Assembly: GCF_000934845.1 (NCBI RefSeq)
Contig: NZ_JXIQ01000071.1
Location: forward strand, 1-64,000
DNA: 64,000 nucleotides
Direction of reading: 5' to 3'
DNA from: Mesobacillus subterraneus
GTDB taxonomy: Bacteria; Bacillota; Bacilli; Bacillales; Cytobacillaceae
Of this stretch, positions 1 through 64,000 are shown in pieces. Made by a program: the position numbers and the translations under genes. Positions within the stretch are counted from its first letter, which is position 1. Each line of letters opens with the position of its first letter. Under the pieces are notes generated by a model. It made no database searches. It was not told where the DNA came from and saw only the letters and a list, made by a program, of their open reading frames with translations.

Positions 1-65
1 AGTCGTTCTTTGACTTCATTGGCAGGACCGAAGCGACTCGAGGGGCTAGGCGCTGGAGCTGGACA
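1..65 (-). repeat. Partial dispersed intergenic repeat, cut by the window edge
   Basis: Non-coding sequence beyond nadA. Read on the minus strand it begins TGTCCAGCTCCAGCGCCT and runs off the window start. The start resembles the element at 56905-57024 (TGTCTAGCTTCAGCACCT), so the two look like members of one dispersed intergenic family. From memory, similar sequences are common between genes in Bacillaceae genomes; I could not check this. The function is unknown. Confidence 0.4.
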
Positions 66-98
66 ATTCTCAAAGAATTTTAATACTGTCTAATTTTG

Positions 99-127
99 AA
101 AAAAATCCTCCTCAATATGAGAAGGAT
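99..127 (-). terminator. Rho-independent terminator after nadA
   Basis: On the minus strand an imperfect hairpin (ATCCTTCTC, short AT loop, GAGGAGGAT) is followed directly by seven T. It lies just past the nadA stop and closes the nadBCA operon. Confidence 0.75.
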
Positions 128-132
128 GCCAA

Positions 133-1239
133 TTATGATTGTACAAGCATGCGATTTAAGGCAAGCTTTGCGTTCGATGCAATTTCTTCATCAACTTTTA
201 TCAGGTTGATCTCCTGGCCTGAGAAAACCGATTCAAGACTCCAGGCAAGATGCTGCAGGTCGATTCTGTTCATCGTTAAACATGGACACATATGAGGGTT
301 CAACGAAATGATGTGCTTATCAGGATGCTGTGCTATCAGCCTGTTTACCAAATTCATTTCTGTCCCAATGGCCCATGATGAGCCTGCAGAGGCCGTTTTT
401 ATTGCTTCAATAATATAATTAGTCGATCCTGCCATGTCAGACAGTTCTACTACTTCACGACGGCATTCCGGATGGACAATGATTTTCATATCAGGGTATG
501 TTTGACGGACCTCTTCTACGTTTTTGACGGTAAAATTCTCATGGACCGAACAATGTCCTTTCCAGAGGATTACCTTCACTTTTTCAAGAGGACCGTCGTA
601 CTCAAGAATGTTTTCAACTGGATTATATACGGCCATTTCATCAAGCCCGATCCCGATAGTAAAAGCAGTATTCCTGCCTAAATGCTGGTCTGGAAGGAAT
701 AGCAGGCGGTCTTTTTTTGAAAAAGCCCAGCGAACCATCTTCTCCGCATTGGACGATGTAACAGTTGCCCCACCATTTGCGCCGACAAATGATTTAATCG
801 CTGCTGTGGAATTCACATACGTCAAAGGGAAAATGGTATCGCCAAACAGTACCTGAAGGAATTCCCAGGCTCTTTCTGTCTGATAAATATTTGCCATATC
901 CGCCATTGAACAGCCAGCTCGCATATCTGGGAGGTAAACCTTCTGATTTTCGGTTGTTAAAATATCAGCTGTCTCCGCCATGAAATGAACCCCGCAAAAA
1001 ACAATATGCTCCGCTTCTTTGTTTTCGGCAGCCACCTGGGCCAGCTTTAATGAGTCACCTGTCGCATCGGCGAATTGAAGGACTTCATCTTTTTGATAAT
1101 GATGTCCGGGTAGGAATAATTTTTTGCCCATTTTTTCCTTGATACCCCTGATCAAATCCTCTAGCTCCTGGACAGACATATTTCGGTATTTTTCAGGAAG
1201 CATCCTAGATTTAACTTCGAGCGCCTCCAATATATTCAT
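133..1239 (-). CDS. nadA: Quinolinate synthase A
   Basis: Condenses iminoaspartate with dihydroxyacetone phosphate to quinolinate, the second step of de novo NAD synthesis, using an oxygen-sensitive 4Fe-4S cluster. About 368 residues, normal for the Bacillus type. The three expected cluster cysteines are visible: MRAGCSM (C110), HPECRRE (about 230) and HMCPCL (about 320). The ATG at 1239 is chosen over the one at 1248 because AAAGGGG lies 9 nt before it but abuts the upstream ATG. The start overlaps the end of nadC. Last gene of nadB-nadC-nadA; the adjacent NifS-like desulfurase probably supplies its cluster. Confidence 0.96.
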
Positions 1240-2092
1240 ACTGTGCATCCCCTTTCGTTTCCGCCTTTACTTTAGCGCTAATATCCAAAGATTTTACAGA
1301 ATGTGTCAAGAATCCAAGGGAAATATAATCAACTCCGCAATTTCTGTAACTACCGAGAGTATCAAGGGTAATTCCTCCGGATGCTTCTGTTAAGATGCCT
1401 TCCGGGACATAGGCCATCCATTCTTCGATTTGTTTTGGCGCTCTGTTATCAAACATGATGCAATCAACCTTTGCCTCAATTGCTTCCAGGAGCTGGTCTT
1501 TTGTTTCAATTTCCACCTCTACCTTCACCATATGCCCAAGGCTGGACCGAACTGCTTCAACAGCATTGCGAATCGAACCGGCGAAGGAAATGTGGTTGTC
1601 CTTGATCATCACGGCATCATATAATCCATAGCGATGGTTGAATCCGCCGCCGCATCGAACCGCATATTTTTCGAGCATCCGAAGCCCCGGGGTCGTTTTT
1701 CGTGTGTCGCAAACTCTCGTTTTTCCGCTGTCCAATGCACGGACTGCTTCCTCTGTTTCCGTTGCAATCCCGCTCATTCGCTGGACGAGGTTCAGAATGA
1801 CTCTTTCCGCTTTTAGCAGGTCGGAAATCCTGCCTGTTATATTGGCTAATTCCTGTCCTATGCCAACTTTTTCGCCATCCTTCACCTTCATGATAACCTG
1901 GCTGCTTTCATCGAGCAGGCCAAAGCCAATCCGGATGATTTTTTCTCCGCAGAAAACCCCTTCATCCTTTGCTAGTAAAACAAGACTTCCTCTGCTTTCA
2001 TTGCCAAATATCAATTCACTAGTAACATCCCTCTCGCCGATATCTTCAATAAAAAATTGTTCGAGCAACAAGCGAAGTTTGATTAGATTCAT
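1211..2092 (-). CDS. nadC: Nicotinate-nucleotide pyrophosphorylase (quinolinate phosphoribosyltransferase)
   Basis: Converts quinolinate and PRPP to nicotinate mononucleotide with loss of CO2. The family landmarks are present: the N-terminal open-face domain with [10 protein letters not shown] near the start, the arginine-rich RKTTPGLR motif, [23 protein letters not shown], and the C-terminal barrel strands ending in [13 protein letters not shown]. About 293 residues. Two ATG codons lie three codons apart; the one at 2092 has the better ribosome-site spacing. The start overlaps the nadB 3' end by 47 nt and the end overlaps nadA, indicating tight translational coupling. Confidence 0.96.
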
Positions 2093-3644
2093 CCTTCTCA
2101 TCCTTTTTGTTTATTCGTTGCTGGATGATTTGTTTTTTCATCCAGTTGGCGTTATCTTCGATAGGGTAATCTTTCCGAAAATGGCCGCCCCTGCTTTCTG
2201 TTCTTTCCAAAGCGGACGACGTGATCAGGGACGCGGTAATATACATAAATAATCTGTTTACTGTTGAAGCAGATAGATAATCAATCGTGGCATCAAGCCA
2301 TTTTTCCAGATGAAATTGTGACAGCCACTCTGCTTGGATTGTGAGCAGCTCCTTCGTCCTAACAATCCCGGTACGGTTCATCATTGAAAGTTTGAGAATT
2401 TCTGGTTCTGGTAGTTCACCATTGTAGAAGTTTTTTTCAGGAATGTGGATATCGTTGCTGTCCACCCTGTTAGCTCGGTAGCTGTTGATCCAGTCAGCGA
2501 GCTTGCCTCCGATAAACATGCCTTCTAATAAAGAATTGCTGGCCAGTCTATTCGCGCCATGAATGCCGGAACAAGCAACTTCGCCTATTGCGTATAATCC
2601 GCGAATGCTCGTTCGTCCCTGTAAGTCAGTCTTCACCCCGCCCATGATAAAATGGCTCCCAGGTACGACAGGAATCAGCTCATTTTCTATATTTATCCCA
2701 TGATCCCTGCAGAGCTTGCTAACCGTCGGGAATCTTGAGCCAAAATTCGGGATGGAGGATAGATCTAGGAAGACGTGGATTCCTTTTCGCGAGTAATCAT
2801 AAATGGTTTGCGAAACAATATGCCGCGGTGCCAGGTCCTTTAACGGATGAATGCCTTCCATGATTCTTTTTCCTTCAGCCGTGACAAGAACTGCTCCCTC
2901 ACCTCTGACTGCTTCTGAAATAAGGCCATGCGTCTTTCCTGCGACATAAAGCAATGTAGGGTGGAACTGGACAAATTCCATATCGGCGAGTTCAGCTCCG
3001 GCTCGATAGGCGAGGGCAATTCCATCTCCGCTGGCAGTTTCTGCATTAGAGGTAAAAGCAAATACCTGGCCGCAACCACCTGTAGCCAGAACCACATGGG
3101 GTGCCATATAGATTTCATTCGTTCCATCTGGAAGCTTCGCCTTTGCGCCCATACACCGAGTTTTTTCTTTGTTTAAAACCAATTCATAAACGAAAGTGGA
3201 GACTTCGATGGAAATGTTGGCCTCCAGCCTTTCGATTAAAAATTCCACCAGATGCTTCCCGGTTTCATCTCCGCCACTGTGGACGATTCTGTTTTTGCTA
3301 TGGGCTCCTTCCATTCCCAAAAGCAGCTTGCCTTTCCCATCATCATCAAACCGGCAGCCTGATTGCCATAAGCCATTGATCAGCTCAGGTGCTTTTTTGG
3401 TCATTTCCTTAACAGCTTCCGGATCATTATGGTGGGCGCCTGCTTCTAACGTGTCGAGATAATGTAAGTAGGGATCGTCATTTGGAGCAACCGCTGCTGC
3501 GACACCACCTTGGGCGAGGTAAGAATTTCCTGAAGTCAGCTCCTCTTTTGTGAGAATAATCACATTTAAATCCTTCGTTAACTTATTGGCCAACTGCAAA
3601 GCAGCAATACCGCTGCCAATAATAATTACGTCAAATTGTTTCAT
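2046..3644 (-). CDS. nadB: L-aspartate oxidase
   Basis: FAD enzyme that oxidises L-aspartate to iminoaspartate, the substrate of NadA. The N-terminal dinucleotide fold (IIGSGIAALQLANKL) is followed by the fumarate-reductase-like segment (EFVQFHPTLLY, ISEAVRGEGAVLV) and the family tail with GEVACSGIHGANRLASNSLLE. 532 residues, typical length. AGGAGG precedes the ATG. First gene of the nadBCA operon, transcribed away from nifS out of a shared 140-nt intergenic region that carries a candidate NiaR operator. Its last 15 codons overlap the start of nadC. Confidence 0.96.
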   Translation of the reverse strand: MKQFDVIIIGSGIAALQLANKLTKDLNVIILTKEELTSGNSYLAQGGVAAAVAPNDDPYLHYLDTLEAGAHHNDPEAVKEMTKKAPELINGLWQSGCRFDDDGKGKLLLGMEGAHSKNRIVHSGGDETGKHLVEFLIERLEANISIEVSTFVYELVLNKEKTRCMGAKAKLPDGTNEIYMAPHVVLATGGCGQVFAFTSNAETASGDGIALAYRAGAELADMEFVQFHPTLLYVAGKTHGLISEAVRGEGAVLVTAEGKRIMEGIHPLKDLAPRHIVSQTIYDYSRKGIHVFLDLSSIPNFGSRFPTVSKLCRDHGINIENELIPVVPGSHFIMGGVKTDLQGRTSIRGLYAIGEVACSGIHGANRLASNSLLEGMFIGGKLADWINSYRANRVDSNDIHIPEKNFYNGELPEPEILKLSMMNRTGIVRTKELLTIQAEWLSQFHLEKWLDATIDYLSASTVNRLFMYITASLITSSALERTESRGGHFRKDYPIEDNANWMKKQIIQQRINKKDEKDESNQTSLVARTIFY

Positions 3645-3661
3645 AGATTGTTATCCTCCTG

Positions 3662-3718
3662 GATTAACAGGTGTCTTGACATATATATTTACACAGTTTT
3701 ACACTATTGACAAGAACT
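3662..3718. promoter_or_regulatory. Divergent nadB / nifS promoter region with candidate NiaR operator
   Basis: A palindrome TGTCTTGACA lies at 3672-3681. For nadB (minus) a possible promoter is TTGTCA, 17 bp, AAATAT, which places the palindrome near the start point. For nifS (plus) TTGACA at 3676-3681, 18 bp and TACACT would put the palindrome inside the -35 box. A repressor there could block both directions. niaR, encoding the nicotinate-responsive repressor of these genes in Bacillus, is the second plus-strand gene. The operator assignment is inference. Confidence 0.5.
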
Positions 3719-3786
3719 TTTATTTAAAGGCACATGTTTCACATCCTGAAACCAGAACCTAAATAATGAATGCAGAGGAGCTCGCT

Positions 3787-4944
3787 ATGAAATACTTCGA
3801 TTACGCAGCAACTTGCCCGCTTGACCGGGATGCTGCCGATATTTATCTCAAAGCCTCGACTGATTACTTTGGAAACAGCCAGAGCCTTCATGAAGCAGGC
3901 AGTGCAGCTGCCAATCTTCTTGAGAGTTGCAGACAGGAATTTTCACGTCTACTTGAAGTAGAAGAAGCAGGGGTTTATTTTACAAGCGGGGGTTCTGAGG
4001 CGAACTATCTCGGAATTATCGCTCTTCTTTCGGCAAAAACAAAAAAGGGCAATCATCTTATTACCGGTGCTGCTGAACATTCCTCCGTTTATAACCTGAT
4101 GAAAAAGCTGGAGGCGGAAGGCTGGGAGGTCACCTACCTGCCATTGGAAAAAGACGGATTGATCAAGGTTGAAAGTTTCATCCATGCTGTCCGACCTGAT
4201 ACTGTGCTTGTTTCCATTCAGCATGGAAATCCGGAAATTGGAACACTTCAGCCGGTAAAAACTATCGCTACCCATTGCAGGCAAAAAGGAATCCTGATCC
4301 ACACGGACTGCGTACAAACTTTTGGAAAAATACCCTTAGATTCTCTGGCCCGTTCTGTCGATGCCCTGTCCATTTCCGGTCATAAGTTTTACGGACCAAA
4401 AGGAACTGGTGTGGCTTATGTCCATCCGAAACTTGCCTGGAAACCATACATTGTTGGGACAGTCCATGAAAAGGGCTTCAGGCCAGGAACAGTCAATGTC
4501 CCAGGAATAGCCGCGATGACAGCAGCGGCACAAAAAGCATATTCTCGTATTCTAACTGACCAAGCCAGACTCCAAACATTAAGGACAGCTCTCCTCCATG
4601 CACTTGCGGAGATAAATGGATCATTTGTAATATTCGGTGCGGATCGGGAAAAACAGCTGCCGGGAATTGTGGGAATGTCGCTGCATGGTTTGGAAGGACA
4701 AATGGTCATGCTCGAATGCAACCGCTGGGGATTCGCGATTTCAACCGGAACGGCCTGCCATACCGGCATGTTAACACCGGCAAAATCGATGGTGGCAATG
4801 GGAATCAAAGGCAAGGAGGCAAAGGGGTTTTTCAGGATTTCATTCGGTAGAGATACAGTGGAAGAGGATGTGATCGAGCTCGGGAAAGTGCTGACGTTAA
4901 TCGCTTCCAAAACCAAGACTGTTTCGCTTCAAGCCGATTTATGA
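3787..4944 (+). CDS. nifS: NifS-like cysteine desulfurase of the NAD locus
   Basis: PLP enzyme that takes sulfur from cysteine. The aminotransferase class V fold is clear: YFDYAAT at the start, HTDCVQTFGK, and SISGHKFYGPKGTGV with the PLP lysine. A cysteine in STGTACHTG corresponds to the persulfide loop. 385 residues. The ATG at 3787 follows GAGGAG with 6 nt spacing; the upstream in-frame ATG lacks a ribosome site. Divergent from nadBCA, so it most likely matures the NadA Fe-S cluster (the role known for B. subtilis NifS). niaR follows 38 nt downstream. Confidence 0.92.
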   Translation: MKYFDYAATCPLDRDAADIYLKASTDYFGNSQSLHEAGSAAANLLESCRQEFSRLLEVEEAGVYFTSGGSEANYLGIIALLSAKTKKGNHLITGAAEHSSVYNLMKKLEAEGWEVTYLPLEKDGLIKVESFIHAVRPDTVLVSIQHGNPEIGTLQPVKTIATHCRQKGILIHTDCVQTFGKIPLDSLARSVDALSISGHKFYGPKGTGVAYVHPKLAWKPYIVGTVHEKGFRPGTVNVPGIAAMTAAAQKAYSRILTDQARLQTLRTALLHALAEINGSFVIFGADREKQLPGIVGMSLHGLEGQMVMLECNRWGFAISTGTACHTGMLTPAKSMVAMGIKGKEAKGFFRISFGRDTVEEDVIELGKVLTLIASKTKTVSLQADL

Positions 4945-4982
4945 TAGAATTTCGAATGAAGAAGTCGAAGGAGAGATCGGTT

Positions 4983-5522
4983 ATGAGCAATCCTACCAAA
5001 ATCCTTGGAGATGAACGCAGGAATTTCATCCTGAGGCGCCTGCAGGCAAGCCAAGCGCCAATTACCGGCAGCGAGCTCGCTGCAATTGCCAATGTCAGCA
5101 GGCAGGTCATTGTCGGAGATATTACCCTGCTGAAAGCCAGGAATGAACCAATCATTGCTACAAGCCAGGGATATTTATATATGCACGCTTCCCGGCCAAC
5201 TGGAGCAGAACGAACCATTGCTTGCTCTCACGATCCTAATAGGACGGAAGAAGAACTTCTGCTGCTCGTTGATCATGGCGTTACGGTGAAAGATGTAAAA
5301 ATCGAACACCCAGTTTACGGAGACTTAACTGCCTCCATCATGGTCTCAAACCGTTATGAAGTAAAGCAATTCATCGAAAAAATACGATCCACCAATGCTT
5401 CTTATTTATCAGAGTTAACCGGCGGCATCCATCTGCACACCATTTCTGCCCCAACGGAGAAGATGCTTGATGAAGCAGAGCTAACGCTAAGAAAAGCGAA
5501 CTTTTTAATTGATTTAGAATAG
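4983..5522 (+). CDS. niaR: Nicotinate-responsive transcriptional repressor NiaR (YrxA)
   Basis: Represses NAD biosynthesis genes when nicotinic acid is plentiful. 179 residues with an N-terminal winged helix (residues about 8-60, including SGSELAAIANVSRQVIVGDITLLK-like residues of an HTH_11 domain) and a C-terminal 3H domain, whose three conserved histidines can be seen in ERTIACSHD, VDHGVTVKDVKIEHPVYG and GGIHLHTIS. The ATG at 4983 follows AAGGAG; an upstream in-frame ATG at 4941 has no clear site. Same transcription unit as nifS, and its probable operator lies at 3672-3681. Confidence 0.93.
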   Translation: MSNPTKILGDERRNFILRRLQASQAPITGSELAAIANVSRQVIVGDITLLKARNEPIIATSQGYLYMHASRPTGAERTIACSHDPNRTEEELLLLVDHGVTVKDVKIEHPVYGDLTASIMVSNRYEVKQFIEKIRSTNASYLSELTGGIHLHTISAPTEKMLDEAELTLRKANFLIDLE

Positions 5523-5523
5523 G

Positions 5524-5555
5524 AAAAAGATCCATCAATCACTGATGGATCTTTC
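5524..5555. terminator. Bidirectional terminator between niaR and pheA
   Basis: A strong hairpin, AAGATCCATCA with loop ATCAC and TGATGGATCTT, has A runs on one side and T runs on the other. It can end transcription of convergent niaR and pheA. Confidence 0.85.
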
Positions 5556-6397
5556 TAAATTTTATAGCTGCAATAACTTCCGAGCATTTTAACCGTACAG
5601 CCTAATGCCTCTAGTTCTGCAATCGCTCCAGGAATTAATACATCATCGATTTTCAAATTAATATCAATAATGAAAAAATATTTTCCCAACCCTGTTTTCA
5701 TTGGGCGTGATTCGATTTTAGACAAATTGAGCTTTCGCCAAGAGAAAGCAGATAATACTTGATGCAAAGTTCCTGCGTGATCCGAAGGCAGAGTAACCAT
5801 CAAGCTTGTTTTGGACTCCACGGTTGGATCGATGGAAATGGTCTCGCCTGACTTCGCCAGCACAGCAAATACGGTATGGTTATAGCTGTAGTCATGGATG
5901 TTTTGCTGCGCCAAAGCTAAACCATACTCCTCACCAGCAAGGCTGTTTGCGATTGCTGCGATGTTTCGTTCCGGATGGCTCTGTACAAATTTAGCCGCTG
6001 CAGCTGTAGATGACATATGCTCAAGAGGGATTCCTTTGAATTCTTTATGTAAAAATTTATGGCATTGTGCCAGTGCGTGTGGATGGCTGCAAATCAATTG
6101 CACTTCCTTCCACTTGTCGAGATGGTTCGGATGAACAAGCAGATGCTGCCTGATGGGCACCACCGCTTCTCCTACAATCTGAAGGTCGGTTTCATGCACT
6201 AAATAGTCAATGGTGAGATTAACGGACCCCTCAATCGAATTTTCCAATGGGACGATTGCTGCATCAATTTCCCCTGCTGTTGCAGCATCCATGCATTCTG
6301 GTATACTCACAAACGGAATTCGCTCCGCTTCAGGAAACAATTGCCGGACTGCATAGTCCGTAAACGTTGCTTCCGGTCCAAGATATCCTATTTTCAA
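5555..6397 (-). CDS. pheA: Prephenate dehydratase
   Basis: Converts prephenate to phenylpyruvate in phenylalanine synthesis. An N-terminal PDT domain (IGYLGPEATFTDYA, IVPLENSIEGSVN, SSTAAAAKF) is followed by a C-terminal ACT domain with the ESRP motif (SKIESRPMKTG) for phenylalanine feedback. 280 residues. The start is taken as TTG at 6397, 7 nt after GGGGAGG. An oddity: the usual T-R-F motif of dehydratases reads T-V-F (NHTVF). pheB lies 23 nt upstream, so the two are probably co-transcribed. Confidence 0.94.
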   Translation of the reverse strand: MKIGYLGPEATFTDYAVRQLFPEAERIPFVSIPECMDAATAGEIDAAIVPLENSIEGSVNLTIDYLVHETDLQIVGEAVVPIRQHLLVHPNHLDKWKEVQLICSHPHALAQCHKFLHKEFKGIPLEHMSSTAAAAKFVQSHPERNIAAIANSLAGEEYGLALAQQNIHDYSYNHTVFAVLAKSGETISIDPTVESKTSLMVTLPSDHAGTLHQVLSAFSWRKLNLSKIESRPMKTGLGKYFFIIDINLKIDDVLIPGAIAELEALGCTVKMLGSYCSYKI

Positions 6398-6419
6398 GTT
6401 CAATCCTCCCCTGTTGCTT

Positions 6420-6872
6420 TTAAGCTCCTGTTCCTAATACTTCAACTTTTTCAACAAACTCCAGTTTTCTCAGTCGCGTGAGCAGCTCGTCCATTTCCAC
6501 TCTCATTTCGGTGATATTTAAGCTCAGTGTCACATTCGCCCGCCCCTGTAGGGGAATGGTCTGATGGATGGTTAAAACATTGCAGCCGGTATTCGCTACA
6601 GTGCCCAGCAGTTCCGATAGCGTTCCCGACCTGTCTTCAAGCTGAAAAAACAGCGAAATGATCCGCTCTTTTACAATCGTATGAAACGGAAAAACAGTAT
6701 CACGGTATTTGTAAAATGCGCTCCTGCTTAAATCGACTCGTTGGACTGCATCCCAAACCGACTCCGCCTTGCCGCGCTCAATCATTTCCTTTGCCTCAAG
6801 CGTTTTTTTCATTGCTTCTGGCAGGACATCTTCCCGAACAAGATAGAATTTTTTATCTTGAAATTGCTTCAT
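6420..6872 (-). CDS. pheB: ACT-domain protein PheB (UPF0735 family)
   Basis: 150-residue protein with an N-terminal helical part ([20 protein letters not shown]) followed by an HTH-like segment ([11 protein letters not shown]) and a C-terminal ACT domain from about residue 70 ([25 protein letters not shown]). The family is annotated as PheB in Bacillus because it lies before pheA, but no catalytic role is proven; an amino-acid-sensing regulatory role is plausible. Located between obg and pheA as in B. subtilis. Confidence 0.9.
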
Positions 6873-6965
6873 CTCATATCACCCCATCAGAATGCTTGCC
6901 TACTTGAAAGAGGAAAGCCGATTAACCATTGCCTGGCTAACCGACTCGCTGTCACCACCTGAGGG

Positions 6966-8258
6966 CTACTCCACGAATTCAAATTCATATTCAAGCAACT
7001 TGACCGTATCCCCGTCTTTTGCTCCTCTTTCACGGAGAGCATCGTCAATGCCCATTCCACGCATCTGGCGGGCAAATCTTTGGACAGATTCATCTCTTGA
7101 AAAATCGGTCATTTTGAACAGCCTTTCAATACTGTCTCCGGAAATGACAAATGTTCCATCCGGTTCACGGGTAATCTGAAATTCCTGTTCTGCTTTAACA
7201 TGTTTGTACATCACTCGAGTTTCATCATTTTCCAATACTTCTTCCTCCATGAGAGGGAATTCAGGCGTTTGATCAATTAGGTCTGCTACCGCAAAAATTA
7301 ATTCACGCAAACCTTCTCTCGTAACAGCTGAGATAGGGAAAACAAGATGTTCGTCCCCAACCTTTTCCTTGAACACTTTGAGGTTTTCTTCCGCATTCGG
7401 CATGTCCATTTTATTTGCGACAATGACTTGCGGCCTTTCCGTCAGCCTTAAATTGTATTCTTTCAATTCATTATTGATGGTCAAATAATCTTCGTAAGGA
7501 TCCCGTCCTTCTGTCGCTGCCATATCGATAACGTGAATGATCACCCTTGTCCGTTCAATGTGACGAAGGAACTGATGACCAAGCCCGACTCCGGAGTGCG
7601 CTCCCTCAATCAGTCCTGGCAAATCTGCCAAAACAAAGCTTCTTCCATCCTCGGTTTCAACCATTCCCAAATTGGGAGCGATCGTCGTGAAGTGATATTC
7701 AGCAATTTTCGGCCTAGCTGCTGACACTACGGATAATAACGTCGATTTCCCAACGCTCGGGAAACCTACTAAACCTACATCCGCCAACAGCTTTAATTCC
7801 ATCATGATTTCGCGTTCCTGGCCTGGCTCGCCTTTTTCAGAAAGCTCAGGAGCCGGATTGGCAGGAGTGGCGAATCGTGAGTTTCCACGTCCGCCGCGTC
7901 CGCCCTTTACGATGACTGCCTGCTGTCCATGCTCCACCAAATCCGCAATAATTACGCCCGTTTCCGCATCAGACACGATTGTCCCTGGGGGAACCTTTAC
8001 GATCATATCCTTTGAATTTTTGCCATGCTGGTTTTTAGACATACCATGCTCGCCGCGCGGTGCCTTAAAATGGCGCTGGTATCGGAAATCCATCAGCGTA
8101 CGCAGCCCTTCCTCTACCTGGAAAATTACATTTGCGCCGTTGCCTCCATCCCCGCCAGCAGGGCCGCCCTTCGGTACATATTTTTCACGCCGGAACGCGA
8201 CCATGCCATCGCCGCCGTCCCCGCCTTTTACATAAATTTTCACTTGATCGACAAACAT
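6966..8258 (-). CDS. obg: Obg/CgtA GTPase
   Basis: Essential ribosome-associated GTPase. Three domains are seen: the glycine-rich Obg fold ([18 protein letters not shown], residues 1-158), the G domain with P-loop GFPSVGKST, switch region and [13 protein letters not shown] and SAVTREG, and a C-terminal OCT domain (about 350-430). 430 residues, normal for Bacillus. In B. subtilis Obg is needed for ribosome assembly, the stress response and entry into sporulation. It lies directly downstream of spo0B, as in B. subtilis, where the two are co-transcribed. Confidence 0.97.
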
Positions 8259-8306
8259 TATGTCATTACCACCTGTCTGAATTTAGTTTTCGCTATTACT
8301 GTTTTC

Positions 8307-8846
8307 CTAGAGTGTTTTCATGAAAACTTCAATTGTCAGTTCTCCTTCGAGCATTCCAGCCGAGATGATCTCCAGATTCTTTCCTGGTTGCTGATCGAGA
8401 AAGCTTACTAGGCGATTTTTATCCTTTATTATTCCGCTAAAATCAAAAAAGAACCCGATTCCTTTCTCCTGTGGTTCAATTGTGACAGAGAGATGGTTTT
8501 CCTGATATGGTTCTATGGAAGAATTCAATGTTTCAAAAAGTTGCTCTGTCCAGTCCGTTAACAGCTGGTCATCTATGCAGTGGAAGGTATGGGAGTTCAT
8601 GACTTCGTATTCCAGTTGGAAATGATGACACTCCCAATTGCAGGTTAACAATGTAGAGGCAAACTGAGGAAGATGTAAATTTGATAGCTTTGCATCCTGC
8701 CTGGCTTCCATGATAATTTCTTCAATGATCTCTTTAGCCCGGTCCACTTTATTCAGCGATAAATTTCCTTTAATTAATTGAAGCTTGTTCATCCAGTCAT
8801 GGCGCTCATGACGCAAAACTTCAATTGTATTCCACTCTTTTTTCAT
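8307..8846 (-). CDS. spo0B: Sporulation phosphotransferase Spo0B
   Basis: Phosphorelay protein that passes phosphate from Spo0F to Spo0A to start sporulation. 179 residues: an N-terminal helical hairpin for dimerisation with the phosphorylatable histidine in the segment VLRHERHDWMNKLQLIKGNL (about residues 10-30), then a degenerate ATPase-like C-terminal domain. Family sequence conservation is low, so position between rpmA and obg is strong supporting evidence. It follows the rpmA terminator and must have its own promoter; a TATACT box lies upstream near 8886 but I see no good -35. Confidence 0.92.
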   Translation of the reverse strand: MKKEWNTIEVLRHERHDWMNKLQLIKGNLSLNKVDRAKEIIEEIIMEARQDAKLSNLHLPQFASTLLTCNWECHHFQLEYEVMNSHTFHCIDDQLLTDWTEQLFETLNSSIEPYQENHLSVTIEPQEKGIGFFFDFSGIIKDKNRLVSFLDQQPGKNLEIISAGMLEGELTIEVFMKTL

Positions 8847-8943
8847 ACATATTCTCCCTGCTCATGAGACTTTCTTTAAGTAAGTATAACAAAAAAGCCA
8901 TTCTGCGTAAGCAAATTATGTATTATATAGGGTACCTTAAAGA

Positions 8944-8980
8944 AAAGAAAGAAAACCCTAACCGAAGTGGTTAGGGCTTC
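8944..8980 (-). terminator. Terminator after rpmA
   Basis: Perfect 8-bp stem CCCTAACC / GGTTAGGG with a 5-nt loop, followed on the minus strand by TTTTCTTTCTTTTCT. It ends the rplU-prp-rpmA operon. Confidence 0.88.
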
Positions 8981-8988
8981 TCTTTAGC

Positions 8989-9291
<303 letters not shown>

Positions 9292-9624
9292 CTACTTTTT
9301 GAAGGTTAATTTTATGTGCTTTCCGTACTCTTTTTCCATCGATTGCAATGTAATGACCATGCTTTCGAGGAGCAGCTGAATTTTCTCCTGTGTATCCTCA
9401 GACAAATTGTCCGGAATTTCACAGCGGAGAAAACCATCTGCACCCTGCTCAATGTCCGGTGTGATTCCTGTCAATCCAATGATGGAATTGACTGTCCCAA
9501 TCGAGATGGTCGAAACCCCTGCACAGACAATGTCGCTGCCTTTAGCAGCATATCCAGCGTGGCCGCTAATCGTAAACGATTGGATGCTTCCGGATTTTGT
9601 ACGAGTAATCGTTGCAGTAATCAT
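9292..9624 (-). CDS. prp: Ribosomal-processing cysteine protease Prp (YsxB)
   Basis: Cleaves the N-terminal extension of ribosomal protein L27. 110 residues with the invariant catalytic pair in GHAGYAAKGSDIVCAGVS: His about residue 22 and Cys about residue 34. It sits between rplU and rpmA, whose product carries exactly the FFA-S site Prp cuts. Earlier annotations call it DUF464 or YsxB. Confidence 0.95.
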   Translation of the reverse strand: MITATITRTKSGSIQSFTISGHAGYAAKGSDIVCAGVSTISIGTVNSIIGLTGITPDIEQGADGFLRCEIPDNLSEDTQEKIQLLLESMVITLQSMEKEYGKHIKLTFKK

Positions 9625-9640
9625 GGCAATCCGCCTTTAA

Positions 9641-9949
9641 TTAAGCGTTGATCTGTTGAATCACAACTTTTGTGAAAGGCTGACGATGGCCTTGCTTTTT
9701 ACGATTGTTCTTTTTCGCTTTGTACTTGAAAACAATAATTTTCTTTTGTCGGCCATTCTTTTCCACTTTAGCAGTTACAGTTGCGCCTTCTACTACTGGG
9801 CTACCAACTTTAACATTCTCGCCACCTACAAAAAGAACTTTATCAAAAGTTACCATTTCGCCTTCAGCAGCGTTTAGCTTTTCAATGTAGATTGCTTGAC
9901 CTTCTTCTACCTTTACTTGCTTGCCGCCAGTTTCGATAATTGCGTACAT
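9641..9949 (-). CDS. rplU: 50S ribosomal protein L21
   Basis: 102-residue large-subunit protein starting [18 protein letters not shown] and ending in [19 protein letters not shown], full length. The ATG at 9949 follows GAGGAGGTG; a longer frame upstream has no ribosome site of its own. First gene of rplU-prp-rpmA, behind a structured leader. Confidence 0.97.
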
Positions 9950-10060
9950 TCCAGTGCACCTCCTCATTAGACTCAGACTCGCCATCAGCAGGCGTTTGCA
10001 GATCGCAAAGCTTAATGACCTGTTGTGAGCGGTTGTAGCACGGGTGCTACAAACAATAAC
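9950..10060 (-). ncRNA. Ribosomal protein L21 leader (putative autoregulatory RNA)
   Basis: The untranslated stretch before rplU begins with a stable hairpin (TGTAGCA, CGGG loop, TGCTACA at about 10037-10054) and continues through further inverted repeats to the AGGAGG of rplU. Bacillales are known to carry an L21 leader motif at this position, thought to bind the r-protein. Assignment is by position and hairpins only; a covariance-model search would decide. Confidence 0.55.
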
Positions 10061-10118
10061 ATTAAAATACTATCATATGCCTTGCATAAATGTCAACCTG
10101 TATTCAATCGTCTTTGAT

Positions 10119-11576
10119 TTAATCTTGTTCTGTCGTCGAAGCACCAGCTTGAAGAATTTTATAAAAAGGCTTCGCCGCTGTTGACACCGAGAATTTAATT
10201 TTAAAGCCAAGTGCTGTTTCAAGCCTCGATTTATGAATATCTCCGTCTCCACAAAAATGTCCCATCACTTCATTTGTTGCCGCAATAAGGATTTCCTCAT
10301 AGTCCGAATTTTTGTATTCCCACAGTTCACGCTCAAGCCTGTAAGCAATTGTTTCTGAGCTTAGCACCTGCCCCGAGCCGCCGCATGTCCCGCATGCTTC
10401 TGTCAGTGTTTCGGCCATTGACTGTTTCGTCTTTTTCCTTGTTAGCTGAAGAATTCCAAGTTCCGTGAAACCGACAATCCGGGTTCTGCGTTCATCATGG
10501 ATCAATTCTTTTTGAAGTGTTTTCCATACTCTGTCCCGCTCGTCATCGCTTTGCATATCGATAAAATCGATCAATATAATGCCGGCTATGTCCCTGAGCC
10601 TCAGCTGCCGCGCCGCTTCTATCGCTGCCTTCCTATTCGTTTCCATGACTGTGTCCCGCAAATCGGTTTTACCGGAAAATTTGCCTGTGTTTACATCGAT
10701 GATCGCAAAAGCCTCGGTCTGGTCGATGACCATATAGGCACCTTTATCCAGCCACACAATTCGTTTCAGCAGCCGCTCCATCTCCGCTTCGATGTTATAG
10801 CCAGCAAAAATAGCTTGTTTTTCATGATAAAATTCAAGCTCAATAGCTGCGGGAATATAAGGTTCGATTTTTTTCTTGAACGCCAGATCATCCACTATCA
10901 CAGCACCATTTCTGACAGATGCAAGCGCAGATAGTGCCTGTTCAAAAAAATAATCTCTGTTGAAAATGAGTCCCGGTTTTTTCATTGTGGAGACTTTTTT
11001 CAGCAATTCAGCATACTGACTTCGCTGCTGCTCCAGCTCCCGGATGATGATTTCCTCTGGCTGACCCAGACCTTCTGTTCGGAAAATGATGCCTTCCTCG
11101 GAAGTCTTTACCTGGCTTATAAACTCTCTCCATTTCGCCCTGGTTTGGGTGGATTCTGCCTTTTTTGACACTGCTATGTATTTTCCCTTTGGCATATAGA
11201 TGATATTCTTTCCAGGAAGCTCAATAACCCCTGTCAGCCGTGCACCTTTCCTGCTTGCTGCATCCTTTTCCACCTGCACCAACAGCTTTTCTCCCTGGTG
11301 GACAAAGGCTCCAATTGGGCGGTTTGACTTGTTATCATCGTCTGAAAGTATAAAGGAGGGCAGCCGGTCTTTTTGCAAGAAACCGCTTATCCCTTCGCCA
11401 AAATGAATGAATGCAGCATTCATTCCTGGCATTACTTTTTCTACGATGCCAAGATAAATATTGCCGACCAATGATTGCTGGCCTGGCTGCTCGATATATA
11501 TTTTTTCAACCTCGCCATTCTTCACCAAAGCGAAGCGTTTTTCTCTTAAATTTGCATTGATGATTAACTGGTCCAT
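10119..11576 (-). CDS. rng: Rne/Rng family endoribonuclease (RNase E/G)
   Basis: 485-residue RNase G-like enzyme acting in RNA maturation and decay. In order: an S1 domain (GNIYLGIVEKVMPGMNAAFIHFGEGISGFLQ, about residues 35-110), the RNase H-like part, the DNase I-like catalytic core with metal-binding Asp in FAIIDVNTGKF and GIILIDFIDM, and the Zn-link cysteines (ACGTCGG). RNase E's long scaffold tail is absent. The start is one of two adjacent ATGs; the second has the better spacing to AGGGAG. B. subtilis has no RNase E/G, so this sets the organism apart. It has its own transcription unit between terminators. Confidence 0.93.
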   Translation of the reverse strand: MDQLIINANLREKRFALVKNGEVEKIYIEQPGQQSLVGNIYLGIVEKVMPGMNAAFIHFGEGISGFLQKDRLPSFILSDDDNKSNRPIGAFVHQGEKLLVQVEKDAASRKGARLTGVIELPGKNIIYMPKGKYIAVSKKAESTQTRAKWREFISQVKTSEEGIIFRTEGLGQPEEIIIRELEQQRSQYAELLKKVSTMKKPGLIFNRDYFFEQALSALASVRNGAVIVDDLAFKKKIEPYIPAAIELEFYHEKQAIFAGYNIEAEMERLLKRIVWLDKGAYMVIDQTEAFAIIDVNTGKFSGKTDLRDTVMETNRKAAIEAARQLRLRDIAGIILIDFIDMQSDDERDRVWKTLQKELIHDERRTRIVGFTELGILQLTRKKTKQSMAETLTEACGTCGGSGQVLSSETIAYRLERELWEYKNSDYEEILIAATNEVMGHFCGDGDIHKSRLETALGFKIKFSVSTAAKPFYKILQAGASTTEQD

Positions 11577-11593
11577 CATTTCTCCCTGCCTGC

Positions 11594-11632
11594 AAAAAAA
11601 ATGCAGCGTGAAGTGCCATTCACGCTGCATTT
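11594..11632 (-). terminator. Terminator after spoIVFB
   Basis: Long hairpin AATGCAGCGTGAA / TTCACGCTGCATT followed on the minus strand by a T8 run. It lies between spoIVFB and the RNase E/G gene. Confidence 0.9.
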
Positions 11633-11643
11633 ATTATCCTATT

Positions 11644-12510
11644 TTAATAAGGATAAAGCAAATCTCCTATTTTAGCGGTAAATATTTTTTCGCTGAAGAA
11701 AGCGTGAAGCAATTCATTTTCGTCTATCATTCTTTCTTCGCCATTCTGTTTTTTGACGATAATTGGATGCTTACAGCCGCGCTGGAATCTTTGCAGCACG
11801 TGACCGATCATTTCATTTTCGCTAGTATTGATTGGTCTTAGTTCGCGCAAATCAACTCGCTTTCCGTAATATCGTTCCATCAGGAAGCGCATGAACGCAA
11901 ACTGCCGCTGCTTCCATTCAAAATAAAGCGATACTGCCAGGAAACCAATGATGATCCATACATTCAAGGTTAGTGGTGCGATGAACAGCAGGATACCAGA
12001 AAAAATCAGCAGACCCCCAGCTGAAGCATATAATGTAAGTAGATGGGCTTTTTGAAACGGTGTGTTCATCGATAGGAGAATGAACAGCAACTTTCCGCCA
12101 TCTAGCGGCCAAATCGGAAGAAGGTTAAACACGAGGACCATCCAATTATAGCCCACGAACAGCGAATGCCATTTTTCAGGAAAAGTCCCTGTGATGAAGA
12201 GCAAATAGGCAAGCCCCATCATCCAGACATGCTGTAACGGCCCTGCAAGCACAACGATCAGCTCTTCCTTAAGCGGCCTATTCCCATGCTCATCTACTTC
12301 TGCGACACCGCCAAAGGGCAACAATGCGATTTTCTTGATTCTCCACGAAAAAAAAGAAGCTGCAGCACCATGTCCCATTTCATGAACAAAAATAATCAGC
12401 AGCAACATCATCAATTCTATGAAATGCGCGGTCGCAATAGCAAGCGCGATGACAACCCAAAGCAACGGATGGATTTGCAGTTTTCGCACTAATTCAAACA
12501 GTTTATTCAA
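11644..12510 (-). CDS. spoIVFB: Stage IV sporulation intramembrane metalloprotease SpoIVFB
   Basis: Site-2 type protease of the outer forespore membrane that activates pro-sigma-K. 288 residues with several membrane segments, the zinc motif HEMGH (about residue 43) and the second motif NLLPIWPLDGG (about 130-140), then a cytoplasmic CBS-like domain. The start is TTG at 12510, 7 nt after AGGTG inside the end of spoIVFA; the two genes overlap by 8 nt, so synthesis is coupled. Held inactive in B. subtilis by SpoIVFA and BofA. Confidence 0.96.
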   Translation of the reverse strand: MNKLFELVRKLQIHPLLWVVIALAIATAHFIELMMLLLIIFVHEMGHGAAASFFSWRIKKIALLPFGGVAEVDEHGNRPLKEELIVVLAGPLQHVWMMGLAYLLFITGTFPEKWHSLFVGYNWMVLVFNLLPIWPLDGGKLLFILLSMNTPFQKAHLLTLYASAGGLLIFSGILLFIAPLTLNVWIIIGFLAVSLYFEWKQRQFAFMRFLMERYYGKRVDLRELRPINTSENEMIGHVLQRFQRGCKHPIIVKKQNGEERMIDENELLHAFFSEKIFTAKIGDLLYPY

Positions 12511-13279
12511 ACTTAATCACCTGGACGGGATCGACGAAATCATTCCCTTTTTTAATCGCGAAATAAAAGGACCCTTTCAAACCGTCCTCGCTATCCATCG
12601 CCGTTCCAACCTTGGTCCCTTTGGATATATATTCATAAAGTTTCACGTCGATCATGTCGAGATTACCGTACCATGTTTCACTTTTATCGCCATGTTGGAC
12701 AATCACCGTCTTCCCAAACCCGTCTTTTATGCCGACGAAATGGACAAGTCCTTCATTCATCGCCTCAACATCTGCACCTTTTCCTGTTTCAATCGTGATC
12801 CTTTGTCCATTGTCGCCAAAATCTTCAAGAATTTTTCCAGAAGCAGGTAGAGCGTATTCACTTCCCGCAGCTATTTCCTTCCTGCTGTCTGCTTCGGTAT
12901 TTTTAGCCGGAAGAAGTGCCAGCGGCTTGCCAAATTTGTCTTCATACCAGGCTGAAACAGCCGCAAATTGAAACTCCTGCTCCATCGTATGCTGGACATA
13001 TTGCTGGATTGGCGCCGCTTTTTCCGAAGGACTCCGGTCTATAATTGCCACAATCAACACCAGACAGGCAGATGCTAGCACCTTGAACAAAAACACTTCC
13101 TTCTTAAATAACGGATGGCCCCCTCCATTTGGCCCAATATCATAGGATGGCAGCCTGTCAAAACCATGCCGTTCTTCGTCGGTCGAAAATAACCGGTTAG
13201 GGTCCAGCTTTTCCACCCTTTCTCGCTCCCGTTTCCGCTTCATCATCCTTCTCCGTATATCGTCCGCTCTCGAGTTCAT
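12503..13279 (-). CDS. spoIVFA: Stage IV sporulation protein SpoIVFA
   Basis: 258-residue scaffold of the pro-sigma-K processing complex. A charged cytoplasmic N-terminus, one membrane segment (FKVLASACLVLIVAIID, about residue 88-105), then an M23/LytM-like domain (VHFVGIKDGFGKTVIVQHGD, WYGNLDMIDV) that lacks most zinc ligands and so is probably non-enzymatic. In B. subtilis it is cleaved by SpoIVB and CtpB to release SpoIVFB. It overlaps spoIVFB and is preceded by a sigma-E-like promoter. Confidence 0.94.
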   Translation of the reverse strand: MNSRADDIRRRMMKRKRERERVEKLDPNRLFSTDEERHGFDRLPSYDIGPNGGGHPLFKKEVFLFKVLASACLVLIVAIIDRSPSEKAAPIQQYVQHTMEQEFQFAAVSAWYEDKFGKPLALLPAKNTEADSRKEIAAGSEYALPASGKILEDFGDNGQRITIETGKGADVEAMNEGLVHFVGIKDGFGKTVIVQHGDKSETWYGNLDMIDVKLYEYISKGTKVGTAMDSEDGLKGSFYFAIKKGNDFVDPVQVIKFE

Positions 13280-13317
13280 TTCATCCCACCTAACCCCTTG
13301 TACTCCATATTAGTACA

Positions 13318-13347
13318 ATTCTATGACCTGTCCGACTAGAGTATGAC
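13318..13347 (-). promoter_or_regulatory. Candidate sigma-E promoter of spoIVFA-spoIVFB
   Basis: Minus strand TCATACT (13340-13346), exactly 14 bp, then CATAGAAT (13318-13325). This is the layout of mother-cell sigma-E promoters, and the B. subtilis spoIVF operon is sigma-E dependent. The spoVID promoter in this window has the same geometry. Confidence 0.6.
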
Positions 13348-13411
13348 AATTTCGGGGCATAGTACCAAAATGGCTAGGTTTACAGAAGAAATTTATTCCT
13401 TCTTATTCTAT

Positions 13412-13466
13412 AAAAAAAACAAAGCACCTGCTTTCCCGTCATAGACAAGAAGCAGGTGCTTTGTTT
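13412..13466 (-). terminator. Terminator after minD
   Basis: A very strong hairpin, AAACAAAGCACCTGCTT and its complement with a 16-nt loop, is followed by T8 on the minus strand. It starts at the minD stop codon and closes the mre-min operon. Confidence 0.92.
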
Positions 13467-14268
13467 AGCGCACACCAAAGAATTTTTTAATCTTCGAAAA
13501 GACGCCCTTGCTCTCTGTATCGAGCAGCTGCAACGGAACGGATTCGCCAAGTATTCTTCGGGCAATGTTTCTGTAAGCGATGGAAGCTTTGCTGTTTGGG
13601 TTCAGCACAATTGGCTCGCCGTGATTGGACGCTTTGATAACTTCATCGTCATCCAAAACAATTCCGATCAAATCGATCGATAAATGTGTGGTAATTTCAT
13701 CAATATCGAGCATATCGCCATTTTTCATCATATGGCTGCGGATTCTGTTGATTACCAATTTTGGCGATTCCACATTTTCTTCTTTTTCCAGCAGGCCGAT
13801 AATTCTGTCAGCATCTCTTACAGCGGAAGTCTCCGGTGTAGTGACAACGATTGCCTTGTCTGCACCGGCAACTGCATTTTTGTAGCCTTGCTCAATTCCT
13901 GCAGGACAGTCGATAATGATATAATCATAATCCTGCTTCAGTTCATTGACCAATTTCCTCATTTGTTCAGGTTGAACTGCTGTTTTGTCGCTCGTCTGGG
14001 CAGCCGGAAGCAAATAAAGGTGATCATCGAAGCGCTTATCTTTTACAAGTGCCTGATGGATTTTGCATCTTCCCTCAATGACATCAACAAGATCATAAAT
14101 AATGCGGTTTTCAAGTCCCATCACTACGTCTAGGTTACGCAAGCCAATATCTGTGTCAACGAGACAGACTCTTTTGCCTTGCAGAGCCAAAGCTGTACCT
14201 ATATTGGCAGAAGTGGTCGTTTTACCGACCCCGCCTTTTCCGGATGTAACTACAATCGCTTCTCCCAC
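13465..14268 (-). CDS. minD: Septum site-determining ATPase MinD
   Basis: 267-residue ParA/MinD-type ATPase that places the division site with MinC. Deviant Walker A motif TSGKGGVGKTT at residues 8-18, switch segment VDTDIGLRNLDVVMGLE, Walker B YIIIDCPAGIE, and a C-terminal amphipathic membrane helix (GVFSKIKKFFGVR). Two bases separate it from minC; last gene of mreB-mreC-mreD-minC-minD. Confidence 0.97.
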   Translation of the reverse strand: MGEAIVVTSGKGGVGKTTTSANIGTALALQGKRVCLVDTDIGLRNLDVVMGLENRIIYDLVDVIEGRCKIHQALVKDKRFDDHLYLLPAAQTSDKTAVQPEQMRKLVNELKQDYDYIIIDCPAGIEQGYKNAVAGADKAIVVTTPETSAVRDADRIIGLLEKEENVESPKLVINRIRSHMMKNGDMLDIDEITTHLSIDLIGIVLDDDEVIKASNHGEPIVLNPNSKASIAYRNIARRILGESVPLQLLDTESKGVFSKIKKFFGVR

Positions 14269-14270
14269 TT

Positions 14271-14951
14271 TTAAAGGCCTCCTTCGAATCTAGTTAAATT
14301 AGGTCTTTTTTTCATTAAAACTTGCAATCTATCAACGGCGATTTGTTGTGATTCTGATATGTACGCACATTCCATTGAACGACTCTCGTTCTCTGGCATC
14401 TCGTCGGGAGCCCGGTTAATGCAGTTGCTGATTCTTAACTGGGAAGGCTTCATTACAGATGCAGCGATCACCGCCTCCGCATTCCCAGCAGAACCAGCAT
14501 GTGCTATTCCTCTTAAATAACCCATCACAAAAATATTTCCGGTAGCCCTTACTGTTCCACCTGGATTCACATCGCCAATGAGCAGCAAGTCTCCCGCAAT
14601 TTCTAGTACCTGACCCGATCGAATCACCTTGGCAACAGGAACAATTTCCGTTTCCCGGCAACGTTTTTCAGCTTCTTTCCTGGAAATGACGTTCGTTTCA
14701 ATGTCCTCAACGATCAAATTCCGCTTTTGCCGGATCAAATCTTTCAGCTCTTCTTCCTGTTCGTTAGTAAGGAATCTATTCCCAACCTTTACCTTAACAG
14801 AAAGCAACTGTTGCTCCTCCTGGAAAAGAGTGGAACTGGATAATTTTCGCTCTACTTCTTGTTTTAAATCATCATAAGAGCAAATGTCATCCAAATGGAG
14901 CGTAAGACCATCTTTTGTTCCTTTAATTATCACATTTTGTGTTTTCTTCAT
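14271..14951 (-). CDS. minC: Septum site-determining protein MinC
   Basis: FtsZ inhibitor, 226 residues. The N-terminal part (VIIKGTKDGLTLHLDDICSYDDL) is the FtsZ-binding domain, the C-terminal beta-helix (GQVLEIAGDLLLIGDVNPGGTVRATGNIFVMGYLRGIAHAG) binds MinD. ATG at 14951 lies behind a 274-nt gap after mreD that holds a plausible additional promoter. Confidence 0.96.
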   Translation of the reverse strand: MKKTQNVIIKGTKDGLTLHLDDICSYDDLKQEVERKLSSSTLFQEEQQLLSVKVKVGNRFLTNEQEEELKDLIRQKRNLIVEDIETNVISRKEAEKRCRETEIVPVAKVIRSGQVLEIAGDLLLIGDVNPGGTVRATGNIFVMGYLRGIAHAGSAGNAEAVIAASVMKPSQLRISNCINRAPDEMPENESRSMECAYISESQQIAVDRLQVLMKKRPNLTRFEGGL

Positions 14952-15067
14952 ACCGGATGTTCACCTCAAACGAAAAGCGTTGCCCGCCAACTACATTTTG
15001 TGCTGCTGCGGGGAATTTATTAGTCGAACGAAAGCCTTCCGAGTAACTGGGCGCTGGGCTAAACACT

Positions 15068-15096
15068 AATCTAAGTTTTAAAGAAAAACTTGTAAA
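15068..15096 (-). promoter_or_regulatory. Possible sigma-A promoter of minCD
   Basis: Minus strand TTTACA (15091-15096), 17-bp spacer, TAGATT (15068-15073), about 117 nt before minC. The neighbouring 274-nt region between mreD and minC has no gene; it also holds an imperfect hairpin followed by T7 near 15181-15222 that could be a weak mreD terminator. Confidence 0.4.
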
Positions 15097-15225
15097 AACT
15101 TCACAATAATTTTGCATGGTTATCTGCAAGGAATTCGACAATTGTCCGCTAATTTCCTTTATTTCTATCCGCAAATGCTTTGTCAAAAAAACCTTTGCAC
15201 CCTTTTTGAAGATCGTGCAGGTACA

Positions 15226-15744
15226 TTAATCATGACTAAGCCTGTCTGCGATGGTTTCGAATTGCTTTTTAAACGGATAAGCAGCAAGAATGATAAAAGC
15301 CAGATTCAAAATTATCGTCGGAACTAGTCTTATTTTAACATAGGTCAAAAAGTCCAAATCGGTAATGTTTATTAACAACATCATTTCATAGACTCCGAGT
15401 TCCAATAATGCGATCCCGAAAAGAGTCAGGATCGAAACAACGAGTACATTCGTTTGAAGGATTTTGATCATGTGTGCGAACAAATAAGCAATGACTGGGA
15501 ACATGAACAAGTATATCCCGATGATTTCTGTGTAGACAAGATCAAACAGCAGTCCGAAAATAAATCCATACAGAATTCCGTGCTTGGGACTTAAATATGC
15601 GGTCAAAAACAATATCCCAGCCATCAGGAAATGCGGCACAAGAATACGGTCGCTATGAAATAATTCAGCAGGCAGCAGCTCGACAAATAAACTCTCCAGA
15701 ATGAATAAGAAAACGAAAAGCGCAGGGAGCAGGAGACGGATCAT
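15226..15744 (-). CDS. mreD: Rod shape-determining protein MreD
   Basis: 172-residue integral membrane protein of the elongation complex, with five to six hydrophobic segments (for example LLLPALFVFLFILESLFV at the start and LTYVKIRLVPTIILNLAFIIL near the end). Overlaps the end of mreC by 4 nt (ATGA-type). It links MreC/MreB with the peptidoglycan enzymes of the side wall. Confidence 0.93.
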   Translation of the reverse strand: MIRLLLPALFVFLFILESLFVELLPAELFHSDRILVPHFLMAGILFLTAYLSPKHGILYGFIFGLLFDLVYTEIIGIYLFMFPVIAYLFAHMIKILQTNVLVVSILTLFGIALLELGVYEMMLLINITDLDFLTYVKIRLVPTIILNLAFIILAAYPFKKQFETIADRLSHD

Positions 15745-16631
15745 TTGCCGCCCTCCTGACTTTTGCTATCTTTCAAGCTTTCCTCGATGTCTACAGAGAT
15801 CATGGATTTCTTGACAACCATGACATGTTCCAAATCATATAAATCCGCTTGCGGTTTTATATAGGCTGTTTGGTTAAGGCCAAATTGATCAGGGACAACA
15901 TCGACAACCTTGCCAATTGGCAGGTCCTTTGGAAAAATGCCGCCCATTCCTGTCGTAACGACGTTTTGTCCTTTCTCAATCTTGGCATCGAACGGCAGCC
16001 CTTTCAGTAACAGAAGCTCTTTTTTCTTGTCGTATCCTTCAATGGTACCGTATAGCGGCTTATCAGCTTGAAGAATGGCCGAAATTCGATTTGTCGGGTC
16101 AATCGAGCTGATCAATTGGACTGTGGCTGAAAATGGCGTCGTGTTCTTTACCTTCCCAATCAGCCCTTTCGCCGTGATGACAGCCATATTTTTTTCCACG
16201 CCATTGGTCGCACCTTTATTGATGATAATCAATTCATTCCATCTTTCAGGGCTTCTGGCAATTCTGACCGCCTGGATTGGTTCATAGTCTGCAAGTGACT
16301 CTTTTTTACCTAAAATCTCCTGAAGCTCCCCGTTTTCCTTTTCAAGGGAGTATACCTTCGCTTCCAGTCGGGCAATGTCATCGACGCGTTTCTTCAATTC
16401 TTTATTTTCTTGATATGTATTTTGCAAGTCTTGAAGGTTTTCAATGATGCCTGCAGCATAATTAGCCGGCCTGGATACAATGGATTGCACCCAGCTGGTC
16501 GAGTCTTTGACAAACTGCTCCGGCCATGTCAATCGTTCTCTTTCCCTTAAAGAAAACCCAATCAATGCCACGAGGACAATAATGCTTACTAACAGCATTA
16601 TCAGGCGTTTATTAAAAAAGAACTGTGGCAT
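15741..16631 (-). CDS. mreC: Rod shape-determining protein MreC
   Basis: 296-residue bitopic protein: one membrane segment (LIMLLVSIIVLVALIGFSL, about residues 9-27), a coiled coil (about 65-110, TYQENKELKKRVDDIARLEAKVYSLEKE-like heptads) and a beta-rich extracellular domain (AVITAKGLIGKV, VVTTGMGGIFPKDLPIGKV). It forms part of the MreBCD morphogenesis complex. Confidence 0.95.
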   Translation of the reverse strand: MPQFFFNKRLIMLLVSIIVLVALIGFSLRERERLTWPEQFVKDSTSWVQSIVSRPANYAAGIIENLQDLQNTYQENKELKKRVDDIARLEAKVYSLEKENGELQEILGKKESLADYEPIQAVRIARSPERWNELIIINKGATNGVEKNMAVITAKGLIGKVKNTTPFSATVQLISSIDPTNRISAILQADKPLYGTIEGYDKKKELLLLKGLPFDAKIEKGQNVVTTGMGGIFPKDLPIGKVVDVVPDQFGLNQTAYIKPQADLYDLEHVMVVKKSMISVDIEESLKDSKSQEGGK

Positions 16632-16705
16632 GATTCACACCTCTTATCTAAAAATATGGATGACAGTAGTTGAGGGAAGTGGATGAATTCCGCTTCCCTT
16701 GTTGA

Positions 16706-17728
16706 TTATCTTGATTCTCTTGCTTTGTTCTTGAATAAATCGATATGATCCAATGCCTTGCCTGTTCCGGCGGCGACACAATCCAGTGGATCTTCAGCAA
16801 TCAACACTGGCATCTTCGTTTCTTCGCCGATGACTTTATCGAGGTTGCGCAGCAGCGCGCCTCCTCCTGTTAAGACAATCCCACGATCCATAATATCGGA
16901 GGCAAGTTCCGGCGGAGTTTTTTCCAGCGTCAGCTTGACTGCATCGACAATTGCATAGACCGTATCACGTAGCGCTTTGGCGATTTCTTCCGCAGTGATT
17001 TCAATCGTTTTCGGCAAACCGGTCAGCAAATCCCGGCCGCGAATGTCCATATTTGCAATTCCTTCCGCGTTGCCTGCTGAACCAATTTCCATCTTGATTG
17101 CTTCTGACGTTCTTTCTCCGATCATCAGATTGTACGTTTTGCGGATGTAATTAATGATGGCTTCATCCATTTCGTCTCCGGCAATCCGGATTGACTGTGA
17201 TGTTACAATGCCGCCGAGAGAAATGATGGCAACCTCTGTTGTTCCGCCTCCAATATCGACTACCATACTTCCTGTTGGTTCCCAAACCGGAAGGTTAGCA
17301 CCGATTGCCGCGGCAAACGGTTCCTCAATCGTGAAAGCGTCCCTTGCGCCAGCCTGTCGCGTCGCGTCGATTACAGCGCGCTCTTCTACCGCAGTGATGC
17401 CAGATGGAACACAGATCATGACATAAGGCTTGCCAGCAAACCAACTTTTGTTTTTCGTCGCCTGCTTAATATAGTACTTCATCATTGTCGCGGTTGTTTC
17501 ATAATCCGCGATGACGCCGTCCTTCATTGGCCTTAATGCGACTACATTTCCAGGCGTACGTCCAATCATATTCTTCGCGTCATTTCCAACCGCAACGATA
17601 TTTTTAGTATCTGTCTGCAGAGCCACAACGGACGGCTCTCTTAAAACAATCCCTTTTCCTTTTACAAAAACAAGTGTATTCGCAGTACCAAGGTCGATTC
17701 CCAGGTCTCTTGTTCCAATCCCAAACAT
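16706..17728 (-). CDS. mreB: Rod shape-determining actin homologue MreB
   Basis: 340-residue bacterial actin that directs side-wall growth. Starts [28 protein letters not shown] with the phosphate-1 loop, followed by [12 protein letters not shown] and the adenosine motif [18 protein letters not shown] at 17728 follows GGGAG; an upstream in-frame start lacks one. Head of the mreBCD-minCD operon. A TATAAT box lies near 17858-17863, behind the radC stop, so mreB may have a promoter there. Confidence 0.97.
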
Positions 17729-17888
17729 TGTTGTATCTCCCTTTCTTAACAAAAAATGCAATAAAAGAACAGGCAATCTATCCTAAAATTAGTTGAATGT
17801 TCCTAGTCAAAATTTCCGGAAAAGGCTTATGCTCGTCCGCAAAAATCATAAATTAAATTATAACGTAACGTTTATCAAAATCCTAGTA

Positions 17889-18029
17889 TCATACATACCC
17901 TTTTTCCTTCAAGCTTATATATTTATTTTCTCCAATAATCAAATGGTCTAGCAATTCAATTCCAACAATTTTCCCTGACTCACTAAGCCGTTTGGTAACC
18001 TCGATATCTTCCCTGCTCGGGGTTGGATC
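17889..18029 (-). CDS. radC: radC exon 3 (C-terminal 46 codons and stop)
   Basis: The minus strand reads [19 protein letters not shown] and ends [13 protein letters not shown]-stop, which is the RadC C-terminus. It begins with the Asp of the HxHPSGD metal motif, immediately after the 3' end of intron 2. It has no start codon or ribosome site and makes sense only after splicing to the exon at 20362-20424. The joined protein would be 229 residues, normal for RadC (B. subtilis about 231). Confidence 0.93.
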
Positions 18030-18123
18030 GTAGGGTAGAGAGCATGCGCCTTACTTGGTCACGCAAGCAGATTTCACACTCCCCCCCTCAGAACCGTACG
18101 TACACCTTTCAGCGTATACGGCT

Positions 18124-18213
18124 CGCCAATTGACTAATCGGAATATGCTTCTCATCGTGGTCATGATCGCACTTAAACACAAGGACAATTGTCTTTCGGT
18201 TCCGTTGAATCAT
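18124..18213 (-). pseudogene. Out-of-frame remnant of an HNH endonuclease end
   Basis: Just past the intron-2 RT stop codon, another frame reads MIQRNRKTIVLVFKCDHDHD. Intact intron proteins have a similar block (RxRKTxxxCxxCHxxLH) at the end of their HNH domain. The central HNH part is missing. This suggests the endonuclease domain was deleted and frameshifted, leaving a fossil between the stop codon and domain V. Confidence 0.55.
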
Positions 18214-18236
18214 TATTTGTCCCGGTTAAGTTTGAT

Positions 18237-19754
18237 TTAATGTGATGGACCCTTCTGACCTTCTATTGTACCACACGCTTTTGCTAATAAACGTTTTTTA
18301 AAGTCTGTTCTATTGTAAATCTCATACTCATCCACTTTGATTGCCCCATGATGTTTAGGCATGTCTTTGAGCTTCACCAACTGATGGAGTTTATCGTTGC
18401 CATGTTTATCTTTTCTAACTAAACATAAAGCTCCTTGTTTGTGTGTTCTCATGCTTGAGGCGACCTTCCTAGATGTACTTCTTCGTTTTTTAGCAATGGT
18501 TTTGAGGAAACTACTTTCTGCTAGGTAAAATAACTTATCGAGATGGTGATAATTATTTGCCAGCTTGTAGTAATTGGCAATTCCTCTTAGTTCAGCGTTG
18601 TAGGTATACAAAATTTCTAATTCGGAATGGTTCATAAGATTGGCTCGATGCATACTTTTAAAATTGTCTAGATTCCCATATCCGTTTGCAATGGCAAAAT
18701 CCTTGATTTTCTTTTCCGGAATTTCCAACTTAATTGCTCCTGAAAGAGTTGTCTTTCTCATTGGTTGTTTATGGCTTTTATACGAGACCCTGGTTCCCTT
18801 CCTTTCATCCCATTTACGAAATTCGTATCCAAGAAAAGGAATTGGATTTTCCAAGTGAGTAATAAGTGCTTTTTCTTCCCTTAATTCAAGGTGGAGTTTT
18901 TGTTCAAGGAAATCCTTTATCCATCCCTTCACATTGATCGCACTATCTTTGCAACCTGCTATCCCTATTACAAAGATATCTGCATAACGGACATATTTCA
19001 TTCTCTGATCGATCTTATCCATAGGGTCCGTTATTTTATCGAAATTCTCCATTTGCTTTTCCACAAAAAGGTCGAATTCATGAAGATAGATATTGGCTAA
19101 TAGAGGGGAGATCCTACCGGCCTGTGGTGTACCGCTGTCGGTATTATGATATGTGCTAGTTTCGATGACACCACTTGTAAGTGCATTGTGAATAAGTAGA
19201 AGAAAACGATGGTCATCGATTCTTTTAGAAATAAGATTTACTAGTACAGAATGGTCCATATGGTCGAAGCAGCCTTTTAAGTCTCCTTCAATACACCATG
19301 TTAACCCTTTCCACGTGTTTTTAATTTGGGACAATGCTGTATGACAACTTCGTCCCTCTCTGAATCCATGTGAATGATTGGAGAGGATAGGTTCGTAGAC
19401 GTTTGCCAATATCATCCTCATTACTTCCTGTACTAACTTATCTTTAAAGTTGGGAACTCCTACCTGTCTCTTTTTACCATTTGCCTTTGGAATACAAACT
19501 CTTCTTACAGGTGCAAAGCGAAACGTCCCATTTTTGAGTTTTTCAATGGTTTCATCCATCTTTTGCAAACTTAAACCATCGATTATTACTTCAGACGTTC
19601 CTTTTGTTAGATTCGCAGCATTCGGATATAGTTTTGCATATGCTTTCATCCACAATTCTTTGTTATACATGAGACGATAACAATCCGTAATGATGTTTCC
19701 TTTTTGAGAAGCATTCCTTATAACGTCCAACTGATGAAATGGATTTGTTGCCAT
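18237..19754 (-). CDS. Group II intron reverse transcriptase/maturase with altered active site (intron 2)
   Basis: 505-residue LtrA-type protein. RT blocks are recognisable: VPNFKDKLVQEV, GFREGRSCHTAL, CIEGDLKGCFDHMDH (catalytic Asp in block 3 kept), then GTPQAGRISPL where GTPQGG is usual, and YVRYADIFVIG where YADD is required. The maturase X domain follows (LEILYTYNAELRGIANYYKLANN). The end reads KKRLLAKACGT then stop, so only the first Cys of the HNH domain remains. Start at the second ATG, 8 nt after GGAG. Probably a maturase without RT or endonuclease activity, needed to splice its own intron; it could also be decaying outright. Confidence 0.85.
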   Translation of the reverse strand: MATNPFHQLDVIRNASQKGNIITDCYRLMYNKELWMKAYAKLYPNAANLTKGTSEVIIDGLSLQKMDETIEKLKNGTFRFAPVRRVCIPKANGKKRQVGVPNFKDKLVQEVMRMILANVYEPILSNHSHGFREGRSCHTALSQIKNTWKGLTWCIEGDLKGCFDHMDHSVLVNLISKRIDDHRFLLLIHNALTSGVIETSTYHNTDSGTPQAGRISPLLANIYLHEFDLFVEKQMENFDKITDPMDKIDQRMKYVRYADIFVIGIAGCKDSAINVKGWIKDFLEQKLHLELREEKALITHLENPIPFLGYEFRKWDERKGTRVSYKSHKQPMRKTTLSGAIKLEIPEKKIKDFAIANGYGNLDNFKSMHRANLMNHSELEILYTYNAELRGIANYYKLANNYHHLDKLFYLAESSFLKTIAKKRRSTSRKVASSMRTHKQGALCLVRKDKHGNDKLHQLVKLKDMPKHHGAIKVDEYEIYNRTDFKKRLLAKACGTIEGQKGPSH

Positions 19755-19865
19755 ATTCATGACTCCTTTCTCATTGACGTTAACATCAACCTGTCTCCCT
19801 TCCCCCTGCTAAACTCATTACAAGCAAACGTTGGGTACTATGGAGACTCCGTTACCATATGCAAT

Positions 19866-19922
19866 TTTCATAGACCAAGGTCTATTTCATAGACCAATGT
19901 CTATTTCATAGACTAATGTCTA
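19866..19922 (-). repeat. Three tandem 19-nt repeats with internal dyads inside intron 2
   Basis: Units at 19866-19884, 19885-19903 and 19904-19922 begin TTTCATAGAC and end GTCTA. Each contains a self-complementary core (TAGACC, AA, GGTCTA in the first), so the intron RNA could form three small consecutive hairpins. They lie in the non-coding part upstream of the intron ORF. Confidence 0.9.
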
Positions 19923-20361
19923 ATAGCCAAATGGCATTTGCACTTAGGTAATCCCTGCATTATGACATAATTTTAGATACGTGATGGTTAGGTATCCCTT
20001 TTGACGGTTTCCTCTAGTTTGAGGATTGAAGGACAAACCTTACTATGGACAGGAAAGAGATTTCCAATAGACGCTCTGGAGATACGTCTCCCATTTTGTC
20101 CTCATTGCCTATTATCTATCGTAGACAGTGGCGCACCCATCGCTCATTCGTCTAGGATTCAAGCAGTATAGCTTTTACCGTACATCACTTGGTCTGAAGA
20201 ACTGACTCGACGTTCGATAGATTTGCCGTCTTTTCTCCTTTTCACATCATGCTCTTTTCCCTCTGTGGGTTTCCCCTTAAGGTAAGATGCTGACCATAGA
20301 ACACTGTAAGGAGTTCTAGATTTCTGAGAAACCACTAAAATTACGCACCTTGCAGGCGCAC

Positions 20362-20424
20362 TCCTGATGGATGATTATGGACGCAAATGACGGAAGCAGC
20401 CGACCTGCGAACCGCCTCTTTGTA
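20362..20424 (-). CDS. radC: radC exon 2: 63-nt mini-exon with the HxHPSG metal motif
   Basis: 21 codons, read YKEAVRRSAASVICVHNHPSG on the minus strand with no flanking coding sequence (given here as YKEAVRRSAASV then ICVHNHPSG). This is the RadC stretch that normally joins HPREV to DPTPS. It is bounded by TAC at 20424 after the 3' end of intron 1 and by GGA at 20362 before GTGCG of intron 2. It carries both histidines of the JAMM/MPN-type metal site. Too short for ordinary gene callers. Confidence 0.94.
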
Positions 20425-22743
20425 GTAGGGTAAGTACCCAGCGCCTTGCTTAATTACTTAAGTAGGTTTCCAAGCACTTCCCTCCAAACCGTACGTACTC
20501 CTCTCAGAGTATACGGCTTTCCATTTATCAATCTAACTTTCCATTGTGTAAGTCATGGTGGCATTTCATACTGCCACCGCAAACGATTGTATTTTCGATT
20601 ATATCCATTGACTGTTTTTTGATTTCCGAGTTCTTTTCCATTCGTTGTTCCGTAAAAAAGGCAATTTCAGGACCATCCTTCGTTATATAACGTATCCCTA
20701 ATTTCCCGTTAATTTTAAATTTTGCAATGATTTTACTAACGGTACTTTTGTATTTATTGGCATACGTTTTAATCATGCTGTATTTCATTGTTTGCCTAAA
20801 AGACTGAAGGACATAAGCATTACTTGCTAGGCGATAGTAATTATATAATCCGACAATCTCCGCATTATACGTACGAAGAATTTCAAGGTCATCATCATGC
20901 ACTAGATAGGGACGATGAACAGGTTTCCAGCCATTGTTACTGCCAATTTTCAATGCACCTAAATCGATGAGTTTTTTGATGTATTTTTCATGAGGAACGA
21001 ATAGTTTTGTTTGATAGGTACACTTTCGTTTCTTTGTGCCATTTGACATTTTCAGTCTGTGCCAATCTCTTACTACTCGTATATCGTATCCTAAAAATCT
21101 AGCGTTTTTCTCACTATGTGTTATCAACGTTTTCTCAGCACTTAATTCCAATTTGAGCTTTTCGGCAAGGTACTCTGTTACATCTATTTTGATTTGTTCA
21201 GCTTCCCTTTTACTACCAATGACACCGATCATAAAACCATCCGCGTACCTTACATATTTCATTCGACGATAGTTTGGGTCAAAAAGGTCTTTGCTATCAT
21301 AGCTTTGCAGTTTTTTGTACAGAGCTTTTAATTCTCCAAGCCTTTCAGCTTTTTCTTCTTTGGTTAGTCGCTCCCAATCACGTTTATTTTTACTTTTACA
21401 GTGGTTAATTTTTAATGCTAGGTTATGATAAACAAGATTATCCCTACGTTTTTCACCTTTCTTAAAGGATTCCGCATATCCTTCAGCATATTTATCTAAT
21501 TCATGCAAATAAATATTTGAAAGTAACGGACTAATGATTCCACCTTGTGGTGTCCCGCTGTAGGTTTTATGAAAAGTCCAATCTTCTACATAACCTGCTC
21601 TTAAGAATTTCCAAATTAAATTAATTAATTTTTCATCCCTAATGCGCTTTCGTAAAAGTCCAACTAATACATGATGGTCGATGTTATCAAAGAAACCTTT
21701 TATGTCCCCTTCAATAAACCATCTCGTACCCGTAAAAGTATTGCGTATTTCTTTTAAGGCAGTGTGACAGCTACGATTTGGTCGAAAACCATGTGAATGA
21801 TTTAAAAATTGAGGTTCGTAGATACTTTCTAAAATTCGCCGAACAACCTCTTGCACTAGTTTATCCTCAAAAGTCGGAATACCAAAAGGTCGTGTTTTAC
21901 TGTTTTTCTTTGGGAGATATGTTCTGCGTGCTGGATGTGGTTGATACGATTGTTCCTTTAGTTTTTCGATTAAACGCTCGATTCTTTCTAAACTCATACC
22001 ATCGATTATGTCATTGTTAACACCTTTTGTGTTGCTCCCTTTATTAGGGTGAAGTTTGGCATAGGCTTCTAGATAGAACTCGATATTATATAGATTTCGA
22101 TACAATCTTTCGAAGATATACGTATCGTTTTGTGCTTTAGAAGTTAGACTGTTTAACACTACTTTTGGATTTCTCATAGAGCCTCTCGCTCCTTTCCAAT
22201 TTTGTATTAAACTGATAAACTACTCTCCTTCGCCATGTAATAGGCTTTCCCTATCTCGGACTACTACGAGAGCTCCGTTGCCATATTGGATATTTAGACA
22301 CATTTGTCATAGCCTTTTGTTTGGCATTCCAACTTAGGCAATCCCCATTTAGACATTTAGAAACATAGCATTTCATAGTTTCGGATGTGACTTTCGCTCT
22401 TCCTTCCATATAGAAGTTGGACGAAGTAGTATCACTTCATGTTCCTCGAAGTATATAAGGAGCATGCATACTTCATACAGCGTGTGTCGCTACCTCCCGC
22501 TGAAGGTCCCCGTGGTCCTCCTTGAGCTATCATTCAGGCAATTCAGCTTTCATCCTTGTCTATGAATTTTCATCTCGCCATTCAGTCGTACCCTGGTAAC
22601 TAGGCAACTTATGGCTTTGTCAACATGCTACACTCCCCGTTCCGTTTCCCTCGCGGATAAGTTGACTGATGATAGGGCTTTGAGTGTGATATTTCCCTAC
22701 TGCTTTGCTAAAGCAGATTTTCTAAATGCCCTTATGGGCGCAC
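20425..22743 (-). mobile_element. Group II intron 1 inside radC
   Basis: 2,319-nt intron. The 5' end GTGCGCCCAT starts at 22743, the 3' end TTACCCTAC is at 20425, and a 34-nt domain V (starts AAGCCGTA, ends TACGGTTT) lies at 20486-20519. The 566 nt from 22178 to 22743 hold no gene and are domains I-III. Phase 0 insertion between the Val of HPREV and the Tyr of YKEAV. It has the same end sequence (TACCCTAC) and domain V type as intron 2, but the proteins differ widely, so it is a relative and not a copy. Confidence 0.93.
20528..22177 (-). CDS. Group II intron reverse transcriptase/maturase with YADG motif (intron 1)
   Basis: 549-residue LtrA-type protein. RT motifs: IPTFEDKLVQEVVRRILE, GFRPNRSCHTAL, WFIEGDIKGFFDNIDH (block 3 Asp present), GTPQGGIISPLLSNIYLHELD intact, an insertion of about 70 residues before block 5, then YVRYADGFMIG (residues 311-314) in place of YADD. 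The X domain (LEILRTYNAEIVGLYNYYRLASN) is intact. The C-terminus IVCGGSMKCHHDLHNGKLD keeps only the last part of an HNH domain, as if the core were deleted in frame. Splicing is likely retained; DNA synthesis is doubtful. Confidence 0.87.
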   Translation of the reverse strand: MRNPKVVLNSLTSKAQNDTYIFERLYRNLYNIEFYLEAYAKLHPNKGSNTKGVNNDIIDGMSLERIERLIEKLKEQSYQPHPARRTYLPKKNSKTRPFGIPTFEDKLVQEVVRRILESIYEPQFLNHSHGFRPNRSCHTALKEIRNTFTGTRWFIEGDIKGFFDNIDHHVLVGLLRKRIRDEKLINLIWKFLRAGYVEDWTFHKTYSGTPQGGIISPLLSNIYLHELDKYAEGYAESFKKGEKRRDNLVYHNLALKINHCKSKNKRDWERLTKEEKAERLGELKALYKKLQSYDSKDLFDPNYRRMKYVRYADGFMIGVIGSKREAEQIKIDVTEYLAEKLKLELSAEKTLITHSEKNARFLGYDIRVVRDWHRLKMSNGTKKRKCTYQTKLFVPHEKYIKKLIDLGALKIGSNNGWKPVHRPYLVHDDDLEILRTYNAEIVGLYNYYRLASNAYVLQSFRQTMKYSMIKTYANKYKSTVSKIIAKFKINGKLGIRYITKDGPEIAFFTEQRMEKNSEIKKQSMDIIENTIVCGGSMKCHHDLHNGKLD

Positions 22744-23229
22744 TACCTCTCTAGGATGAACGATCGAAGCGTTAAGGCTTCCGATGAAAATGGTCTGCTT
22801 GTGGATTACTTGATTTTTGGTATTTAAATACAGGCAGACGAAATGTTCTTGTGTTAAAAAGCGCATATCATTCATGAGGTATTTTGCACCGTCCTCCGGC
22901 GACCGGATGACATAGCGTTCATCGAGGGTATGGTTGGCAATGCGCCTGCCGATTTCAACGGCAGCAAGAACATGGATCGCTTTTGCTTGGCCAATCCCTT
23001 TCATTTGCGTCAGCTCTTCAAGGGTTGCATCCTTTAACATACGCAGCCCCTCAAACTGAGAAAGCATCCGGTTGGCAAGCTGGAGGACTGATTCCTCACG
23101 CGACCCCGTACCTAATAACAGCGCAAGCAATTCATGATTGGAAAGGCTTTGGGGACCGTTTTGAATAAACCGCTCCCTAGGCCGTTCATTTTGAGGGTAA
23201 TCTCTGATCTTTAATGAATGTGTAGACAA
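22744..23229 (-). CDS. radC: radC exon 1 (N-terminal 162 codons)
   Basis: RadC (YsxA) family JAMM protein, named for DNA repair but of unproven function. This exon carries the N-terminal helix-hairpin-helix region (RPRERF, LSNHELLALLLGTG, EELTQMKGIGQAKAIHVLAAVEIGRRI) and the first half of the metal domain up to SIVHPREV, where intron 1 begins at the next base. Start chosen as TTG at 23229, 8 nt after GGGAGG; the longer frame from 23298 would overlap maf and is unlike family members. The three exons together encode 229 residues. Confidence 0.93.
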
Positions 23230-23251
23230 TAGAATTTCCTCCCAGTCATGA

Positions 23252-23866
23252 TTATGACGAGGGAAGTGTAGAAGAAGTTTCTGTAGTTTTCTTTTCATAA
23301 GGAAGGCTATAACCGATTTTTCTTAACTCCCTGATCAATCTTGATACAGGAAGTCCAACAACTGTGTAATAATCCCCATCGATTGCTTGGACAAGCATGC
23401 TGCCGAATCCCTGAATCCCATAGCCGCCAGCCTTATCAAATGGTTCACCGCTCTTAATATAGGTGTCGATTTCTTCGTCTGACAATTCCCAGAACGTCAC
23501 ATCTGTTTTTTCATAAAAACGCGTTTCCTTCTCAGGGGAGATGATCGATACTCCGGTAAAAACTGAATGAGTATCTCCAGACAGTTTTTTAAGCATCTTT
23601 GAAGCTTCTTGTCCGCTTACAGGTTTTCCAAGGATCATTCCATCATGGACCACGACCGTATCGGCACCAATCACGAAACAATCTGGAAATTGCTGAGCTA
23701 CTATTTTCGCTTTTCTGGAAGCAAGCTCCATCACTGCTTCAGATTGGCTCAAGTTCTCACTGAAACTTTCATCTGCGTCACTGCTCGAGATTTCGAATTT
23801 CAAGCGGAGGTTTTCAAGAAGTTCTTTTCGCCGTGGAGAAGAAGAGGCTAAAATGAGGCGTTGCAT
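23252..23866 (-). CDS. maf: Maf-like nucleoside triphosphate pyrophosphatase
   Basis: 204-residue Maf/Ham1-superfamily enzyme that hydrolyses non-canonical nucleotides such as dTTP/UTP analogues; Maf was first seen as a septum inhibitor in Bacillus. Motifs: LILASSSPRRKELLENL at the start, VIGADTVV, and DKAGGYGIQGFGS. ATG at 23866 follows AAAGGTG. Sits upstream of radC, the B. subtilis order. Confidence 0.95.
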   Translation of the reverse strand: MQRLILASSSPRRKELLENLRLKFEISSSDADESFSENLSQSEAVMELASRKAKIVAQQFPDCFVIGADTVVVHDGMILGKPVSGQEASKMLKKLSGDTHSVFTGVSIISPEKETRFYEKTDVTFWELSDEEIDTYIKSGEPFDKAGGYGIQGFGSMLVQAIDGDYYTVVGLPVSRLIRELRKIGYSLPYEKKTTETSSTLPSS

Positions 23867-23959
23867 AACATCACCTTTCTTTATGGATTGCATCAAGGGA
23901 GATACAAGCTAATACTATCAGAGTTCACCATTTGCGACAATCCTTATCTAACAATTCGC

Positions 23960-24001
23960 AAAAAAAAATCAGAGCTTGCCGACAAATGTCGAAGGCTCTG
24001 T
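23960..24001 (-). terminator. Terminator after spoIIB
   Basis: Hairpin CAGAGCCTTCGACA / TGTCGGCAAGCTCTG with one or two bulges, followed by a T run of nine on the minus strand. It separates spoIIB from maf. Confidence 0.85.
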
Positions 24002-24057
24002 TAATTTGTACAATTTCCCGGAAAATATTCTTTTTTTGCTTTTTTTGCTACTATTCT

Positions 24058-25215
24058 TTACTTTCCAATCGCTTGATAGGCAGCTAGAAAGGAGAGGAGG
24101 CTTTTCTCCATTTCTGCAAGCTGATTCGCATCCTTTGTTGTCTGGTACCCAATGAATGATCCGCTTGCCTTTTCCATACTAGCAATGGCTTTTTGGATGT
24201 TCCTATCTTCTATGGACCTATTTGCAATTGTTCCGTGCAGCGCGTTGAAATCTTCTACTTTCTTCCTTTCATCTGGTGACACTTGCGAACCGCTCATGAG
24301 GATCGGATAGATCTCTGAAGACTGCTGAAGGAATGCCGCCTCCTCTGCACTCACTCCAGAGACTTTTCCGCCAGAGATTTCAAAAGGTTTTGCAAAAACC
24401 TCCAGCCCTTGAAGCTTAAGTTCATCTGCCTGTTGTTTCGCTTCCTCGATGCTGCCAGCTGTACGTAAATAGACAGCAAATTGGCCATTTACAGAAAACT
24501 GTTCCGCTGCGATTCCCTGATCTGCAAGCAGCTTTACTCGTTCCTTCGCACGATCCTCAGTCGTAAAAATACCGTTCTGAACGATGAACACAGGGATCGG
24601 TTTCAACTCTAGTTCTTGTCCGCCGCTCGCCTGATCTTTTGCTTGTGAACCTGCTTGTGGTGGATTTGCAGCCGGTGAAGCAGTTGTTCCCTGTTCCGAT
24701 GCGACAAATTTAAGGAACGTAACCCCAAATGCTGTACCGATCAATACTGCCAACAAAACAGCCACAATGATGGTTTTGGAAAACCAGTTGCTTCGCTTTG
24801 TTTTTGTGTTCCAAACGGATATTCCCAGACTCTTCTTTTTCTTTTGCTGCTTTGGGATGAATTTATATTCTTTCACGCTCTGCTGTTCGCCTGAATCAGG
24901 CAAAATCCAGTCAAAATCATCCTCAGTCTTTTCCTGAGCAGCAGCCGTTTCCTTTACCATTGCATCATTATCGAGCGGATACACTTTGCTCCGATCCTCA
25001 CGATGTTCATTTATTGGAACATTGCCACTTCGTTCTGTTTCCTTTTTACTAATTTCTGTCCAATCTTCTGTTTGCCTCTTTTTTTCACTGTCATGTTGCT
25101 GACTCTGGCTGACTTCCTGAACCGGTTGGTGCTTGCCATTAATCTTGATCGTAATCGTTTTTCCATGTTTGTCCAAAACTTGTACCTCCCCCTGCCCGTT
25201 CCTGTATTGCTTCAT
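24058..25215 (-). CDS. spoIIB: Stage II sporulation protein SpoIIB
   Basis: Engulfment and septal-wall protein that helps localise the SpoIIDMP machinery. 385 residues: a hydrophilic N-terminus, one membrane segment (IIVAVLLAVLIGTAFGVTFL, about residues 150-170), a low-complexity linker, then a SPOR domain (FIVQNGIFTTEDRAKERVKLL, FAVYLRTAGSIEEAKQQ, about 205-280) that binds septal peptidoglycan, and a helical tail. Sequence is weakly conserved; the SPOR fold and position between maf and the comC-equivalent locus support the name. Its ribosome site is poor (GATAGG next to the ATG). Confidence 0.88.
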   Translation of the reverse strand: MKQYRNGQGEVQVLDKHGKTITIKINGKHQPVQEVSQSQQHDSEKKRQTEDWTEISKKETERSGNVPINEHREDRSKVYPLDNDAMVKETAAAQEKTEDDFDWILPDSGEQQSVKEYKFIPKQQKKKKSLGISVWNTKTKRSNWFSKTIIVAVLLAVLIGTAFGVTFLKFVASEQGTTASPAANPPQAGSQAKDQASGGQELELKPIPVFIVQNGIFTTEDRAKERVKLLADQGIAAEQFSVNGQFAVYLRTAGSIEEAKQQADELKLQGLEVFAKPFEISGGKVSGVSAEEAAFLQQSSEIYPILMSGSQVSPDERKKVEDFNALHGTIANRSIEDRNIQKAIASMEKASGSFIGYQTTKDANQLAEMEKSLLSFLAAYQAIGK

Positions 25216-25229
25216 CCTATCACACAGAC

Positions 25230-25263
25230 AAAAAAAAATAACAAGACTTTTGTCGTCTTGTTA
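25230..25263 (-). terminator. Terminator of the type IV pilus operon
   Basis: Hairpin TAACAAGACGACAAAAGTCTTGTTA followed by a T9 run on the minus strand, placed between the PilO-like gene and spoIIB. Confidence 0.88.
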
Positions 25264-25294
25264 TCGAATGCTTTCGTCAATTTTTTCACTAGAT

Positions 25295-26077
25295 TTATTG
25301 AGCAGCCATGCCTGCCCCATCCGCTGATTGGTCCTTCTCTAACAAATTCCCATTTGAACCGTCAAAAGTCGGAAACGGATTGCGCTTATTAGCCGGGGCT
25401 GGGGTTTCGATCTCCATTCTGTCGCCTTTGTCATTCTCCACAGGAAGGTAGAAAGCAGAAACAGTAATAGTGGACAAAAGGATTTCCTTTGAATTGGTTA
25501 CATAATCTGCTTTCTTAGGCCCTTCGAAGTCAATGGTCTCTATCGTGATTTCTCTTTTCGATTCTTCAAGTGCCTGAATGAATTTCTCCAAACCTTGATA
25601 TCCTTTCGCTTCGACTGAAAGGGTTACGAATGTTTTTTGCAGGCCTGTCGGCAAGCTGTCTGGTACTTTCTTAATTCCATTAGTAGATTTTGAATCAGTG
25701 GATGGAAGATTCGAAACCGCTGCTATCTTTTGGTCGGGAGAACTGCTGCTTTCCCCAAACTTCATCAAGGTAATGGTACTGTCAGAAACTACTTCAGCTT
25801 TTTCAAAATTCAGGATCAATTGTTCCGTGAACGGTTCTTTCGGAATAATTTTATATAATTCCGCGACACTCTTTATTTCCCCTGAAGGCCCTGCAGTCAT
25901 TCTCTTCTCGTAGGCAGCCTGTATTTGTTTCTCCGTTTTAAGCAGCTGTTCTTTCTGAATAACCTTATCTTGGAGCGGTTGTAAATAGGTGGCTGAGAGT
26001 AGCCAATACAAAAGTATTACGATGACTGCGCCGAAAATCAGAATCATCATTTCTTTTTTTGAGAATTGGAGATTCAT
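25295..26077 (-). CDS. pilO: PilO-like pilus assembly protein
   Basis: 260 residues with one N-terminal membrane segment (MMILIFGAVIVILLYWLL, about 10-27), then coiled coil (QPLQDKVIQKEQLLKTEKQIQ) and a small alpha/beta domain, the architecture of PilO. Known PilO proteins pair with PilN and align the pilus machine. The ATG overlaps the pilN stop (ATGA). Last gene of the pilus operon. Primary sequence similarity within the family is low, so context carries much of the call. Confidence 0.8.
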   Translation of the reverse strand: MNLQFSKKEMMILIFGAVIVILLYWLLSATYLQPLQDKVIQKEQLLKTEKQIQAAYEKRMTAGPSGEIKSVAELYKIIPKEPFTEQLILNFEKAEVVSDSTITLMKFGESSSSPDQKIAAVSNLPSTDSKSTNGIKKVPDSLPTGLQKTFVTLSVEAKGYQGLEKFIQALEESKREITIETIDFEGPKKADYVTNSKEILLSTITVSAFYLPVENDKGDRMEIETPAPANKRNPFPTFDGSNGNLLEKDQSADGAGMAAQ

Positions 26078-26664
26078 GATTCATTCCCTCCAACTTTTTG
26101 GGATGCCTCTGTAAAGTATTCCCTCTTAAAGTGTATTTCGAATTCTGAATAATAAGTCGGCATGATCTCATTCGAATTACTAGCTTCTCTCACTGCTTCA
26201 ACCGTCAAAATCGAGGCAGTATCGACCCATTTGGAATGCTGGAGGGAACTCAGAAAATACGCAGCCTCTCTTGCAGATTCAAATTCAACCTTTACCCCGA
26301 CGATTCCCTCCCCATTATAATTAAGTGATTGAATGAAGCCTTGTTCTGGAAGCAAAGCAATCAGGCTCCTAAGCAATCTGACTGTATCGGGAGTGGAAGT
26401 TTCAGCCCAGGTGACAGCTTCTTGAAGTCCTTTTGGAGAATCACTGCTTGCTTGATCAGTAATTTTGGTCTGTATGGCTGCATTTAATTGCTGTACAGAT
26501 TGAATCTGCTGATTTACTTTGTTCAAGGACGTTTCATTTACGCGTACCTGGACAAATACTCCAATGAAAACAAGCGCGAGGAGAAACAGGAAAATAAGGG
26601 CAATGGAAAACGAGGAAGACGCTTTATGTTCTTTTTTGGGAAGTAAATTAATGTCTACAAGCAT
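26074..26664 (-). CDS. pilN: PilN-like pilus assembly protein
   Basis: 196 residues starting MLVDINLLPKKEH, the conserved PilN N-terminus (INLLP) that binds PilM. One membrane segment (IALIFLFLLALVFIGVFVQV, about residues 22-41) is followed by a coiled coil and a C-terminal domain. It forms the inner platform with PilO and PilM. Overlaps pilO by 4 nt. Confidence 0.88.
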   Translation of the reverse strand: MLVDINLLPKKEHKASSSFSIALIFLFLLALVFIGVFVQVRVNETSLNKVNQQIQSVQQLNAAIQTKITDQASSDSPKGLQEAVTWAETSTPDTVRLLRSLIALLPEQGFIQSLNYNGEGIVGVKVEFESAREAAYFLSSLQHSKWVDTASILTVEAVREASNSNEIMPTYYSEFEIHFKREYFTEASQKVGGNES

Positions 26665-26665
26665 G

Positions 26666-27649
26666 TTATCCCTCTTTCAATCCAAGCCCTAAAGCCAGAT
26701 GATATTCCCGCGAAACTCCGAAAGCTGCTTCAGGAAGACTTGTTTCGATTGTCGCCACCTGGATTTCAAACCGTCTACTCATTTCGTTTATAATAGTTGT
26801 CATCCTAGGGTGATCGCCATTGACGAGAATTTTAGTGATCGAGTTTTTGCCGTGGGTAAGGGAATATCGATAAAATTCGAGCAATTTGTCGATTTCTTTA
26901 TAGATATCTTCGAATTGAAACACAAATTCGTTCGCATTTCCCGCAAAGGACATCTCCTCTGTTTTCGCGCGTCCTAACTGGACTTCCCAATTAGATTGGA
27001 TCTCAACCGGAATATGCCTCATGAAGATGGGGAATGTCCCTTCAAAAATACACATACTAACCACCCCAATATCAAATTGAATGGTCATTAGCGTTTCCTT
27101 TTCCTCTACAAGACCAAGAAAATGATAGAGTCTATACGAAGCGAGCGGTGAAATATCTGCGGCCACTGGTTTAAGTGATGCTCCTTTTAGAAGATTGGTA
27201 TATTCTAAAACATACTCTTCCGGTGCTGCAACCAAAAGGATCTCCCTTTTGTTTTTCTCCAAACTTAGCGGTACGGTATCAAACACTGGTTCATCAAAAG
27301 GCAAATGAATGCTTGAACCAAACTCGAGATACAGAAACCCGTGAATCTCATCCTCTTTGACATCAACAGGAATGGAAACTTTACGGATGATCACGAGCGA
27401 ATCAGGTACAAGGAATCTCACTTCCCTATTTTTTATCCCCCAATCCGCTATACATTCATCTAAAATGAGCGAAAGAGTTTCGATATCTTGAATTTTGCCT
27501 TCGGAAATAATCCCAGCTGGAAGAAGGCGTTCTCCTTTGGCGGCTATAACAATCGGGTTTCTTTGTTTTACTTCAATATACCGAATCGAATGGTCATTGA
27601 TAACAAGATTCATTACCTTTTTTCGACCGGTAAAGATGGAGAAAGCCAT
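26666..27649 (-). CDS. pilM: PilM-like actin-fold pilus assembly protein
   Basis: 327-residue cytoplasmic protein with the FtsA/PilM actin-like fold: GRKKVMNLVINDHSIRYIEVK at the start, VRFLVPDSLVIIRKVSIP, AADISPLASYRL, and KILVNGDHPRM near the end. PilM binds the PilN INLLP tail and links the platform to the cytoplasmic motors. The ATG at 27649 follows GAAGGAG; an earlier in-frame ATG at 27670 overlaps pilD and has no such site. Confidence 0.88.
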   Translation of the reverse strand: MAFSIFTGRKKVMNLVINDHSIRYIEVKQRNPIVIAAKGERLLPAGIISEGKIQDIETLSLILDECIADWGIKNREVRFLVPDSLVIIRKVSIPVDVKEDEIHGFLYLEFGSSIHLPFDEPVFDTVPLSLEKNKREILLVAAPEEYVLEYTNLLKGASLKPVAADISPLASYRLYHFLGLVEEKETLMTIQFDIGVVSMCIFEGTFPIFMRHIPVEIQSNWEVQLGRAKTEEMSFAGNANEFVFQFEDIYKEIDKLLEFYRYSLTHGKNSITKILVNGDHPRMTTIINEMSRRFEIQVATIETSLPEAAFGVSREYHLALGLGLKEG

Positions 27650-27666
27650 GTTCAAAACTCCTTCAA

Positions 27667-28419
27667 TCATAATCCTGATGTTAACAGCCTCATATACTCT
27701 ACGATCAAATAATCTCCGAAAAAGTAAGCGACAAGTGAGCCTAACGCAATAAATGGACCGAAGGGAATTGTTTGTTTGCGTTTAATAGCTCCAAGAAGAA
27801 GGCCAATGACACCGAAAAACGCTCCAAACAATGTGGATAAGAAGAAGGAAAGCAGCAGCAGTTTCACTCCTAATGCGAAGCCGATAACTGCAAACAGCTT
27901 GATGTCTCCTCCACCCATTCCGCCCTTACTGACAACAGCAATTGCTAGTAAAAGAAAGAAGCCTGCAGCAGCACCCGCGAGTGAATCCCACCACGGAACT
28001 AGAGGAAATAGAAGGCGTTCAAAGAAAAACAGACCCGCAAAAACAATCAGCACTCGATCAGGAATGATCATATAGGCAAGATCGGAAACGGTAATAATAA
28101 CCAGCATAGAAATGAGTGTTAAAGCAATTAGTAACTCCCCACTCCAGCCAACGCTAAATGGTGCGATCGCGAACAGCGCAGCGGTTAATAGCTCAAAAAA
28201 AGGATAAATGGGCGAAATGCGCGCCTTGCATTGGCGGCATTTCCCCCCCTGGATAAAATATGAAAACACCGGGATAAGTTCTAAGAATGTCAATCGATGA
28301 CCACACTTCGGACAAGCAGACCGCGGGGCAACAATTGACTTTCCGTCTGGGACACGCAAGGCTACTACGTTATAGAAAGAGCCCAATACTAGACCGTAAA
28401 GGAACAAAAGAATCTGCAT
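27667..28419 (-). CDS. pilD: Type IV prepilin peptidase (PilD/ComC)
   Basis: Membrane aspartic protease that cleaves prepilin leaders and N-methylates the new N-terminus. 250 residues. The methylase part has both CxxC pairs (CPKCGHRL, CRQCKAR). The two active Asp lie in VSDLAYMIIPD and GGGDIKLF; about eight membrane segments. This is the positional equivalent of B. subtilis comC, between spoIIB and folC. Here it serves the neighbouring pilins and possibly ComG pseudopilins elsewhere. Confidence 0.95.
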   Translation of the reverse strand: MQILLFLYGLVLGSFYNVVALRVPDGKSIVAPRSACPKCGHRLTFLELIPVFSYFIQGGKCRQCKARISPIYPFFELLTAALFAIAPFSVGWSGELLIALTLISMLVIITVSDLAYMIIPDRVLIVFAGLFFFERLLFPLVPWWDSLAGAAAGFFLLLAIAVVSKGGMGGGDIKLFAVIGFALGVKLLLLSFFLSTLFGAFFGVIGLLLGAIKRKQTIPFGPFIALGSLVAYFFGDYLIVEYMRLLTSGL

Positions 28420-28424
28420 CTTTT

Positions 28425-28820
28425 TTATTGTGGTGGATTTGCAAAATTAATTAAATCAGCCTCTGTAATCGGATCTGTGCCTCCCACCGCAGCAGCAGCA
28501 GCCTCATGACCTGCAATGGAGAATTTACCATCAGCATCGATTGTGACAGTGAATGTAGGATCTCCTGATTTTGTTAAATAGGTTCCCAATTTCGTTTCGT
28601 CCCATGGGTCTGGTACATTTGCTGCATTTGCTAATTTCGCAGCATTGATAATTTGCAATGCATCTGCGACTGCGGCATCCTTTTTGGACTTTTCGATAAT
28701 TCCACCAATACTTGGTACAGCAATCGAAGAAATAATTCCCAAAATGACAATTACCCCTAAAAGCTCAACCAATGTAAATCCTCTTTGACTTTTCCACTTC
28801 TTTTTCATGTTTTCTAGCAT
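28425..28820 (-). CDS. Major type IV pilin-like prepilin
   Basis: 131 residues. A short positively charged leader (MLENMKKKWKSQRG) precedes the prepilin motif G/FTLVELLGVIVILGIISSIAVP, with Glu at +5 and the long hydrophobic helix. The small globular part is Ala-rich (AAVADALQIINAAKLANAANV). ATG at 28820 follows AAAGGAG. The 123-nt gap before it (after pilC) contains TATACT at 28881-28886, so a separate promoter could boost this gene; the -35 is poor. Likely the major subunit because it sits alone between pilC and pilD. Confidence 0.9.
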   Translation of the reverse strand: MLENMKKKWKSQRGFTLVELLGVIVILGIISSIAVPSIGGIIEKSKKDAAVADALQIINAAKLANAANVPDPWDETKLGTYLTKSGDPTFTVTIDADGKFSIAGHEAAAAAVGGTDPITEADLINFANPPQ

Positions 28821-28943
28821 GTAATCTCGCTCCTTTTAGGTATTTTTCCCTATGACAATGGCTATATGAATCTATCAATCAGTATAACGGATTCCTTTAA
28901 GAAATAGAATGAAAAATATTGTATTTTGTTTGTATTTGTCGTT

Positions 28944-30149
28944 TCAGCCTACTTGATTAAAAATCTCGAACATTGGCACCATGATGGCCGTGACAATTGT
29001 GCCGACCAGCGCCGCCAATAAAATGATCATGAGCGGTTCAATTAGTGATTTTAATTGATCTGTGCTATGTTCGACTTCTTGCTCATAAAAGTCGGCGATC
29101 TTACTGAGCATAGCGTCCAAAGAACCAGTTTCTTCCCCAATAGCAATCATTTGCGTCACAAGGGGAGGAAAAGCCCAGTGATTTTTCATCGCTTCAGTCA
29201 GTGATTGCCCTTTTTCCAAAGAATCTCTAGACTCTCTTATTACCTTGGCCAGCACTTCATTTTCAACTACCTTTTCGACAATAGCAAGCGCCTGCAGGAT
29301 GGGAACAGAGCTTGCAAACAAGGAACTTAACGTCCGCGAGAATCTAGCTATCGCTCCTTTTTGTAGCAGTTTACCGAAAATTGGAATTTTTAACAATGCG
29401 TAATCCAAATAGTATTTTGTCTGTCGGTTGTTTTTCAGGACCATGAAGAGCAGAGTGATTGCCAACGATAATAAAATAAGTAGCCACCAAAACGATTGCA
29501 CCCACGCACTCACATGGAGGACGAATTTCGTGATCCCCGGAAGCTCGCCGCCAAGATTGGAGAACATGTCAACAAAGGTGGGTACTACTGCCACCAGCAG
29601 GAAAATAACGACGATGATTGCCAGTGCACCGATAACTGCCGGGTAACTTAAAGCGGCGACGATTTTCTTTCTAGTATGATGTTGTTTTTCAAAATGGACC
29701 GCCAATCTTTCTAATGTTTCATCCATATTGCCGCCAGCTTCTCCCGCTTTGATCATATTGATATACATCGCTGAGAAGATTTTACTATGCTTTGCCGCAG
29801 CAAACGATAGCGGATTTCCTTCCCGCAGCTCTTGTTCGATATCAAGAAGCGCTTTCTTTAGCGCTTTGCTCTCGGTCTGGGCAGCAAGAATCTTTGTCGA
29901 TTCCACAACAGAGACACCTGCTTTCAGCAAGGTAGCAAACTGTCTTAAGTAAATGACGAGATGTTGCAGTTTAACTGGATTGCCAATCGTTATTTCTTTT
30001 GTCAACAGCGATTCCTGGACCTCTTGGATCTCAGTCGTTCTGATTCCCTCTGTGCGCAACTTTTCCAGCGCTTCCCTTTTAGTCGCAGCGGAGATCGTTC
30101 CCGAACGCTTTCCTGAACGGTGTCTGCCGGTATAGTGAAATCTAGCCAT
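28944..30149 (-). CDS. pilC: Type IV pilus inner-membrane platform protein PilC
   Basis: 401-residue T2SSF-family protein with two repeated cytoplasmic domains (LRQFATLLKAGVSVVESTKIL and FSRTLSSLFASSVPILQALAIVE) and three membrane segments (about 165-190, 215-235, 370-395). It anchors the motors that extend and retract the pilus. Overlaps the pilT end by 8 nt. Confidence 0.95.
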   Translation of the reverse strand: MARFHYTGRHRSGKRSGTISAATKREALEKLRTEGIRTTEIQEVQESLLTKEITIGNPVKLQHLVIYLRQFATLLKAGVSVVESTKILAAQTESKALKKALLDIEQELREGNPLSFAAAKHSKIFSAMYINMIKAGEAGGNMDETLERLAVHFEKQHHTRKKIVAALSYPAVIGALAIIVVIFLLVAVVPTFVDMFSNLGGELPGITKFVLHVSAWVQSFWWLLILLSLAITLLFMVLKNNRQTKYYLDYALLKIPIFGKLLQKGAIARFSRTLSSLFASSVPILQALAIVEKVVENEVLAKVIRESRDSLEKGQSLTEAMKNHWAFPPLVTQMIAIGEETGSLDAMLSKIADFYEQEVEHSTDQLKSLIEPLMIILLAALVGTIVTAIMVPMFEIFNQVG

Positions 30150-31194
30150 AACTTATACCATAGTTTTCCTGAAGATATGGTTCTGCAGAATCTCTAGTTA
30201 TTATTCCTTTTTGAACAAGCTCCTTCACATTCATTTCGAGGGTATGCATGCCATAGGAGCGAGATGTTTGCATGATGCTGATGATTTGATGGATTTTTTC
30301 ATTCCGGATCAAATTGGCGACTGCCGAGTTATTAATCAGAATTTCTGTTGCTCCGATCCTTCCTTGCTTTGCTATTGTCGGAAATAAGCGCTGCGAAATT
30401 ACCGAAACAAGAACAGAAGCTAACTGAATCCGAATCTGCGCCTGCTGTGTTGGCGGGAAGACATCAATGATTCGATTGATTGTAGCGGGTGCACTTGAGG
30501 TATGCAAGGTTCCGAAAACAAGATGGCCAGTTTCAGCCGCCGTAATCGCTGTTTGAATTGTTTCTAAGTCCCGCATTTCTCCTACCAAAATGACATCCGG
30601 ATCCTGCCGGAGGGCGGCTCGCAATCCGTTGGCAAAGTTATTTGTGTCAAATCCTACTTCGCGCTGATCGATAATCGAGTTTCCATGCTTGTGTAAGTAT
30701 TCAATCGGGTCTTCCAGTGTAATGACGTGCTTCTTCATTGTTTCATTCATATGCCGGATCATTGCTGCAAGAGTCGTAGACTTCCCGCTTCCGGTAGGAC
30801 CCGTTACAAGTATCAATCCTTGTGGCTTTTCCGAAATCTTTTTCAGAATTTCCGGCAGTTTAAGGTCTTCGATCGTTGGAATACTTGTAGGGACGATTCG
30901 AAAGGCCATGGAAACACAGCCCCTTTGATGATACGTGTTCACTCGAAAGCGGGATACACCTGGGATTCCGTAGGAAAAATCAAGCTCTCCTTGTTCCTTA
31001 AACTTTGTCCACATTTTTTCCGGAATGATCGCTTTTGCCATTGCCTCGGTTTCTTCTGGAAGAAGCGATTCGTTGCCATACTTTCTAAGCTCCCCATTCA
31101 CTCTCATAACGGGTGGAACCCCTACTGTTATATGGATATCTGATGCTTTTAGCTCAAAGCCTGCTTGAAGCAGTCGGTCCATTTTATCTTTCAT
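30142..31194 (-). CDS. pilT: Pilus retraction ATPase PilT
   Basis: 350-residue hexameric AAA-like motor. N-terminal PAS-like part (LLQAGFELKASDIHITVGVPPVMRVNGEL), Walker A GPTGSGKSTTLAAM at about 128, Asp box and Walker B (ILVGEMRDLETIQTA), His box (HLVFGTLHTSSA) and the PilT-specific AIR-like helix with DVFP. The T-E-M-R-D form and short length separate it from PilB. A retraction motor implies twitching or other retractable pili; it is not part of the ComG set. Confidence 0.95.
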   Translation of the reverse strand: MKDKMDRLLQAGFELKASDIHITVGVPPVMRVNGELRKYGNESLLPEETEAMAKAIIPEKMWTKFKEQGELDFSYGIPGVSRFRVNTYHQRGCVSMAFRIVPTSIPTIEDLKLPEILKKISEKPQGLILVTGPTGSGKSTTLAAMIRHMNETMKKHVITLEDPIEYLHKHGNSIIDQREVGFDTNNFANGLRAALRQDPDVILVGEMRDLETIQTAITAAETGHLVFGTLHTSSAPATINRIIDVFPPTQQAQIRIQLASVLVSVISQRLFPTIAKQGRIGATEILINNSAVANLIRNEKIHQIISIMQTSRSYGMHTLEMNVKELVQKGIITRDSAEPYLQENYGISYG

Positions 31195-31207
31195 CCGCTC
31201 TCCCCCG

Positions 31208-32869
31208 CTATTCTATACTGGCTACTCGGAGAATTTCCTCAGTGGTAGTCAATCCTTGTTTTACTTTCAATAAGCCATCATCAAGCAAGAAAATTGTTTT
31301 ATTTTTCACGGCGATTTCATGAAGTTTGGTGACCGTTTCTTCATTCATAATTGCTTTTCGAAGTTCTTCATTTACCGCAAGAACCTCATGGACGGCCAGC
31401 CTGCCACGATATCCGGTCATATTGCAGGAAGCACAGCCTCTTCCTCGCCATACGGTAGAAATTTCGAGTCCTCTTTTCGCGAAAATATCCAGTTCGCGTT
31501 TTGTAGGAGAATGCGCTTCGGCACAATCTCGACAGACTTTTCGAACGAGACGCTGAGAAATAACTCCGCTTAAAGAAGATGCGACTAGGAAAGGCTCAAC
31601 CCCCATATCCATTAGCCTCGATACGGAGGTTAAAGCATCGTTCGTATGCAAAGTACTTAGTACCAAATGCCCAGTCAACGAAGCTCTTATTGCTACCTCT
31701 GCTGTTTCCCGATCCCGTATTTCACCGACCATAATAATATTTGGATCCTGCCGAAGAATCGATCGTAAACCGGCTGCAAACGTCATCCCAACGGTCTGAT
31801 TAACTTGTATTTGATTGATCCCTTCAATTTGGTATTCAACTGGATCCTCTATCGTGACGATATTTACTTCTTCACTGTTCAATTTATTTAAAGCTGCATA
31901 TAAAGTCGAAGATTTCCCTGATCCTGTTGGTCCAGTAATCAAAACAATCCCATTTGGCCTGGAAATCATACTAGTGAATCTTTGTAAATGTAAAGGATGA
32001 AACCCTAATTTGTTCAAATCATTTAAGGTGCTGCCCATATCAAGCAGGCGCAGCACAATTTTTTCTCCATAAACAGTTGGAATGGTGGATACCCTCAAGT
32101 CGACTGGATGAAAGTCAAGGTTGACTTTAAACCGGCCATCCTGCGGCACTCGGTTTTCCGTTATATCCAAATTAGCCATAATTTTCAATCTAGCTGTTAA
32201 TACATTCTGCAAATGTTTAGGAAGGACTCTTTCTATTCGCAGCATGCCATCGATCCTATAACGAACTACTACCTTTGTTTCCTGGGGATCGATATGGATA
32301 TCGCTCGCTTTATTTGCCCCTGCATTTGATAGCAATTGATTAACAAGCCTGACAATTGGCGAGTCTGCATCTGTTGCCTTTTCTTCTTTCACCGGTTTCA
32401 TCGCATATTCTTGTCCGAATAATTCTTCAAAATCTTCATCGATATCATAGAATTTATTTATCGCCCGTATGATATCATCCTTAGTCGCAATTGCTGTCTC
32501 TATATGGAAGCCGGTTGATAAGCGCAAATCATCAATCGTGAAAAAGTCCATCGGATCTGCCATCGCAACATAAAGTTTATCTCCGTCTTTTTTTAGAGGA
32601 ATAACCAAATTGCGCTTCGCTGTTTCCTTAGAAATAAGATTAAATAAACTTGTATCAAATGGATATCGGTATAAGCTAATATGCGGGATTCCCAGTTGAA
32701 ATTCCAGCACCTCAATTAATTGCTGCTCTGTTATATAACCTCGATGCAGCAGAGCATCCCCCAACTTCTGTTCTGCTGGTTTATCCTGTAGAGTGATTTG
32801 CAGTTGTTCTTCCGTTAGCAGCCCAGATTCAATCAATAAGTCTCCAAGTCTTCTGCGAGTTTGTTTCAT
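31208..32869 (-). CDS. pilB: Pilus extension ATPase PilB
   Basis: 553-residue motor for pilus assembly. MshEN/GSPII_E N-terminal domains (LGDLLIESGLLTEEQL, about residues 8-150), then the T2SSE ATPase: GPTGSGKSSTLYAA, IEDPVEYQIEGINQIQ, RQDPNIIMVGEIRDRETAEVA, HLVLSTLHTND, and the zinc tetracysteine (CRDCAEAH ... GCASCNMTGYRGR). AGGAGG precedes the ATG. First motor gene of the operon, followed 13 nt later by pilT. Confidence 0.95.
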   Translation of the reverse strand: MKQTRRRLGDLLIESGLLTEEQLQITLQDKPAEQKLGDALLHRGYITEQQLIEVLEFQLGIPHISLYRYPFDTSLFNLISKETAKRNLVIPLKKDGDKLYVAMADPMDFFTIDDLRLSTGFHIETAIATKDDIIRAINKFYDIDEDFEELFGQEYAMKPVKEEKATDADSPIVRLVNQLLSNAGANKASDIHIDPQETKVVVRYRIDGMLRIERVLPKHLQNVLTARLKIMANLDITENRVPQDGRFKVNLDFHPVDLRVSTIPTVYGEKIVLRLLDMGSTLNDLNKLGFHPLHLQRFTSMISRPNGIVLITGPTGSGKSSTLYAALNKLNSEEVNIVTIEDPVEYQIEGINQIQVNQTVGMTFAAGLRSILRQDPNIIMVGEIRDRETAEVAIRASLTGHLVLSTLHTNDALTSVSRLMDMGVEPFLVASSLSGVISQRLVRKVCRDCAEAHSPTKRELDIFAKRGLEISTVWRGRGCASCNMTGYRGRLAVHEVLAVNEELRKAIMNEETVTKLHEIAVKNKTIFLLDDGLLKVKQGLTTTEEILRVASIE

Positions 32870-32884
32870 CTGTTTGCCTCCTGA

Positions 32885-33883
32885 TTATTTGGGTACTTCA
32901 TTCGGTTTCCCCCACAATCTATCTTCCACACTGCCATCTGTTCCTTGCCCAGGATCTTGTTGAGGGTTTTGTTCATTTGGTGCAGGTGCCAGGTTCTCTG
33001 TACTTGCAGTGGGAGTTTCACTCACGGAACTACCATTCGTGTCCGGATTAGCCATCGATTCCGTCCCCAAGGTTCCCTGTTGTGGTGGCAGTGGACTACT
33101 ACTCGGAACGATTCCAATGAGTTCAACTCGATAACTAGGCTGATAAAAATCTTCCGCTATCCATTCTGATTCCATCCATTCCCCCGTAGCTGAAATAGAT
33201 TCGCGATACACTTTGATCAGAAAGCCGGGCTTCCCCTCGGTTTCTACGTATTTCTGACCAGGCTGCAACAGAGGTGTGTAACGCTTGATTGTTCTCGGCT
33301 TAAATTCTTGCTTTTCCGTAAGATTTGCCTCGTATTTGTGAGAAAAGGGGATACCGATAATCGAAATTTCTAATTCCCTCTTGTTCATTGATAGTTTCAT
33401 ATCGTATGGATGCTTATTTGGATTATAAAATGAAAAGTCCATGTTCTTGCTAAAATCGACTTTCGCTTCAAGACCGAGTTGAGTGTTTTTTGGAAGTTCA
33501 CTTCCAATATTTCTTTCGGATATGATAAAATTGGTTGCTAATAATGCCTCGAAAAGAGCTGATGAAACGATGCTAATCTGCTCGGATGATAGTTCAGTCA
33601 GCTTTTTTTCTTCTATGAATTTTTTCATTGAAAAGCTTGTCAGCGGCTCGATCGGCAGCTGAGAAAATGCTTGTACGAATTTTTCCGTATCCGCATACTC
33701 TTCCCCTAACTGTCTCGTAGCAGTGGCAACGACAACGGGCTCTTCTTTTGGCAAAATATCCTGAGAAGTATTCTTTTCAGCAACCGAGCTGAGAACAACA
33801 GGTGACCACTGGGAGAAAGCAATGGTTAATAGCGAGGCAATGGTTAATGCCAGTGTGAATGTATACCTCCTAAACTTGCCCAT
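32885..33883 (-). CDS. VanW-like domain protein in the pilus operon
   Basis: 332 residues with a signal-anchor (FTLALTIASLLTIAFSQW, about 7-24), a VanW-type core (SSALFEALLATNFIISERNIGSELPKNTQLGLEAKVDFS... with NMDFSFYNPNKHPYDMKLSM), a G5-like following part, and a Pro/Ser/Gln-rich tail (about 265-332). VanW domains occur in Gram-positive surface proteins; their activity is unknown. ATG at 33883 follows AAAGGGAGG. It sits between the minor pilins and pilB with no gap, suggesting a role in getting the pilus across the cell wall, an inference only. Confidence 0.78.
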   Translation of the reverse strand: MGKFRRYTFTLALTIASLLTIAFSQWSPVVLSSVAEKNTSQDILPKEEPVVVATATRQLGEEYADTEKFVQAFSQLPIEPLTSFSMKKFIEEKKLTELSSEQISIVSSALFEALLATNFIISERNIGSELPKNTQLGLEAKVDFSKNMDFSFYNPNKHPYDMKLSMNKRELEISIIGIPFSHKYEANLTEKQEFKPRTIKRYTPLLQPGQKYVETEGKPGFLIKVYRESISATGEWMESEWIAEDFYQPSYRVELIGIVPSSSPLPPQQGTLGTESMANPDTNGSSVSETPTASTENLAPAPNEQNPQQDPGQGTDGSVEDRLWGKPNEVPK

Positions 33884-33940
33884 TGACAAACCTCCCTTTT
33901 GATTAGCTTTCATAACATTCCACCAGACTCCATTTTAGAA

Positions 33941-34909
33941 TTATCGGTATGATGCCTCAAGTTTCAGGGTATTTACTTCCCATTTCTCCGTGTCGGATTC
34001 CTCGGAGGGTTTTACAACTTCCTTTGCATAAATTCCACTATAATGCTTCGCGGATGTGATCGTTTCGCAACTTTGTGAAGTAATAGTAACCGTACTCTCG
34101 ATATCGCCATAAAGTCTTACAGTTCCTTCGACACAAAGAAGCCCTTGATTCCCTTTGCCTGAAGGATTCTGTTTTACGTCCATGTTTTCTATATATGCAT
34201 CCCCGTAAACAACGATATTGCTATTGCTTTCAATAAAGGACTCTCCTTTGAGATATAGGTTGCTCTCAAATGCCACTTCCGTATTCGCACGCGCGGTTAA
34301 ACCATTCTTAAAATAAATGTCCTTTTCAAAGACCGGATTATGGTTAGAGGAAATCGTCAGATGAGAATCATACAGAATAGGTGTTAAAAAAGGACCATTG
34401 GAAGTAATTTCATCTTCCTCGCTCACTTCCATTCCCTTGTCCGGCTCGGGGAATTCGCCATTCCCTTCTCCTCGTGCGATCTTTAACTCCGCATTTATTC
34501 TCCTTTCTTGATAGTCTTCGGCAATCCCAATGGAAGTAAAAACAATCTTTATTACCTCTTGCTCCTCATTGTTAGTAGCTAAAATATCCACATCTTCCAT
34601 TTTGTATAATGGGTACGAACTATCCTTGTTTATTGGGAAAGCAATCCCTGACGGAAGTGCAGTTTGTAGCAGCTTTTCCGTATCCGATAAGGATGCCTCC
34701 TTATTTTCAGCTAAAATAGCAGCCGTCGCACGTTTCATATGGGCTACCCCCATTTCCGCAAGATTTGTCGCTTTTATCCCACTTCCGGTATATGCTATTT
34801 GTTTCGCATTATTGGCTTCCATTCCCATTAATGTAATTCCGATAATTGAAAAGACAGTCATCATCAGCAATACGATTAGCAATACAGACCCTTGTTCGTT
34901 CTTACTCAT
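33941..34909 (-). CDS. PilX-like minor pilus protein
   Basis: 322 residues starting MSKNEQGSVLLIVLLMMTVF, the N-terminal pattern of PilX-type proteins (a short leader, G, then a hydrophobic helix without Glu at +5). The long C-terminal part is rich in Asn, Ser and beta-strand patterns (residues 170-310, repeated DSHLTISSN, EKDIYFKNG, FESNLYLKG), like a bactofilin- or filament-type beta stack. ATG at 34909 overlaps the previous gene's stop. A pilus tip or surface protein is the best guess. Confidence 0.72.
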   Translation of the reverse strand: MSKNEQGSVLLIVLLMMTVFSIIGITLMGMEANNAKQIAYTGSGIKATNLAEMGVAHMKRATAAILAENKEASLSDTEKLLQTALPSGIAFPINKDSSYPLYKMEDVDILATNNEEQEVIKIVFTSIGIAEDYQERRINAELKIARGEGNGEFPEPDKGMEVSEEDEITSNGPFLTPILYDSHLTISSNHNPVFEKDIYFKNGLTARANTEVAFESNLYLKGESFIESNSNIVVYGDAYIENMDVKQNPSGKGNQGLLCVEGTVRLYGDIESTVTITSQSCETITSAKHYSGIYAKEVVKPSEESDTEKWEVNTLKLEASYR

Positions 34910-35318
34910 CCGAAATTCCCCTTGCAAATATCGTTCTTAATGTATAGGATTGATCTCCTTTTTCTATCTTCAAAGTAATTTCAAGAGGCAGATTAGAGTC
35001 AATTAGTAATGGTTCACTTGTATAAGGATGATTTTCATAGACTATGTTAGCTAGATAGCGATAGTTTTTTGAAATCGTCATTCCATCAATTACTACCTCA
35101 TCCGCTTTTATTTCTAATTGATAAGCAGGATTTTTCAAATGCTTGTTACGGATTGCTTCGGCAATAAGCTCGGCTTCCTGCTGAAGGAATGCTTCCTTTT
35201 TACTCGTGTCTCCCTGTTTGATCCCGCTATGAAAAATAGCGTATGCAAGTATGAGGACTACGCTCGTTATTGTCAGGGCTGCTAATAATTCTACAAGGGT
35301 AAACCCATTTCTCTTCAT
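34902..35318 (-). CDS. Type IV prepilin-like protein
   Basis: 138 residues beginning MKRNGFTLVELLAALTITSVVLILAY, a textbook prepilin motif with Glu at +5. The remainder fits a small pseudopilin/PulG- or ComGF-like minor subunit. ATG at 35318 follows AAGGAG that overlaps the previous gene's stop. Second gene of the pilus operon. Confidence 0.85.
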   Translation of the reverse strand: MKRNGFTLVELLAALTITSVVLILAYAIFHSGIKQGDTSKKEAFLQQEAELIAEAIRNKHLKNPAYQLEIKADEVVIDGMTISKNYRYLANIVYENHPYTSEPLLIDSNLPLEITLKIEKGDQSYTLRTIFARGISDE

Positions 35319-35325
35319 AACCGGT

Positions 35326-35757
35326 TCACTCCTTGTACCCATAGGTTTCATAAACATTTTTATATGTATCGTTCCGTTTCTCTTGAATCGAAACTACTAT
35401 TAAATTCAAATCCATTGGCAAATTTTTTTGAAAGGAATTCGCTTGCTTTATTACTACAACAGGATAATACTCTTTTTCTCCTACTGTTAAAAAAAACCGC
35501 TCGCTAGAAGCAAAACTTGTGCCATATAATTGATTCCATTCTTCGACTGTTACATCGGCTGTATATGGAGATTTTTTAATAATATGCAAAATTTCCTGAC
35601 TAAGCTGGGCAGCCGCACTTCTGCTTTCATTATCCGAATTGAACATCTTTGCCTGTAAAAAAAAGCCCGCAAAAGAAAGGAGTACGATCGAAAGCAATGC
35701 GACTCCAAGTGTAACTTCTACTAAATGATACCCTTGCTGGTTTATTCTTTTCGCCAT
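35326..35757 (-). CDS. Type IV prepilin-like protein (first gene of pilus operon)
   Basis: 143 residues: leader MAKRINQQG, then YHLVEVTLGVALLSIVLLSFAGFFL with Glu at +5 of the mature protein. Tyr at +1 in place of Phe is less usual. It resembles PilV/GspI-like minor pilins. ATG at 35757 follows AAGGAG. A TATAAT box lies upstream at 35799-35804 with no good -35, a candidate operon promoter in the 136-nt gap after folC. Confidence 0.83.
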   Translation of the reverse strand: MAKRINQQGYHLVEVTLGVALLSIVLLSFAGFFLQAKMFNSDNESRSAAAQLSQEILHIIKKSPYTADVTVEEWNQLYGTSFASSERFFLTVGEKEYYPVVVIKQANSFQKNLPMDLNLIVVSIQEKRNDTYKNVYETYGYKE

Positions 35758-35798
35758 CGGCCGCTCCTTCTTTCGCAGCATCCTCATACTTTCTTCCT

Positions 35799-35804
35799 AT
35801 TATA
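35799..35804 (-). promoter_or_regulatory. Possible -10 box for the pilus operon
   Basis: TATAAT on the minus strand 42 nt before the first pilin start. The sequence 17 bp further upstream (TGTCAT) is a poor -35, so an activator or an alternative factor may be involved. The strand has no other signal in this 136-nt gap. Confidence 0.35.
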
Positions 35805-35893
35805 CTCGCAAACGACAAAATATGACACTATGCATCTGCAGATCCATTCCAGGAAAATCTCCTTTTTTTTGCTGAATGAGCCGGATAAAATGA

Positions 35894-37207
35894 TCAATTA
35901 TTTTTCAACCATTTTACGAGAAAGGGCTTTGCCTCTGATAAAAAATAGAGAGAGCCTGTGACAATCAACATGTCTGCTTGATCCAATTCATTTATTTTCC
36001 TTTGAAGAAAGTCCTGATAGTCTGCTGCAATCCTTTTGTTTCCTTTAGTGCTTCCGGCATCGATTAAATCCTTCGCTGAAGCTGCACGCGGAAAATCAAA
36101 TGTGGTAAAAATCAATTGATCGGCCACCTCTTCAAGCGTTGCAATCATCTTATCCAATTTTTTGTCTTTTAGAGCTGCAAAGAGAATGCTAATATTTTTA
36201 TCGGCAAAGCGAGCGTTTATTTCACTTGCCAGTGCCTTTATTCCTTCTTCATTATGTGCGCCATCGATCAGGACGAGTGGATCTTCACTTAAAATCTCAA
36301 GCCGGCCAGGCCAGTATGCTAGTATCAGGCCTTCCCGGATATGCTCTTCCTCGATTAGAAATGAATAGTAATTAGCAAGGACCTGGCTTGCCATTACTGC
36401 ACATGCAGCATTTTCTACTTGATGCGCACCGATCATCGATGTTTTCAGCTCATGAATTTGTCCGAACATACTTGTAAATGTAAACTGTTCTCCGCGCTCT
36501 AGAGGTTCTTTTGAACTTGCCGCAAAATCTTCTCTGAGGTGGTATAGAGATGACTTACAATCAAACGCTTTTTTTCGTATCACCTCGAGTGCTTCCGGCT
36601 GCTTTACGCCAGTAATAACGCTTACCCCGTTCTTGATGATGCCTGCCTTTTCGAAAGCAATCTCTTCATAGGACTCCCCAAGGATCGCTGTGTGATCGAG
36701 TCCAATGCTGGTGATGATCGAAAGCAGCGGATGGATCACATTTGTAGAGTCGAACCTGCCGCCCAAGCCTACTTCATAGAGGACGACATCAACAGGGGAC
36801 ATCTTGGCAAAATAATAGAAGGACATCGCAGTAATTACTTCAAATTCAGTCGGCCCGCCCAACTCGCTTCGATCCAGTTCATCGGCAAGCGGCTTGATCA
36901 CATTCGCCAGTTCAATCAGTTCAGCATCACTGATTGGCTGCCCATTCACGCTGATCCGCTCATTGAATTGTTCGAAATAGGGAGAGGTAAAGGTGCCGAC
37001 CCGGTATCCTGCAGTCTGCAGGATAGCGCGCAGAAAGGTGACAGTAGACCCTTTTCCGTTTGTGCCGCCGACATGTATCGTTTTGATCCGTCTTTCGGGA
37101 TGCTCCAGTCTTTCCAGCATCCATGCCATTCTAGAAAGGCCTGGCTTGATTCCTAATCTTAGTCTTGTATGAATCCAATCAATTGCTTGTTCATATGTAT
37201 CAAACAT
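35894..37207 (-). CDS. folC: Folylpolyglutamate synthase / dihydrofolate synthase
   Basis: Adds glutamate to (dihydro)folates, and in many bacteria also makes dihydrofolate. 437 residues: P-loop HVGGTNGKGST (about 45-55), EVGLGGRFDSTNV, SIGLDHTAILG, and the Mur-ligase C-terminal domain (VLIDGAHNEEGIKAL). ATG at 37207 lies 9 nt after AGAGGTG. It lies between valS and the pilus operon as in B. subtilis (folC next to comC). Confidence 0.96.
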   Translation of the reverse strand: MFDTYEQAIDWIHTRLRLGIKPGLSRMAWMLERLEHPERRIKTIHVGGTNGKGSTVTFLRAILQTAGYRVGTFTSPYFEQFNERISVNGQPISDAELIELANVIKPLADELDRSELGGPTEFEVITAMSFYYFAKMSPVDVVLYEVGLGGRFDSTNVIHPLLSIITSIGLDHTAILGESYEEIAFEKAGIIKNGVSVITGVKQPEALEVIRKKAFDCKSSLYHLREDFAASSKEPLERGEQFTFTSMFGQIHELKTSMIGAHQVENAACAVMASQVLANYYSFLIEEEHIREGLILAYWPGRLEILSEDPLVLIDGAHNEEGIKALASEINARFADKNISILFAALKDKKLDKMIATLEEVADQLIFTTFDFPRAASAKDLIDAGSTKGNKRIAADYQDFLQRKINELDQADMLIVTGSLYFLSEAKPFLVKWLKNN

Positions 37208-37275
37208 CTTATAACACACCTCTATTTAAGATGAAGACGAACCAAAAAAATAGTTCGTCTCCAAAGTATCCTATA

Positions 37276-39918
37276 TTAGTTTCTCCATTCCTTAATGCGA
37301 GCTTCCACAGCTACCCGTTTTTCCAAATAATCCTTTTCCTTCGCACGCTCTTCCTCAATGACTTTCTCAGGAGCCTTTTTAACAAAGCCTTCATTGGCAA
37401 GCTTCTTCTGAACACGCTCCACTTCTTTATCAAGTTTTTCCTTCTCCTTTTGAAGTCGGGCGATTTCTTCGTCGATATTGATCAGGCCTTCAAGAGGAAG
37501 GATGATTTCGATGCCGGTTGCAACAGCTGTCATTGCTTTTTCAGGTGCGGTCACTTCCAGGCCGATCTCAAGATTTTCCGGATTACAGAAACGAATGAGG
37601 TAACCGCGGTTATTTTCCAGCATGCTCAGTGTCGTTTCGTCCTTCGCTTTCAGGAACATATCAACCTTTTTGCTTAGAGGCGTGTTCACCTCAGAGCGGA
37701 TATTCCTAACAGAACGGATCACTTCCACAAGCAGCTTCATCTCTTCTGCAGCTTGTAGATCTGTAAGTACTGGATCAACCTCAGGCCAACTGGCAACGGT
37801 AATTGATTTCCCCTTATGAGGGAGGTTCTGCCAAATTTCTTCCGTGATGAAAGGCATGAACGGATGCAACAGACGCATTGTGTTATCAAGTACATACGCA
37901 AGAATCGATCTAGTCGTTTTCTTGGCCGTCTCCTCTTCGCCATATAACGGCAGCTTCGCCATTTCAATATACCAGTCACAAAGATCATCCCAAATGAAGT
38001 TATAAAGTGCGCGGCCTACCTCACCGAATTCATAGCGGTCCGACAGCCTTGTCACTGTTTCAATTGTTTCGTTCAACCTTGTCAAAATCCATTTGTCAGC
38101 AACCGATTTCTCGCCACTCAAATCGATTTCATCATATTGGAGCCCATTCATATTCATTAACGCAAATCGTGATGCGTTCCAGATTTTATTTGCAAAGTTC
38201 CAGGTTGCTTCCACTTTCTCCGTGCTGAAGCGAAGGTCCTGCCCCGGCGCGCTTCCTGTTGTCAGGAAGTAGCGGAGGGAGTCGGCACCGTACTGGTCGA
38301 TGACGTCCATCGGATCGACACCGTTTCCAAGTGATTTACTCATTTTCCGACCGTCTTCTGCACGAACAAGTCCGTGAATCAAAACATCCTTGAATGGACG
38401 CTTTCCTGTGAATTCAAGTCCCTGGAAAATCATCCTTGACACCCAGAAGAAGATAATATCATACCCTGTAACGAGTGCATCGGTTGGATAGTAGCGCTTA
38501 TAATCAGCTGCCTCCTCATTCGGCCAGCCCATCGTCGAAAATGGCCATAGGGCCGAGCTGAACCATGTATCTAGAACGTCATGATCCTGCTCCCAATTTT
38601 CAGGGTCAAGAGGAGGCTCATGGTCAACATATATCTCGCCTGTTTCCTTATGATACCAGGCTGGAATCCGGTGGCCCCACCATAGCTGGCGGGAAATACA
38701 CCAGTCACGAATATTTTCCATCCAGCGCATATACGTATTTTCAAAGCGCTCAGGGACGAAGTGTACTTTCTCTTCTTTGGTTTGCAACGCAACTGCTTCG
38801 TCGGCAAGCGGCTGCATTTTAACGAACCATTGAGTGGATAAATACGGCTCCACAACCGCTCCGCTTCGCTCTGAGTGCCCAACAGAGTGCAGGTGCTCTT
38901 CCATCTTGAAAAGAATGCCTGCTTCCTGAAGGTCCTTGACGATTTGCTTGCGGCACTCAAACCGATCCATGCCCTGGTACTTGCCGGCTTTAGCATTCAT
39001 CGAGCCATCTTCGTTCATGACAAGAACTCTTTCCAGTTTATGGCGGTTGCCGATTTCAAAGTCATTAGGGTCATGTGCCGGCGTGATTTTCACAGCCCCA
39101 GAGCCAAATTCCATGTCAACATAATCGTCGCCGACAATCGGAATCTCGCGGCCAACGATTGGCAGAATGACCGTCTTGCCGATCAGATGCTTGTAACGGT
39201 CATCTTCCGGATGGACCGCAACCGCCGTATCACCAAGCATCGTTTCCGGTCTGGTCGTAGCGATTTCGATATGTCCGCTGCCATCAGCCAGAGGATATCT
39301 CATATGGTAGAAGGCACCCTGGACATCTTTATGGATAACCTCAATATCAGATAAAGCTGTTTTAGCTGCCGGGTCCCAGTTGATAATGTATTCGCCGCGG
39401 TAGATCAGCCCTTTGCGGTATAAAGATACGAATACTTCTTTAACAGCCTTCGAAAGGCCCTCGTCCAAAGTGAAGCGCTCCCGGCTGTAATCGAGGCCAA
39501 GTCCTAGCTTAGACCATTGCTTGCGGATATGCTGCGCGTATTCTTCTTTCCATTTCCATGTTTCTTTTAAAAACTTTTCGCGGCCAAGCTCGTAGCGGTT
39601 GATGCCCTGGCTTCGTAGCTTTTCGTCCACCTTTGCCTGTGTGGCAATCCCGGCATGGTCCATTCCCGGCAGCCAAAGTACGTCATAGCCCTGCATCCGC
39701 TTCATCCGCGTAAGGATATCCTGCAGCGCAGTATCCCATGCATGGCCGAGATGAAGCTTCCCAGTTACGTTTGGCGGCGGAATCACAATAGTATAAGGTT
39801 TCTTCGTTTCATCATCCTTTGCTTCGAAAAACTTTCCCTTAACCCACCATTCATAGCGTCCCTGCTCAATTGCAGACGGATCGTATTTAGTCGGCATCGA
39901 CAAATTCTCTTCCATCAT
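37276..39918 (-). CDS. valS: Valyl-tRNA synthetase
   Basis: Charges tRNA-Val. 880 residues, full length. Class I signature [14 protein letters not shown], editing domain (about 190-350, [13 protein letters not shown]), [12 protein letters not shown], anticodon domain and a C-terminal coiled-coil arm ([20 protein letters not shown]). AGGAGG precedes two adjacent ATGs. Expression is controlled by the T-box leader upstream. An inverted repeat (GACGAAC with a 10-nt T-rich loop, 37230-37261) between valS and folC may be a weak terminator or a processing site. Confidence 0.97.
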
Positions 39919-39954
39919 TTTTTCCTCCTATCAACTGCTTTTCCTTTTGTAAAA

Positions 39955-40225
39955 ATAAAAAAACTCCAATCGCCATAAAAGGACGAATGGAGTATGTTCG
40001 CGGTACCACCTTTTTTTCCAGCAACGGTAAAAACATCTGTCGCTGGCTCAAATCTGGATAACGGCTCTTCACCGTCGCCTGTTACTGAGAGTCATTCCGT
40101 TCCCAGGCGATGCTCAAGGGCGACCTTCCATGGTTCCGGCTTAGAAGTCCTCCCAGCAATTGGACTTCCTCTCTTCAAGCGGATTGCTCATGTACTCTTC
40201 CCTATCCATGCTTTGCTTTATTTAT
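39955..40225 (-). ncRNA. T-box leader of valS
   Basis: Minus-strand leader with the conserved T-box sequence (AGGTGGTACCGCG, 39999-40011), followed by a terminator hairpin (ACTCCA / TGGAGT, 39963-39993) and T7. Upstream lies a long Stem I region with an AGAG-type motif. A GTC (complement of 40122-40124) in GGAAGGTCGCCC is a candidate specifier, fitting valine, but I have not folded it. Uncharged tRNA-Val would stabilise the antiterminator and turn valS on. Confidence 0.9.
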
Positions 40226-40232
40226 ATTAGTA

Positions 40233-40262
40233 ATACTACCTAAAAAAGATGATTGACGTCAA
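40233..40262 (-). promoter_or_regulatory. Possible valS promoter overlapped by a 20-bp palindrome
   Basis: TTGACG (40257-40262), 18 bp, TAGTAT (40233-40238) on the minus strand. The -35 lies inside a perfect palindrome, GATGATTGACGTCAATCATC (40248-40267), which is followed by T6 and so may instead be the terminator of transcripts coming from ysxE. Both readings are possible. Confidence 0.4.
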
Positions 40263-40322
40263 TCATCCTTTCCTATTTTCCTTTATTTTATTCTTTTAGG
40301 TACGTTCTGTGCCAATAATCGG

Positions 40323-40351
40323 CACATCTTGGGCCAATGCCTCATAGAATA
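40323..40351 (+). promoter_or_regulatory. Sporulation-type promoter for the small plus-strand gene
   Basis: CATAGAATA at 40343-40351 matches the mother-cell -10 (CATANNNTA of sigma-K; CATAGAAT is identical to the spoIVFA sigma-E box). CAC lies at 40323-40325, 17 bp upstream, the simple sigma-K -35. No strong sigma-E -35 is seen. Confidence 0.4.
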
Positions 40352-40386
40352 AAAATAGGATATCATATTTGCTTGGAGGGATGGCT

Positions 40387-40581
40387 ATGAAAAGAAATAG
40401 GTATAATCCGTATTCACTCCCCAAATGGGCGAGGACGACGAGGGCAGTATCCGCGCAACTAATTATTCCTTTTTGTGTCTTTCAAGGATTAAGAACCCTT
40501 TTCTTCCCGTCGACCTTCGATGTTTTTCTGCTGTCCATTTTCATTCTGATCGCTTTGGCAATCAAATTTGACATTTTCTAA
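40387..40581 (+). CDS. Small membrane protein of unknown function
   Basis: 64 residues: a basic N-terminus (MKRNRYNPYSLPKWARTTR), then one or two hydrophobic stretches (AQLIIPFCVFQGLRTLFF; DVFLLSIFILIALAIKF). ATG at 40387 lies 6 nt after GGAGGG. It is the only plus-strand gene between valS and ysxE. B. subtilis has, as I recall, a similar short gene at this site (yszA), but I did not verify this. With a sporulation-like promoter it could be a mother-cell membrane protein. Confidence 0.7.
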   Translation: MKRNRYNPYSLPKWARTTRAVSAQLIIPFCVFQGLRTLFFPSTFDVFLLSIFILIALAIKFDIF

Positions 40582-40602
40582 GGAGCCTAAGAGCTGCTGC
40601 AT

Positions 40603-41640
40603 TCAGCTCTGAGCTCCCTCTTGCTTTGCCTGCTCTTTCTGCTTTTCGAGATCGTCGATTTTCGTTACTACATAGCCAGTGTTGTTCAAGAGCCAATATT
40701 GACGCTGCAGCTTCTGAACAAATTTCCTTTCATCTACGTCCTTCTTGCGTTGATGATAAGTCTCTGCAACCCGGATAATGCCGGATGGAAAAGCAAGATA
40801 ACTCATGAATAACTGCATTTCATCATCCCGGAAAGGAAAATGCTTCAGATATACATAAATCCAGTCAATGACTTCGTCCCCATACTTTGGCTGCGTTTTT
40901 AACGACCTTGCCAGAAATGGCAGCAAATCTTGAATGGGAGAACCTATCCTTGCTTTTTCGAAATTGATGAAGTAGCCGTATCCTCTTTCATCAAACAAAA
41001 AATGCTCTGGTGAGACTTTTCCGTGTAATGTCACCGTCCTTGTTTTCTTCTGTTCCTTCGTTTTTTCATTCCACGTCTCCAGCTTTATTCTGGCAAACTG
41101 TATCGCCTGCCGAATCTGGATGTAATACAGACAAAAGTTTAATTCAAATGGAGACATATAAGTCTTGTTCTCACAGCTTTCAAGGAACCCATTTACAAAT
41201 TCTTCTTCTTTTTCCCATTCTTTCAAAGTGTTCTCATAATGCTCTTGCTTCACTTCCGGCCTGATTTCCAGTTCCTTAGCTGACAGGGTATGCATTCTTG
41301 CCAGCTCCCTGAACAGCTGCTTATGCTTTTCCGATTGATCCTCCCTGTTAGCATTTGGCACCCATGGCATTAAATAATAGAGTGAATTGTTATGCAAAAT
41401 GGCATATCTGCCGTCGCTTGATGGATAAACAGGAACGATCCTGTTGTAGTCTTTTTGATAAAGAGTCTGGATATGCTTGATAAAATCGGACCCTTCATAC
41501 GGATGGATCTTTTTCAAAGCAAAGATACCTGATTTCGTATAGATCTTCTTTATTTTTCCAAATCCTTCCGCAAAATAGGGCTCGATTGGATAGTGTTTCA
41601 ACACAGCAGATACTTCATTTAAATGATTGTGCTCATCCAT
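40603..41640 (-). CDS. ysxE: YsxE-like spore coat protein, CotS/aminoglycoside phosphotransferase fold
   Basis: 345-residue member of the CotS/YsxE family (kinase-like fold). KIYTKSGIFALKKIHPYEG gives the N-lobe lysine. The catalytic loop reads HGKVSPEHFLF where active kinases have HGDxxxxN, and the metal loop reads INFEKARIGS where D is usual, so it is probably a pseudokinase. Downstream of spoVID, as in B. subtilis, where both are mother-cell genes needed for coat encasement. A 153-nt gap follows spoVID. Confidence 0.9.
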   Translation of the reverse strand: MDEHNHLNEVSAVLKHYPIEPYFAEGFGKIKKIYTKSGIFALKKIHPYEGSDFIKHIQTLYQKDYNRIVPVYPSSDGRYAILHNNSLYYLMPWVPNANREDQSEKHKQLFRELARMHTLSAKELEIRPEVKQEHYENTLKEWEKEEEFVNGFLESCENKTYMSPFELNFCLYYIQIRQAIQFARIKLETWNEKTKEQKKTRTVTLHGKVSPEHFLFDERGYGYFINFEKARIGSPIQDLLPFLARSLKTQPKYGDEVIDWIYVYLKHFPFRDDEMQLFMSYLAFPSGIIRVAETYHQRKKDVDERKFVQKLQRQYWLLNNTGYVVTKIDDLEKQKEQAKQEGAQS

Positions 41641-41682
41641 CGGATCCCTCGCCTACTTTCTGAAACTTCTATCGATGAATAT

Positions 41683-41716
41683 AGTTGGGCAGGTGCTTGT
41701 ATACACCTGCCCAACT
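41683..41716. repeat. Perfect 13-bp inverted repeat between spoVID and ysxE
   Basis: AGTTGGGCAGGTG, an 8-nt loop, CACCTGCCCAACT. A very stable hairpin on either strand, but with no T run after it on either side, so it is not a normal intrinsic terminator. It may stabilise the spoVID mRNA end or be a repeat element. Confidence 0.85.
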
Positions 41717-41793
41717 TACCTATTAGTTGTCACAATCCAGCCGAGCCCTGACAACCAGCTTCCTTTTGGACAAGGCATTGCTTTGTTTCCTTA

Positions 41794-42948
41794 TTAAGAT
41801 TGGTGAATAGCCGCACCAGGTACATATAATACTTGGCCTTCCTGTACTTCATGATCGATGTTCAAATGGTTGACTCGCAACAGCTGTTGTACAGATACAT
41901 CATAGCGATCCGAAATCGATTGAAGCGAATCTCCTTGCTGGACGATGCAAACTCTTATTTTCGCTACTTCCGTTTCCTCTTCTTTCCGCGCTAAAAATTC
42001 AGCTATGGAGATGCCTTTTTTCATGTTCGGTTTTTTCTTTTTCATCAATGGAGAAGAGGAACTTTCTACCGATTCTTCTTCCACTTCAGCAGACATGTTT
42101 TCTGGTATCGATTCTTCTTCTTCTGCCTCCTGCTCAACTTCGACCTCTTGCTCCCCTCTAAAATCCTGAAAAGCAAATGCTGGTTCTGGTTGTTCTTGAG
42201 TCTGCGGTTCTGGTTCTGGTTGTTCTTGAGCCTGTGGTTCTAGTTCTGGTTGTTCTTGAGTCTGTGGATCCAGTTTCGCTGCAGCTGTTTTTTTCGCTTC
42301 TGCCCTGAACGGCGCATATAATTCATCCTCATAGGAATCTTCCTCTTGCTGGTTCAACGCTTCATTCTGCTGAACAAAAGAGTACGCCGGGGGATCTGGA
42401 AAATCCTGTTCATCCGCTTCTCTTGATGGATTGATGTCTGCCTCGGCCTCCTCTTCTATTTCATTTTCACGGTAACTAATTTCCAGTTCCTCTTTTTCTT
42501 CGTTAACCGCTTCATGCTGCTGCTCTCCATATAGACCGGTAATTGCCAAATCAGCATTCAGCTTCAGGCGCTCCTTTTCTGGAAAAGCATAATCGAACGC
42601 TTCTACATGGATATCAATGTCATAAATACTTTCAATCCGGTTTTTCGGAATGGTGATATCTACCGGGAAGCGGTGAAGAAATTCAAATAACCCTTCTTCC
42701 CTCTCCATGACAGAATGGACGTACTTAAGCGCCGATAATTGTTCTTCCTCCTCCTGCTGTTGTTCATAGCATGTATACTCCCCAGTCAGCTCTAGAGATC
42801 CGCGAATAGAAACATATTGCTCATTTTCCTGGATCGTTATATTCGGATCGAGTGAAATCGAGACAAGCTCTGCGACTTCCTGTCCTCTTTGAAACCACAC
42901 TGACTCCTCTAGTGAAAATCGCAGGTACGATGGATTCCCCTGAGACAA
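41794..42948 (-). CDS. spoVID: Stage VI sporulation protein D, spore coat morphogenetic protein
   Basis: 384-residue coat encasement protein: N-terminal SpoVID domain (LRFSLEESVWFQRGQEVAELVSISLDPNI), a long acidic Glu/Gln-rich middle with three 10-residue repeats (PQTQEQPE type), and a C-terminal LysM domain (QQGDSLQSISDRYDVSVQQLLRVN). Start taken as TTG, 7 nt after GGAGG; in-frame upstream codons overlap that ribosome site. Preceded by a sigma-E promoter. Confidence 0.93.
   Translation of the reverse strand: MSQGNPSYLRFSLEESVWFQRGQEVAELVSISLDPNITIQENEQYVSIRGSLELTGEYTCYEQQQEEEEQLSALKYVHSVMEREEGLFEFLHRFPVDITIPKNRIESIYDIDIHVEAFDYAFPEKERLKLNADLAITGLYGEQQHEAVNEEKEELEISYRENEIEEEAEADINPSREADEQDFPDPPAYSFVQQNEALNQQEEDSYEDELYAPFRAEAKKTAAAKLDPQTQEQPELEPQAQEQPEPEPQTQEQPEPAFAFQDFRGEQEVEVEQEAEEEESIPENMSAEVEEESVESSSSPLMKKKKPNMKKGISIAEFLARKEEETEVAKIRVCIVQQGDSLQSISDRYDVSVQQLLRVNHLNIDHEVQEGQVLYVPGAAIHQS
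42181..42270 (-). repeat. Three 30-nt in-frame tandem repeats in spoVID
   Basis: Units 42181-42210, 42211-42240 and 42241-42270 are nearly identical. They encode three 10-residue repeats (PQTQEQPELE, PQAQEQPEPE, PQTQEQPEPA). Copy number could vary between strains by slippage. Confidence 0.9.
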
Positions 42949-42997
42949 AGCGACTCCTCCTTTCATTCCTTAAACGTAAAATCACTATGTCATTAAC

Positions 42998-43026
42998 ACT
43001 TTATGAACCTTAATTTGCTTTTATGA
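42998..43026 (-). promoter_or_regulatory. Candidate sigma-E promoter of spoVID
   Basis: TCATAAA (43020-43026), 14 bp, CATAAAGT (42998-43005) on the minus strand, the same geometry as the spoIVFA promoter. B. subtilis spoVID is sigma-E dependent. Confidence 0.6.
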
Positions 43027-43096
43027 TCATTTAGAACATAAAAAGGAGTTGGCGTGTGCAGCCTTTGATATATAGAATGGTATATTCGTTAAAAGT

Positions 43097-43124
43097 AAGC
43101 AAAACCGGGCAAACTGCGCCCGGT
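43097..43124 (-). terminator. Second terminator downstream of hemL
   Basis: ACCGGGC, 7-nt loop, GCCCGGT followed by TTTGCTTACTTTT on the minus strand. Lies between hemL and the spoVID promoter. The 407-nt gap 42949-43355 otherwise holds the spoVID promoter, two repeated hairpins and the main hemL terminator, and no gene. Confidence 0.75.
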
Positions 43125-43246
43125 CCTATTTTAGTTTGGCGGATCATCGGGGCTGTTGATTGGAACGGAGTGCAAACATTATAGCGAATTGAAATCACAA
43201 CTCCTCAAATTTTATATGATTCGTGTTTTTTTATTAAAACAACTGC

Positions 43247-43333
43247 CATAAGGGTACCTTTCATGCGGAAAGATACCCTTATGCGAGCATTCCCACCTAC
43301 ATAAGGGTACCTTTCATGCGAAAAGACACCCTC
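43247..43333. repeat. Direct repeat with hairpin-forming arms downstream of hemL
   Basis: The 21-mer beginning CATAAGGGTACC and ending TTTCATGCG (total 21 nt) occurs at 43247-43267 and again at 43300-43320, 53 nt apart. The first copy pairs with TACCCTTAT downstream to form a hairpin; the second runs into the hemL terminator stem (GAAAAGACACCC). It looks like a duplicated and diverged hairpin element. Confidence 0.8.
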
Positions 43334-43353
43334 CAAGTGAAGGGTGTCTTTTC
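43311..43353 (-). terminator. Terminator after hemL
   Basis: Hairpin GAAAAGACACCC / GGGTGTCTTTTC, beginning a few bases after the hemL stop; followed by GCATG and not a clean T run, so it probably works through the TTTT inside its 3' arm or together with the second terminator at 43097. Confidence 0.6.
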
Positions 43354-43355
43354 GT

Positions 43356-44648
43356 TTAGTGATTCTGCAGCTTGGCAAATGCTTTTTCGGCTGCTTCGAT
43401 TGTTTTTTGCAGGTCTTCGTCTGTATGTGCTGTCGACAGGAATAAGCCTTCAAATTGAGATGGTGGCAGGTACACTCCTTCGTTTGCCATTTCCCGATAA
43501 TAGGCGGCGAAGAATTTTAGATTCGATGTCTTGGCTGCTTCGTAGTTGATCACTTCTTTATTGGTGAAGAAGATGCCGATCATGGAGCCTGCACGGTTAA
43601 TAATATGCGGAATTCCATATTTTTCTGCCGCGGCTTTCAGTCCTGTTTCAAGGATATATGCTTTACGCTCAAATTCTTTGTAGGAATCAGGAGTAAGCTG
43701 CTTCAAAGTCTCGAGTCCGGCAGTCATCGCCAGTGGGTTCCCTGATAGGGTTCCCGCCTGGTAAATTGGACCGCTCGGAGCAATTTGCTCCATAATTTCC
43801 CGTTTTCCACCGTAGGCACCGACTGGAAGTCCTCCGCCGATTACCTTTCCAAGACATGTCAGGTCAGGCGTTACATTGTAATAACCTTGCGCACAATGAT
43901 ACCCTACTCGGAAGCCTGTCATCACCTCATCGAAAATCAATACGGTGCCATACTGTGAGGTGATTTCGCGCAAACCTTCTAGGAAGCCCTCTACTGGCGG
44001 CACAACACCCATATTTCCGGCAACCGGTTCCACGATTACACCGGCGATGTCATCCCCATACTGTTCAAATGCGTAGCGAACACTCTCCAGATTGTTGTAA
44101 GGTACAGTAATCGTATTTTTAGCGACACCCTCAGGAACACCTGGACTGTCAGGCAAACCGAGCGTAGCGACACCAGAACCAGCTTTGATGAGCAACGAAT
44201 CGCCATGTCCATGGTAGCAGCCTTCAAACTTCAGAATTTTGTTACGGCCAGTATACCCGCGCGCCAGGCGCAAGGCACTCATCGTTGCTTCTGTTCCCGA
44301 AGATACCATCCTCACCATTTCAATCGATGGTACCCGGTCAATGACAAGCTGAGCCAGTTCATTCTCAATAACTGTAGGCGCTCCAAAACTCGTCCCAAGC
44401 TCTGCTACTTTTTTGATCCCGGCGACAACGCGATCATTGGTGTGGCCGAGGATTAGCGGTCCCCATGATAATACATAGTCGATATATTCATTGCCATCAA
44501 TATCATAGATTTTTGACCCCTTGCCTTTTTCCATGAAAATCGGATCCATATCAACGGATTTAAACGCGCGAACAGGGCTGTTAACACCACCTGGCAATAA
44601 GTCCACCGCTTGTTTGAAAGCTTTTATCGATTTATCATATGAGCGCAT
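43356..44648 (-). CDS. hemL: Glutamate-1-semialdehyde 2,1-aminomutase
   Basis: PLP enzyme making 5-aminolevulinate from glutamate-1-semialdehyde, the last step of the C5 pathway. 430 residues: [40 protein letters not shown], and the PLP lysine in [17 protein letters not shown] at 44648 follows GAGGG with 5 nt; a longer frame starts at 44660. Last gene of hemAXCDBL. Confidence 0.97.
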
Positions 44649-44715
44649 AGTATCCCTCATTTCTATAATCTAGCTACTCTTGTTTCCTTTATTTTTCACA
44701 GCACTCCAGCTAAAA

Positions 44716-45696
44716 TTACTGTTCCTGCAGCCAGCGTGCTGCATCCTTCGCGTGATAGGTGATAATCAAATCTGAGCCTGCACGCTTCATACCAGTGAGC
44801 ATTTCCATGACAATGCTCTTTTCATCCACCCAGCCGTTTTGTGCTGCTGCTTTTACCATTGAATACTCGCCGCTGACATTGTAAATAACCACTGGCAGGT
44901 TAAAATTATTTTTTACGTCGCGGACAATATCAAGATACGGCATGCCAGGCTTGACGATTAGGAAGTCAGCACCTTCGGCTACATCGGATTCCGCTTCGCG
45001 CATTGCTTCTAGGCGGTTGGCTGGATCCATCTGGTAGGACTTGCGGTCACCGAACTGCGGCGTACTCTCTGCCGCTTCACGGAATGGACCATAAAATGCG
45101 GAAGAATACTTGACTGCATAGGACATGATCGGCACATCCTGGAAACCAGCTTCATCAAGCGCAAAGCGAATCGCGACAACGAATCCGTCCATCATATTGG
45201 ACGGTGCAATGATATCTGCTCCGGCCTTAGCCTGGCTGACAGCAGTCTTACCAAGCAGCTCCAATGACGGGTCATTCAACACCTTGCCATTCTCGATGAC
45301 GCCGCAGTGACCATGACTTGTGTATTCGCACAGGCATGTATCGGCGATGACCACCATATCTGGAAAATCCCTTTTGATTACACGGGTGGCTTCCTGAACG
45401 ATTCCGTGGTCATGGTATGCCTGGCAGCCTAATTCGTCTTTTTCCTTTGGAACACCAAACAGCAGCACCGATTTAATTCCTAATGCTTCTACTTCGGTGA
45501 TTTCTGCTTTCAGGCGATCAAGCGATAAATGATAGACACCGGGCATAGACGAAACTTCCGTCTTCACATTCTCTCCCTCTACGATAAAAAGCGGATAAAT
45601 CAAGTCTTCGGTGCGAAGATGATTTTCACGTACAAGTGCGCGCATGTTCGCAGACTGACGAAGCCGGCGATGGCGGCTGAATTCAAGGTGTTTCAT
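44716..45696 (-). CDS. hemB: Delta-aminolevulinic acid dehydratase (porphobilinogen synthase)
   Basis: Condenses two 5-aminolevulinates to porphobilinogen. 326 residues, TIM barrel. Zinc-site cysteines in [15 protein letters not shown], Schiff-base lysines in [15 protein letters not shown] and [13 protein letters not shown]. In the hem operon between hemD and hemL. Confidence 0.97.
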
Positions 45697-45699
45697 AAA

Positions 45700-46476
45700 T
45701 TACCCTCCAATTTTTACATACTCGGCAACGCTTTTTAGCATCTCTTCCACGGTGTATTTCTCCGGCATCGCATCAACTTTCAAACCCCATTGCTCAGCCT
45801 TTCTTTTCGACACAGGACCGATGCAGGCAACAATGCAATGCGCAAGCTTGTCTCTTAAATGATAGTCCTCTACAATTCCCATAAAGTGATCGATTGTAGA
45901 AGGGCTTGTAAAGGTAAGTATATCAAGTCTTTCCTCACTTAGCATCTGAACGAGCTTGTCCTTGCTGTCCTGAGGAAGATAGGTCTCATAGATAATAATC
46001 TCCTCCACGATAGCACCTTTTTTCTTCAAGGACGAAGAAATGTAGTCCCTGGCAAGGTTCCCTTTTGGGATGAGGACTTTATCGCCAGCTTTCACATATG
46101 GCAAAAATTCTTCCGTGAATCTTTCTGCAACATACTCTTGAGGGAGAAAGTCTACCTTTTCTCCCCTTTCCTCAAGGGAGGCTTTTGTTTTGTCACCAAT
46201 CACAGCTATTTTTGGAAGCGATGGCTTCTTTTTTTCAAAAAAAGAAAAAAAGGTTTCCACTGTAACATTGCTTGTGAAAATGATCCAATCATAATGATGT
46301 AAGCCCTGAAGTGTTTCCAGCAGTTTTTGCGTAGCTGCAACCGGCTGAAAGGCAATAAGAGGGATTTCCACAGGAATCCCTCTATGTCTGGCAACCAATT
46401 CAGAGAAACGTTTCGCATGGGCCTTTCCCCGCGGAATCAGGACAGTTCTATTTTGCAGCGAAAAAGCGGCGATCAT
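45700..46476 (-). CDS. hemD: Uroporphyrinogen-III synthase
   Basis: Closes and inverts ring D of hydroxymethylbilane to uroporphyrinogen III. 258 residues with the two-domain HemD fold: [17 protein letters not shown] at the start, [28 protein letters not shown] and [14 protein letters not shown]. HemD sequences are weakly conserved; the position between hemC and hemB and a 4-nt overlap with hemC confirm it. Confidence 0.94.
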
Positions 46477-47408
46477 TCTCCATCAAGCTCCAGTTTCACC
46501 TTATCAATCAAATCTTTTGCTCCCAGACTGATTAAACGATCGGCAGCCTGCTTTCCAAGTTCTTCTGGATTCGTTCCAATTACCTGCTCTTTAAAGATTG
46601 TTTTTCCATCTGGAGATCCAACAATGGACGTCAGAACGATTTCTTCGTTGTCATTGAAATGCGCATATCCACCAATTGGCACCTGACAGCCGCCCTCCAT
46701 CTTGTGAAGGAATGCCCTCTCTGCTTTTACTGTTGCGCTTGTTTCTGCTGAAGTGAATTTCTCAAGAAGCTCAAGAAGTTCTGTATCATCACTGCGGCAT
46801 TCAATCGAAAGCGCACCCTGGCCAACTGCCGGCACACAGATGTCCGGTTCGATAAATTCAGTGACAACATCACTTGCCCACCCCATCCGTTTTAAACCGG
46901 CAGCTGCAAGGATGATCCCATCATACTCATCTGTTTCCAGCTTCGCTAGCCTCGTATCAATATTTCCGCGAATCCATTTCATTTCAAGATCCGGACGCTG
47001 GGCGAGAAGCTGAGCGCTTCTGCGAAGGCTGCTTGTTCCAATAACAGAACCTGGTTTTAATTCTTTAAAAGGAATATGTCCATTTGAAATCAAGACATCG
47101 CGGTGATCCTCCCGCTCCGGGATAGACCCGATCACAAGTCCTTCAGGCAGGATGGCAGGCATATCCTTCATGCTATGTACAGCCATGTCAATCTCTTTAT
47201 CTAGCATGGCCTGTTCGATTTCTTTTACGAAAAGCCCTTTTCCTCCGACTTTAGAAAGTGTGACATCGAGGATTTTATCTCCCTTGGTCAAAATTTCTTT
47301 GACTTCAAATTCAAAAGGAGCACCTAAATTTTTAAGCTGTTGGATTACCCAGTGTGTTTGTGTCAACGCCAGCTTACTCCGTCTGGAGCCTACGATAATT
47401 TTTCTCAT
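46473..47408 (-). CDS. hemC: Porphobilinogen deaminase (hydroxymethylbilane synthase)
   Basis: Polymerises four porphobilinogens. 311 residues: [43 protein letters not shown], and the dipyrromethane cofactor cysteine in [19 protein letters not shown] precedes the ATG. Confidence 0.97.
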
Positions 47409-47421
47409 GACAGCCTCCTAT

Positions 47422-48255
47422 TTACTGATACCAAAAGTGGAAAGAAGATAATTTTCCAGATAGAAAGAAGTTAATCAATACAATCAGGAATGACGCTATA
47501 TTTAATAATGAAAGTGATTTTCCATGCATCCCTTTGCCGGCCTTTAAGTACAAGTAGATGCTATAGATTGCAAGGACGATGAAGGAGCCTAATAGCTTGG
47601 CATCATACCAGGCAAGATCAGGAACCTTGATCCATGCCCACTGCAGTCCAAGAATCAGACTAAGGATCAGCATTGGCACCCCGACGACGTTCAAGATGTA
47701 GGACCAGTAATCAAGCCGCGATAAATCGGAGATCCTCCATAACAGCTTCCCCCACTTTTTCCGCTTTAAAAGGTCATATTGGATCAGATATAACAGCGAA
47801 AAGACGAATGAGATAGAAAAAGCTCCATAAGACAGGATTGCCATCGTGATATGAATCAGCAAAAGCTCTGATACGAGCTGATCCGACATCACATTGGAAT
47901 CATATTGGACAGGAGCGAATGTATGGATTGCCATGATCATGAAGCCAAGGATATTCGTAAAAAAAACAATGAAATCCACTTTTAGCAGTTTGTTGATAGC
48001 CAAAGACAGCGTCACCAGCACCCATGCATAAAAATAGAGCCCCTCAAAAAGAGTCAGGACCGGGAACCGGCCTGTATCAAACATGTAATACAAGAGGAAA
48101 ATCGTCTGGAATCCCCATACAAATGCAAGTAACCAGAAGGCAACTTTATTCGCCATCCGGTTACGGTTAAGAAAATCAATGAAATACAAAAGAACGCTAA
48201 CCGCATAAATCACAATAGTTCCTTCATGGAGACGAGTTATATAAAGATCACCCAT
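47422..48255 (-). CDS. hemX: HemX, cytochrome c assembly (CcsA)-type membrane protein
   Basis: 277 residues with about eight membrane segments and the CcsA/CycK-like fold (HITMAILSYGAFSISFVFSLLYLIQ). In B. subtilis HemX lowers the amount of glutamyl-tRNA reductase; it is not a heme enzyme. The ATG at 48255 follows GAGGTGG; the upstream in-frame GTG is part of that site. 13 nt before hemA's end. Confidence 0.92.
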   Translation of the reverse strand: MGDLYITRLHEGTIVIYAVSVLLYFIDFLNRNRMANKVAFWLLAFVWGFQTIFLLYYMFDTGRFPVLTLFEGLYFYAWVLVTLSLAINKLLKVDFIVFFTNILGFMIMAIHTFAPVQYDSNVMSDQLVSELLLIHITMAILSYGAFSISFVFSLLYLIQYDLLKRKKWGKLLWRISDLSRLDYWSYILNVVGVPMLILSLILGLQWAWIKVPDLAWYDAKLLGSFIVLAIYSIYLYLKAGKGMHGKSLSLLNIASFLIVLINFFLSGKLSSFHFWYQ

Positions 48256-48268
48256 GGTCACCACCTCT

Positions 48269-49615
48269 TTATGGCTGAAAGGAAGCCTGAGGCGAAGGAA
48301 CTTTTGCCCGCTTAGTCTCAGCCGTTTTCATTCCTTCTTGTTCTGCGACGAGCTGTTCTATATTGAAAATTTTGATGAAAAGTTCGAGAGCATCTTCCGC
48401 ATTCGGTGCAGCTGCAAGCTCTTTTGCCTGCAAGATCGGGTCTTTAAGCAGCTGGTTAATAATGCTCTTCGTATGCTTGTTCAGCACCTTTTTATCATGG
48501 TCAGAGAGATTTGGCAATTTCCGTTCGATGCTTCTCATTGTCTCTTCCTGGATTGAAAGCGCTTTGACTCTAAGCGCTGAGATGACCGGGACAACACCAA
48601 GTGTGTTCAACCATTGCTTGAATTGGACAATTTCCCCTTCAATCATGACTTGGATCTTCTCTGCTGCTTTTTGGCGTTCCAGCAAATTCGCTTCGACGAT
48701 CCCTTCCATATCATCGATATCATATAGGAAGACATTTTCCAATGTAGCAATTTCGGGATCGAGATCACGCGGGACAGCTATATCGACCATGAATAATGGC
48801 TTGCCTTTTCGCCTTTGCTCCACCTTGGAAACCATTTCCTTTGTAACAACAAACTCCTTGGCTCCTGTCGAACTAATCAAAATATCAGCATCCGCCAAAG
48901 CAGTTTGGAGCTCATCGAGGCTTTTGGCAACTCCCGAAAAACGGTTTGCCAACTCTTCGGCCTTTTCGAAAGTTCGATTGATGACCGTCACTTTCTTCGC
49001 ACCATTCGCATGAAGATTTTGAATCGAAAGTTCGCCCATTTTGCCGGCACCAACGATCAGCACATGCTTATTGTCAAGAGTGCCGAAAATCTTTTTGGCT
49101 AGTTCTACAGCCGCATAACTGACCGACACAGCGTTCGCACCGATATCCGTTTCGGAATGGCCGCGTTTTGCCAGCGTGACAGCTTGTTTGAACAACTGGT
49201 TAAAAACGGTTCCCGTTGTGTTTTCTTCAAGGGCCAGCATGAAGCTGGAACGCACCTGTCCGAGAATCTGGGTCTCACCTAGTACCATTGAGTTTAGGCC
49301 TGATGAAACCTTGAATAAATGCTCAATTGCTCCGTCTTGTTCGTAGACGAACAAGAAAGGGGCGAATTCTGGTTGAGGGATTCCGAACCATTCTGATAAA
49401 AACTCTTTAAGATAATATTTGCCCGTATGAAGCTGATCCACGACGGCGTATATTTCTGTACGGTTACATGTTGAAACGATGACATTCTCAAGGATGCTTT
49501 TCTTTTGCTGAAGTGCGCGCATTGCTTCTCCAAGACTCGCTTCATTAAATGTCAACCTTTCGCGGATTTCGACAGGGGCAGTTTTATAGTTAAGACCGAC
49601 AACAATAATATGCAT
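48269..49615 (-). CDS. hemA: Glutamyl-tRNA reductase
   Basis: First step of the C5 heme pathway: NADPH reduction of glutamyl-tRNA to glutamate-1-semialdehyde. 448 residues: [16 protein letters not shown], the active cysteine in [24 protein letters not shown], the NADPH fold [13 protein letters not shown], and a helical dimerisation tail. ATG at 49615 (MHIIVVGLN); a longer frame at 49636 adds MWGCQFI and is less likely. First gene of hemAXCDBL. Confidence 0.97.
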
Positions 49616-49661
49616 TATGAATTGACACCCCCACAAAGAAATTGCATAATTGGCTAAGGTA

Positions 49662-49690
49662 ATTATACATGAGTTTCTCCACTTTTAACG
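49662..49690 (-). promoter_or_regulatory. Possible hem operon promoter
   Basis: TATAAT at 49662-49667 on the minus strand, about 47 nt before hemA, with a weak GTTAAA-type -35. In B. subtilis hemA is PerR-controlled, and the sequence around this -10 only half matches a PerR box, so I do not claim one. Confidence 0.45.
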
Positions 49691-49872
49691 TTGTAAATGT
49701 GAACAACTGTTGAAACCATCTATTTAAATAAACGTGTATAAAATAGAAAGAATATTCCTGTATGATTGTTATCCTTTTATTCTATCTGTCAAGCAATCAA
49801 ACATACTCCCTAATGTACCTTATCAAAGTTTTGCCCTTAATTCAAGTGAGCTTTATTGGAAGTGGTGGAAAA

Positions 49873-50280
49873 ATGAAAAAACAAAAAATCGTACCTGCGA
49901 TTCTCTTAATCGGTTTTGGTATCTATTTTTATCTCCAACAGGAAACGAATTCACTATTCCATGAATTTTCTACCTGGCCGACGCTGCTGATCATTGTCGG
50001 AGTCGCCTTTTTGGTTCAGGGATATTGGGGCCGAGATTATGAATCGATTTTCCCAGGGGTTATTCTAAGTGGCATTGGTGTCCATTTTCATATAGCCAAT
50101 AAGTTTGCGCTCTGGCCCGATCATCTCGGGGCATTCCTCTTAATCATCGCCCTTGGATTTTTCCTGCGGTATCAGAAAACCGGCAATGGTTTATTTTATG
50201 GAGTCCTCTTTCTTATTTTAGCAGGTGTGCTGCTGTTTTATGACAAGCTACCAGCATCGTTCGGGTTATTGCTTAGTTAG
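49873..50280 (+). CDS. ysxD: YsxD-like membrane protein (LiaI/LiaF-type transmembrane region)
   Basis: 135 residues almost all in four hydrophobic segments (VPAILLIGFGIYFYL, WPTLLIIVGVAFLVQGY, LGAFLLIIALGFFLRY, FYGVLFLILAGVLLFY), a pattern seen in DUF5668/LiaI-LiaF-type domains. It lies between hemA and engB like B. subtilis ysxD, but on the plus strand here and convergent with engB. The ATG at 49873 follows GGTGG; the longer frame from 49762 is not supported by a ribosome site. Function unknown. Confidence 0.75.
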   Translation: MKKQKIVPAILLIGFGIYFYLQQETNSLFHEFSTWPTLLIIVGVAFLVQGYWGRDYESIFPGVILSGIGVHFHIANKFALWPDHLGAFLLIIALGFFLRYQKTGNGLFYGVLFLILAGVLLFYDKLPASFGLLLS

Positions 50281-50333
50281 AAAAAAGACGAAAACTTGCA
50301 CCAGCTAACATGGTGCAAGTTTTCGTTTTTAGC
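50281..50333. terminator. Bidirectional terminator between ysxD and engB
   Basis: Perfect 15-bp stem ACGAAAACTTGCACC / GGTGCAAGTTTTCGT with a 9-nt loop, A-rich on one side and TTTTT on the other. It serves the convergent genes. Confidence 0.92.
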
Positions 50334-50342
50334 TTCCTTTTT

Positions 50343-50927
50343 TTATTTCATAAAGCTACCCATGACAGACCATGCTTTGTCTTTCCCTTCCCCTGTTTCT
50401 GATGAGAAAAGAATGATCGAATCCTCAGCTTTTAATTCTAAAGTTTCTTTCGTGATCTTCATATGCTTTTGCCATTTGGATTTCGGGATTTTATCCGCTT
50501 TTGTAGCAATGATAATAACCGGGATTCCATAATGCTTAAGGAAATCATACATCAAGACATCGTCCTTAGATGGCGGATGCCTAAGGTCCACAATCAATAG
50601 CACAGCCTTAAGCTGCTCACGGGATGTGATGTACGTTTCAATCATCTTTCCCCAAGCATCGCGTTCTGATTTTGATACTTTCGCATATCCATAACCAGGA
50701 ACATCAACAAAATGAAGGATTTCATTGATTAAATAAAAATTCAAGGTCTGCGTCTTGCCAGGCTTCGAGGAAATCCTTGCAAGAGCTTTCCGGTTTAGCA
50801 TTTTATTAATGAAAGAAGATTTACCAACATTCGATCGTCCCGCAAGAGCGAACTCCGGAAGATTTCCTTCCGGATACTGATTCGGTCTTACAGCACTGAT
50901 TACAATTTCTGCACTGTTTACCTTCAT
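50343..50927 (-). CDS. engB: Ribosome biogenesis GTPase YsxC/EngB
   Basis: 194-residue essential GTPase for 50S subunit assembly. P-loop [12 protein letters not shown] (about 31-42), G3 [12 protein letters not shown]4 [12 protein letters not shown]. The ATG overlaps the end of lonA by 4 nt, the B. subtilis arrangement lonA-engB. Confidence 0.97.
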
Positions 50928-53251
50928 TGGGAATCACCGTTTACAAGTGCGTGCTTCCATACTTCATCTACATGTGAAACTAACACAAATTCGAGCTCGT
51001 TACGGACGCTTTCCGGAATATCATCAATATCTTTTTCATTATCTTTTGGACAGATTACCTTGGTCAGTCCTGCTCGGTGAGCGCTCAAAGACTTCTCCTT
51101 TAGGCCGCCGATCGGTAGAACTCTGCCCCTTAAGGTTATTTCACCTGTCATTCCTACTTCCTTGCGAATCGGTTTGCCGGATAAAGCCGAAACGAGTGCC
51201 GTTGCAATCGTTATCCCCGCTGATGGTCCATCCTTAGGGACAGCTCCTTCAGGAACGTGGATGTGGATATCATTTTTCTCATAAAAATCTGGGTCGATAT
51301 CCAACTGCTTTGCTTTTGACCGGACATAGCTGAATGCGGCCTGCGCCGATTCTTTCATGACATCGCCTAGCTTCCCAGTCAATACCAGCTTTCCTTTTCC
51401 CGGAGATAATGAAACTTCGATTTGCAGCGTATCTCCTCCAACCGTTGTATAGGCAAGTCCTGTTGCCACGCCTATCTGGTCTTCCAATTCTGCCTGTCCA
51501 TATCTGTACTTCGTTTTGCCAAGGAATTCCTCCACAGTCTTCTCGCTTACAATCACACGCTTTTTCGTGCCCGAAACGACAATTTTCGCCGTTTTCCTGC
51601 AAATAGCAGCAAGCTGCCTTTCGAGAGAACGAACACCAGATTCGCGGGTATAATAACGGATCACCTTTGCAATGGCTTCATCCTTTATTTGCAGCTGCGA
51701 TTTTGACAAGCCGTGGTCCTTAATCTGTCTAGGAAGCAAATGATCTTTGGCAATATGCAGCTTTTCCTGCTCCGTATAGCCAGCGATATTAATGATCTCC
51801 ATCCTGTCAAGCAATGGACCTGGAACAGTAGAGAGATTATTGGCTGTAGCAATGAACATCACTTTCGAAAGATCGTATGTCTCTTCAATATAATGATCGC
51901 TGAAGGAATAGTTCTGCTCCGGATCCAGCACCTCAAGCATCGCAGAAGATGGGTCTCCACGGTAATCATTGGACATTTTATCGATTTCATCGAGAAGAAA
52001 AACAGGGTTGATCGTTCCTGCCTTTTTCATCCCTTGGATAATCCGCCCCGGCATCGCACCAACATAGGTCCGTCGATGTCCGCGAATTTCTGATTCATCG
52101 CGCACTCCGCCAAGGGAAATGCGGACAAAATTCCGATTCAAGGACTTAGCAATTGATTTAGCCAAGCTCGTTTTTCCTACCCCAGGAGGCCCAGAAAGGC
52201 ATAGAATCGGGCCTTTTAGTGAGTTTGTCAGCTTTTGGACAGCAAGATACTCAAGGACGCGCTCTTTCACTTTTTCAAGTCCATAATGATCCTTATCAAG
52301 GATTCTCTCCGCTTTGCTGATATCAAGATCATCCTCAGTGGATTTGGACCATGGCAAAGCGATCAGCCATTCAAGATAATTCCGGATTACCGCACTTTCA
52401 GCAGAGGTTGTCGGTACCTTTTCATAACGGTCAAGCTCCTTCAACGCTGTTTCCTTCACATGATCAGGCATTCCGGCAAATTCGATTTTCTCAGTAAGCT
52501 CGGATATTTCCCCTGTCTTCCCTTCCTTATCGCCAAGTTCTTTTTGGATAGCCTTCATTTGCTCACGAAGGTAATATTCCTTCTGAGTTCGCTCCATTGA
52601 GCGTTTCACACGCTGACCGATTTTCTTTTCCAGTCCGAGCACTTCTTTTTCATTGTGGATAATTTCGATGACACGATTCATCCGATCCTTTATATTGATC
52701 ATTTCAAGGATCTCCTGCTTTTCCTTCAGCTTGAGTGGAAGATGAGAAGCAATGATATCTGCCATTCTCCCAGGCTCCTCTATATCTGAAACAGATGCAT
52801 ACGTTTCCGCAGAAATCTTCTTCGACATTTTTATGTATTGTTCAAAATAATCAAGCATCGTCCTCATCAATGCTTCATCTTCGACATCCTTTGTTTCATC
52901 ATCTTCGAACGTCCTAACTTTACAAGAAAAATGATCATTTTCGTCGTTAAGTTCCATGATTTCTGCCCTGGATAATCCTTCGACCAGAACACGGATTGTT
53001 CCGTTAGGAAGCTTCAGCATCTGCTTGACGCGGGTAAGCGTACCCATCAGGTAAAGGTCTTCCTCACCCGGTTCATCTATGGATATATCTTTTTGGGTTG
53101 TAAGATAGATCAGATGGTTATCTACCATTGCCTTCTCCAGTGCCTGTACCGATTTTTCTCGTCCTACATCCAAATGAAGGACCATCGTTGGATATACAAG
53201 CAACCCGCGCAGCGGCAGGAGAGGGACAGTGTACTCGTTATTATTCACCAT
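50924..53251 (-). CDS. lonA: ATP-dependent protease LonA
   Basis: 775-residue soluble AAA+ serine protease: N-terminal Lon domain ([19 protein letters not shown]), coiled coil, AAA with [15 protein letters not shown] and LLDEIDKM, and a protease domain with catalytic Ser in [11 protein letters not shown] and Lys in [19 protein letters not shown] precedes the ATG. A good sigma-A promoter lies at 53314-53342. Confidence 0.97.
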
Positions 53252-53313
53252 AGCATTGCACCTCCAATATGCATTGAATCAAACCCATAAGCATGTTACT
53301 ACTTTGTTGTTCA

Positions 53314-53342
53314 ATTCTATCGCATTTAATTTCAAGTGTCTA
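53314..53342 (-). promoter_or_regulatory. Sigma-A promoter of lonA
   Basis: TAGACA (53337-53342), 17 bp, TAGAAT (53314-53319), about 60 nt before the lonA start. The 221-nt gap to lonB also holds the lonB terminator and no gene. Confidence 0.6.
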
Positions 53343-53431
53343 ATATTCTAGAGCGATTGCCCTATTTTCGTACTAATAATTAGTATCCTGATTTTCTTGT
53401 AAAAATATGTCTGGTGTTGTGCTTGCTTGTA

Positions 53432-53466
53432 AATGAAAAAAAACGCAGCTACGCGTTTTTTTCATT
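53432..53466 (-). terminator. Terminator after lonB
   Basis: Hairpin AACGC, 6-nt GTAGCT loop, GCGTT within a longer A/T-rich stem, with T8 on the minus strand. Confidence 0.85.
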
Positions 53467-53472
53467 ATTCCA

Positions 53473-55140
53473 TTAGCTAGATTCTATTTGTGGGAAATCC
53501 ATGGCAGCCTTGATGAGCTGCTCTCGCGAATGTTCTTTTAACAAAGCGATTTCAAAGACCTCCTCGAGATGAGAAACGGGAATAATTTCGATTCCAGTGA
53601 TATCATTCAGGATGGACTGAACATTTTCTTTTGGAATGATTACCTTAGTGGCGCCTGCTTTTTTTGCAGCCTTCACTTTTGGATAGACACCGCCAATCGG
53701 CTTCACGTTTCCGTGGATGCTAATTTCTCCAGTCATTGCAACGGTATTGTCCATCGGGATTTGATAGATGGCTGAATAGATGCCAGTTGCCATTGCGATT
53801 CCGGCAGATGGTCCATCAATCGGTGTCCCGCCCGGGAAGTTAACGTGGATGTCAAACTCATCTGCCGGCACGCCCATCGATCTAAGGACTGTTATGACAT
53901 TTTCAATCGAACCCCTAACCATGCTTTTTCTACGAATTGATTTTCCTTGTCCGCCAATGCTTTCTTCTTCCACGATGCCAGTAATATTGATCGACCCTTT
54001 TTCCTTCGCTTTAATGACGGTTACCTCGATTTCAAGCAGGGCGCCTGTGTTTGGTCCATAGACAGCAAGCCCATTCACCAGCCCAACAGCTGACTTTTCA
54101 TTAATCTTTTTTTCCATTCTTGGTGTCAGCTGACTGGAATGGACGACCCACTCGATTTCCTCTTCCTTGATATATGATCGGTCATCTGTAATCGCAAGCC
54201 CTGCCGCAATTTGAACCATATTGACAGCTTCACGGCCATTTCTTGCATAGTTTGCCAAAATCCCAATTGCCTTTTCACTCATGGTCAGCTGTATTTTTTC
54301 AGCGGCATTTCTGGCTACTTCGGATATCTCCTCTTGGGTTAGCTCGCGGAAAAATACTTCCATGCATCTTGACCTGATCGCCGGAGGGATTTCGCTTGGA
54401 GTTCTCGTTGTCGCCCCAACAAGGCGGAAGTCTGCTGGAAGCCCATTTTTAAAGATATCGTGGATATGACTTGGAATTTGTGTGTTATCCTCATTATAAT
54501 ACGCACTCTCTAAAAATACCTTCCTGTCTTCCAGTACTTTTAAAAGCTTATTCATTTGGATTGGATGCAGTTCACCGATCTCATCGATGAATAAAACTCC
54601 ACCGTGTGCATTGGTGACTGCCCCTTGCTTTGGCTGAGGAATGCCTGCTTGTCCCATTGCCCCAGCCCCTTGATAGATTGGATCATGCACCGAACCGATT
54701 AAGGGATCTGCAATTCCTCTTTCATCGAATCTGGCTGTCGTGGCATCCAGTTCAACGAATACAGATGCCTTTTTGAATGGCGATTTTTGATTTTGCTTTG
54801 CTTCTTCCAAAACCAGTCTCGCTGCCGCTGTTTTCCCTACTCCAGGAGGTCCGTAAATGATAACATGCTGCGGGTTAGGACCGCATAACGCAGCTTTCAA
54901 TGCCTTTATTCCATCCTCTTGCCCGACAATATCATGGAAGCTTGATGGTCTTACTTTCTCAGCAAGTGGCTCAGTCAGTGAAACCGACCTCATCTTCCTT
55001 AATTGTTCCATTTCCTTTCGAGATTCCCGATCAATTGATACCTTTTGCGTCCTCTGACTCCTTAATAGATTCCAGAAATACAGCCCGATGATGATGCCAA
55101 AAAACAGCTGTATAAATAAGGCGATTCCGGTCCAACTCAA
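53473..55140 (-). CDS. lonB: Membrane-anchored forespore protease LonB
   Basis: 555-residue Lon-like protease with an N-terminal membrane anchor (SWTGIALFIQLFFGIIIGLYF), an AAA domain ([37 protein letters not shown]) and a protease domain with Ser in DGPSAGIAMAT and Lys in GGVYPKVKAAKKAG. The start is TTG at 55140, 8 nt after GGGAGGG; it gives the family N-terminus. An upstream extension to 55275 has no support. In B. subtilis LonB is made in the forespore under sigma-F; a matching promoter is seen here. Confidence 0.96.
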   Translation of the reverse strand: MSWTGIALFIQLFFGIIIGLYFWNLLRSQRTQKVSIDRESRKEMEQLRKMRSVSLTEPLAEKVRPSSFHDIVGQEDGIKALKAALCGPNPQHVIIYGPPGVGKTAAARLVLEEAKQNQKSPFKKASVFVELDATTARFDERGIADPLIGSVHDPIYQGAGAMGQAGIPQPKQGAVTNAHGGVLFIDEIGELHPIQMNKLLKVLEDRKVFLESAYYNEDNTQIPSHIHDIFKNGLPADFRLVGATTRTPSEIPPAIRSRCMEVFFRELTQEEISEVARNAAEKIQLTMSEKAIGILANYARNGREAVNMVQIAAGLAITDDRSYIKEEEIEWVVHSSQLTPRMEKKINEKSAVGLVNGLAVYGPNTGALLEIEVTVIKAKEKGSINITGIVEEESIGGQGKSIRRKSMVRGSIENVITVLRSMGVPADEFDIHVNFPGGTPIDGPSAGIAMATGIYSAIYQIPMDNTVAMTGEISIHGNVKPIGGVYPKVKAAKKAGATKVIIPKENVQSILNDITGIEIIPVSHLEEVFEIALLKEHSREQLIKAAMDFPQIESS

Positions 55141-55179
55141 TATACATTCCCTCCCAGTTGATGCTAGTCGTTTTAACCT

Positions 55180-55208
55180 AGTATCTCCCTGAGCGTGTTG
55201 GAATAAAC
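55180..55208 (-). promoter_or_regulatory. Candidate sigma-F promoter of lonB
   Basis: GTTTA (55204-55208), 15 bp, GGAGATACT (55180-55188) on the minus strand, which fits the GG--A-A-T pattern of forespore promoters. It lies between the clpX terminator and the lonB TTG. Confidence 0.55.
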
Positions 55209-55251
55209 AATATTTTAAAGTGAATTTTCCCACCTGAAAAGACCTTGAAGT

Positions 55252-55282
55252 AAAAAAATCCCGGTGAGTATTCACCAGGATT
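55252..55282 (-). terminator. Terminator after clpX
   Basis: ATCCTGGTGA, ATAC loop, TCACCGGGAT followed by T7 on the minus strand, just before lonB. Confidence 0.88.
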
Positions 55283-55291
55283 TAATAAGCA

Positions 55292-56554
55292 TTATGCTGA
55301 ATTTCTTTCGTCTTTCAGAACTGTGCCATCTTCCAGGACCAGATTTGGGGGCATATTATGTTCCACTGTGTCCTTGGTGATGATGCACTTAACAATGTCA
55401 TCACGGGATGGAAGGTCAAACATCACATCAAGCATGATGCTCTCGATAATGGAACGCAATCCGCGGGCACCTGTTTTGCGCTCAATTGCCTTCTTGGCTA
55501 TTTCAACCAGTGCCTCGTCTTCAAATTCGAGCTCGACTTCATCAAGCCCCAGCATTTTTTGATACTGTTTCACGAGTGCGTTTTTCGGCTTTGTCAGTAT
55601 TTCGACTAACGCTTCTTCATCAAGTGGCGTTAAGCTGGCGATGACTGGAAGACGGCCGATAAATTCAGGAATCAACCCGAACTTTAACAAGTCCTCAGGT
55701 AGCACTTTTGCCAGCAATTCATTTTTGTCTATATCTTCTTCCTTTTTCTCCGAACCGAAGCCAATTACTTTCTGGCCAAGGCGGCGTTTGATAATTTGCT
55801 CAATACCATCGAATGCCCCGCCGCAAATGAACAGAATGTTCGTAGTATCAATCTGGATAAATTCCTGATGAGGATGCTTACGGCCGCCTTGTGGCGGTAC
55901 ACTTGCAACTGTACCTTCAAGAATTTTCAGGAGTGCCTGCTGCACACCTTCACCGGAAACATCTCTTGTAATAGATGGATTTTCGGATTTTCTTGCAATT
56001 TTATCGATTTCATCGATATAAATGATTCCTTTTTCAGCCTTTTCTACATCATAATCCGCGGACTGGATCAATTTCAACAGGATATTTTCAACATCTTCAC
56101 CGACATACCCTGCTTCCGTTAATGATGTTGCATCTGCGATCGCAAATGGAACATTGAGAATCCTGGCTAATGTTTGTGCCAGCAATGTTTTACCACTACC
56201 GGTTGGGCCGATCATCGCAATATTGCTTTTTGAAAGTTCAACATCATCAATCTTGCTGTTTGAGTTGATACGCTTATAGTGGTTGTAAACGGCAACAGAC
56301 AAGTTTTTCTTTGCCTTGTCCTGGCCAATTACATACTCATTAAGAATATCGCGGATTTCCTGTGGCTTTGGAACATCCTTGAACTCTACTTCTTCCTCTG
56401 TACCCAGTTCTTCTTCTACTATTTCTGTGCACAGTTCTATACATTCGTCACAGATATAAACACCTGGACCGGCTACCAGTTTGCGGACCTGATCCTGTGT
56501 CTTGCCGCAGAAAGAACATTTGAGCTGCCCTTTTTCATCATTAAATTTGAACAA
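55292..56554 (-). CDS. clpX: ClpX ATPase subunit of ClpXP protease
   Basis: 420-residue AAA+ unfoldase. N-terminal zinc domain (CSFCGKTQ ... CDECIELC, residues about 11-38), P-loop [29 protein letters not shown] loop ([12 protein letters not shown]) for ClpP docking, and sensor motifs. The start is TTG at 56554 after AAGGGGTG, giving the family N-terminus MFKFNDEKG. It lies between tig and lonB as in B. subtilis. Confidence 0.97.
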
Positions 56555-56663
56555 TTTCTTCACCCCTTGAGAACTTCTAAAACATATATAAAGCTGCAAT
56601 CATAAGCAAACGAACAGTTAAGTAGCGCGTTTTTTTTCTGCTGCCTTATAGCAGGTATGTATT

Positions 56664-56674
56664 GCATTGTATCA
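56664..56674 (-). promoter_or_regulatory. Possible extended -10 promoter of clpX
   Basis: TGATACAAT on the minus strand (extended -10, TGn TACAAT), about 110 nt before the clpX TTG. The upstream -35 is weak. The 497-nt gap 56555-57051 otherwise holds the tig terminator, a dispersed repeat and no gene. Confidence 0.45.
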
Positions 56675-56838
56675 TATTTTGCCAAGGTACAGGAAATAAT
56701 AACCCTCGGCTTTTACAGGTTCGCGCTTATGACGCAATAAATATGTACTAAATCATCATAACCATAAATCCGGCCATTAAATCGGCTTGCAGGAAATTAC
56801 TAAAAAATTATCTATGTATATTCGGGTCAATGGTAGAA

Positions 56839-56868
56839 AACAAGGCACGATACACTCGCGCCTTGTTA
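56839..56868 (-). terminator. Terminator downstream of tig
   Basis: AACAAGGCGCG with a complementary CGTGCCTTGTT arm (one mismatch) and TTTTC after it on the minus strand. It lies about 180 nt past the tig stop, beyond the repeat element. Confidence 0.65.
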
Positions 56869-56904
56869 TTACTTTTATACTAAGTATAAAATTCACTTTG
56901 AGAA

Positions 56905-57024
56905 ATGTCTAGCTTCAGCACCTGACACAACGAATCACTTGGCTGGATTCCTCCGTGTAATTCCGTTCTCAACAAGACACGGTAGCAACGCAGGCAGCTC
57001 TTGTCAAGGCGGAGCCAGACGCTT
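56905..57024 (+). repeat. Dispersed intergenic repeat between tig and clpX
   Basis: A 120-nt element beginning ATGTCTAGCTTCAGCACCTG and ending AAGGCGGAGCCAGACGCTT. Its ends look like those of a family of intergenic sequences in Bacillaceae, and the start resembles the partial repeat at 1-65. No ORF. It lies within the tig 3' region. Confidence 0.6.
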
Positions 57025-57051
57025 ATGATTTGTTATTTATTTATTTATTTA

Positions 57052-58341
57052 TTATGCAACAGGTTTGCTGTTTTCTACAAGAAAATCAATTGATTTTTTC
57101 AGTTGAAGGTCGCCCTTGATTCCTTCAAGGCTTCCGCCAAGTGCTGCCTGAATTTGGTCAGCAGTCATATTATACATTTCTGACATCTTTTCAAGTTCTG
57201 CAGCTACTTCTTCCTCTGTTACTTCGATGTTTTCCGCTTTTGCGATTGCTTCTAGAGTCAGGTTTACACGAATGCGCGTAGCTGCCTCTTCTTTCATCTG
57301 TTCGCGAAGAGCATTTTCATCTTGTCCTGTAAACTGGTAGTAAAGTTCCATGTTCATGCCTTGTGTTTGCAGACGCTGTTCAAATTCGTCCACCATCCGG
57401 TCGATTTCAGAGTCGATCATCGCTTCTGGAACTTCGATTTCCGCATTGGCTGCTGCCTTTTCAACAACAGTATCGCGCTCGAAATGTTCTTTCTGGTGCG
57501 CTTTGTCGTGTGCAAGACGATCTTTGATTTTTGTTTTAAGCTCAGCTAAAGTTTCGACTTCTTCTTCAGCATCTTTCGCGAATTCGTCATCAAGTGCTGG
57601 GAGTTCTTTGCCTTTGATTTCGTGAACTTTTACTTTGAAAGTTGCAGGCTTACCAGCAAGTTCAGCAGCATGGTACTCTTCTGGAAATGTAACTTCTACG
57701 TCTTTTTCCTCACCAGTAGCTGTTCCAATTAGCTGCTCTTCAAAGCCAGGAATGAAGGAATCTGAACCAAGTTCAAGTGCATAGTTTTCAGCCTTGCCGC
57801 CTTCAAAAGCTTCGCCATCAACGAATCCTTCGAAATCGATGACAACACTATCGCCATTTTCAGCTTTGCCTTCTTCTTTAACAACAAGCTCCGCCTGCTT
57901 TTCTTGCATTGCTTTTAGTTCGTTTTCCACTTCTTCATCTGTTACGTTAGTGTCGAATGCTTCGACTTCAAGCCCTTTGTACTCGCCAAGCTTCACTTCA
58001 GGCTTGACAGTAACAGTTGCTTTGATGATTAACGTCTTGCCTTTTTCGATTTGCTCCACATCAATTTCAGGACGGTCAACTGGCTCGATTCCAGTTTCTT
58101 CGATTGCATTTGCGTATGCTTCAGGAAGAATGATATCAAGTGCATCCTGGTATAAAGATTCTACGCCAAAACGCTTTTCGAATATTTGGCGGGGCATTTT
58201 TCCTTTGCGGAATCCTGGTACGTTAATTTGTTTAACGACTTTCTTAAATGCAGCGTCAAGACCCTGATTGACCTTTTCTGCATCCACTTCAATTGTTAGA
58301 ACCGTTTGGTTCCCTTCTCTTTTTTCTACCTTTGCAGACAT
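57052..58341 (-). CDS. tig: Trigger factor, ribosome-associated chaperone and prolyl isomerase
   Basis: 429 residues: N-terminal ribosome-binding domain with signature [11 protein letters not shown], the FKBP-type PPIase domain (about 160-240), and a C-terminal helical substrate arm. ATG at 58341 follows GGAGGG; 21 upstream in-frame codons are rejected. Upstream of clpX as in B. subtilis. The stop codon runs into a short (TAAA) repeat that gives extra stops in all frames. Confidence 0.97.
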
Positions 58342-58497
58342 ACAGTTCCCTCCAACAATATCTATTATCATTTTCATTCGACGATGAATACTCTTGTTAA
58401 CCAAGCAATATTCCAGATTAAATGTAAAATAGAATGATTTTTACATAATACAACCACTACATTATAACACAGGATTATCTTGTTTCAACAGCCAGGA

Positions 58498-59520
58498 CTA
58501 TATTATCGGGTAAGAAATTTCTTCTAACTCCCTGATGAACCGAAGTACTTTGGCTGCTTCCTCATGGTGACTGCTATAAAGATCCGCAAACTCTCCAAGC
58601 GGATTATCAAATCCATAGTACTCGTTGGCAATGAAGTGAATGGCCCCTGCCCAGTCATTTGGACTGCCGACCGGAGTTTTAAATGGATACAACAGAAAAA
58701 AATACCGCTCTACGAGGCTCTGCACCTGTTCATTTAATACTGGATCGTCATTTTCAATTACATCAGCTAATAACGGAAGCACACCGCTGGCTTCCATATA
58801 CTCCTTCACATCAGGCAAAAGAGCGGGCGTGAACGACTCTTTCCAGCCAAATTTGCTTACAGCCATTTCCTCTGAATACTCTTGTTCTCTCAATATATTT
58901 ACCAGCATCGTTTTTATAAAGGGATTGCCTTCTTCTGATTCAGCATATTTCTTTAATCCCTTGATGTATGGACGTATATTTACATTAGTGAGATTTCCTA
59001 AAGCCAATGCCTGTTTGTTAATGTCTGCCAATACAAATAGATCAAATTCTAGTTCTTCTGGTTGTTCATCATCCCTCTCAGTACCTTCCTGTTTTTCTGC
59101 TCCATTGTTCATCTTTCGCCCAAATTCAAGCATCTTCATAAAATGCTCATGCTTTTCGCGAGGAATTTCCTGCTCTTCCAGCAATCCTTCGATTGTAGTA
59201 ACAACTTCCTGATATTCATTCAGCTGGACGAGGATCATCAAATATATTTCAATCACTTTACCGTAATCCCCTCGGCCACTCTTTAGCATCTCTGCTGCAA
59301 TTTCCTTCGCCTGCTTAAGATTGCCTGTCTCATAATGGGCGAGAACGAGCCCAACATATAGATCGCTATTTTCAGGTTCGAACTCCAGTGCCTGTTCAAG
59401 ATACTGAAGGGCATCCCTGTACTTTTGCTGCTTTAAATACTCAAGGCCTTTTTCCAAAAGGCGCATTCCCAGTCCGGGAAACAGGATCAGATTATCCTTA
59501 TTTGAATCCTGTTTTTTCAT
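58498..59520 (-). CDS. Tetratricopeptide repeat protein (YsoA-like)
   Basis: 340 residues. TPR units are clear near the N-terminus (LLEKGLEYLKQQKYRDALQYLEQALEFEPENSDLY, VGLVLAHYETGNLKQAKEIAAE, and a third) followed by a helical C-terminus. No enzymatic motif. At the position of B. subtilis ysoA, between tig and leuD. ATG at 59520 has the better spacing from AAGGCGG. The role is unknown; TPR suggests protein binding. Confidence 0.85.
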   Translation of the reverse strand: MKKQDSNKDNLILFPGLGMRLLEKGLEYLKQQKYRDALQYLEQALEFEPENSDLYVGLVLAHYETGNLKQAKEIAAEMLKSGRGDYGKVIEIYLMILVQLNEYQEVVTTIEGLLEEQEIPREKHEHFMKMLEFGRKMNNGAEKQEGTERDDEQPEELEFDLFVLADINKQALALGNLTNVNIRPYIKGLKKYAESEEGNPFIKTMLVNILREQEYSEEMAVSKFGWKESFTPALLPDVKEYMEASGVLPLLADVIENDDPVLNEQVQSLVERYFFLLYPFKTPVGSPNDWAGAIHFIANEYYGFDNPLGEFADLYSSHHEEAAKVLRFIRELEEISYPII

Positions 59521-59610
59521 ATACATACCGCCTTACTTTTAAAAAATTAGCTATTCGGGAATCCCTTAAGAACTTCAGCTTTAAAAAGTGTAGCATGAAT
59601 TCTGGAAAAA

Positions 59611-59641
59611 ACAAAAAGATTCACAAGCAGAGCTGTGAATC
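59611..59641 (-). terminator. Terminator after leuD
   Basis: GATTCACA, 8-nt loop, TGTGAATC followed by TTTTTG on the minus strand. It ends the leu operon. Confidence 0.88.
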
Positions 59642-59678
59642 AGTCCGTTTTATTATAAAAATTAGTACCTTTTCTTTG

Positions 59679-60275
59679 TTAGCGCGCTCCTGATAGAAAT
59701 TTTCCTTCATATTCCTGAATGTTTTGCTCAAGCTGCAGCGTCAATTCGATTTCGTCCCACCCGTTTAGGAGCATTTGATACCAATAGGGATGGATCTCGA
59801 ACTCTGCTCTGAAATCCGTTTCGTCATAAACACGTTTCTGCTCTAGCGAAACGGTCATTTCATACTCCTGCCCTGCTGCTTTTTCAAGCAGTTGAGAGAC
59901 CTGATTCGCTGACAGGACGATAGGAAGAATGCCGTTCTTCAGACAATTTTGCTTAAAAATATCCGCAAAAGAAGGCGCAATGATCACCCGGAAGCCATAA
60001 TCCTGTAATGCCCATGGCGCGTGTTCCCTGGAGGATCCGCAGCCGAAGTTTTCGTTTGCGATTAAAATCGATGCTCCCTTGGTTGCTGGGTGATTCAGTT
60101 CAAACTTTTCATCTGGCTCCCCGTTTGATTTAAAACGCCAGTCATAAAATAAATATTGACCAAACCCCGTTTTCTCGATTCTTTTTAAAAACTGCTTCGG
60201 AATAATCTGGTCTGTATCCACATTGGTCCGATCCATTGCAGCAACTTTTCCTGTCATTTCTTTAAAACTAGACAT
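59679..60275 (-). CDS. leuD: 3-isopropylmalate dehydratase small subunit
   Basis: 198-residue swivelling domain of the aconitase-type isomerase in leucine synthesis; partner of LeuC. Contains DTDQIIPKQFLKRI and NFGCGSSREHAPWAL. ATG at 60275 follows AAAGGAG. Last gene of the leuABCD run. Confidence 0.97.
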   Translation of the reverse strand: MSSFKEMTGKVAAMDRTNVDTDQIIPKQFLKRIEKTGFGQYLFYDWRFKSNGEPDEKFELNHPATKGASILIANENFGCGSSREHAPWALQDYGFRVIIAPSFADIFKQNCLKNGILPIVLSANQVSQLLEKAAGQEYEMTVSLEQKRVYDETDFRAEFEIHPYWYQMLLNGWDEIELTLQLEQNIQEYEGKFLSGAR

Positions 60276-60328
60276 TTTCGGCTCCTTTCTTCGTAAAGTT
60301 ATTGAGAACCACATTCAAAGGTATTCCA

Positions 60329-61738
60329 CTAAACCGCTACGCCAGCCAGCTTCCTGACATCGACAAAATGTCCATTAAGAGCGGCAGCAGCAGCCATCAC
60401 TGGACTGACTAAATGCGTCCGCGCTCCAGCGCCTTGTCTGCCCTCAAAGTTTCTGTTTGAAGTGGAGGCACAATGTTCTCCTGCAGGAACGATATCATCA
60501 TTCATGCTAAGACACATGCTGCAGCCGGATTCCCGCCACTCAAATCCTGCTTCGATAAAAATAGCGGCAATCCCTTCTGCTTCAGCTACTTTTTTCACCT
60601 GTTGGGAACCTGGTACGACAATCGCATTTACCCCCGAAGCAACCTTCTTCCCTTTTACAATCTCTGCGGCTGCACGAAGATCCTCGATTCTTGAGTTCGT
60701 ACAGGAACCGATGAACACTTTCGTTACATGGATATCTTGGATAAGCTGGCCTTCCTCCAGACCCATGTATTCAAATGCTCTTTGCACAGCTTTCTTTTCC
60801 GCTTCGGTTTCACACTCTGATAAAAATGGAACTCTTTCCGTCACCGGAGCTGTCATCGCCGGGTTCGTGCCCCAGCTAACCATCGGAATAATCTTACTTC
60901 CATCCACTTCGATTACATCGTCATGCTCCGCATCTTCATCTGAGGTAAGTTTCTGCCATTCAAGGATCTGATCGAGAAACTCATCTCCCTGAGGAGCATA
61001 CTTCTTTCCATTAAGATAGGCGAATGTTTTGTCATCTGGAGCAATGATCGAAGCTTTTGCACCGCCCTCAATCGACATATTGCAAAGCGTCATTCTTTCT
61101 TCCATTGACATATTCCTGATCACATCGCCGCAAAATTCGATAACATATCCAGTGCCGAATTGGACGCCATACTTACTAATAATAAAAAGAATCACATCTT
61201 TTGCACTGACTCCCGCGCCAAGCGTGCCGGAAATTTCTATTTTCAATGTTTTCGGTTTTGTTTGCCAAAGCGTTTGTGTTGCAAGCACATGTTCCACTTC
61301 GCTTGTTCCAATCCCGAAGGCAAGAGAACCGAACGCTCCGTGTGTCGATGTGTGGCTGTCTCCGCAGACGATGGTCATCCCTGGCTTCGTCAAACCGAGC
61401 TCAGGTCCAATTACATGGACGATTCCCTGATCTGGGCTGTCAAGATCTGCAAGTGGTATACCAAACTCCTCGCAGTTATTCCTTAATGTGTCCATCTGAT
61501 TCCTGGCAACCTGATCGTTGATCTCCCTGCGATTAAGGGTAGGAACATTGTGATCCATCGTCGCAAATGTTAGATCCGGCCTTCTCACCGTGCGTTGTTT
61601 CATCCTCAGCCCTGAAAAAGCCTGCGGGGAGGTCACTTCATGAACAAGATGGAGGTCAATATACAAAAGGTCAGGCCTGCCCTCTTCCATATGAACAACA
61701 TGTTTCTCCCAAATTTTTTCAATGATCGTTTTTCCCAA
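60329..61738 (-). CDS. leuC: 3-isopropylmalate dehydratase large subunit
   Basis: 469-residue aconitase-family catalytic subunit with a 4Fe-4S cluster; converts 2- to 3-isopropylmalate. Cluster cysteines in [13 protein letters not shown] and [12 protein letters not shown]. Start taken as TTG at 61738 ([15 protein letters not shown]), 5 nt after GGGGGAGG; the longer frame would start within the ribosome site. Overlaps neither neighbour. Confidence 0.96.
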
Positions 61739-61793
61739 AATATCCTCCCCCTTCAATAGGTATCATTATCCATTAATTCTGTTCCTACCAACT

Positions 61794-62906
61794 TTAAGCG
61801 TACGCACCCATGATATGGAAAATTGCTTCATTATCGAGCAAAGCTGCCTTAATTTCTTCGGCCATTTGTTCAGTTGTCAACGGGAAAACGCCGGTTGAAG
61901 CGATGTCAGATGTCCTGCTTCCTGCTTCAAGTACTTGCTTCACAGCGTTCTCTACTGCTTCGGCTTCTTCCACCAATCCAAAAGACATTCTCAGCATCAT
62001 TGCGACAGAAAGTATCATCGCGATCGGATTGGCAGCGTTCCTACCGGCAATATCTGGTGCGGATCCGTGGATTGGTTCGTACAGATTTGGCCCTTGTGCT
62101 GATACGCTGGCTGAAGGCAGCATGCCAAGCGATCCGGTCAGCACCGATGCTTCATCACTTAAAATATCTCCAAACAGATTTTCGGTTACGATTACATCGA
62201 ACTGCCGAGGGTTTTTGATCAGTTGCATTGCTGCATTATCCACGAGCATATGTTCAAGCTTCACATCCGGGAACTCACTAGCGATTTCTTCAGCTGTTTC
62301 CCTCCACATTCGACTTGACTCTAGGACATTGGCTTTATCCACTGACGTAACTTTGCCGCTGCGGGTTGTTGCAAGTTCGAAAGCATAACGGATGACCCTC
62401 TCCATCTCATTCTTCTGATAAAACAATGTATCTACTACGGAAGCTTTTCCTTCTTGGAATGTCCGCTCACTCGGCTTCCCAAAGTAAAGTCCGCCTGTCA
62501 ATTCCCTGACGACAACCATGTCTGCTCCTTCGACGACTTCCTTGCGCAGTGGAGAGATACCGGAAATACTGCGATAATATTGGACTGGCCGGACATTCGC
62601 ATATAGTTCTAGTTCTTTCCTGATTTTCAGCAACCCTTTTTCCGGACGAATATGTCCTGGCAATTGGTCCCACTTCGGGCCACCCACAGCTCCTAAAAGC
62701 ACCGCATCGCTGCCTTTACAGAGATCCAAGGTATGTTCTGGAAGCGGCGTTCCATATTCATCGATGGCTGTACCGCCAATTTTCCCGTACACATATTGGA
62801 ATGTATGCCCAAAGCGCTCTGACACTGCTTGGAGAATGGTGACCGCTCCTCTGCTTACTTCTTTGCCTACACCATCGCCTGGCAGGATTGCGATCTTTTT
62901 TTCCAT
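61794..62906 (-). CDS. leuB: 3-isopropylmalate dehydrogenase
   Basis: 370-residue NAD-dependent beta-decarboxylating dehydrogenase of leucine synthesis. Motifs: ILPGDGVGKEV, LLGAVGGPKWDQ, and the metal and substrate motif NLFGDILSDEASVLTGSLGMLPSAS, plus GSAPDIAGRNAANPIAMI. ATG at 62906 follows GGAGG. Confidence 0.97.
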   Translation of the reverse strand: MEKKIAILPGDGVGKEVSRGAVTILQAVSERFGHTFQYVYGKIGGTAIDEYGTPLPEHTLDLCKGSDAVLLGAVGGPKWDQLPGHIRPEKGLLKIRKELELYANVRPVQYYRSISGISPLRKEVVEGADMVVVRELTGGLYFGKPSERTFQEGKASVVDTLFYQKNEMERVIRYAFELATTRSGKVTSVDKANVLESSRMWRETAEEIASEFPDVKLEHMLVDNAAMQLIKNPRQFDVIVTENLFGDILSDEASVLTGSLGMLPSASVSAQGPNLYEPIHGSAPDIAGRNAANPIAMILSVAMMLRMSFGLVEEAEAVENAVKQVLEAGSRTSDIASTGVFPLTTEQMAEEIKAALLDNEAIFHIMGAYA

Positions 62907-62939
62907 TACACTCGCCTCCATTGTTTTTGTGGTTGTCGA

Positions 62940-64000
62940 TCAGCCGGTTACAGCAATCTTCTTTGTTTCTTCCATATACAGAACTCTGTTGACTGCATTG
63001 ATATACGCCTTTGCTGAAGCCTCCAGTACATCCTGTGCCAATCCTCTTCCGCTTGTTTCGATTCCCCCAAAAACAAGCTTAACGTACACCTGTGCCAGTG
63101 CATCCCTGCCCGCTCCGACTGACTGGATTCTGTAGTCTAGCAAACTTGCCGTTTCATCCATACACTTTTCTAGCGTATTATACAAAGCTTCTATACTTCC
63201 AGAGCCTGTTGAAGCCTCTTGAATTCTTTCATTCTGACAGCCAGACAGGGTGACAGTTGCCGTAGGTACCTGGTTGGTACCATACTGCACCTGAATGGAA
63301 TCAAGCCGGTAATACTGCTGCTCTTTTGACAGCTTCTCTTCAAGGATGATGGCTGCAAGATCATCATCGGTCATTTCTTTTTTTCGGTCTGCGAGTTCCT
63401 TGAAAACAGTGAATAAATGATTGATCTCATTCTCTGGCACCGACAGTCCAATTTCATTCAGCCTGTTTCGGAACGCATGCCGGCCAGAATGCTTGCCGAG
63501 GACCATAGTATTATTCTGTAAGCCAACCAGCTCAGGAGAAATAATTTCATACGTTGTTTTCTCCTTCAGCACTCCATCCTGGTGAATACCCGACTCATGC
63601 GCGAAAGCATTCCGGCCGACCACCGCTTTGTTAGCTGGAACGGCCATACCGGTCAGCTTGCTGACAAGGCTGCTTGTTCTGCTGATTTCCTTCAGGTTCA
63701 TCCTTGTTTCGGCCTCGTAAAAATCTTTGCGGATATGAAGGGCAACTGCGAATTCCTCTAGCGCTGCGTTTCCGGCTCGCTCGCCAATTCCGTTGATGGT
63801 TCCTTCCACTTGAGAAGCTCCTGCAGATACAGCAGCAAGGGAGTTGGCAATCGACATTCCGAGATCATCGTGACAGTGGGCGGAAAGTTCGATTTTATTA
63901 ATAGAAGGAACATGCTCACGCAAGTAAGTGAAAATATTTCCATATTCTTGCGGCGAAATATATCCAACTGTGTCAGGAATATTGATAACCTTCGCTCCTG
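62940..64000 (-). CDS. leuA: 2-isopropylmalate synthase, C-terminal part (5' end outside window)
   Basis: First enzyme of leucine synthesis; condenses acetyl-CoA with 2-oxoisovalerate. The frame is open to the window edge and reads back through [19 protein letters not shown], so the N-terminal part of the barrel lies beyond 64000. Visible: metal motif [22 protein letters not shown] and a C-terminal LeuA dimer/regulatory domain (about 240-330 of the visible part) with [12 protein letters not shown]. About 353 residues are present of roughly 510-520. Likely head of the leu operon. Confidence 0.95.

Follow-up and report, generated by a model that had tools for sequence, protein, structure and literature searches.

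The interval between folC and spoIIB raises the question of how a type IV pilus operon relates to comC, the prepilin peptidase gene that Bacillus subtilis has at this place. A preliminary description of a 64-kb window (the whole stretch of DNA that was analysed) from Mesobacillus subterraneus (GCF_000934845.1, a draft assembly of 208 contigs) had placed a complete, retractable type IV pilus operon there, standing in place of comC. Here we consider in turn what the operon contains, whether it replaced comC, how the locus was inherited, and what kind of machine it may encode.

Gene content of the locus

The gene set, order and strand described earlier were confirmed by open reading frames and domain searches. 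Twelve genes run on the minus strand from 35787 to 25295, in the order three prepilin-like genes, vanW-G5, pilB, pilT, pilC, pilA, pilD, pilM, pilN and pilO, with folC upstream (35894..37219, minus strand, Mur ligase domains) and spoIIB downstream (24058..25215, minus strand, recognised by its SPOR domain and its place next to maf). The operon is real and intact in the window. The word “complete” is apt in that all twelve reading frames are open, but compared with its nearest relatives the locus has neither a folC-side GGDEF gene nor a gene for a small membrane protein, and its VanW protein is shorter by about 115 residues. A promoter-like site with 10 of 12 matches (35799..35828, minus strand) precedes the operon and a terminator-like hairpin with a T run follows pilO (25237..25265, minus strand); both are consensus matches only, and in the scan overall promoter- and terminator-like sites were no commoner than in shuffled sequence (20 versus 22.9 and 11 versus 10.4).

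PilT is firmly identified. PilT (30142..31194), the retraction ATPase, has the expected motifs and scores 483 bits with TIGR01420 against a cut-off of 319.1, while PilB (31208..32869; PF00437, 2e-136; PF05157, 3.1e-22) is an extension ATPase with an MshEN-type N terminus, whose c-di-GMP motif domain reaches 53.3 bits with NF053729 (cut-off 38). PilB lies below the TIGR02538 equivalog cut-off (612 versus 675.65 bits) with the expected domains present; a four-cysteine pattern with guessed spacing had no match in it, and the alignment nonetheless shows CRDC and CASC. The platform protein PilC (28944..30149) matches PF00482 over the Pfam cut-off in two stretches (2.7e-67). PilB, PilT and PilC are 91–93% identical to those of the nearest species, and catalytic motifs are present in the motor and peptidase proteins. 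Among the alignment proteins, PilM (26666..27670) matches PF11104 over the Pfam cut-off (1.4e-16) and PilN (26074..26664) barely passes that of PF05137 (23.8 versus 22.8 bits). Taken alone, PilO (25295..26077) gives a weak T2SSM_b match (0.03) and nothing at 0.01. A profile of its family recovers the PilO of the Myxococcus pilus machine (3jc8, 5.3e-6), 14 of 29 family members match PF04350, and when PilO was modelled, with moderate confidence (mean pLDDT 70), the top four fold matches were PilO chains, from 3jc8, 2rjz (twice) and 5uvr.

The major pilin candidate, PilA (28425..28820), has an N_methyl match (4.6e-9) and scores 29.8 bits with TIGR02532 (cut-off 16.3). Minor prepilin 1 (35326..35787), in a GspI/PilV-like place that is conserved in relatives, has a prepilin-like motif and no Pfam match; its start is more likely to be at 35757, directly behind a Shine-Dalgarno-like stretch, than at 35787, and from the former it would read as a leader MAKRINQQG followed by YHLVE. 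Minor prepilin 2 (34902..35357) carries the N_methyl motif GFTLVE (PF07963, 8.8e-8). Minor prepilin 3 (33941..34927), which is large and without Glu5, aligns with 13 relatives and matches PilX_N (0.027) and ComGG (0.0014) below cut-off; we take it to be of the GspK/PilX type.

An extension ATPase, a platform, a prepilin peptidase, pilins, PilT and PilM/PilN/PilO thus occur together, which supports the assignment as a retractable-type type IVa pilus operon; the earlier claim of such an operon is upheld by PilT, which is over its cut-off, and by PilM, PilN and PilO. That the genes instead encode a type II secretion-like pseudopilus is very improbable. PilC, PilB and PilA do also match Gsp families, the best match of PilC being GspF, and 13 of 29 PilO relatives match T2SSM; yet type II secretion systems are defined by having no retraction ATPase and by secreting substrates, and a family search finds pilT not only here but in 101 of the 140 genomes of the order that were tallied. 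Together with the fold search, which ranks PilO structures first, the presence of pilT led us to reject this reading.

PilD, comC and the competence system

The view that the operon took the place of comC is not supported. PilD (27667..28419, minus strand; PF06750 and PF01478, over Pfam cut-offs) groups in the tree with the comC of comC-only relatives and lies at the same locus, and both the one A24_N match and the one Peptidase_A24 match of any kind in this genome are PilD. Nothing replaced comC, because its orthologue is the PilD of this very operon. The genome has a comG operon elsewhere, on contig C66, where ComGA, GB, GC, GD and GF are over NCBIfam cut-offs, ComGE is under its cut-off and a seventh comG reading frame has no family match; the pil operon does not have the comGA–comGG set and is not ComG. 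Since no prepilin peptidase other than PilD was found and a comG operon is also present, the pilus and competence should share PilD, which probably processes the prepilins of both systems. We predict one peptidase for two filaments in pil-bearing Bacillales, so that piliation and DNA uptake would be genetically coupled. Such sharing is not universal in Bacilli, as the comC of Streptococcus sanguinis stands by itself, far from the pil locus, according to the available portion of PMC10790768.

Probable inheritance and loss of the locus

It is common in the order to have genes for retractable-type pili, pilT being found in those 101 of 140 sampled genomes, and exactly one A24_N bifunctional prepilin peptidase occurs in 138 of the 140. 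Where pilT is present, pilD almost always lies at most 10 kb from it (100 of 101 genomes) and in 84 of the 101 it is on the same contig as folC, at most 30 kb away, with proximity to folC not shown in the other 17. Where pilT is lacking, comC lies at most 8 kb from folC in 28 of 39 genomes and away from it in 11 (on a different contig in eight, far in two, and without a peptidase match in one). Outside the order a relative of vanW was found in 23 genomes, 19 of which were read as 20 stretches: folC is upstream in six, all of family f49 and five with a GGDEF gene, and maf directly follows pilO in three, of family f61. Ancestry of the locus in the whole class would rest on these two families, from a search conditional on a vanW relative.

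The earlier suggestion that the comC of relatives may be what is left of a pil operon is favoured by the comparison with about 170 related genomes: by this survey of the folC–spoIIB interval, by the PilD/ComC tree and by a series of loci in decay. The tree has 98 rows and includes 28 of the 80 named loci (of 171 located, the best 80 when ranked by similarity to the PilT of the window); two comC-only genomes (G058 and G069) were left out, two operons without pilT (G120 and G149) were labelled as pil, and G047 and the partial relics as com. The state changes at least 23 times on it. Eleven genera include both states, each represented by one pil-bearing row; in 10 of them comC pairs with the operon PilD of its own genus, nine of these pairings with an SH-aLRT of at least 80; the exceptions are the mixed genus g45, which is unpaired, and the pair G080/G147, with a support of only 15. 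Among 41 pilT-less loci, nine keep further pil genes or pieces of them and 13 keep a GGDEF gene between folC and comC. One more genome (G148) was left out of the relic count; 3 kb away from its comC are weak reading frames resembling pilB (52 bits) and pilC (24 bits). Operons of another gene order that look imported occur in four genomes (G024, G029, G122 and G123), and therefore gains occur too.

The opposite history is improbable: it would start from a solitary comC beside folC, around which many lineages separately acquired a pil operon by insertion. It is true that pil operons move: Paenibacillus thiaminolyticus has one on a mobile element, as described in the part of PMC9765702 consulted, and G122 combines folC-GGDEF-comC-spoIIB with a second, differently ordered operon that has its own pilD. 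However, the same gene order would have to be inserted repeatedly at the same place around a resident peptidase gene, and the identical locus is found in two families outside the order. Partial operons and pieces beside comC are what decay leaves, and the pairing of operon PilD and comC within genera likewise argues against repeated insertion.

Recent arrival of the operon from outside the genus, displacing comC, has hardly any probability. Import from unrelated bacteria, which would have undermined the preliminary description, was looked for by composition and distances and was not found: the GC content of the operon (0.42) fits that of the window (0.435), and distances of pil proteins among the named loci (best 80 of 171) track those of maf and radC (rho 0.54–0.69). 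We rejected import from outside the genus on these two grounds, and it also appears unlikely from the sequences of the nearest relatives, L006 ranking closest, alone or in a tie, for maf, radC, pilB, pilT, pilC, pilM and vanW, and L005 for pilD. Although a foreign-type operon does occupy the same locus in two relatives (G024 and G123), pilT is intact in 18 of the 20 other genomes of the genus (it is split in G004, and G010, which is 66% complete, shows none), and the PilD tree places the window species within its own genus.

Exchange between species of a genus to which the operon is native is a more serious possibility, though a doubtful one, and it is compatible with the reading that we prefer. 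The PilT of the window is 94, 94 and 89% identical to those of G012–G014 and 78–82% identical to the other 15, while FolC identity (75–83%, with one outlier at 43%) does not follow it (rho −0.42, n=17); since the two disagree, either the pil locus or folC may have been exchanged between species. The minor-pilin genes also lie on the pilB strand in just 6 of the 69 named loci showing them, the nearest relatives (L005–L007) included. Against a variant acquired in this way, the wider-set distances of the pil proteins agree with maf and radC, and FolC may itself be the exchanged gene, G008 having a very different one.

The explanation that best joins these observations, to which we give a probability of roughly 0.78, is that the genes specify a type IVa pilus of a monoderm, whose PilD also serves ComG, that the place of the operon between folC and spoIIB is ancestral to the sampled order, that it was lost many times, and that a comC like that of B. 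subtilis is the retained pilD of a lost operon. We propose that pilD would have been kept as comC because competence needs it. This offers a testable reason for the separation of comC from comG in B. subtilis, as comC may be a pilus-operon remnant. No statement of this origin of comC was found in the open-access literature searched, including the accessible parts of PMC3244431, PMC6668835, PMC10790768, PMC9765702 and PMC7232415.

The VanW-G5 protein and the proposed pilus machine

The operon also encodes a membrane-anchored VanW-G5 protein (32885..33913, minus strand; PF04294, 8.2e-8; PF07501, 5.5e-6). Its gene is the immediate 5' neighbour of pilB in all but one of the 80 named loci (79 of 80; the best 80 of 171 by closeness to the PilT of the window), and adjoins pilB in 19 of the 20 stretches outside the order, a sample chosen by the presence of a vanW relative. 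By alignment the window protein is about 115 residues shorter than in its nearest relatives, with one domain missing. A predicted model of the VanW protein of the relative L006 shows a G5 fold, and its domain at about residues 43–165 has no clear PDB match. No connection between pili and either VanW or G5 was found in the titles and passages of the open-access literature searched. PilP, PilQ and TsaP are parts of diderm pilus machines, and none of their genes is among the twelve of the operon.

In the machine that we envisage, PilD would cleave the prepilins, as well as those of ComG, and PilB would polymerise PilA on the PilC platform, with extension dependent on c-di-GMP through its MshEN domain. 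PilT would depolymerise the filament, PilM, PilN and PilO would align the machine, and the three minor pilins may start or cap the filament. The twitching, adhesion or DNA uptake suggested earlier for this spore former may follow from such a machine. The VanW-G5 protein, a predicted membrane anchor with a wall-side G5 domain, would probably guide or anchor the filament within the peptidoglycan, a Gram-positive having no PilP or PilQ to do so. It is thus a candidate for a missing part of Gram-positive pilus machines. A broader proposal, which we advance tentatively and hold somewhat less likely than its negation, is that VanW-G5 belongs, so far unrecognised, to the core of the type IVa pilus machine of Bacilli, as a membrane-anchored, wall-side sleeve or anchor encoded beside pilB and comparable to PilP/PilQ/TsaP of diderms, and that together with the folC-side diguanylate cyclase it once formed a pilus locus under c-di-GMP control, of which B. 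subtilis has kept comC as the last remaining gene.

The GGDEF cyclase gene that usually adjoins folC in relatives is missing from this genome, and the small membrane-protein gene that precedes vanW in L005 is missing from the window; loss of the cyclase and of the VanW domain could reflect relaxed selection. That this species has an operon in decay, with a working pilus no longer made, is nevertheless unlikely. The three losses relative to the nearest relatives suggest decay, as does the lack of any remains of the GGDEF gene in the 64-kb window, where remains of the PRC-barrel gene were likewise sought and not found. Yet the frames are open, the catalytic motifs are in place, and PilB, PilT and PilC are highly identical to those of the nearest species. 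Nor are two of the losses peculiar to this species, as the VanW protein of Metabacillus fastidiosus (L060) is similarly short and the folC-side GGDEF gene is also missing in 7 of the 30 named loci (from the best 80 of 171) with folC in view; moreover, nine GGDEF matches, one of them partial, are left in the genome.

Bacillus infantis (L029) has the same layout as the window operon, and Bacillus sp. NRRL B-14911 presumably belongs to this species; the window operon is therefore probably of the same type as that of NRRL B-14911. Imam et al. reported in 2011 (PMC3244431, available in part) that Geobacillus and NRRL B-14911 have pil and com operons in one Bacillales genome, as does the genome studied here, and that Gram-positive pil operons include pilT; such operons being already in print, the present one adds to a known kind. 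The words folC and Anoxybacillus are absent from the main text of that paper, and its available part mentions neither VanW, nor a cyclase, nor comC as a remnant. The pil operon of P. thiaminolyticus Mbale, as far as the consulted part of PMC9765702 describes it, likewise has PilB with MshEN, PilT, PilC, PilD, PilM, PilN and PilO, but is carried on a mobile element, whereas that of the window is an inherited chromosomal locus; the same source gives, in part, a diderm pilus parts list. With the Com pilus of B. subtilis and Streptococcus the window pilus has a prepilin peptidase family in common, and in this genome one PilD molecule probably serves both filaments; the Com pilus, however, has eight components and is without PilT, PilM, PilN and PilO (PMC10790768, in the portion available), all four of which the window operon has. 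Finally, PilB, PilT, PilC, PilM, PilN and PilO are common to the window operon and the type IVa machine of Myxococcus and Pseudomonas (3jc8, 2rjz), but the twelve genes of the window operon include none for PilP, PilQ or TsaP and encode a VanW-G5 protein instead.

The pilus operon and its single peptidase

All twelve genes that the preliminary description had placed between folC and spoIIB were recovered there by ORF calling, every one on the minus strand (35787 to 25295), and together they make up a T4aP operon that is intact and native to the genus. Family searches supported PilT, PilC, PilD, PilM, PilN, the major pilin and one minor prepilin, with PilN scoring barely above its Pfam cut-off. 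PilB, at 612 bits versus an equivalog cut-off of 675.65, owes its name to domain content and context. PilO is the weakest identification of the operon by sequence: a profile of 29 PilO family members picked up the Myxococcus machine's PilO (5.3e-6), and 14 of those 29 matched the PilO family and 13 the related T2SSM family. The top four fold matches of its predicted model (mean pLDDT 70) are PilO chains. The first prepilin has no Pfam match and is identified by its leader motif and its conserved place in relatives; the third has no Glu5, which is also absent from GspK/PilX-type subunits. Pattern searches found Walker A, Walker B and His-box patterns in both ATPases, and cysteine pairs and aspartate motifs in PilD, all of which we take to be functional residues.

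Elsewhere in the window, radC (17892-23229) is seemingly split twice by group II introns bearing reverse transcriptases (ORFs at 20528-22177 and 18237-19760; Rfam Intron_gpII at 20425-20521 and 18030-18126), and its middle coding piece would span ~63 bases (20362-20424). A T-box leader (RF00230) lies upstream of valS at 39976-40217.

The window's genome also carries a comG operon, on a separate contig. ComGA, GB, GC, GD and GF each score above the NCBIfam cut-off for their family, ComGE falls under its own (28.9 versus 49), and the operon's seventh ORF matched no family. PilD is the genome's single match to A24_N and to Peptidase_A24 of any kind, so the ComG prepilins would have to be processed by PilD, unless a gap in the draft hides another peptidase. 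Each of the 61 nearest genomes likewise has exactly one A24_N peptidase.

A VanW-G5 protein and possible contact with the cell wall

A VanW-G5 protein is encoded in all of the best 80 of 171 relatives' loci, ranked by closeness to the window's PilT (the named loci), and directly upstream of pilB in 79. Relatives of it were found at 1e-8 in 29 of 121 genomes of a class-wide sample. Twenty stretches around vanW relatives outside the order, from 19 genomes, were read, and in 19 of these the gene adjoins a pil operon; the remaining stretch is that of an additional copy in genome G180. Some pil operons, such as those of G050 and G083, show no VanW-G5 in the loci viewed. The predicted model of the protein from relative L006 (mean pLDDT 82) comprises an N-terminal helix, a domain that is well predicted and without a clear counterpart in the PDB, the VanW region and, recognized by its fold, a G5 domain. 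G5 and LysM domains bind wall sugars, and a C-terminal LysM domain is present in two of 29 PilO relatives; together with the VanW-G5 features, this suggests that the pilus machine may contact peptidoglycan. In those two loci, L013 (15264-16262) and L078 (15476-16546), LysM could tie the alignment complex directly to the cell wall.

The window's VanW protein lacks ~115 residues of its nearest relatives, and that of Metabacillus fastidiosus is of similarly short form. Relatives with divergent minor-pilin genes encode, between those genes and vanW, a PRC-barrel protein and an acidic membrane protein (L018:4755-6050 and 6183-6938; L154:10757-13219; L014:4676-6901). The acidic protein matched no known family, and no trace of the PRC gene was found within the window.

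History of the folC-spoIIB locus

Import of the cluster from unrelated bacteria, a possibility raised in the preliminary description, is unlikely, as is import from elsewhere outside the genus. The GC content of the operon is 0.42 versus 0.435 for the window, and, among the best 80 of 171 loci, distances of six pil-locus proteins track those of maf and radC (rho 0.54 to 0.69); in the same set, L006 comes first or ties for first in closeness for maf, radC, pilB, pilT, pilC, pilM and vanW, and L005 does so for pilD. L011 and L012 are among the closer loci by maf and radC but not by the pil proteins shown. It is possible that species of the genus exchanged the locus among themselves, since PilT identities split into 94, 94 and 89% (G012-G014) and 78-82% (15 others), a division that FolC identities do not mirror (rho -0.42, p 0.09, n 17), and window-like minor-pilin genes on the pilB strand occur in 6 of the 69 named loci (from the best 80 of 171) with these genes in view, including L005-L007. 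The FolC of G008 (contig C8, 46291-47517), a genome of the same genus, shares just 43% identity with that of the window, and the GGDEF gene beside folC is also absent from G008.

The survey of the interval proposed in the preliminary description was run over 140 genomes drawn over the order, of which 101 have PilT. One A24_N peptidase was found in 138, none in G088 and two in G122. Among the pilT-bearing genomes, pilD lies within 10 kb of pilT in 100 (the exception is G073). It shares a contig with folC, no more than 30 kb away, in 84; it is farther from folC or on another contig in 15, and no folC passed the threshold in two. In 28 of the 39 pilT-less genomes comC lies within 8 kb of folC; in the others the two are on different contigs (eight) or far apart (two), or there is no peptidase match (G088). 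Both placements described in PMC7232415 recur here: comC between folC and maf, beside spoIIB, as in B. subtilis, and comC elsewhere, as in B. anthracis.

Over a PilD/ComC tree of 98 rows (39 labelled comC-only; one pil-bearing row per mixed genus), the state switches at least 23 times, a number that alone cannot separate gain from loss. The survey holds 11 genera with both states, and in 10 of them comC pairs with its own genus's operon PilD (supports: g18 99, g57 91, g61 15, g65 97, g47 97, g56 100, g37 99, g82 83, g28 96, g68 93); in g45 they do not pair. Direction was read from relics, a retained GGDEF gene and the locus outside the order. Nine of 41 pilT-less loci viewed keep further pil genes or pieces: the operon without pilT, and with no vanW in view (G120, G149); vanW, an ORF of 136 aa whose best match is pilT, and the genes from pilC to pilO, with no pilB (G047, locus L140); vanW, pilD, pilM, pilN and pilO (G061); pilM split over two ORFs plus pilN (G135); a shortened pilM and a prepilin-like piece (G132); pilM (G034); a 56-aa pilO-like piece (G106); and a pilin-like gene (G118). 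The GGDEF gene that separates folC from the operon in relatives is retained in 13 of the 41, where it stands between folC and comC. Outside the order, six of the 20 stretches, all from family f49, have folC upstream of the operon, and five of these six carry the GGDEF gene; in three others, from family f61, maf directly follows pilO. The locus thus recurs in two further families.

Gain has its own evidence. In G024 (L149), G029 (L150), G122 (L196) and G123 (L200), all scattered relatives, the operon has a different order (pilA, pilD, prepilins, pilM, N, O, then pilB, T, C), its PilDs form one clade (support 100), and in G024 and G123 it occupies the folC-spoIIB site itself; this operon looks imported. 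The proposal that comC is a relic of a pil operon is thus favoured by the relics, the retained GGDEF gene and the locus in two further families, with the qualification that gains also occur.

As separate observations, G120 (L182) and G149 (L185) might be natural examples of pili without a retraction ATPase, and G092 (L203), of the same genus as G047, has pilT within its operon, so the loss in G047 looks recent.

Proposed regulation and comparison with known systems

The MshEN motif domain of PilB scores above its cut-off. Of 81 PilBs examined with a pattern made for this analysis, 78 have at least one such motif and 60 have two. MshEN ATPases regulate pili in other bacteria, according to work cited in PMC9765702, and we infer such regulation, by c-di-GMP, through PilB in the window's genome. 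The folC-adjoining gene of relatives encodes a GAF-GGDEF protein, present in 23 of the 30 named loci (from the best 80 of 171) whose stretch shows folC as well as in 11 of the 12 further genomes of the genus that were searched (all but G008). A genome search did not find this gene in the window's genome, which has nine GGDEF matches elsewhere, one partial.

In the open-access literature searched, we found no statement that comC is a pil-operon remnant or that VanW is a pilus part. The wider value of the window's operon is that it would account for the origin of comC and marks VanW-G5 for study. Such loci were already known: Imam et al. 2011 (PMC3244431) reported that Geobacillus and Bacillus sp. 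NRRL B-14911 have pil operons alongside com operons, and that pilT occurs in pil operons of Gram-positive bacteria.
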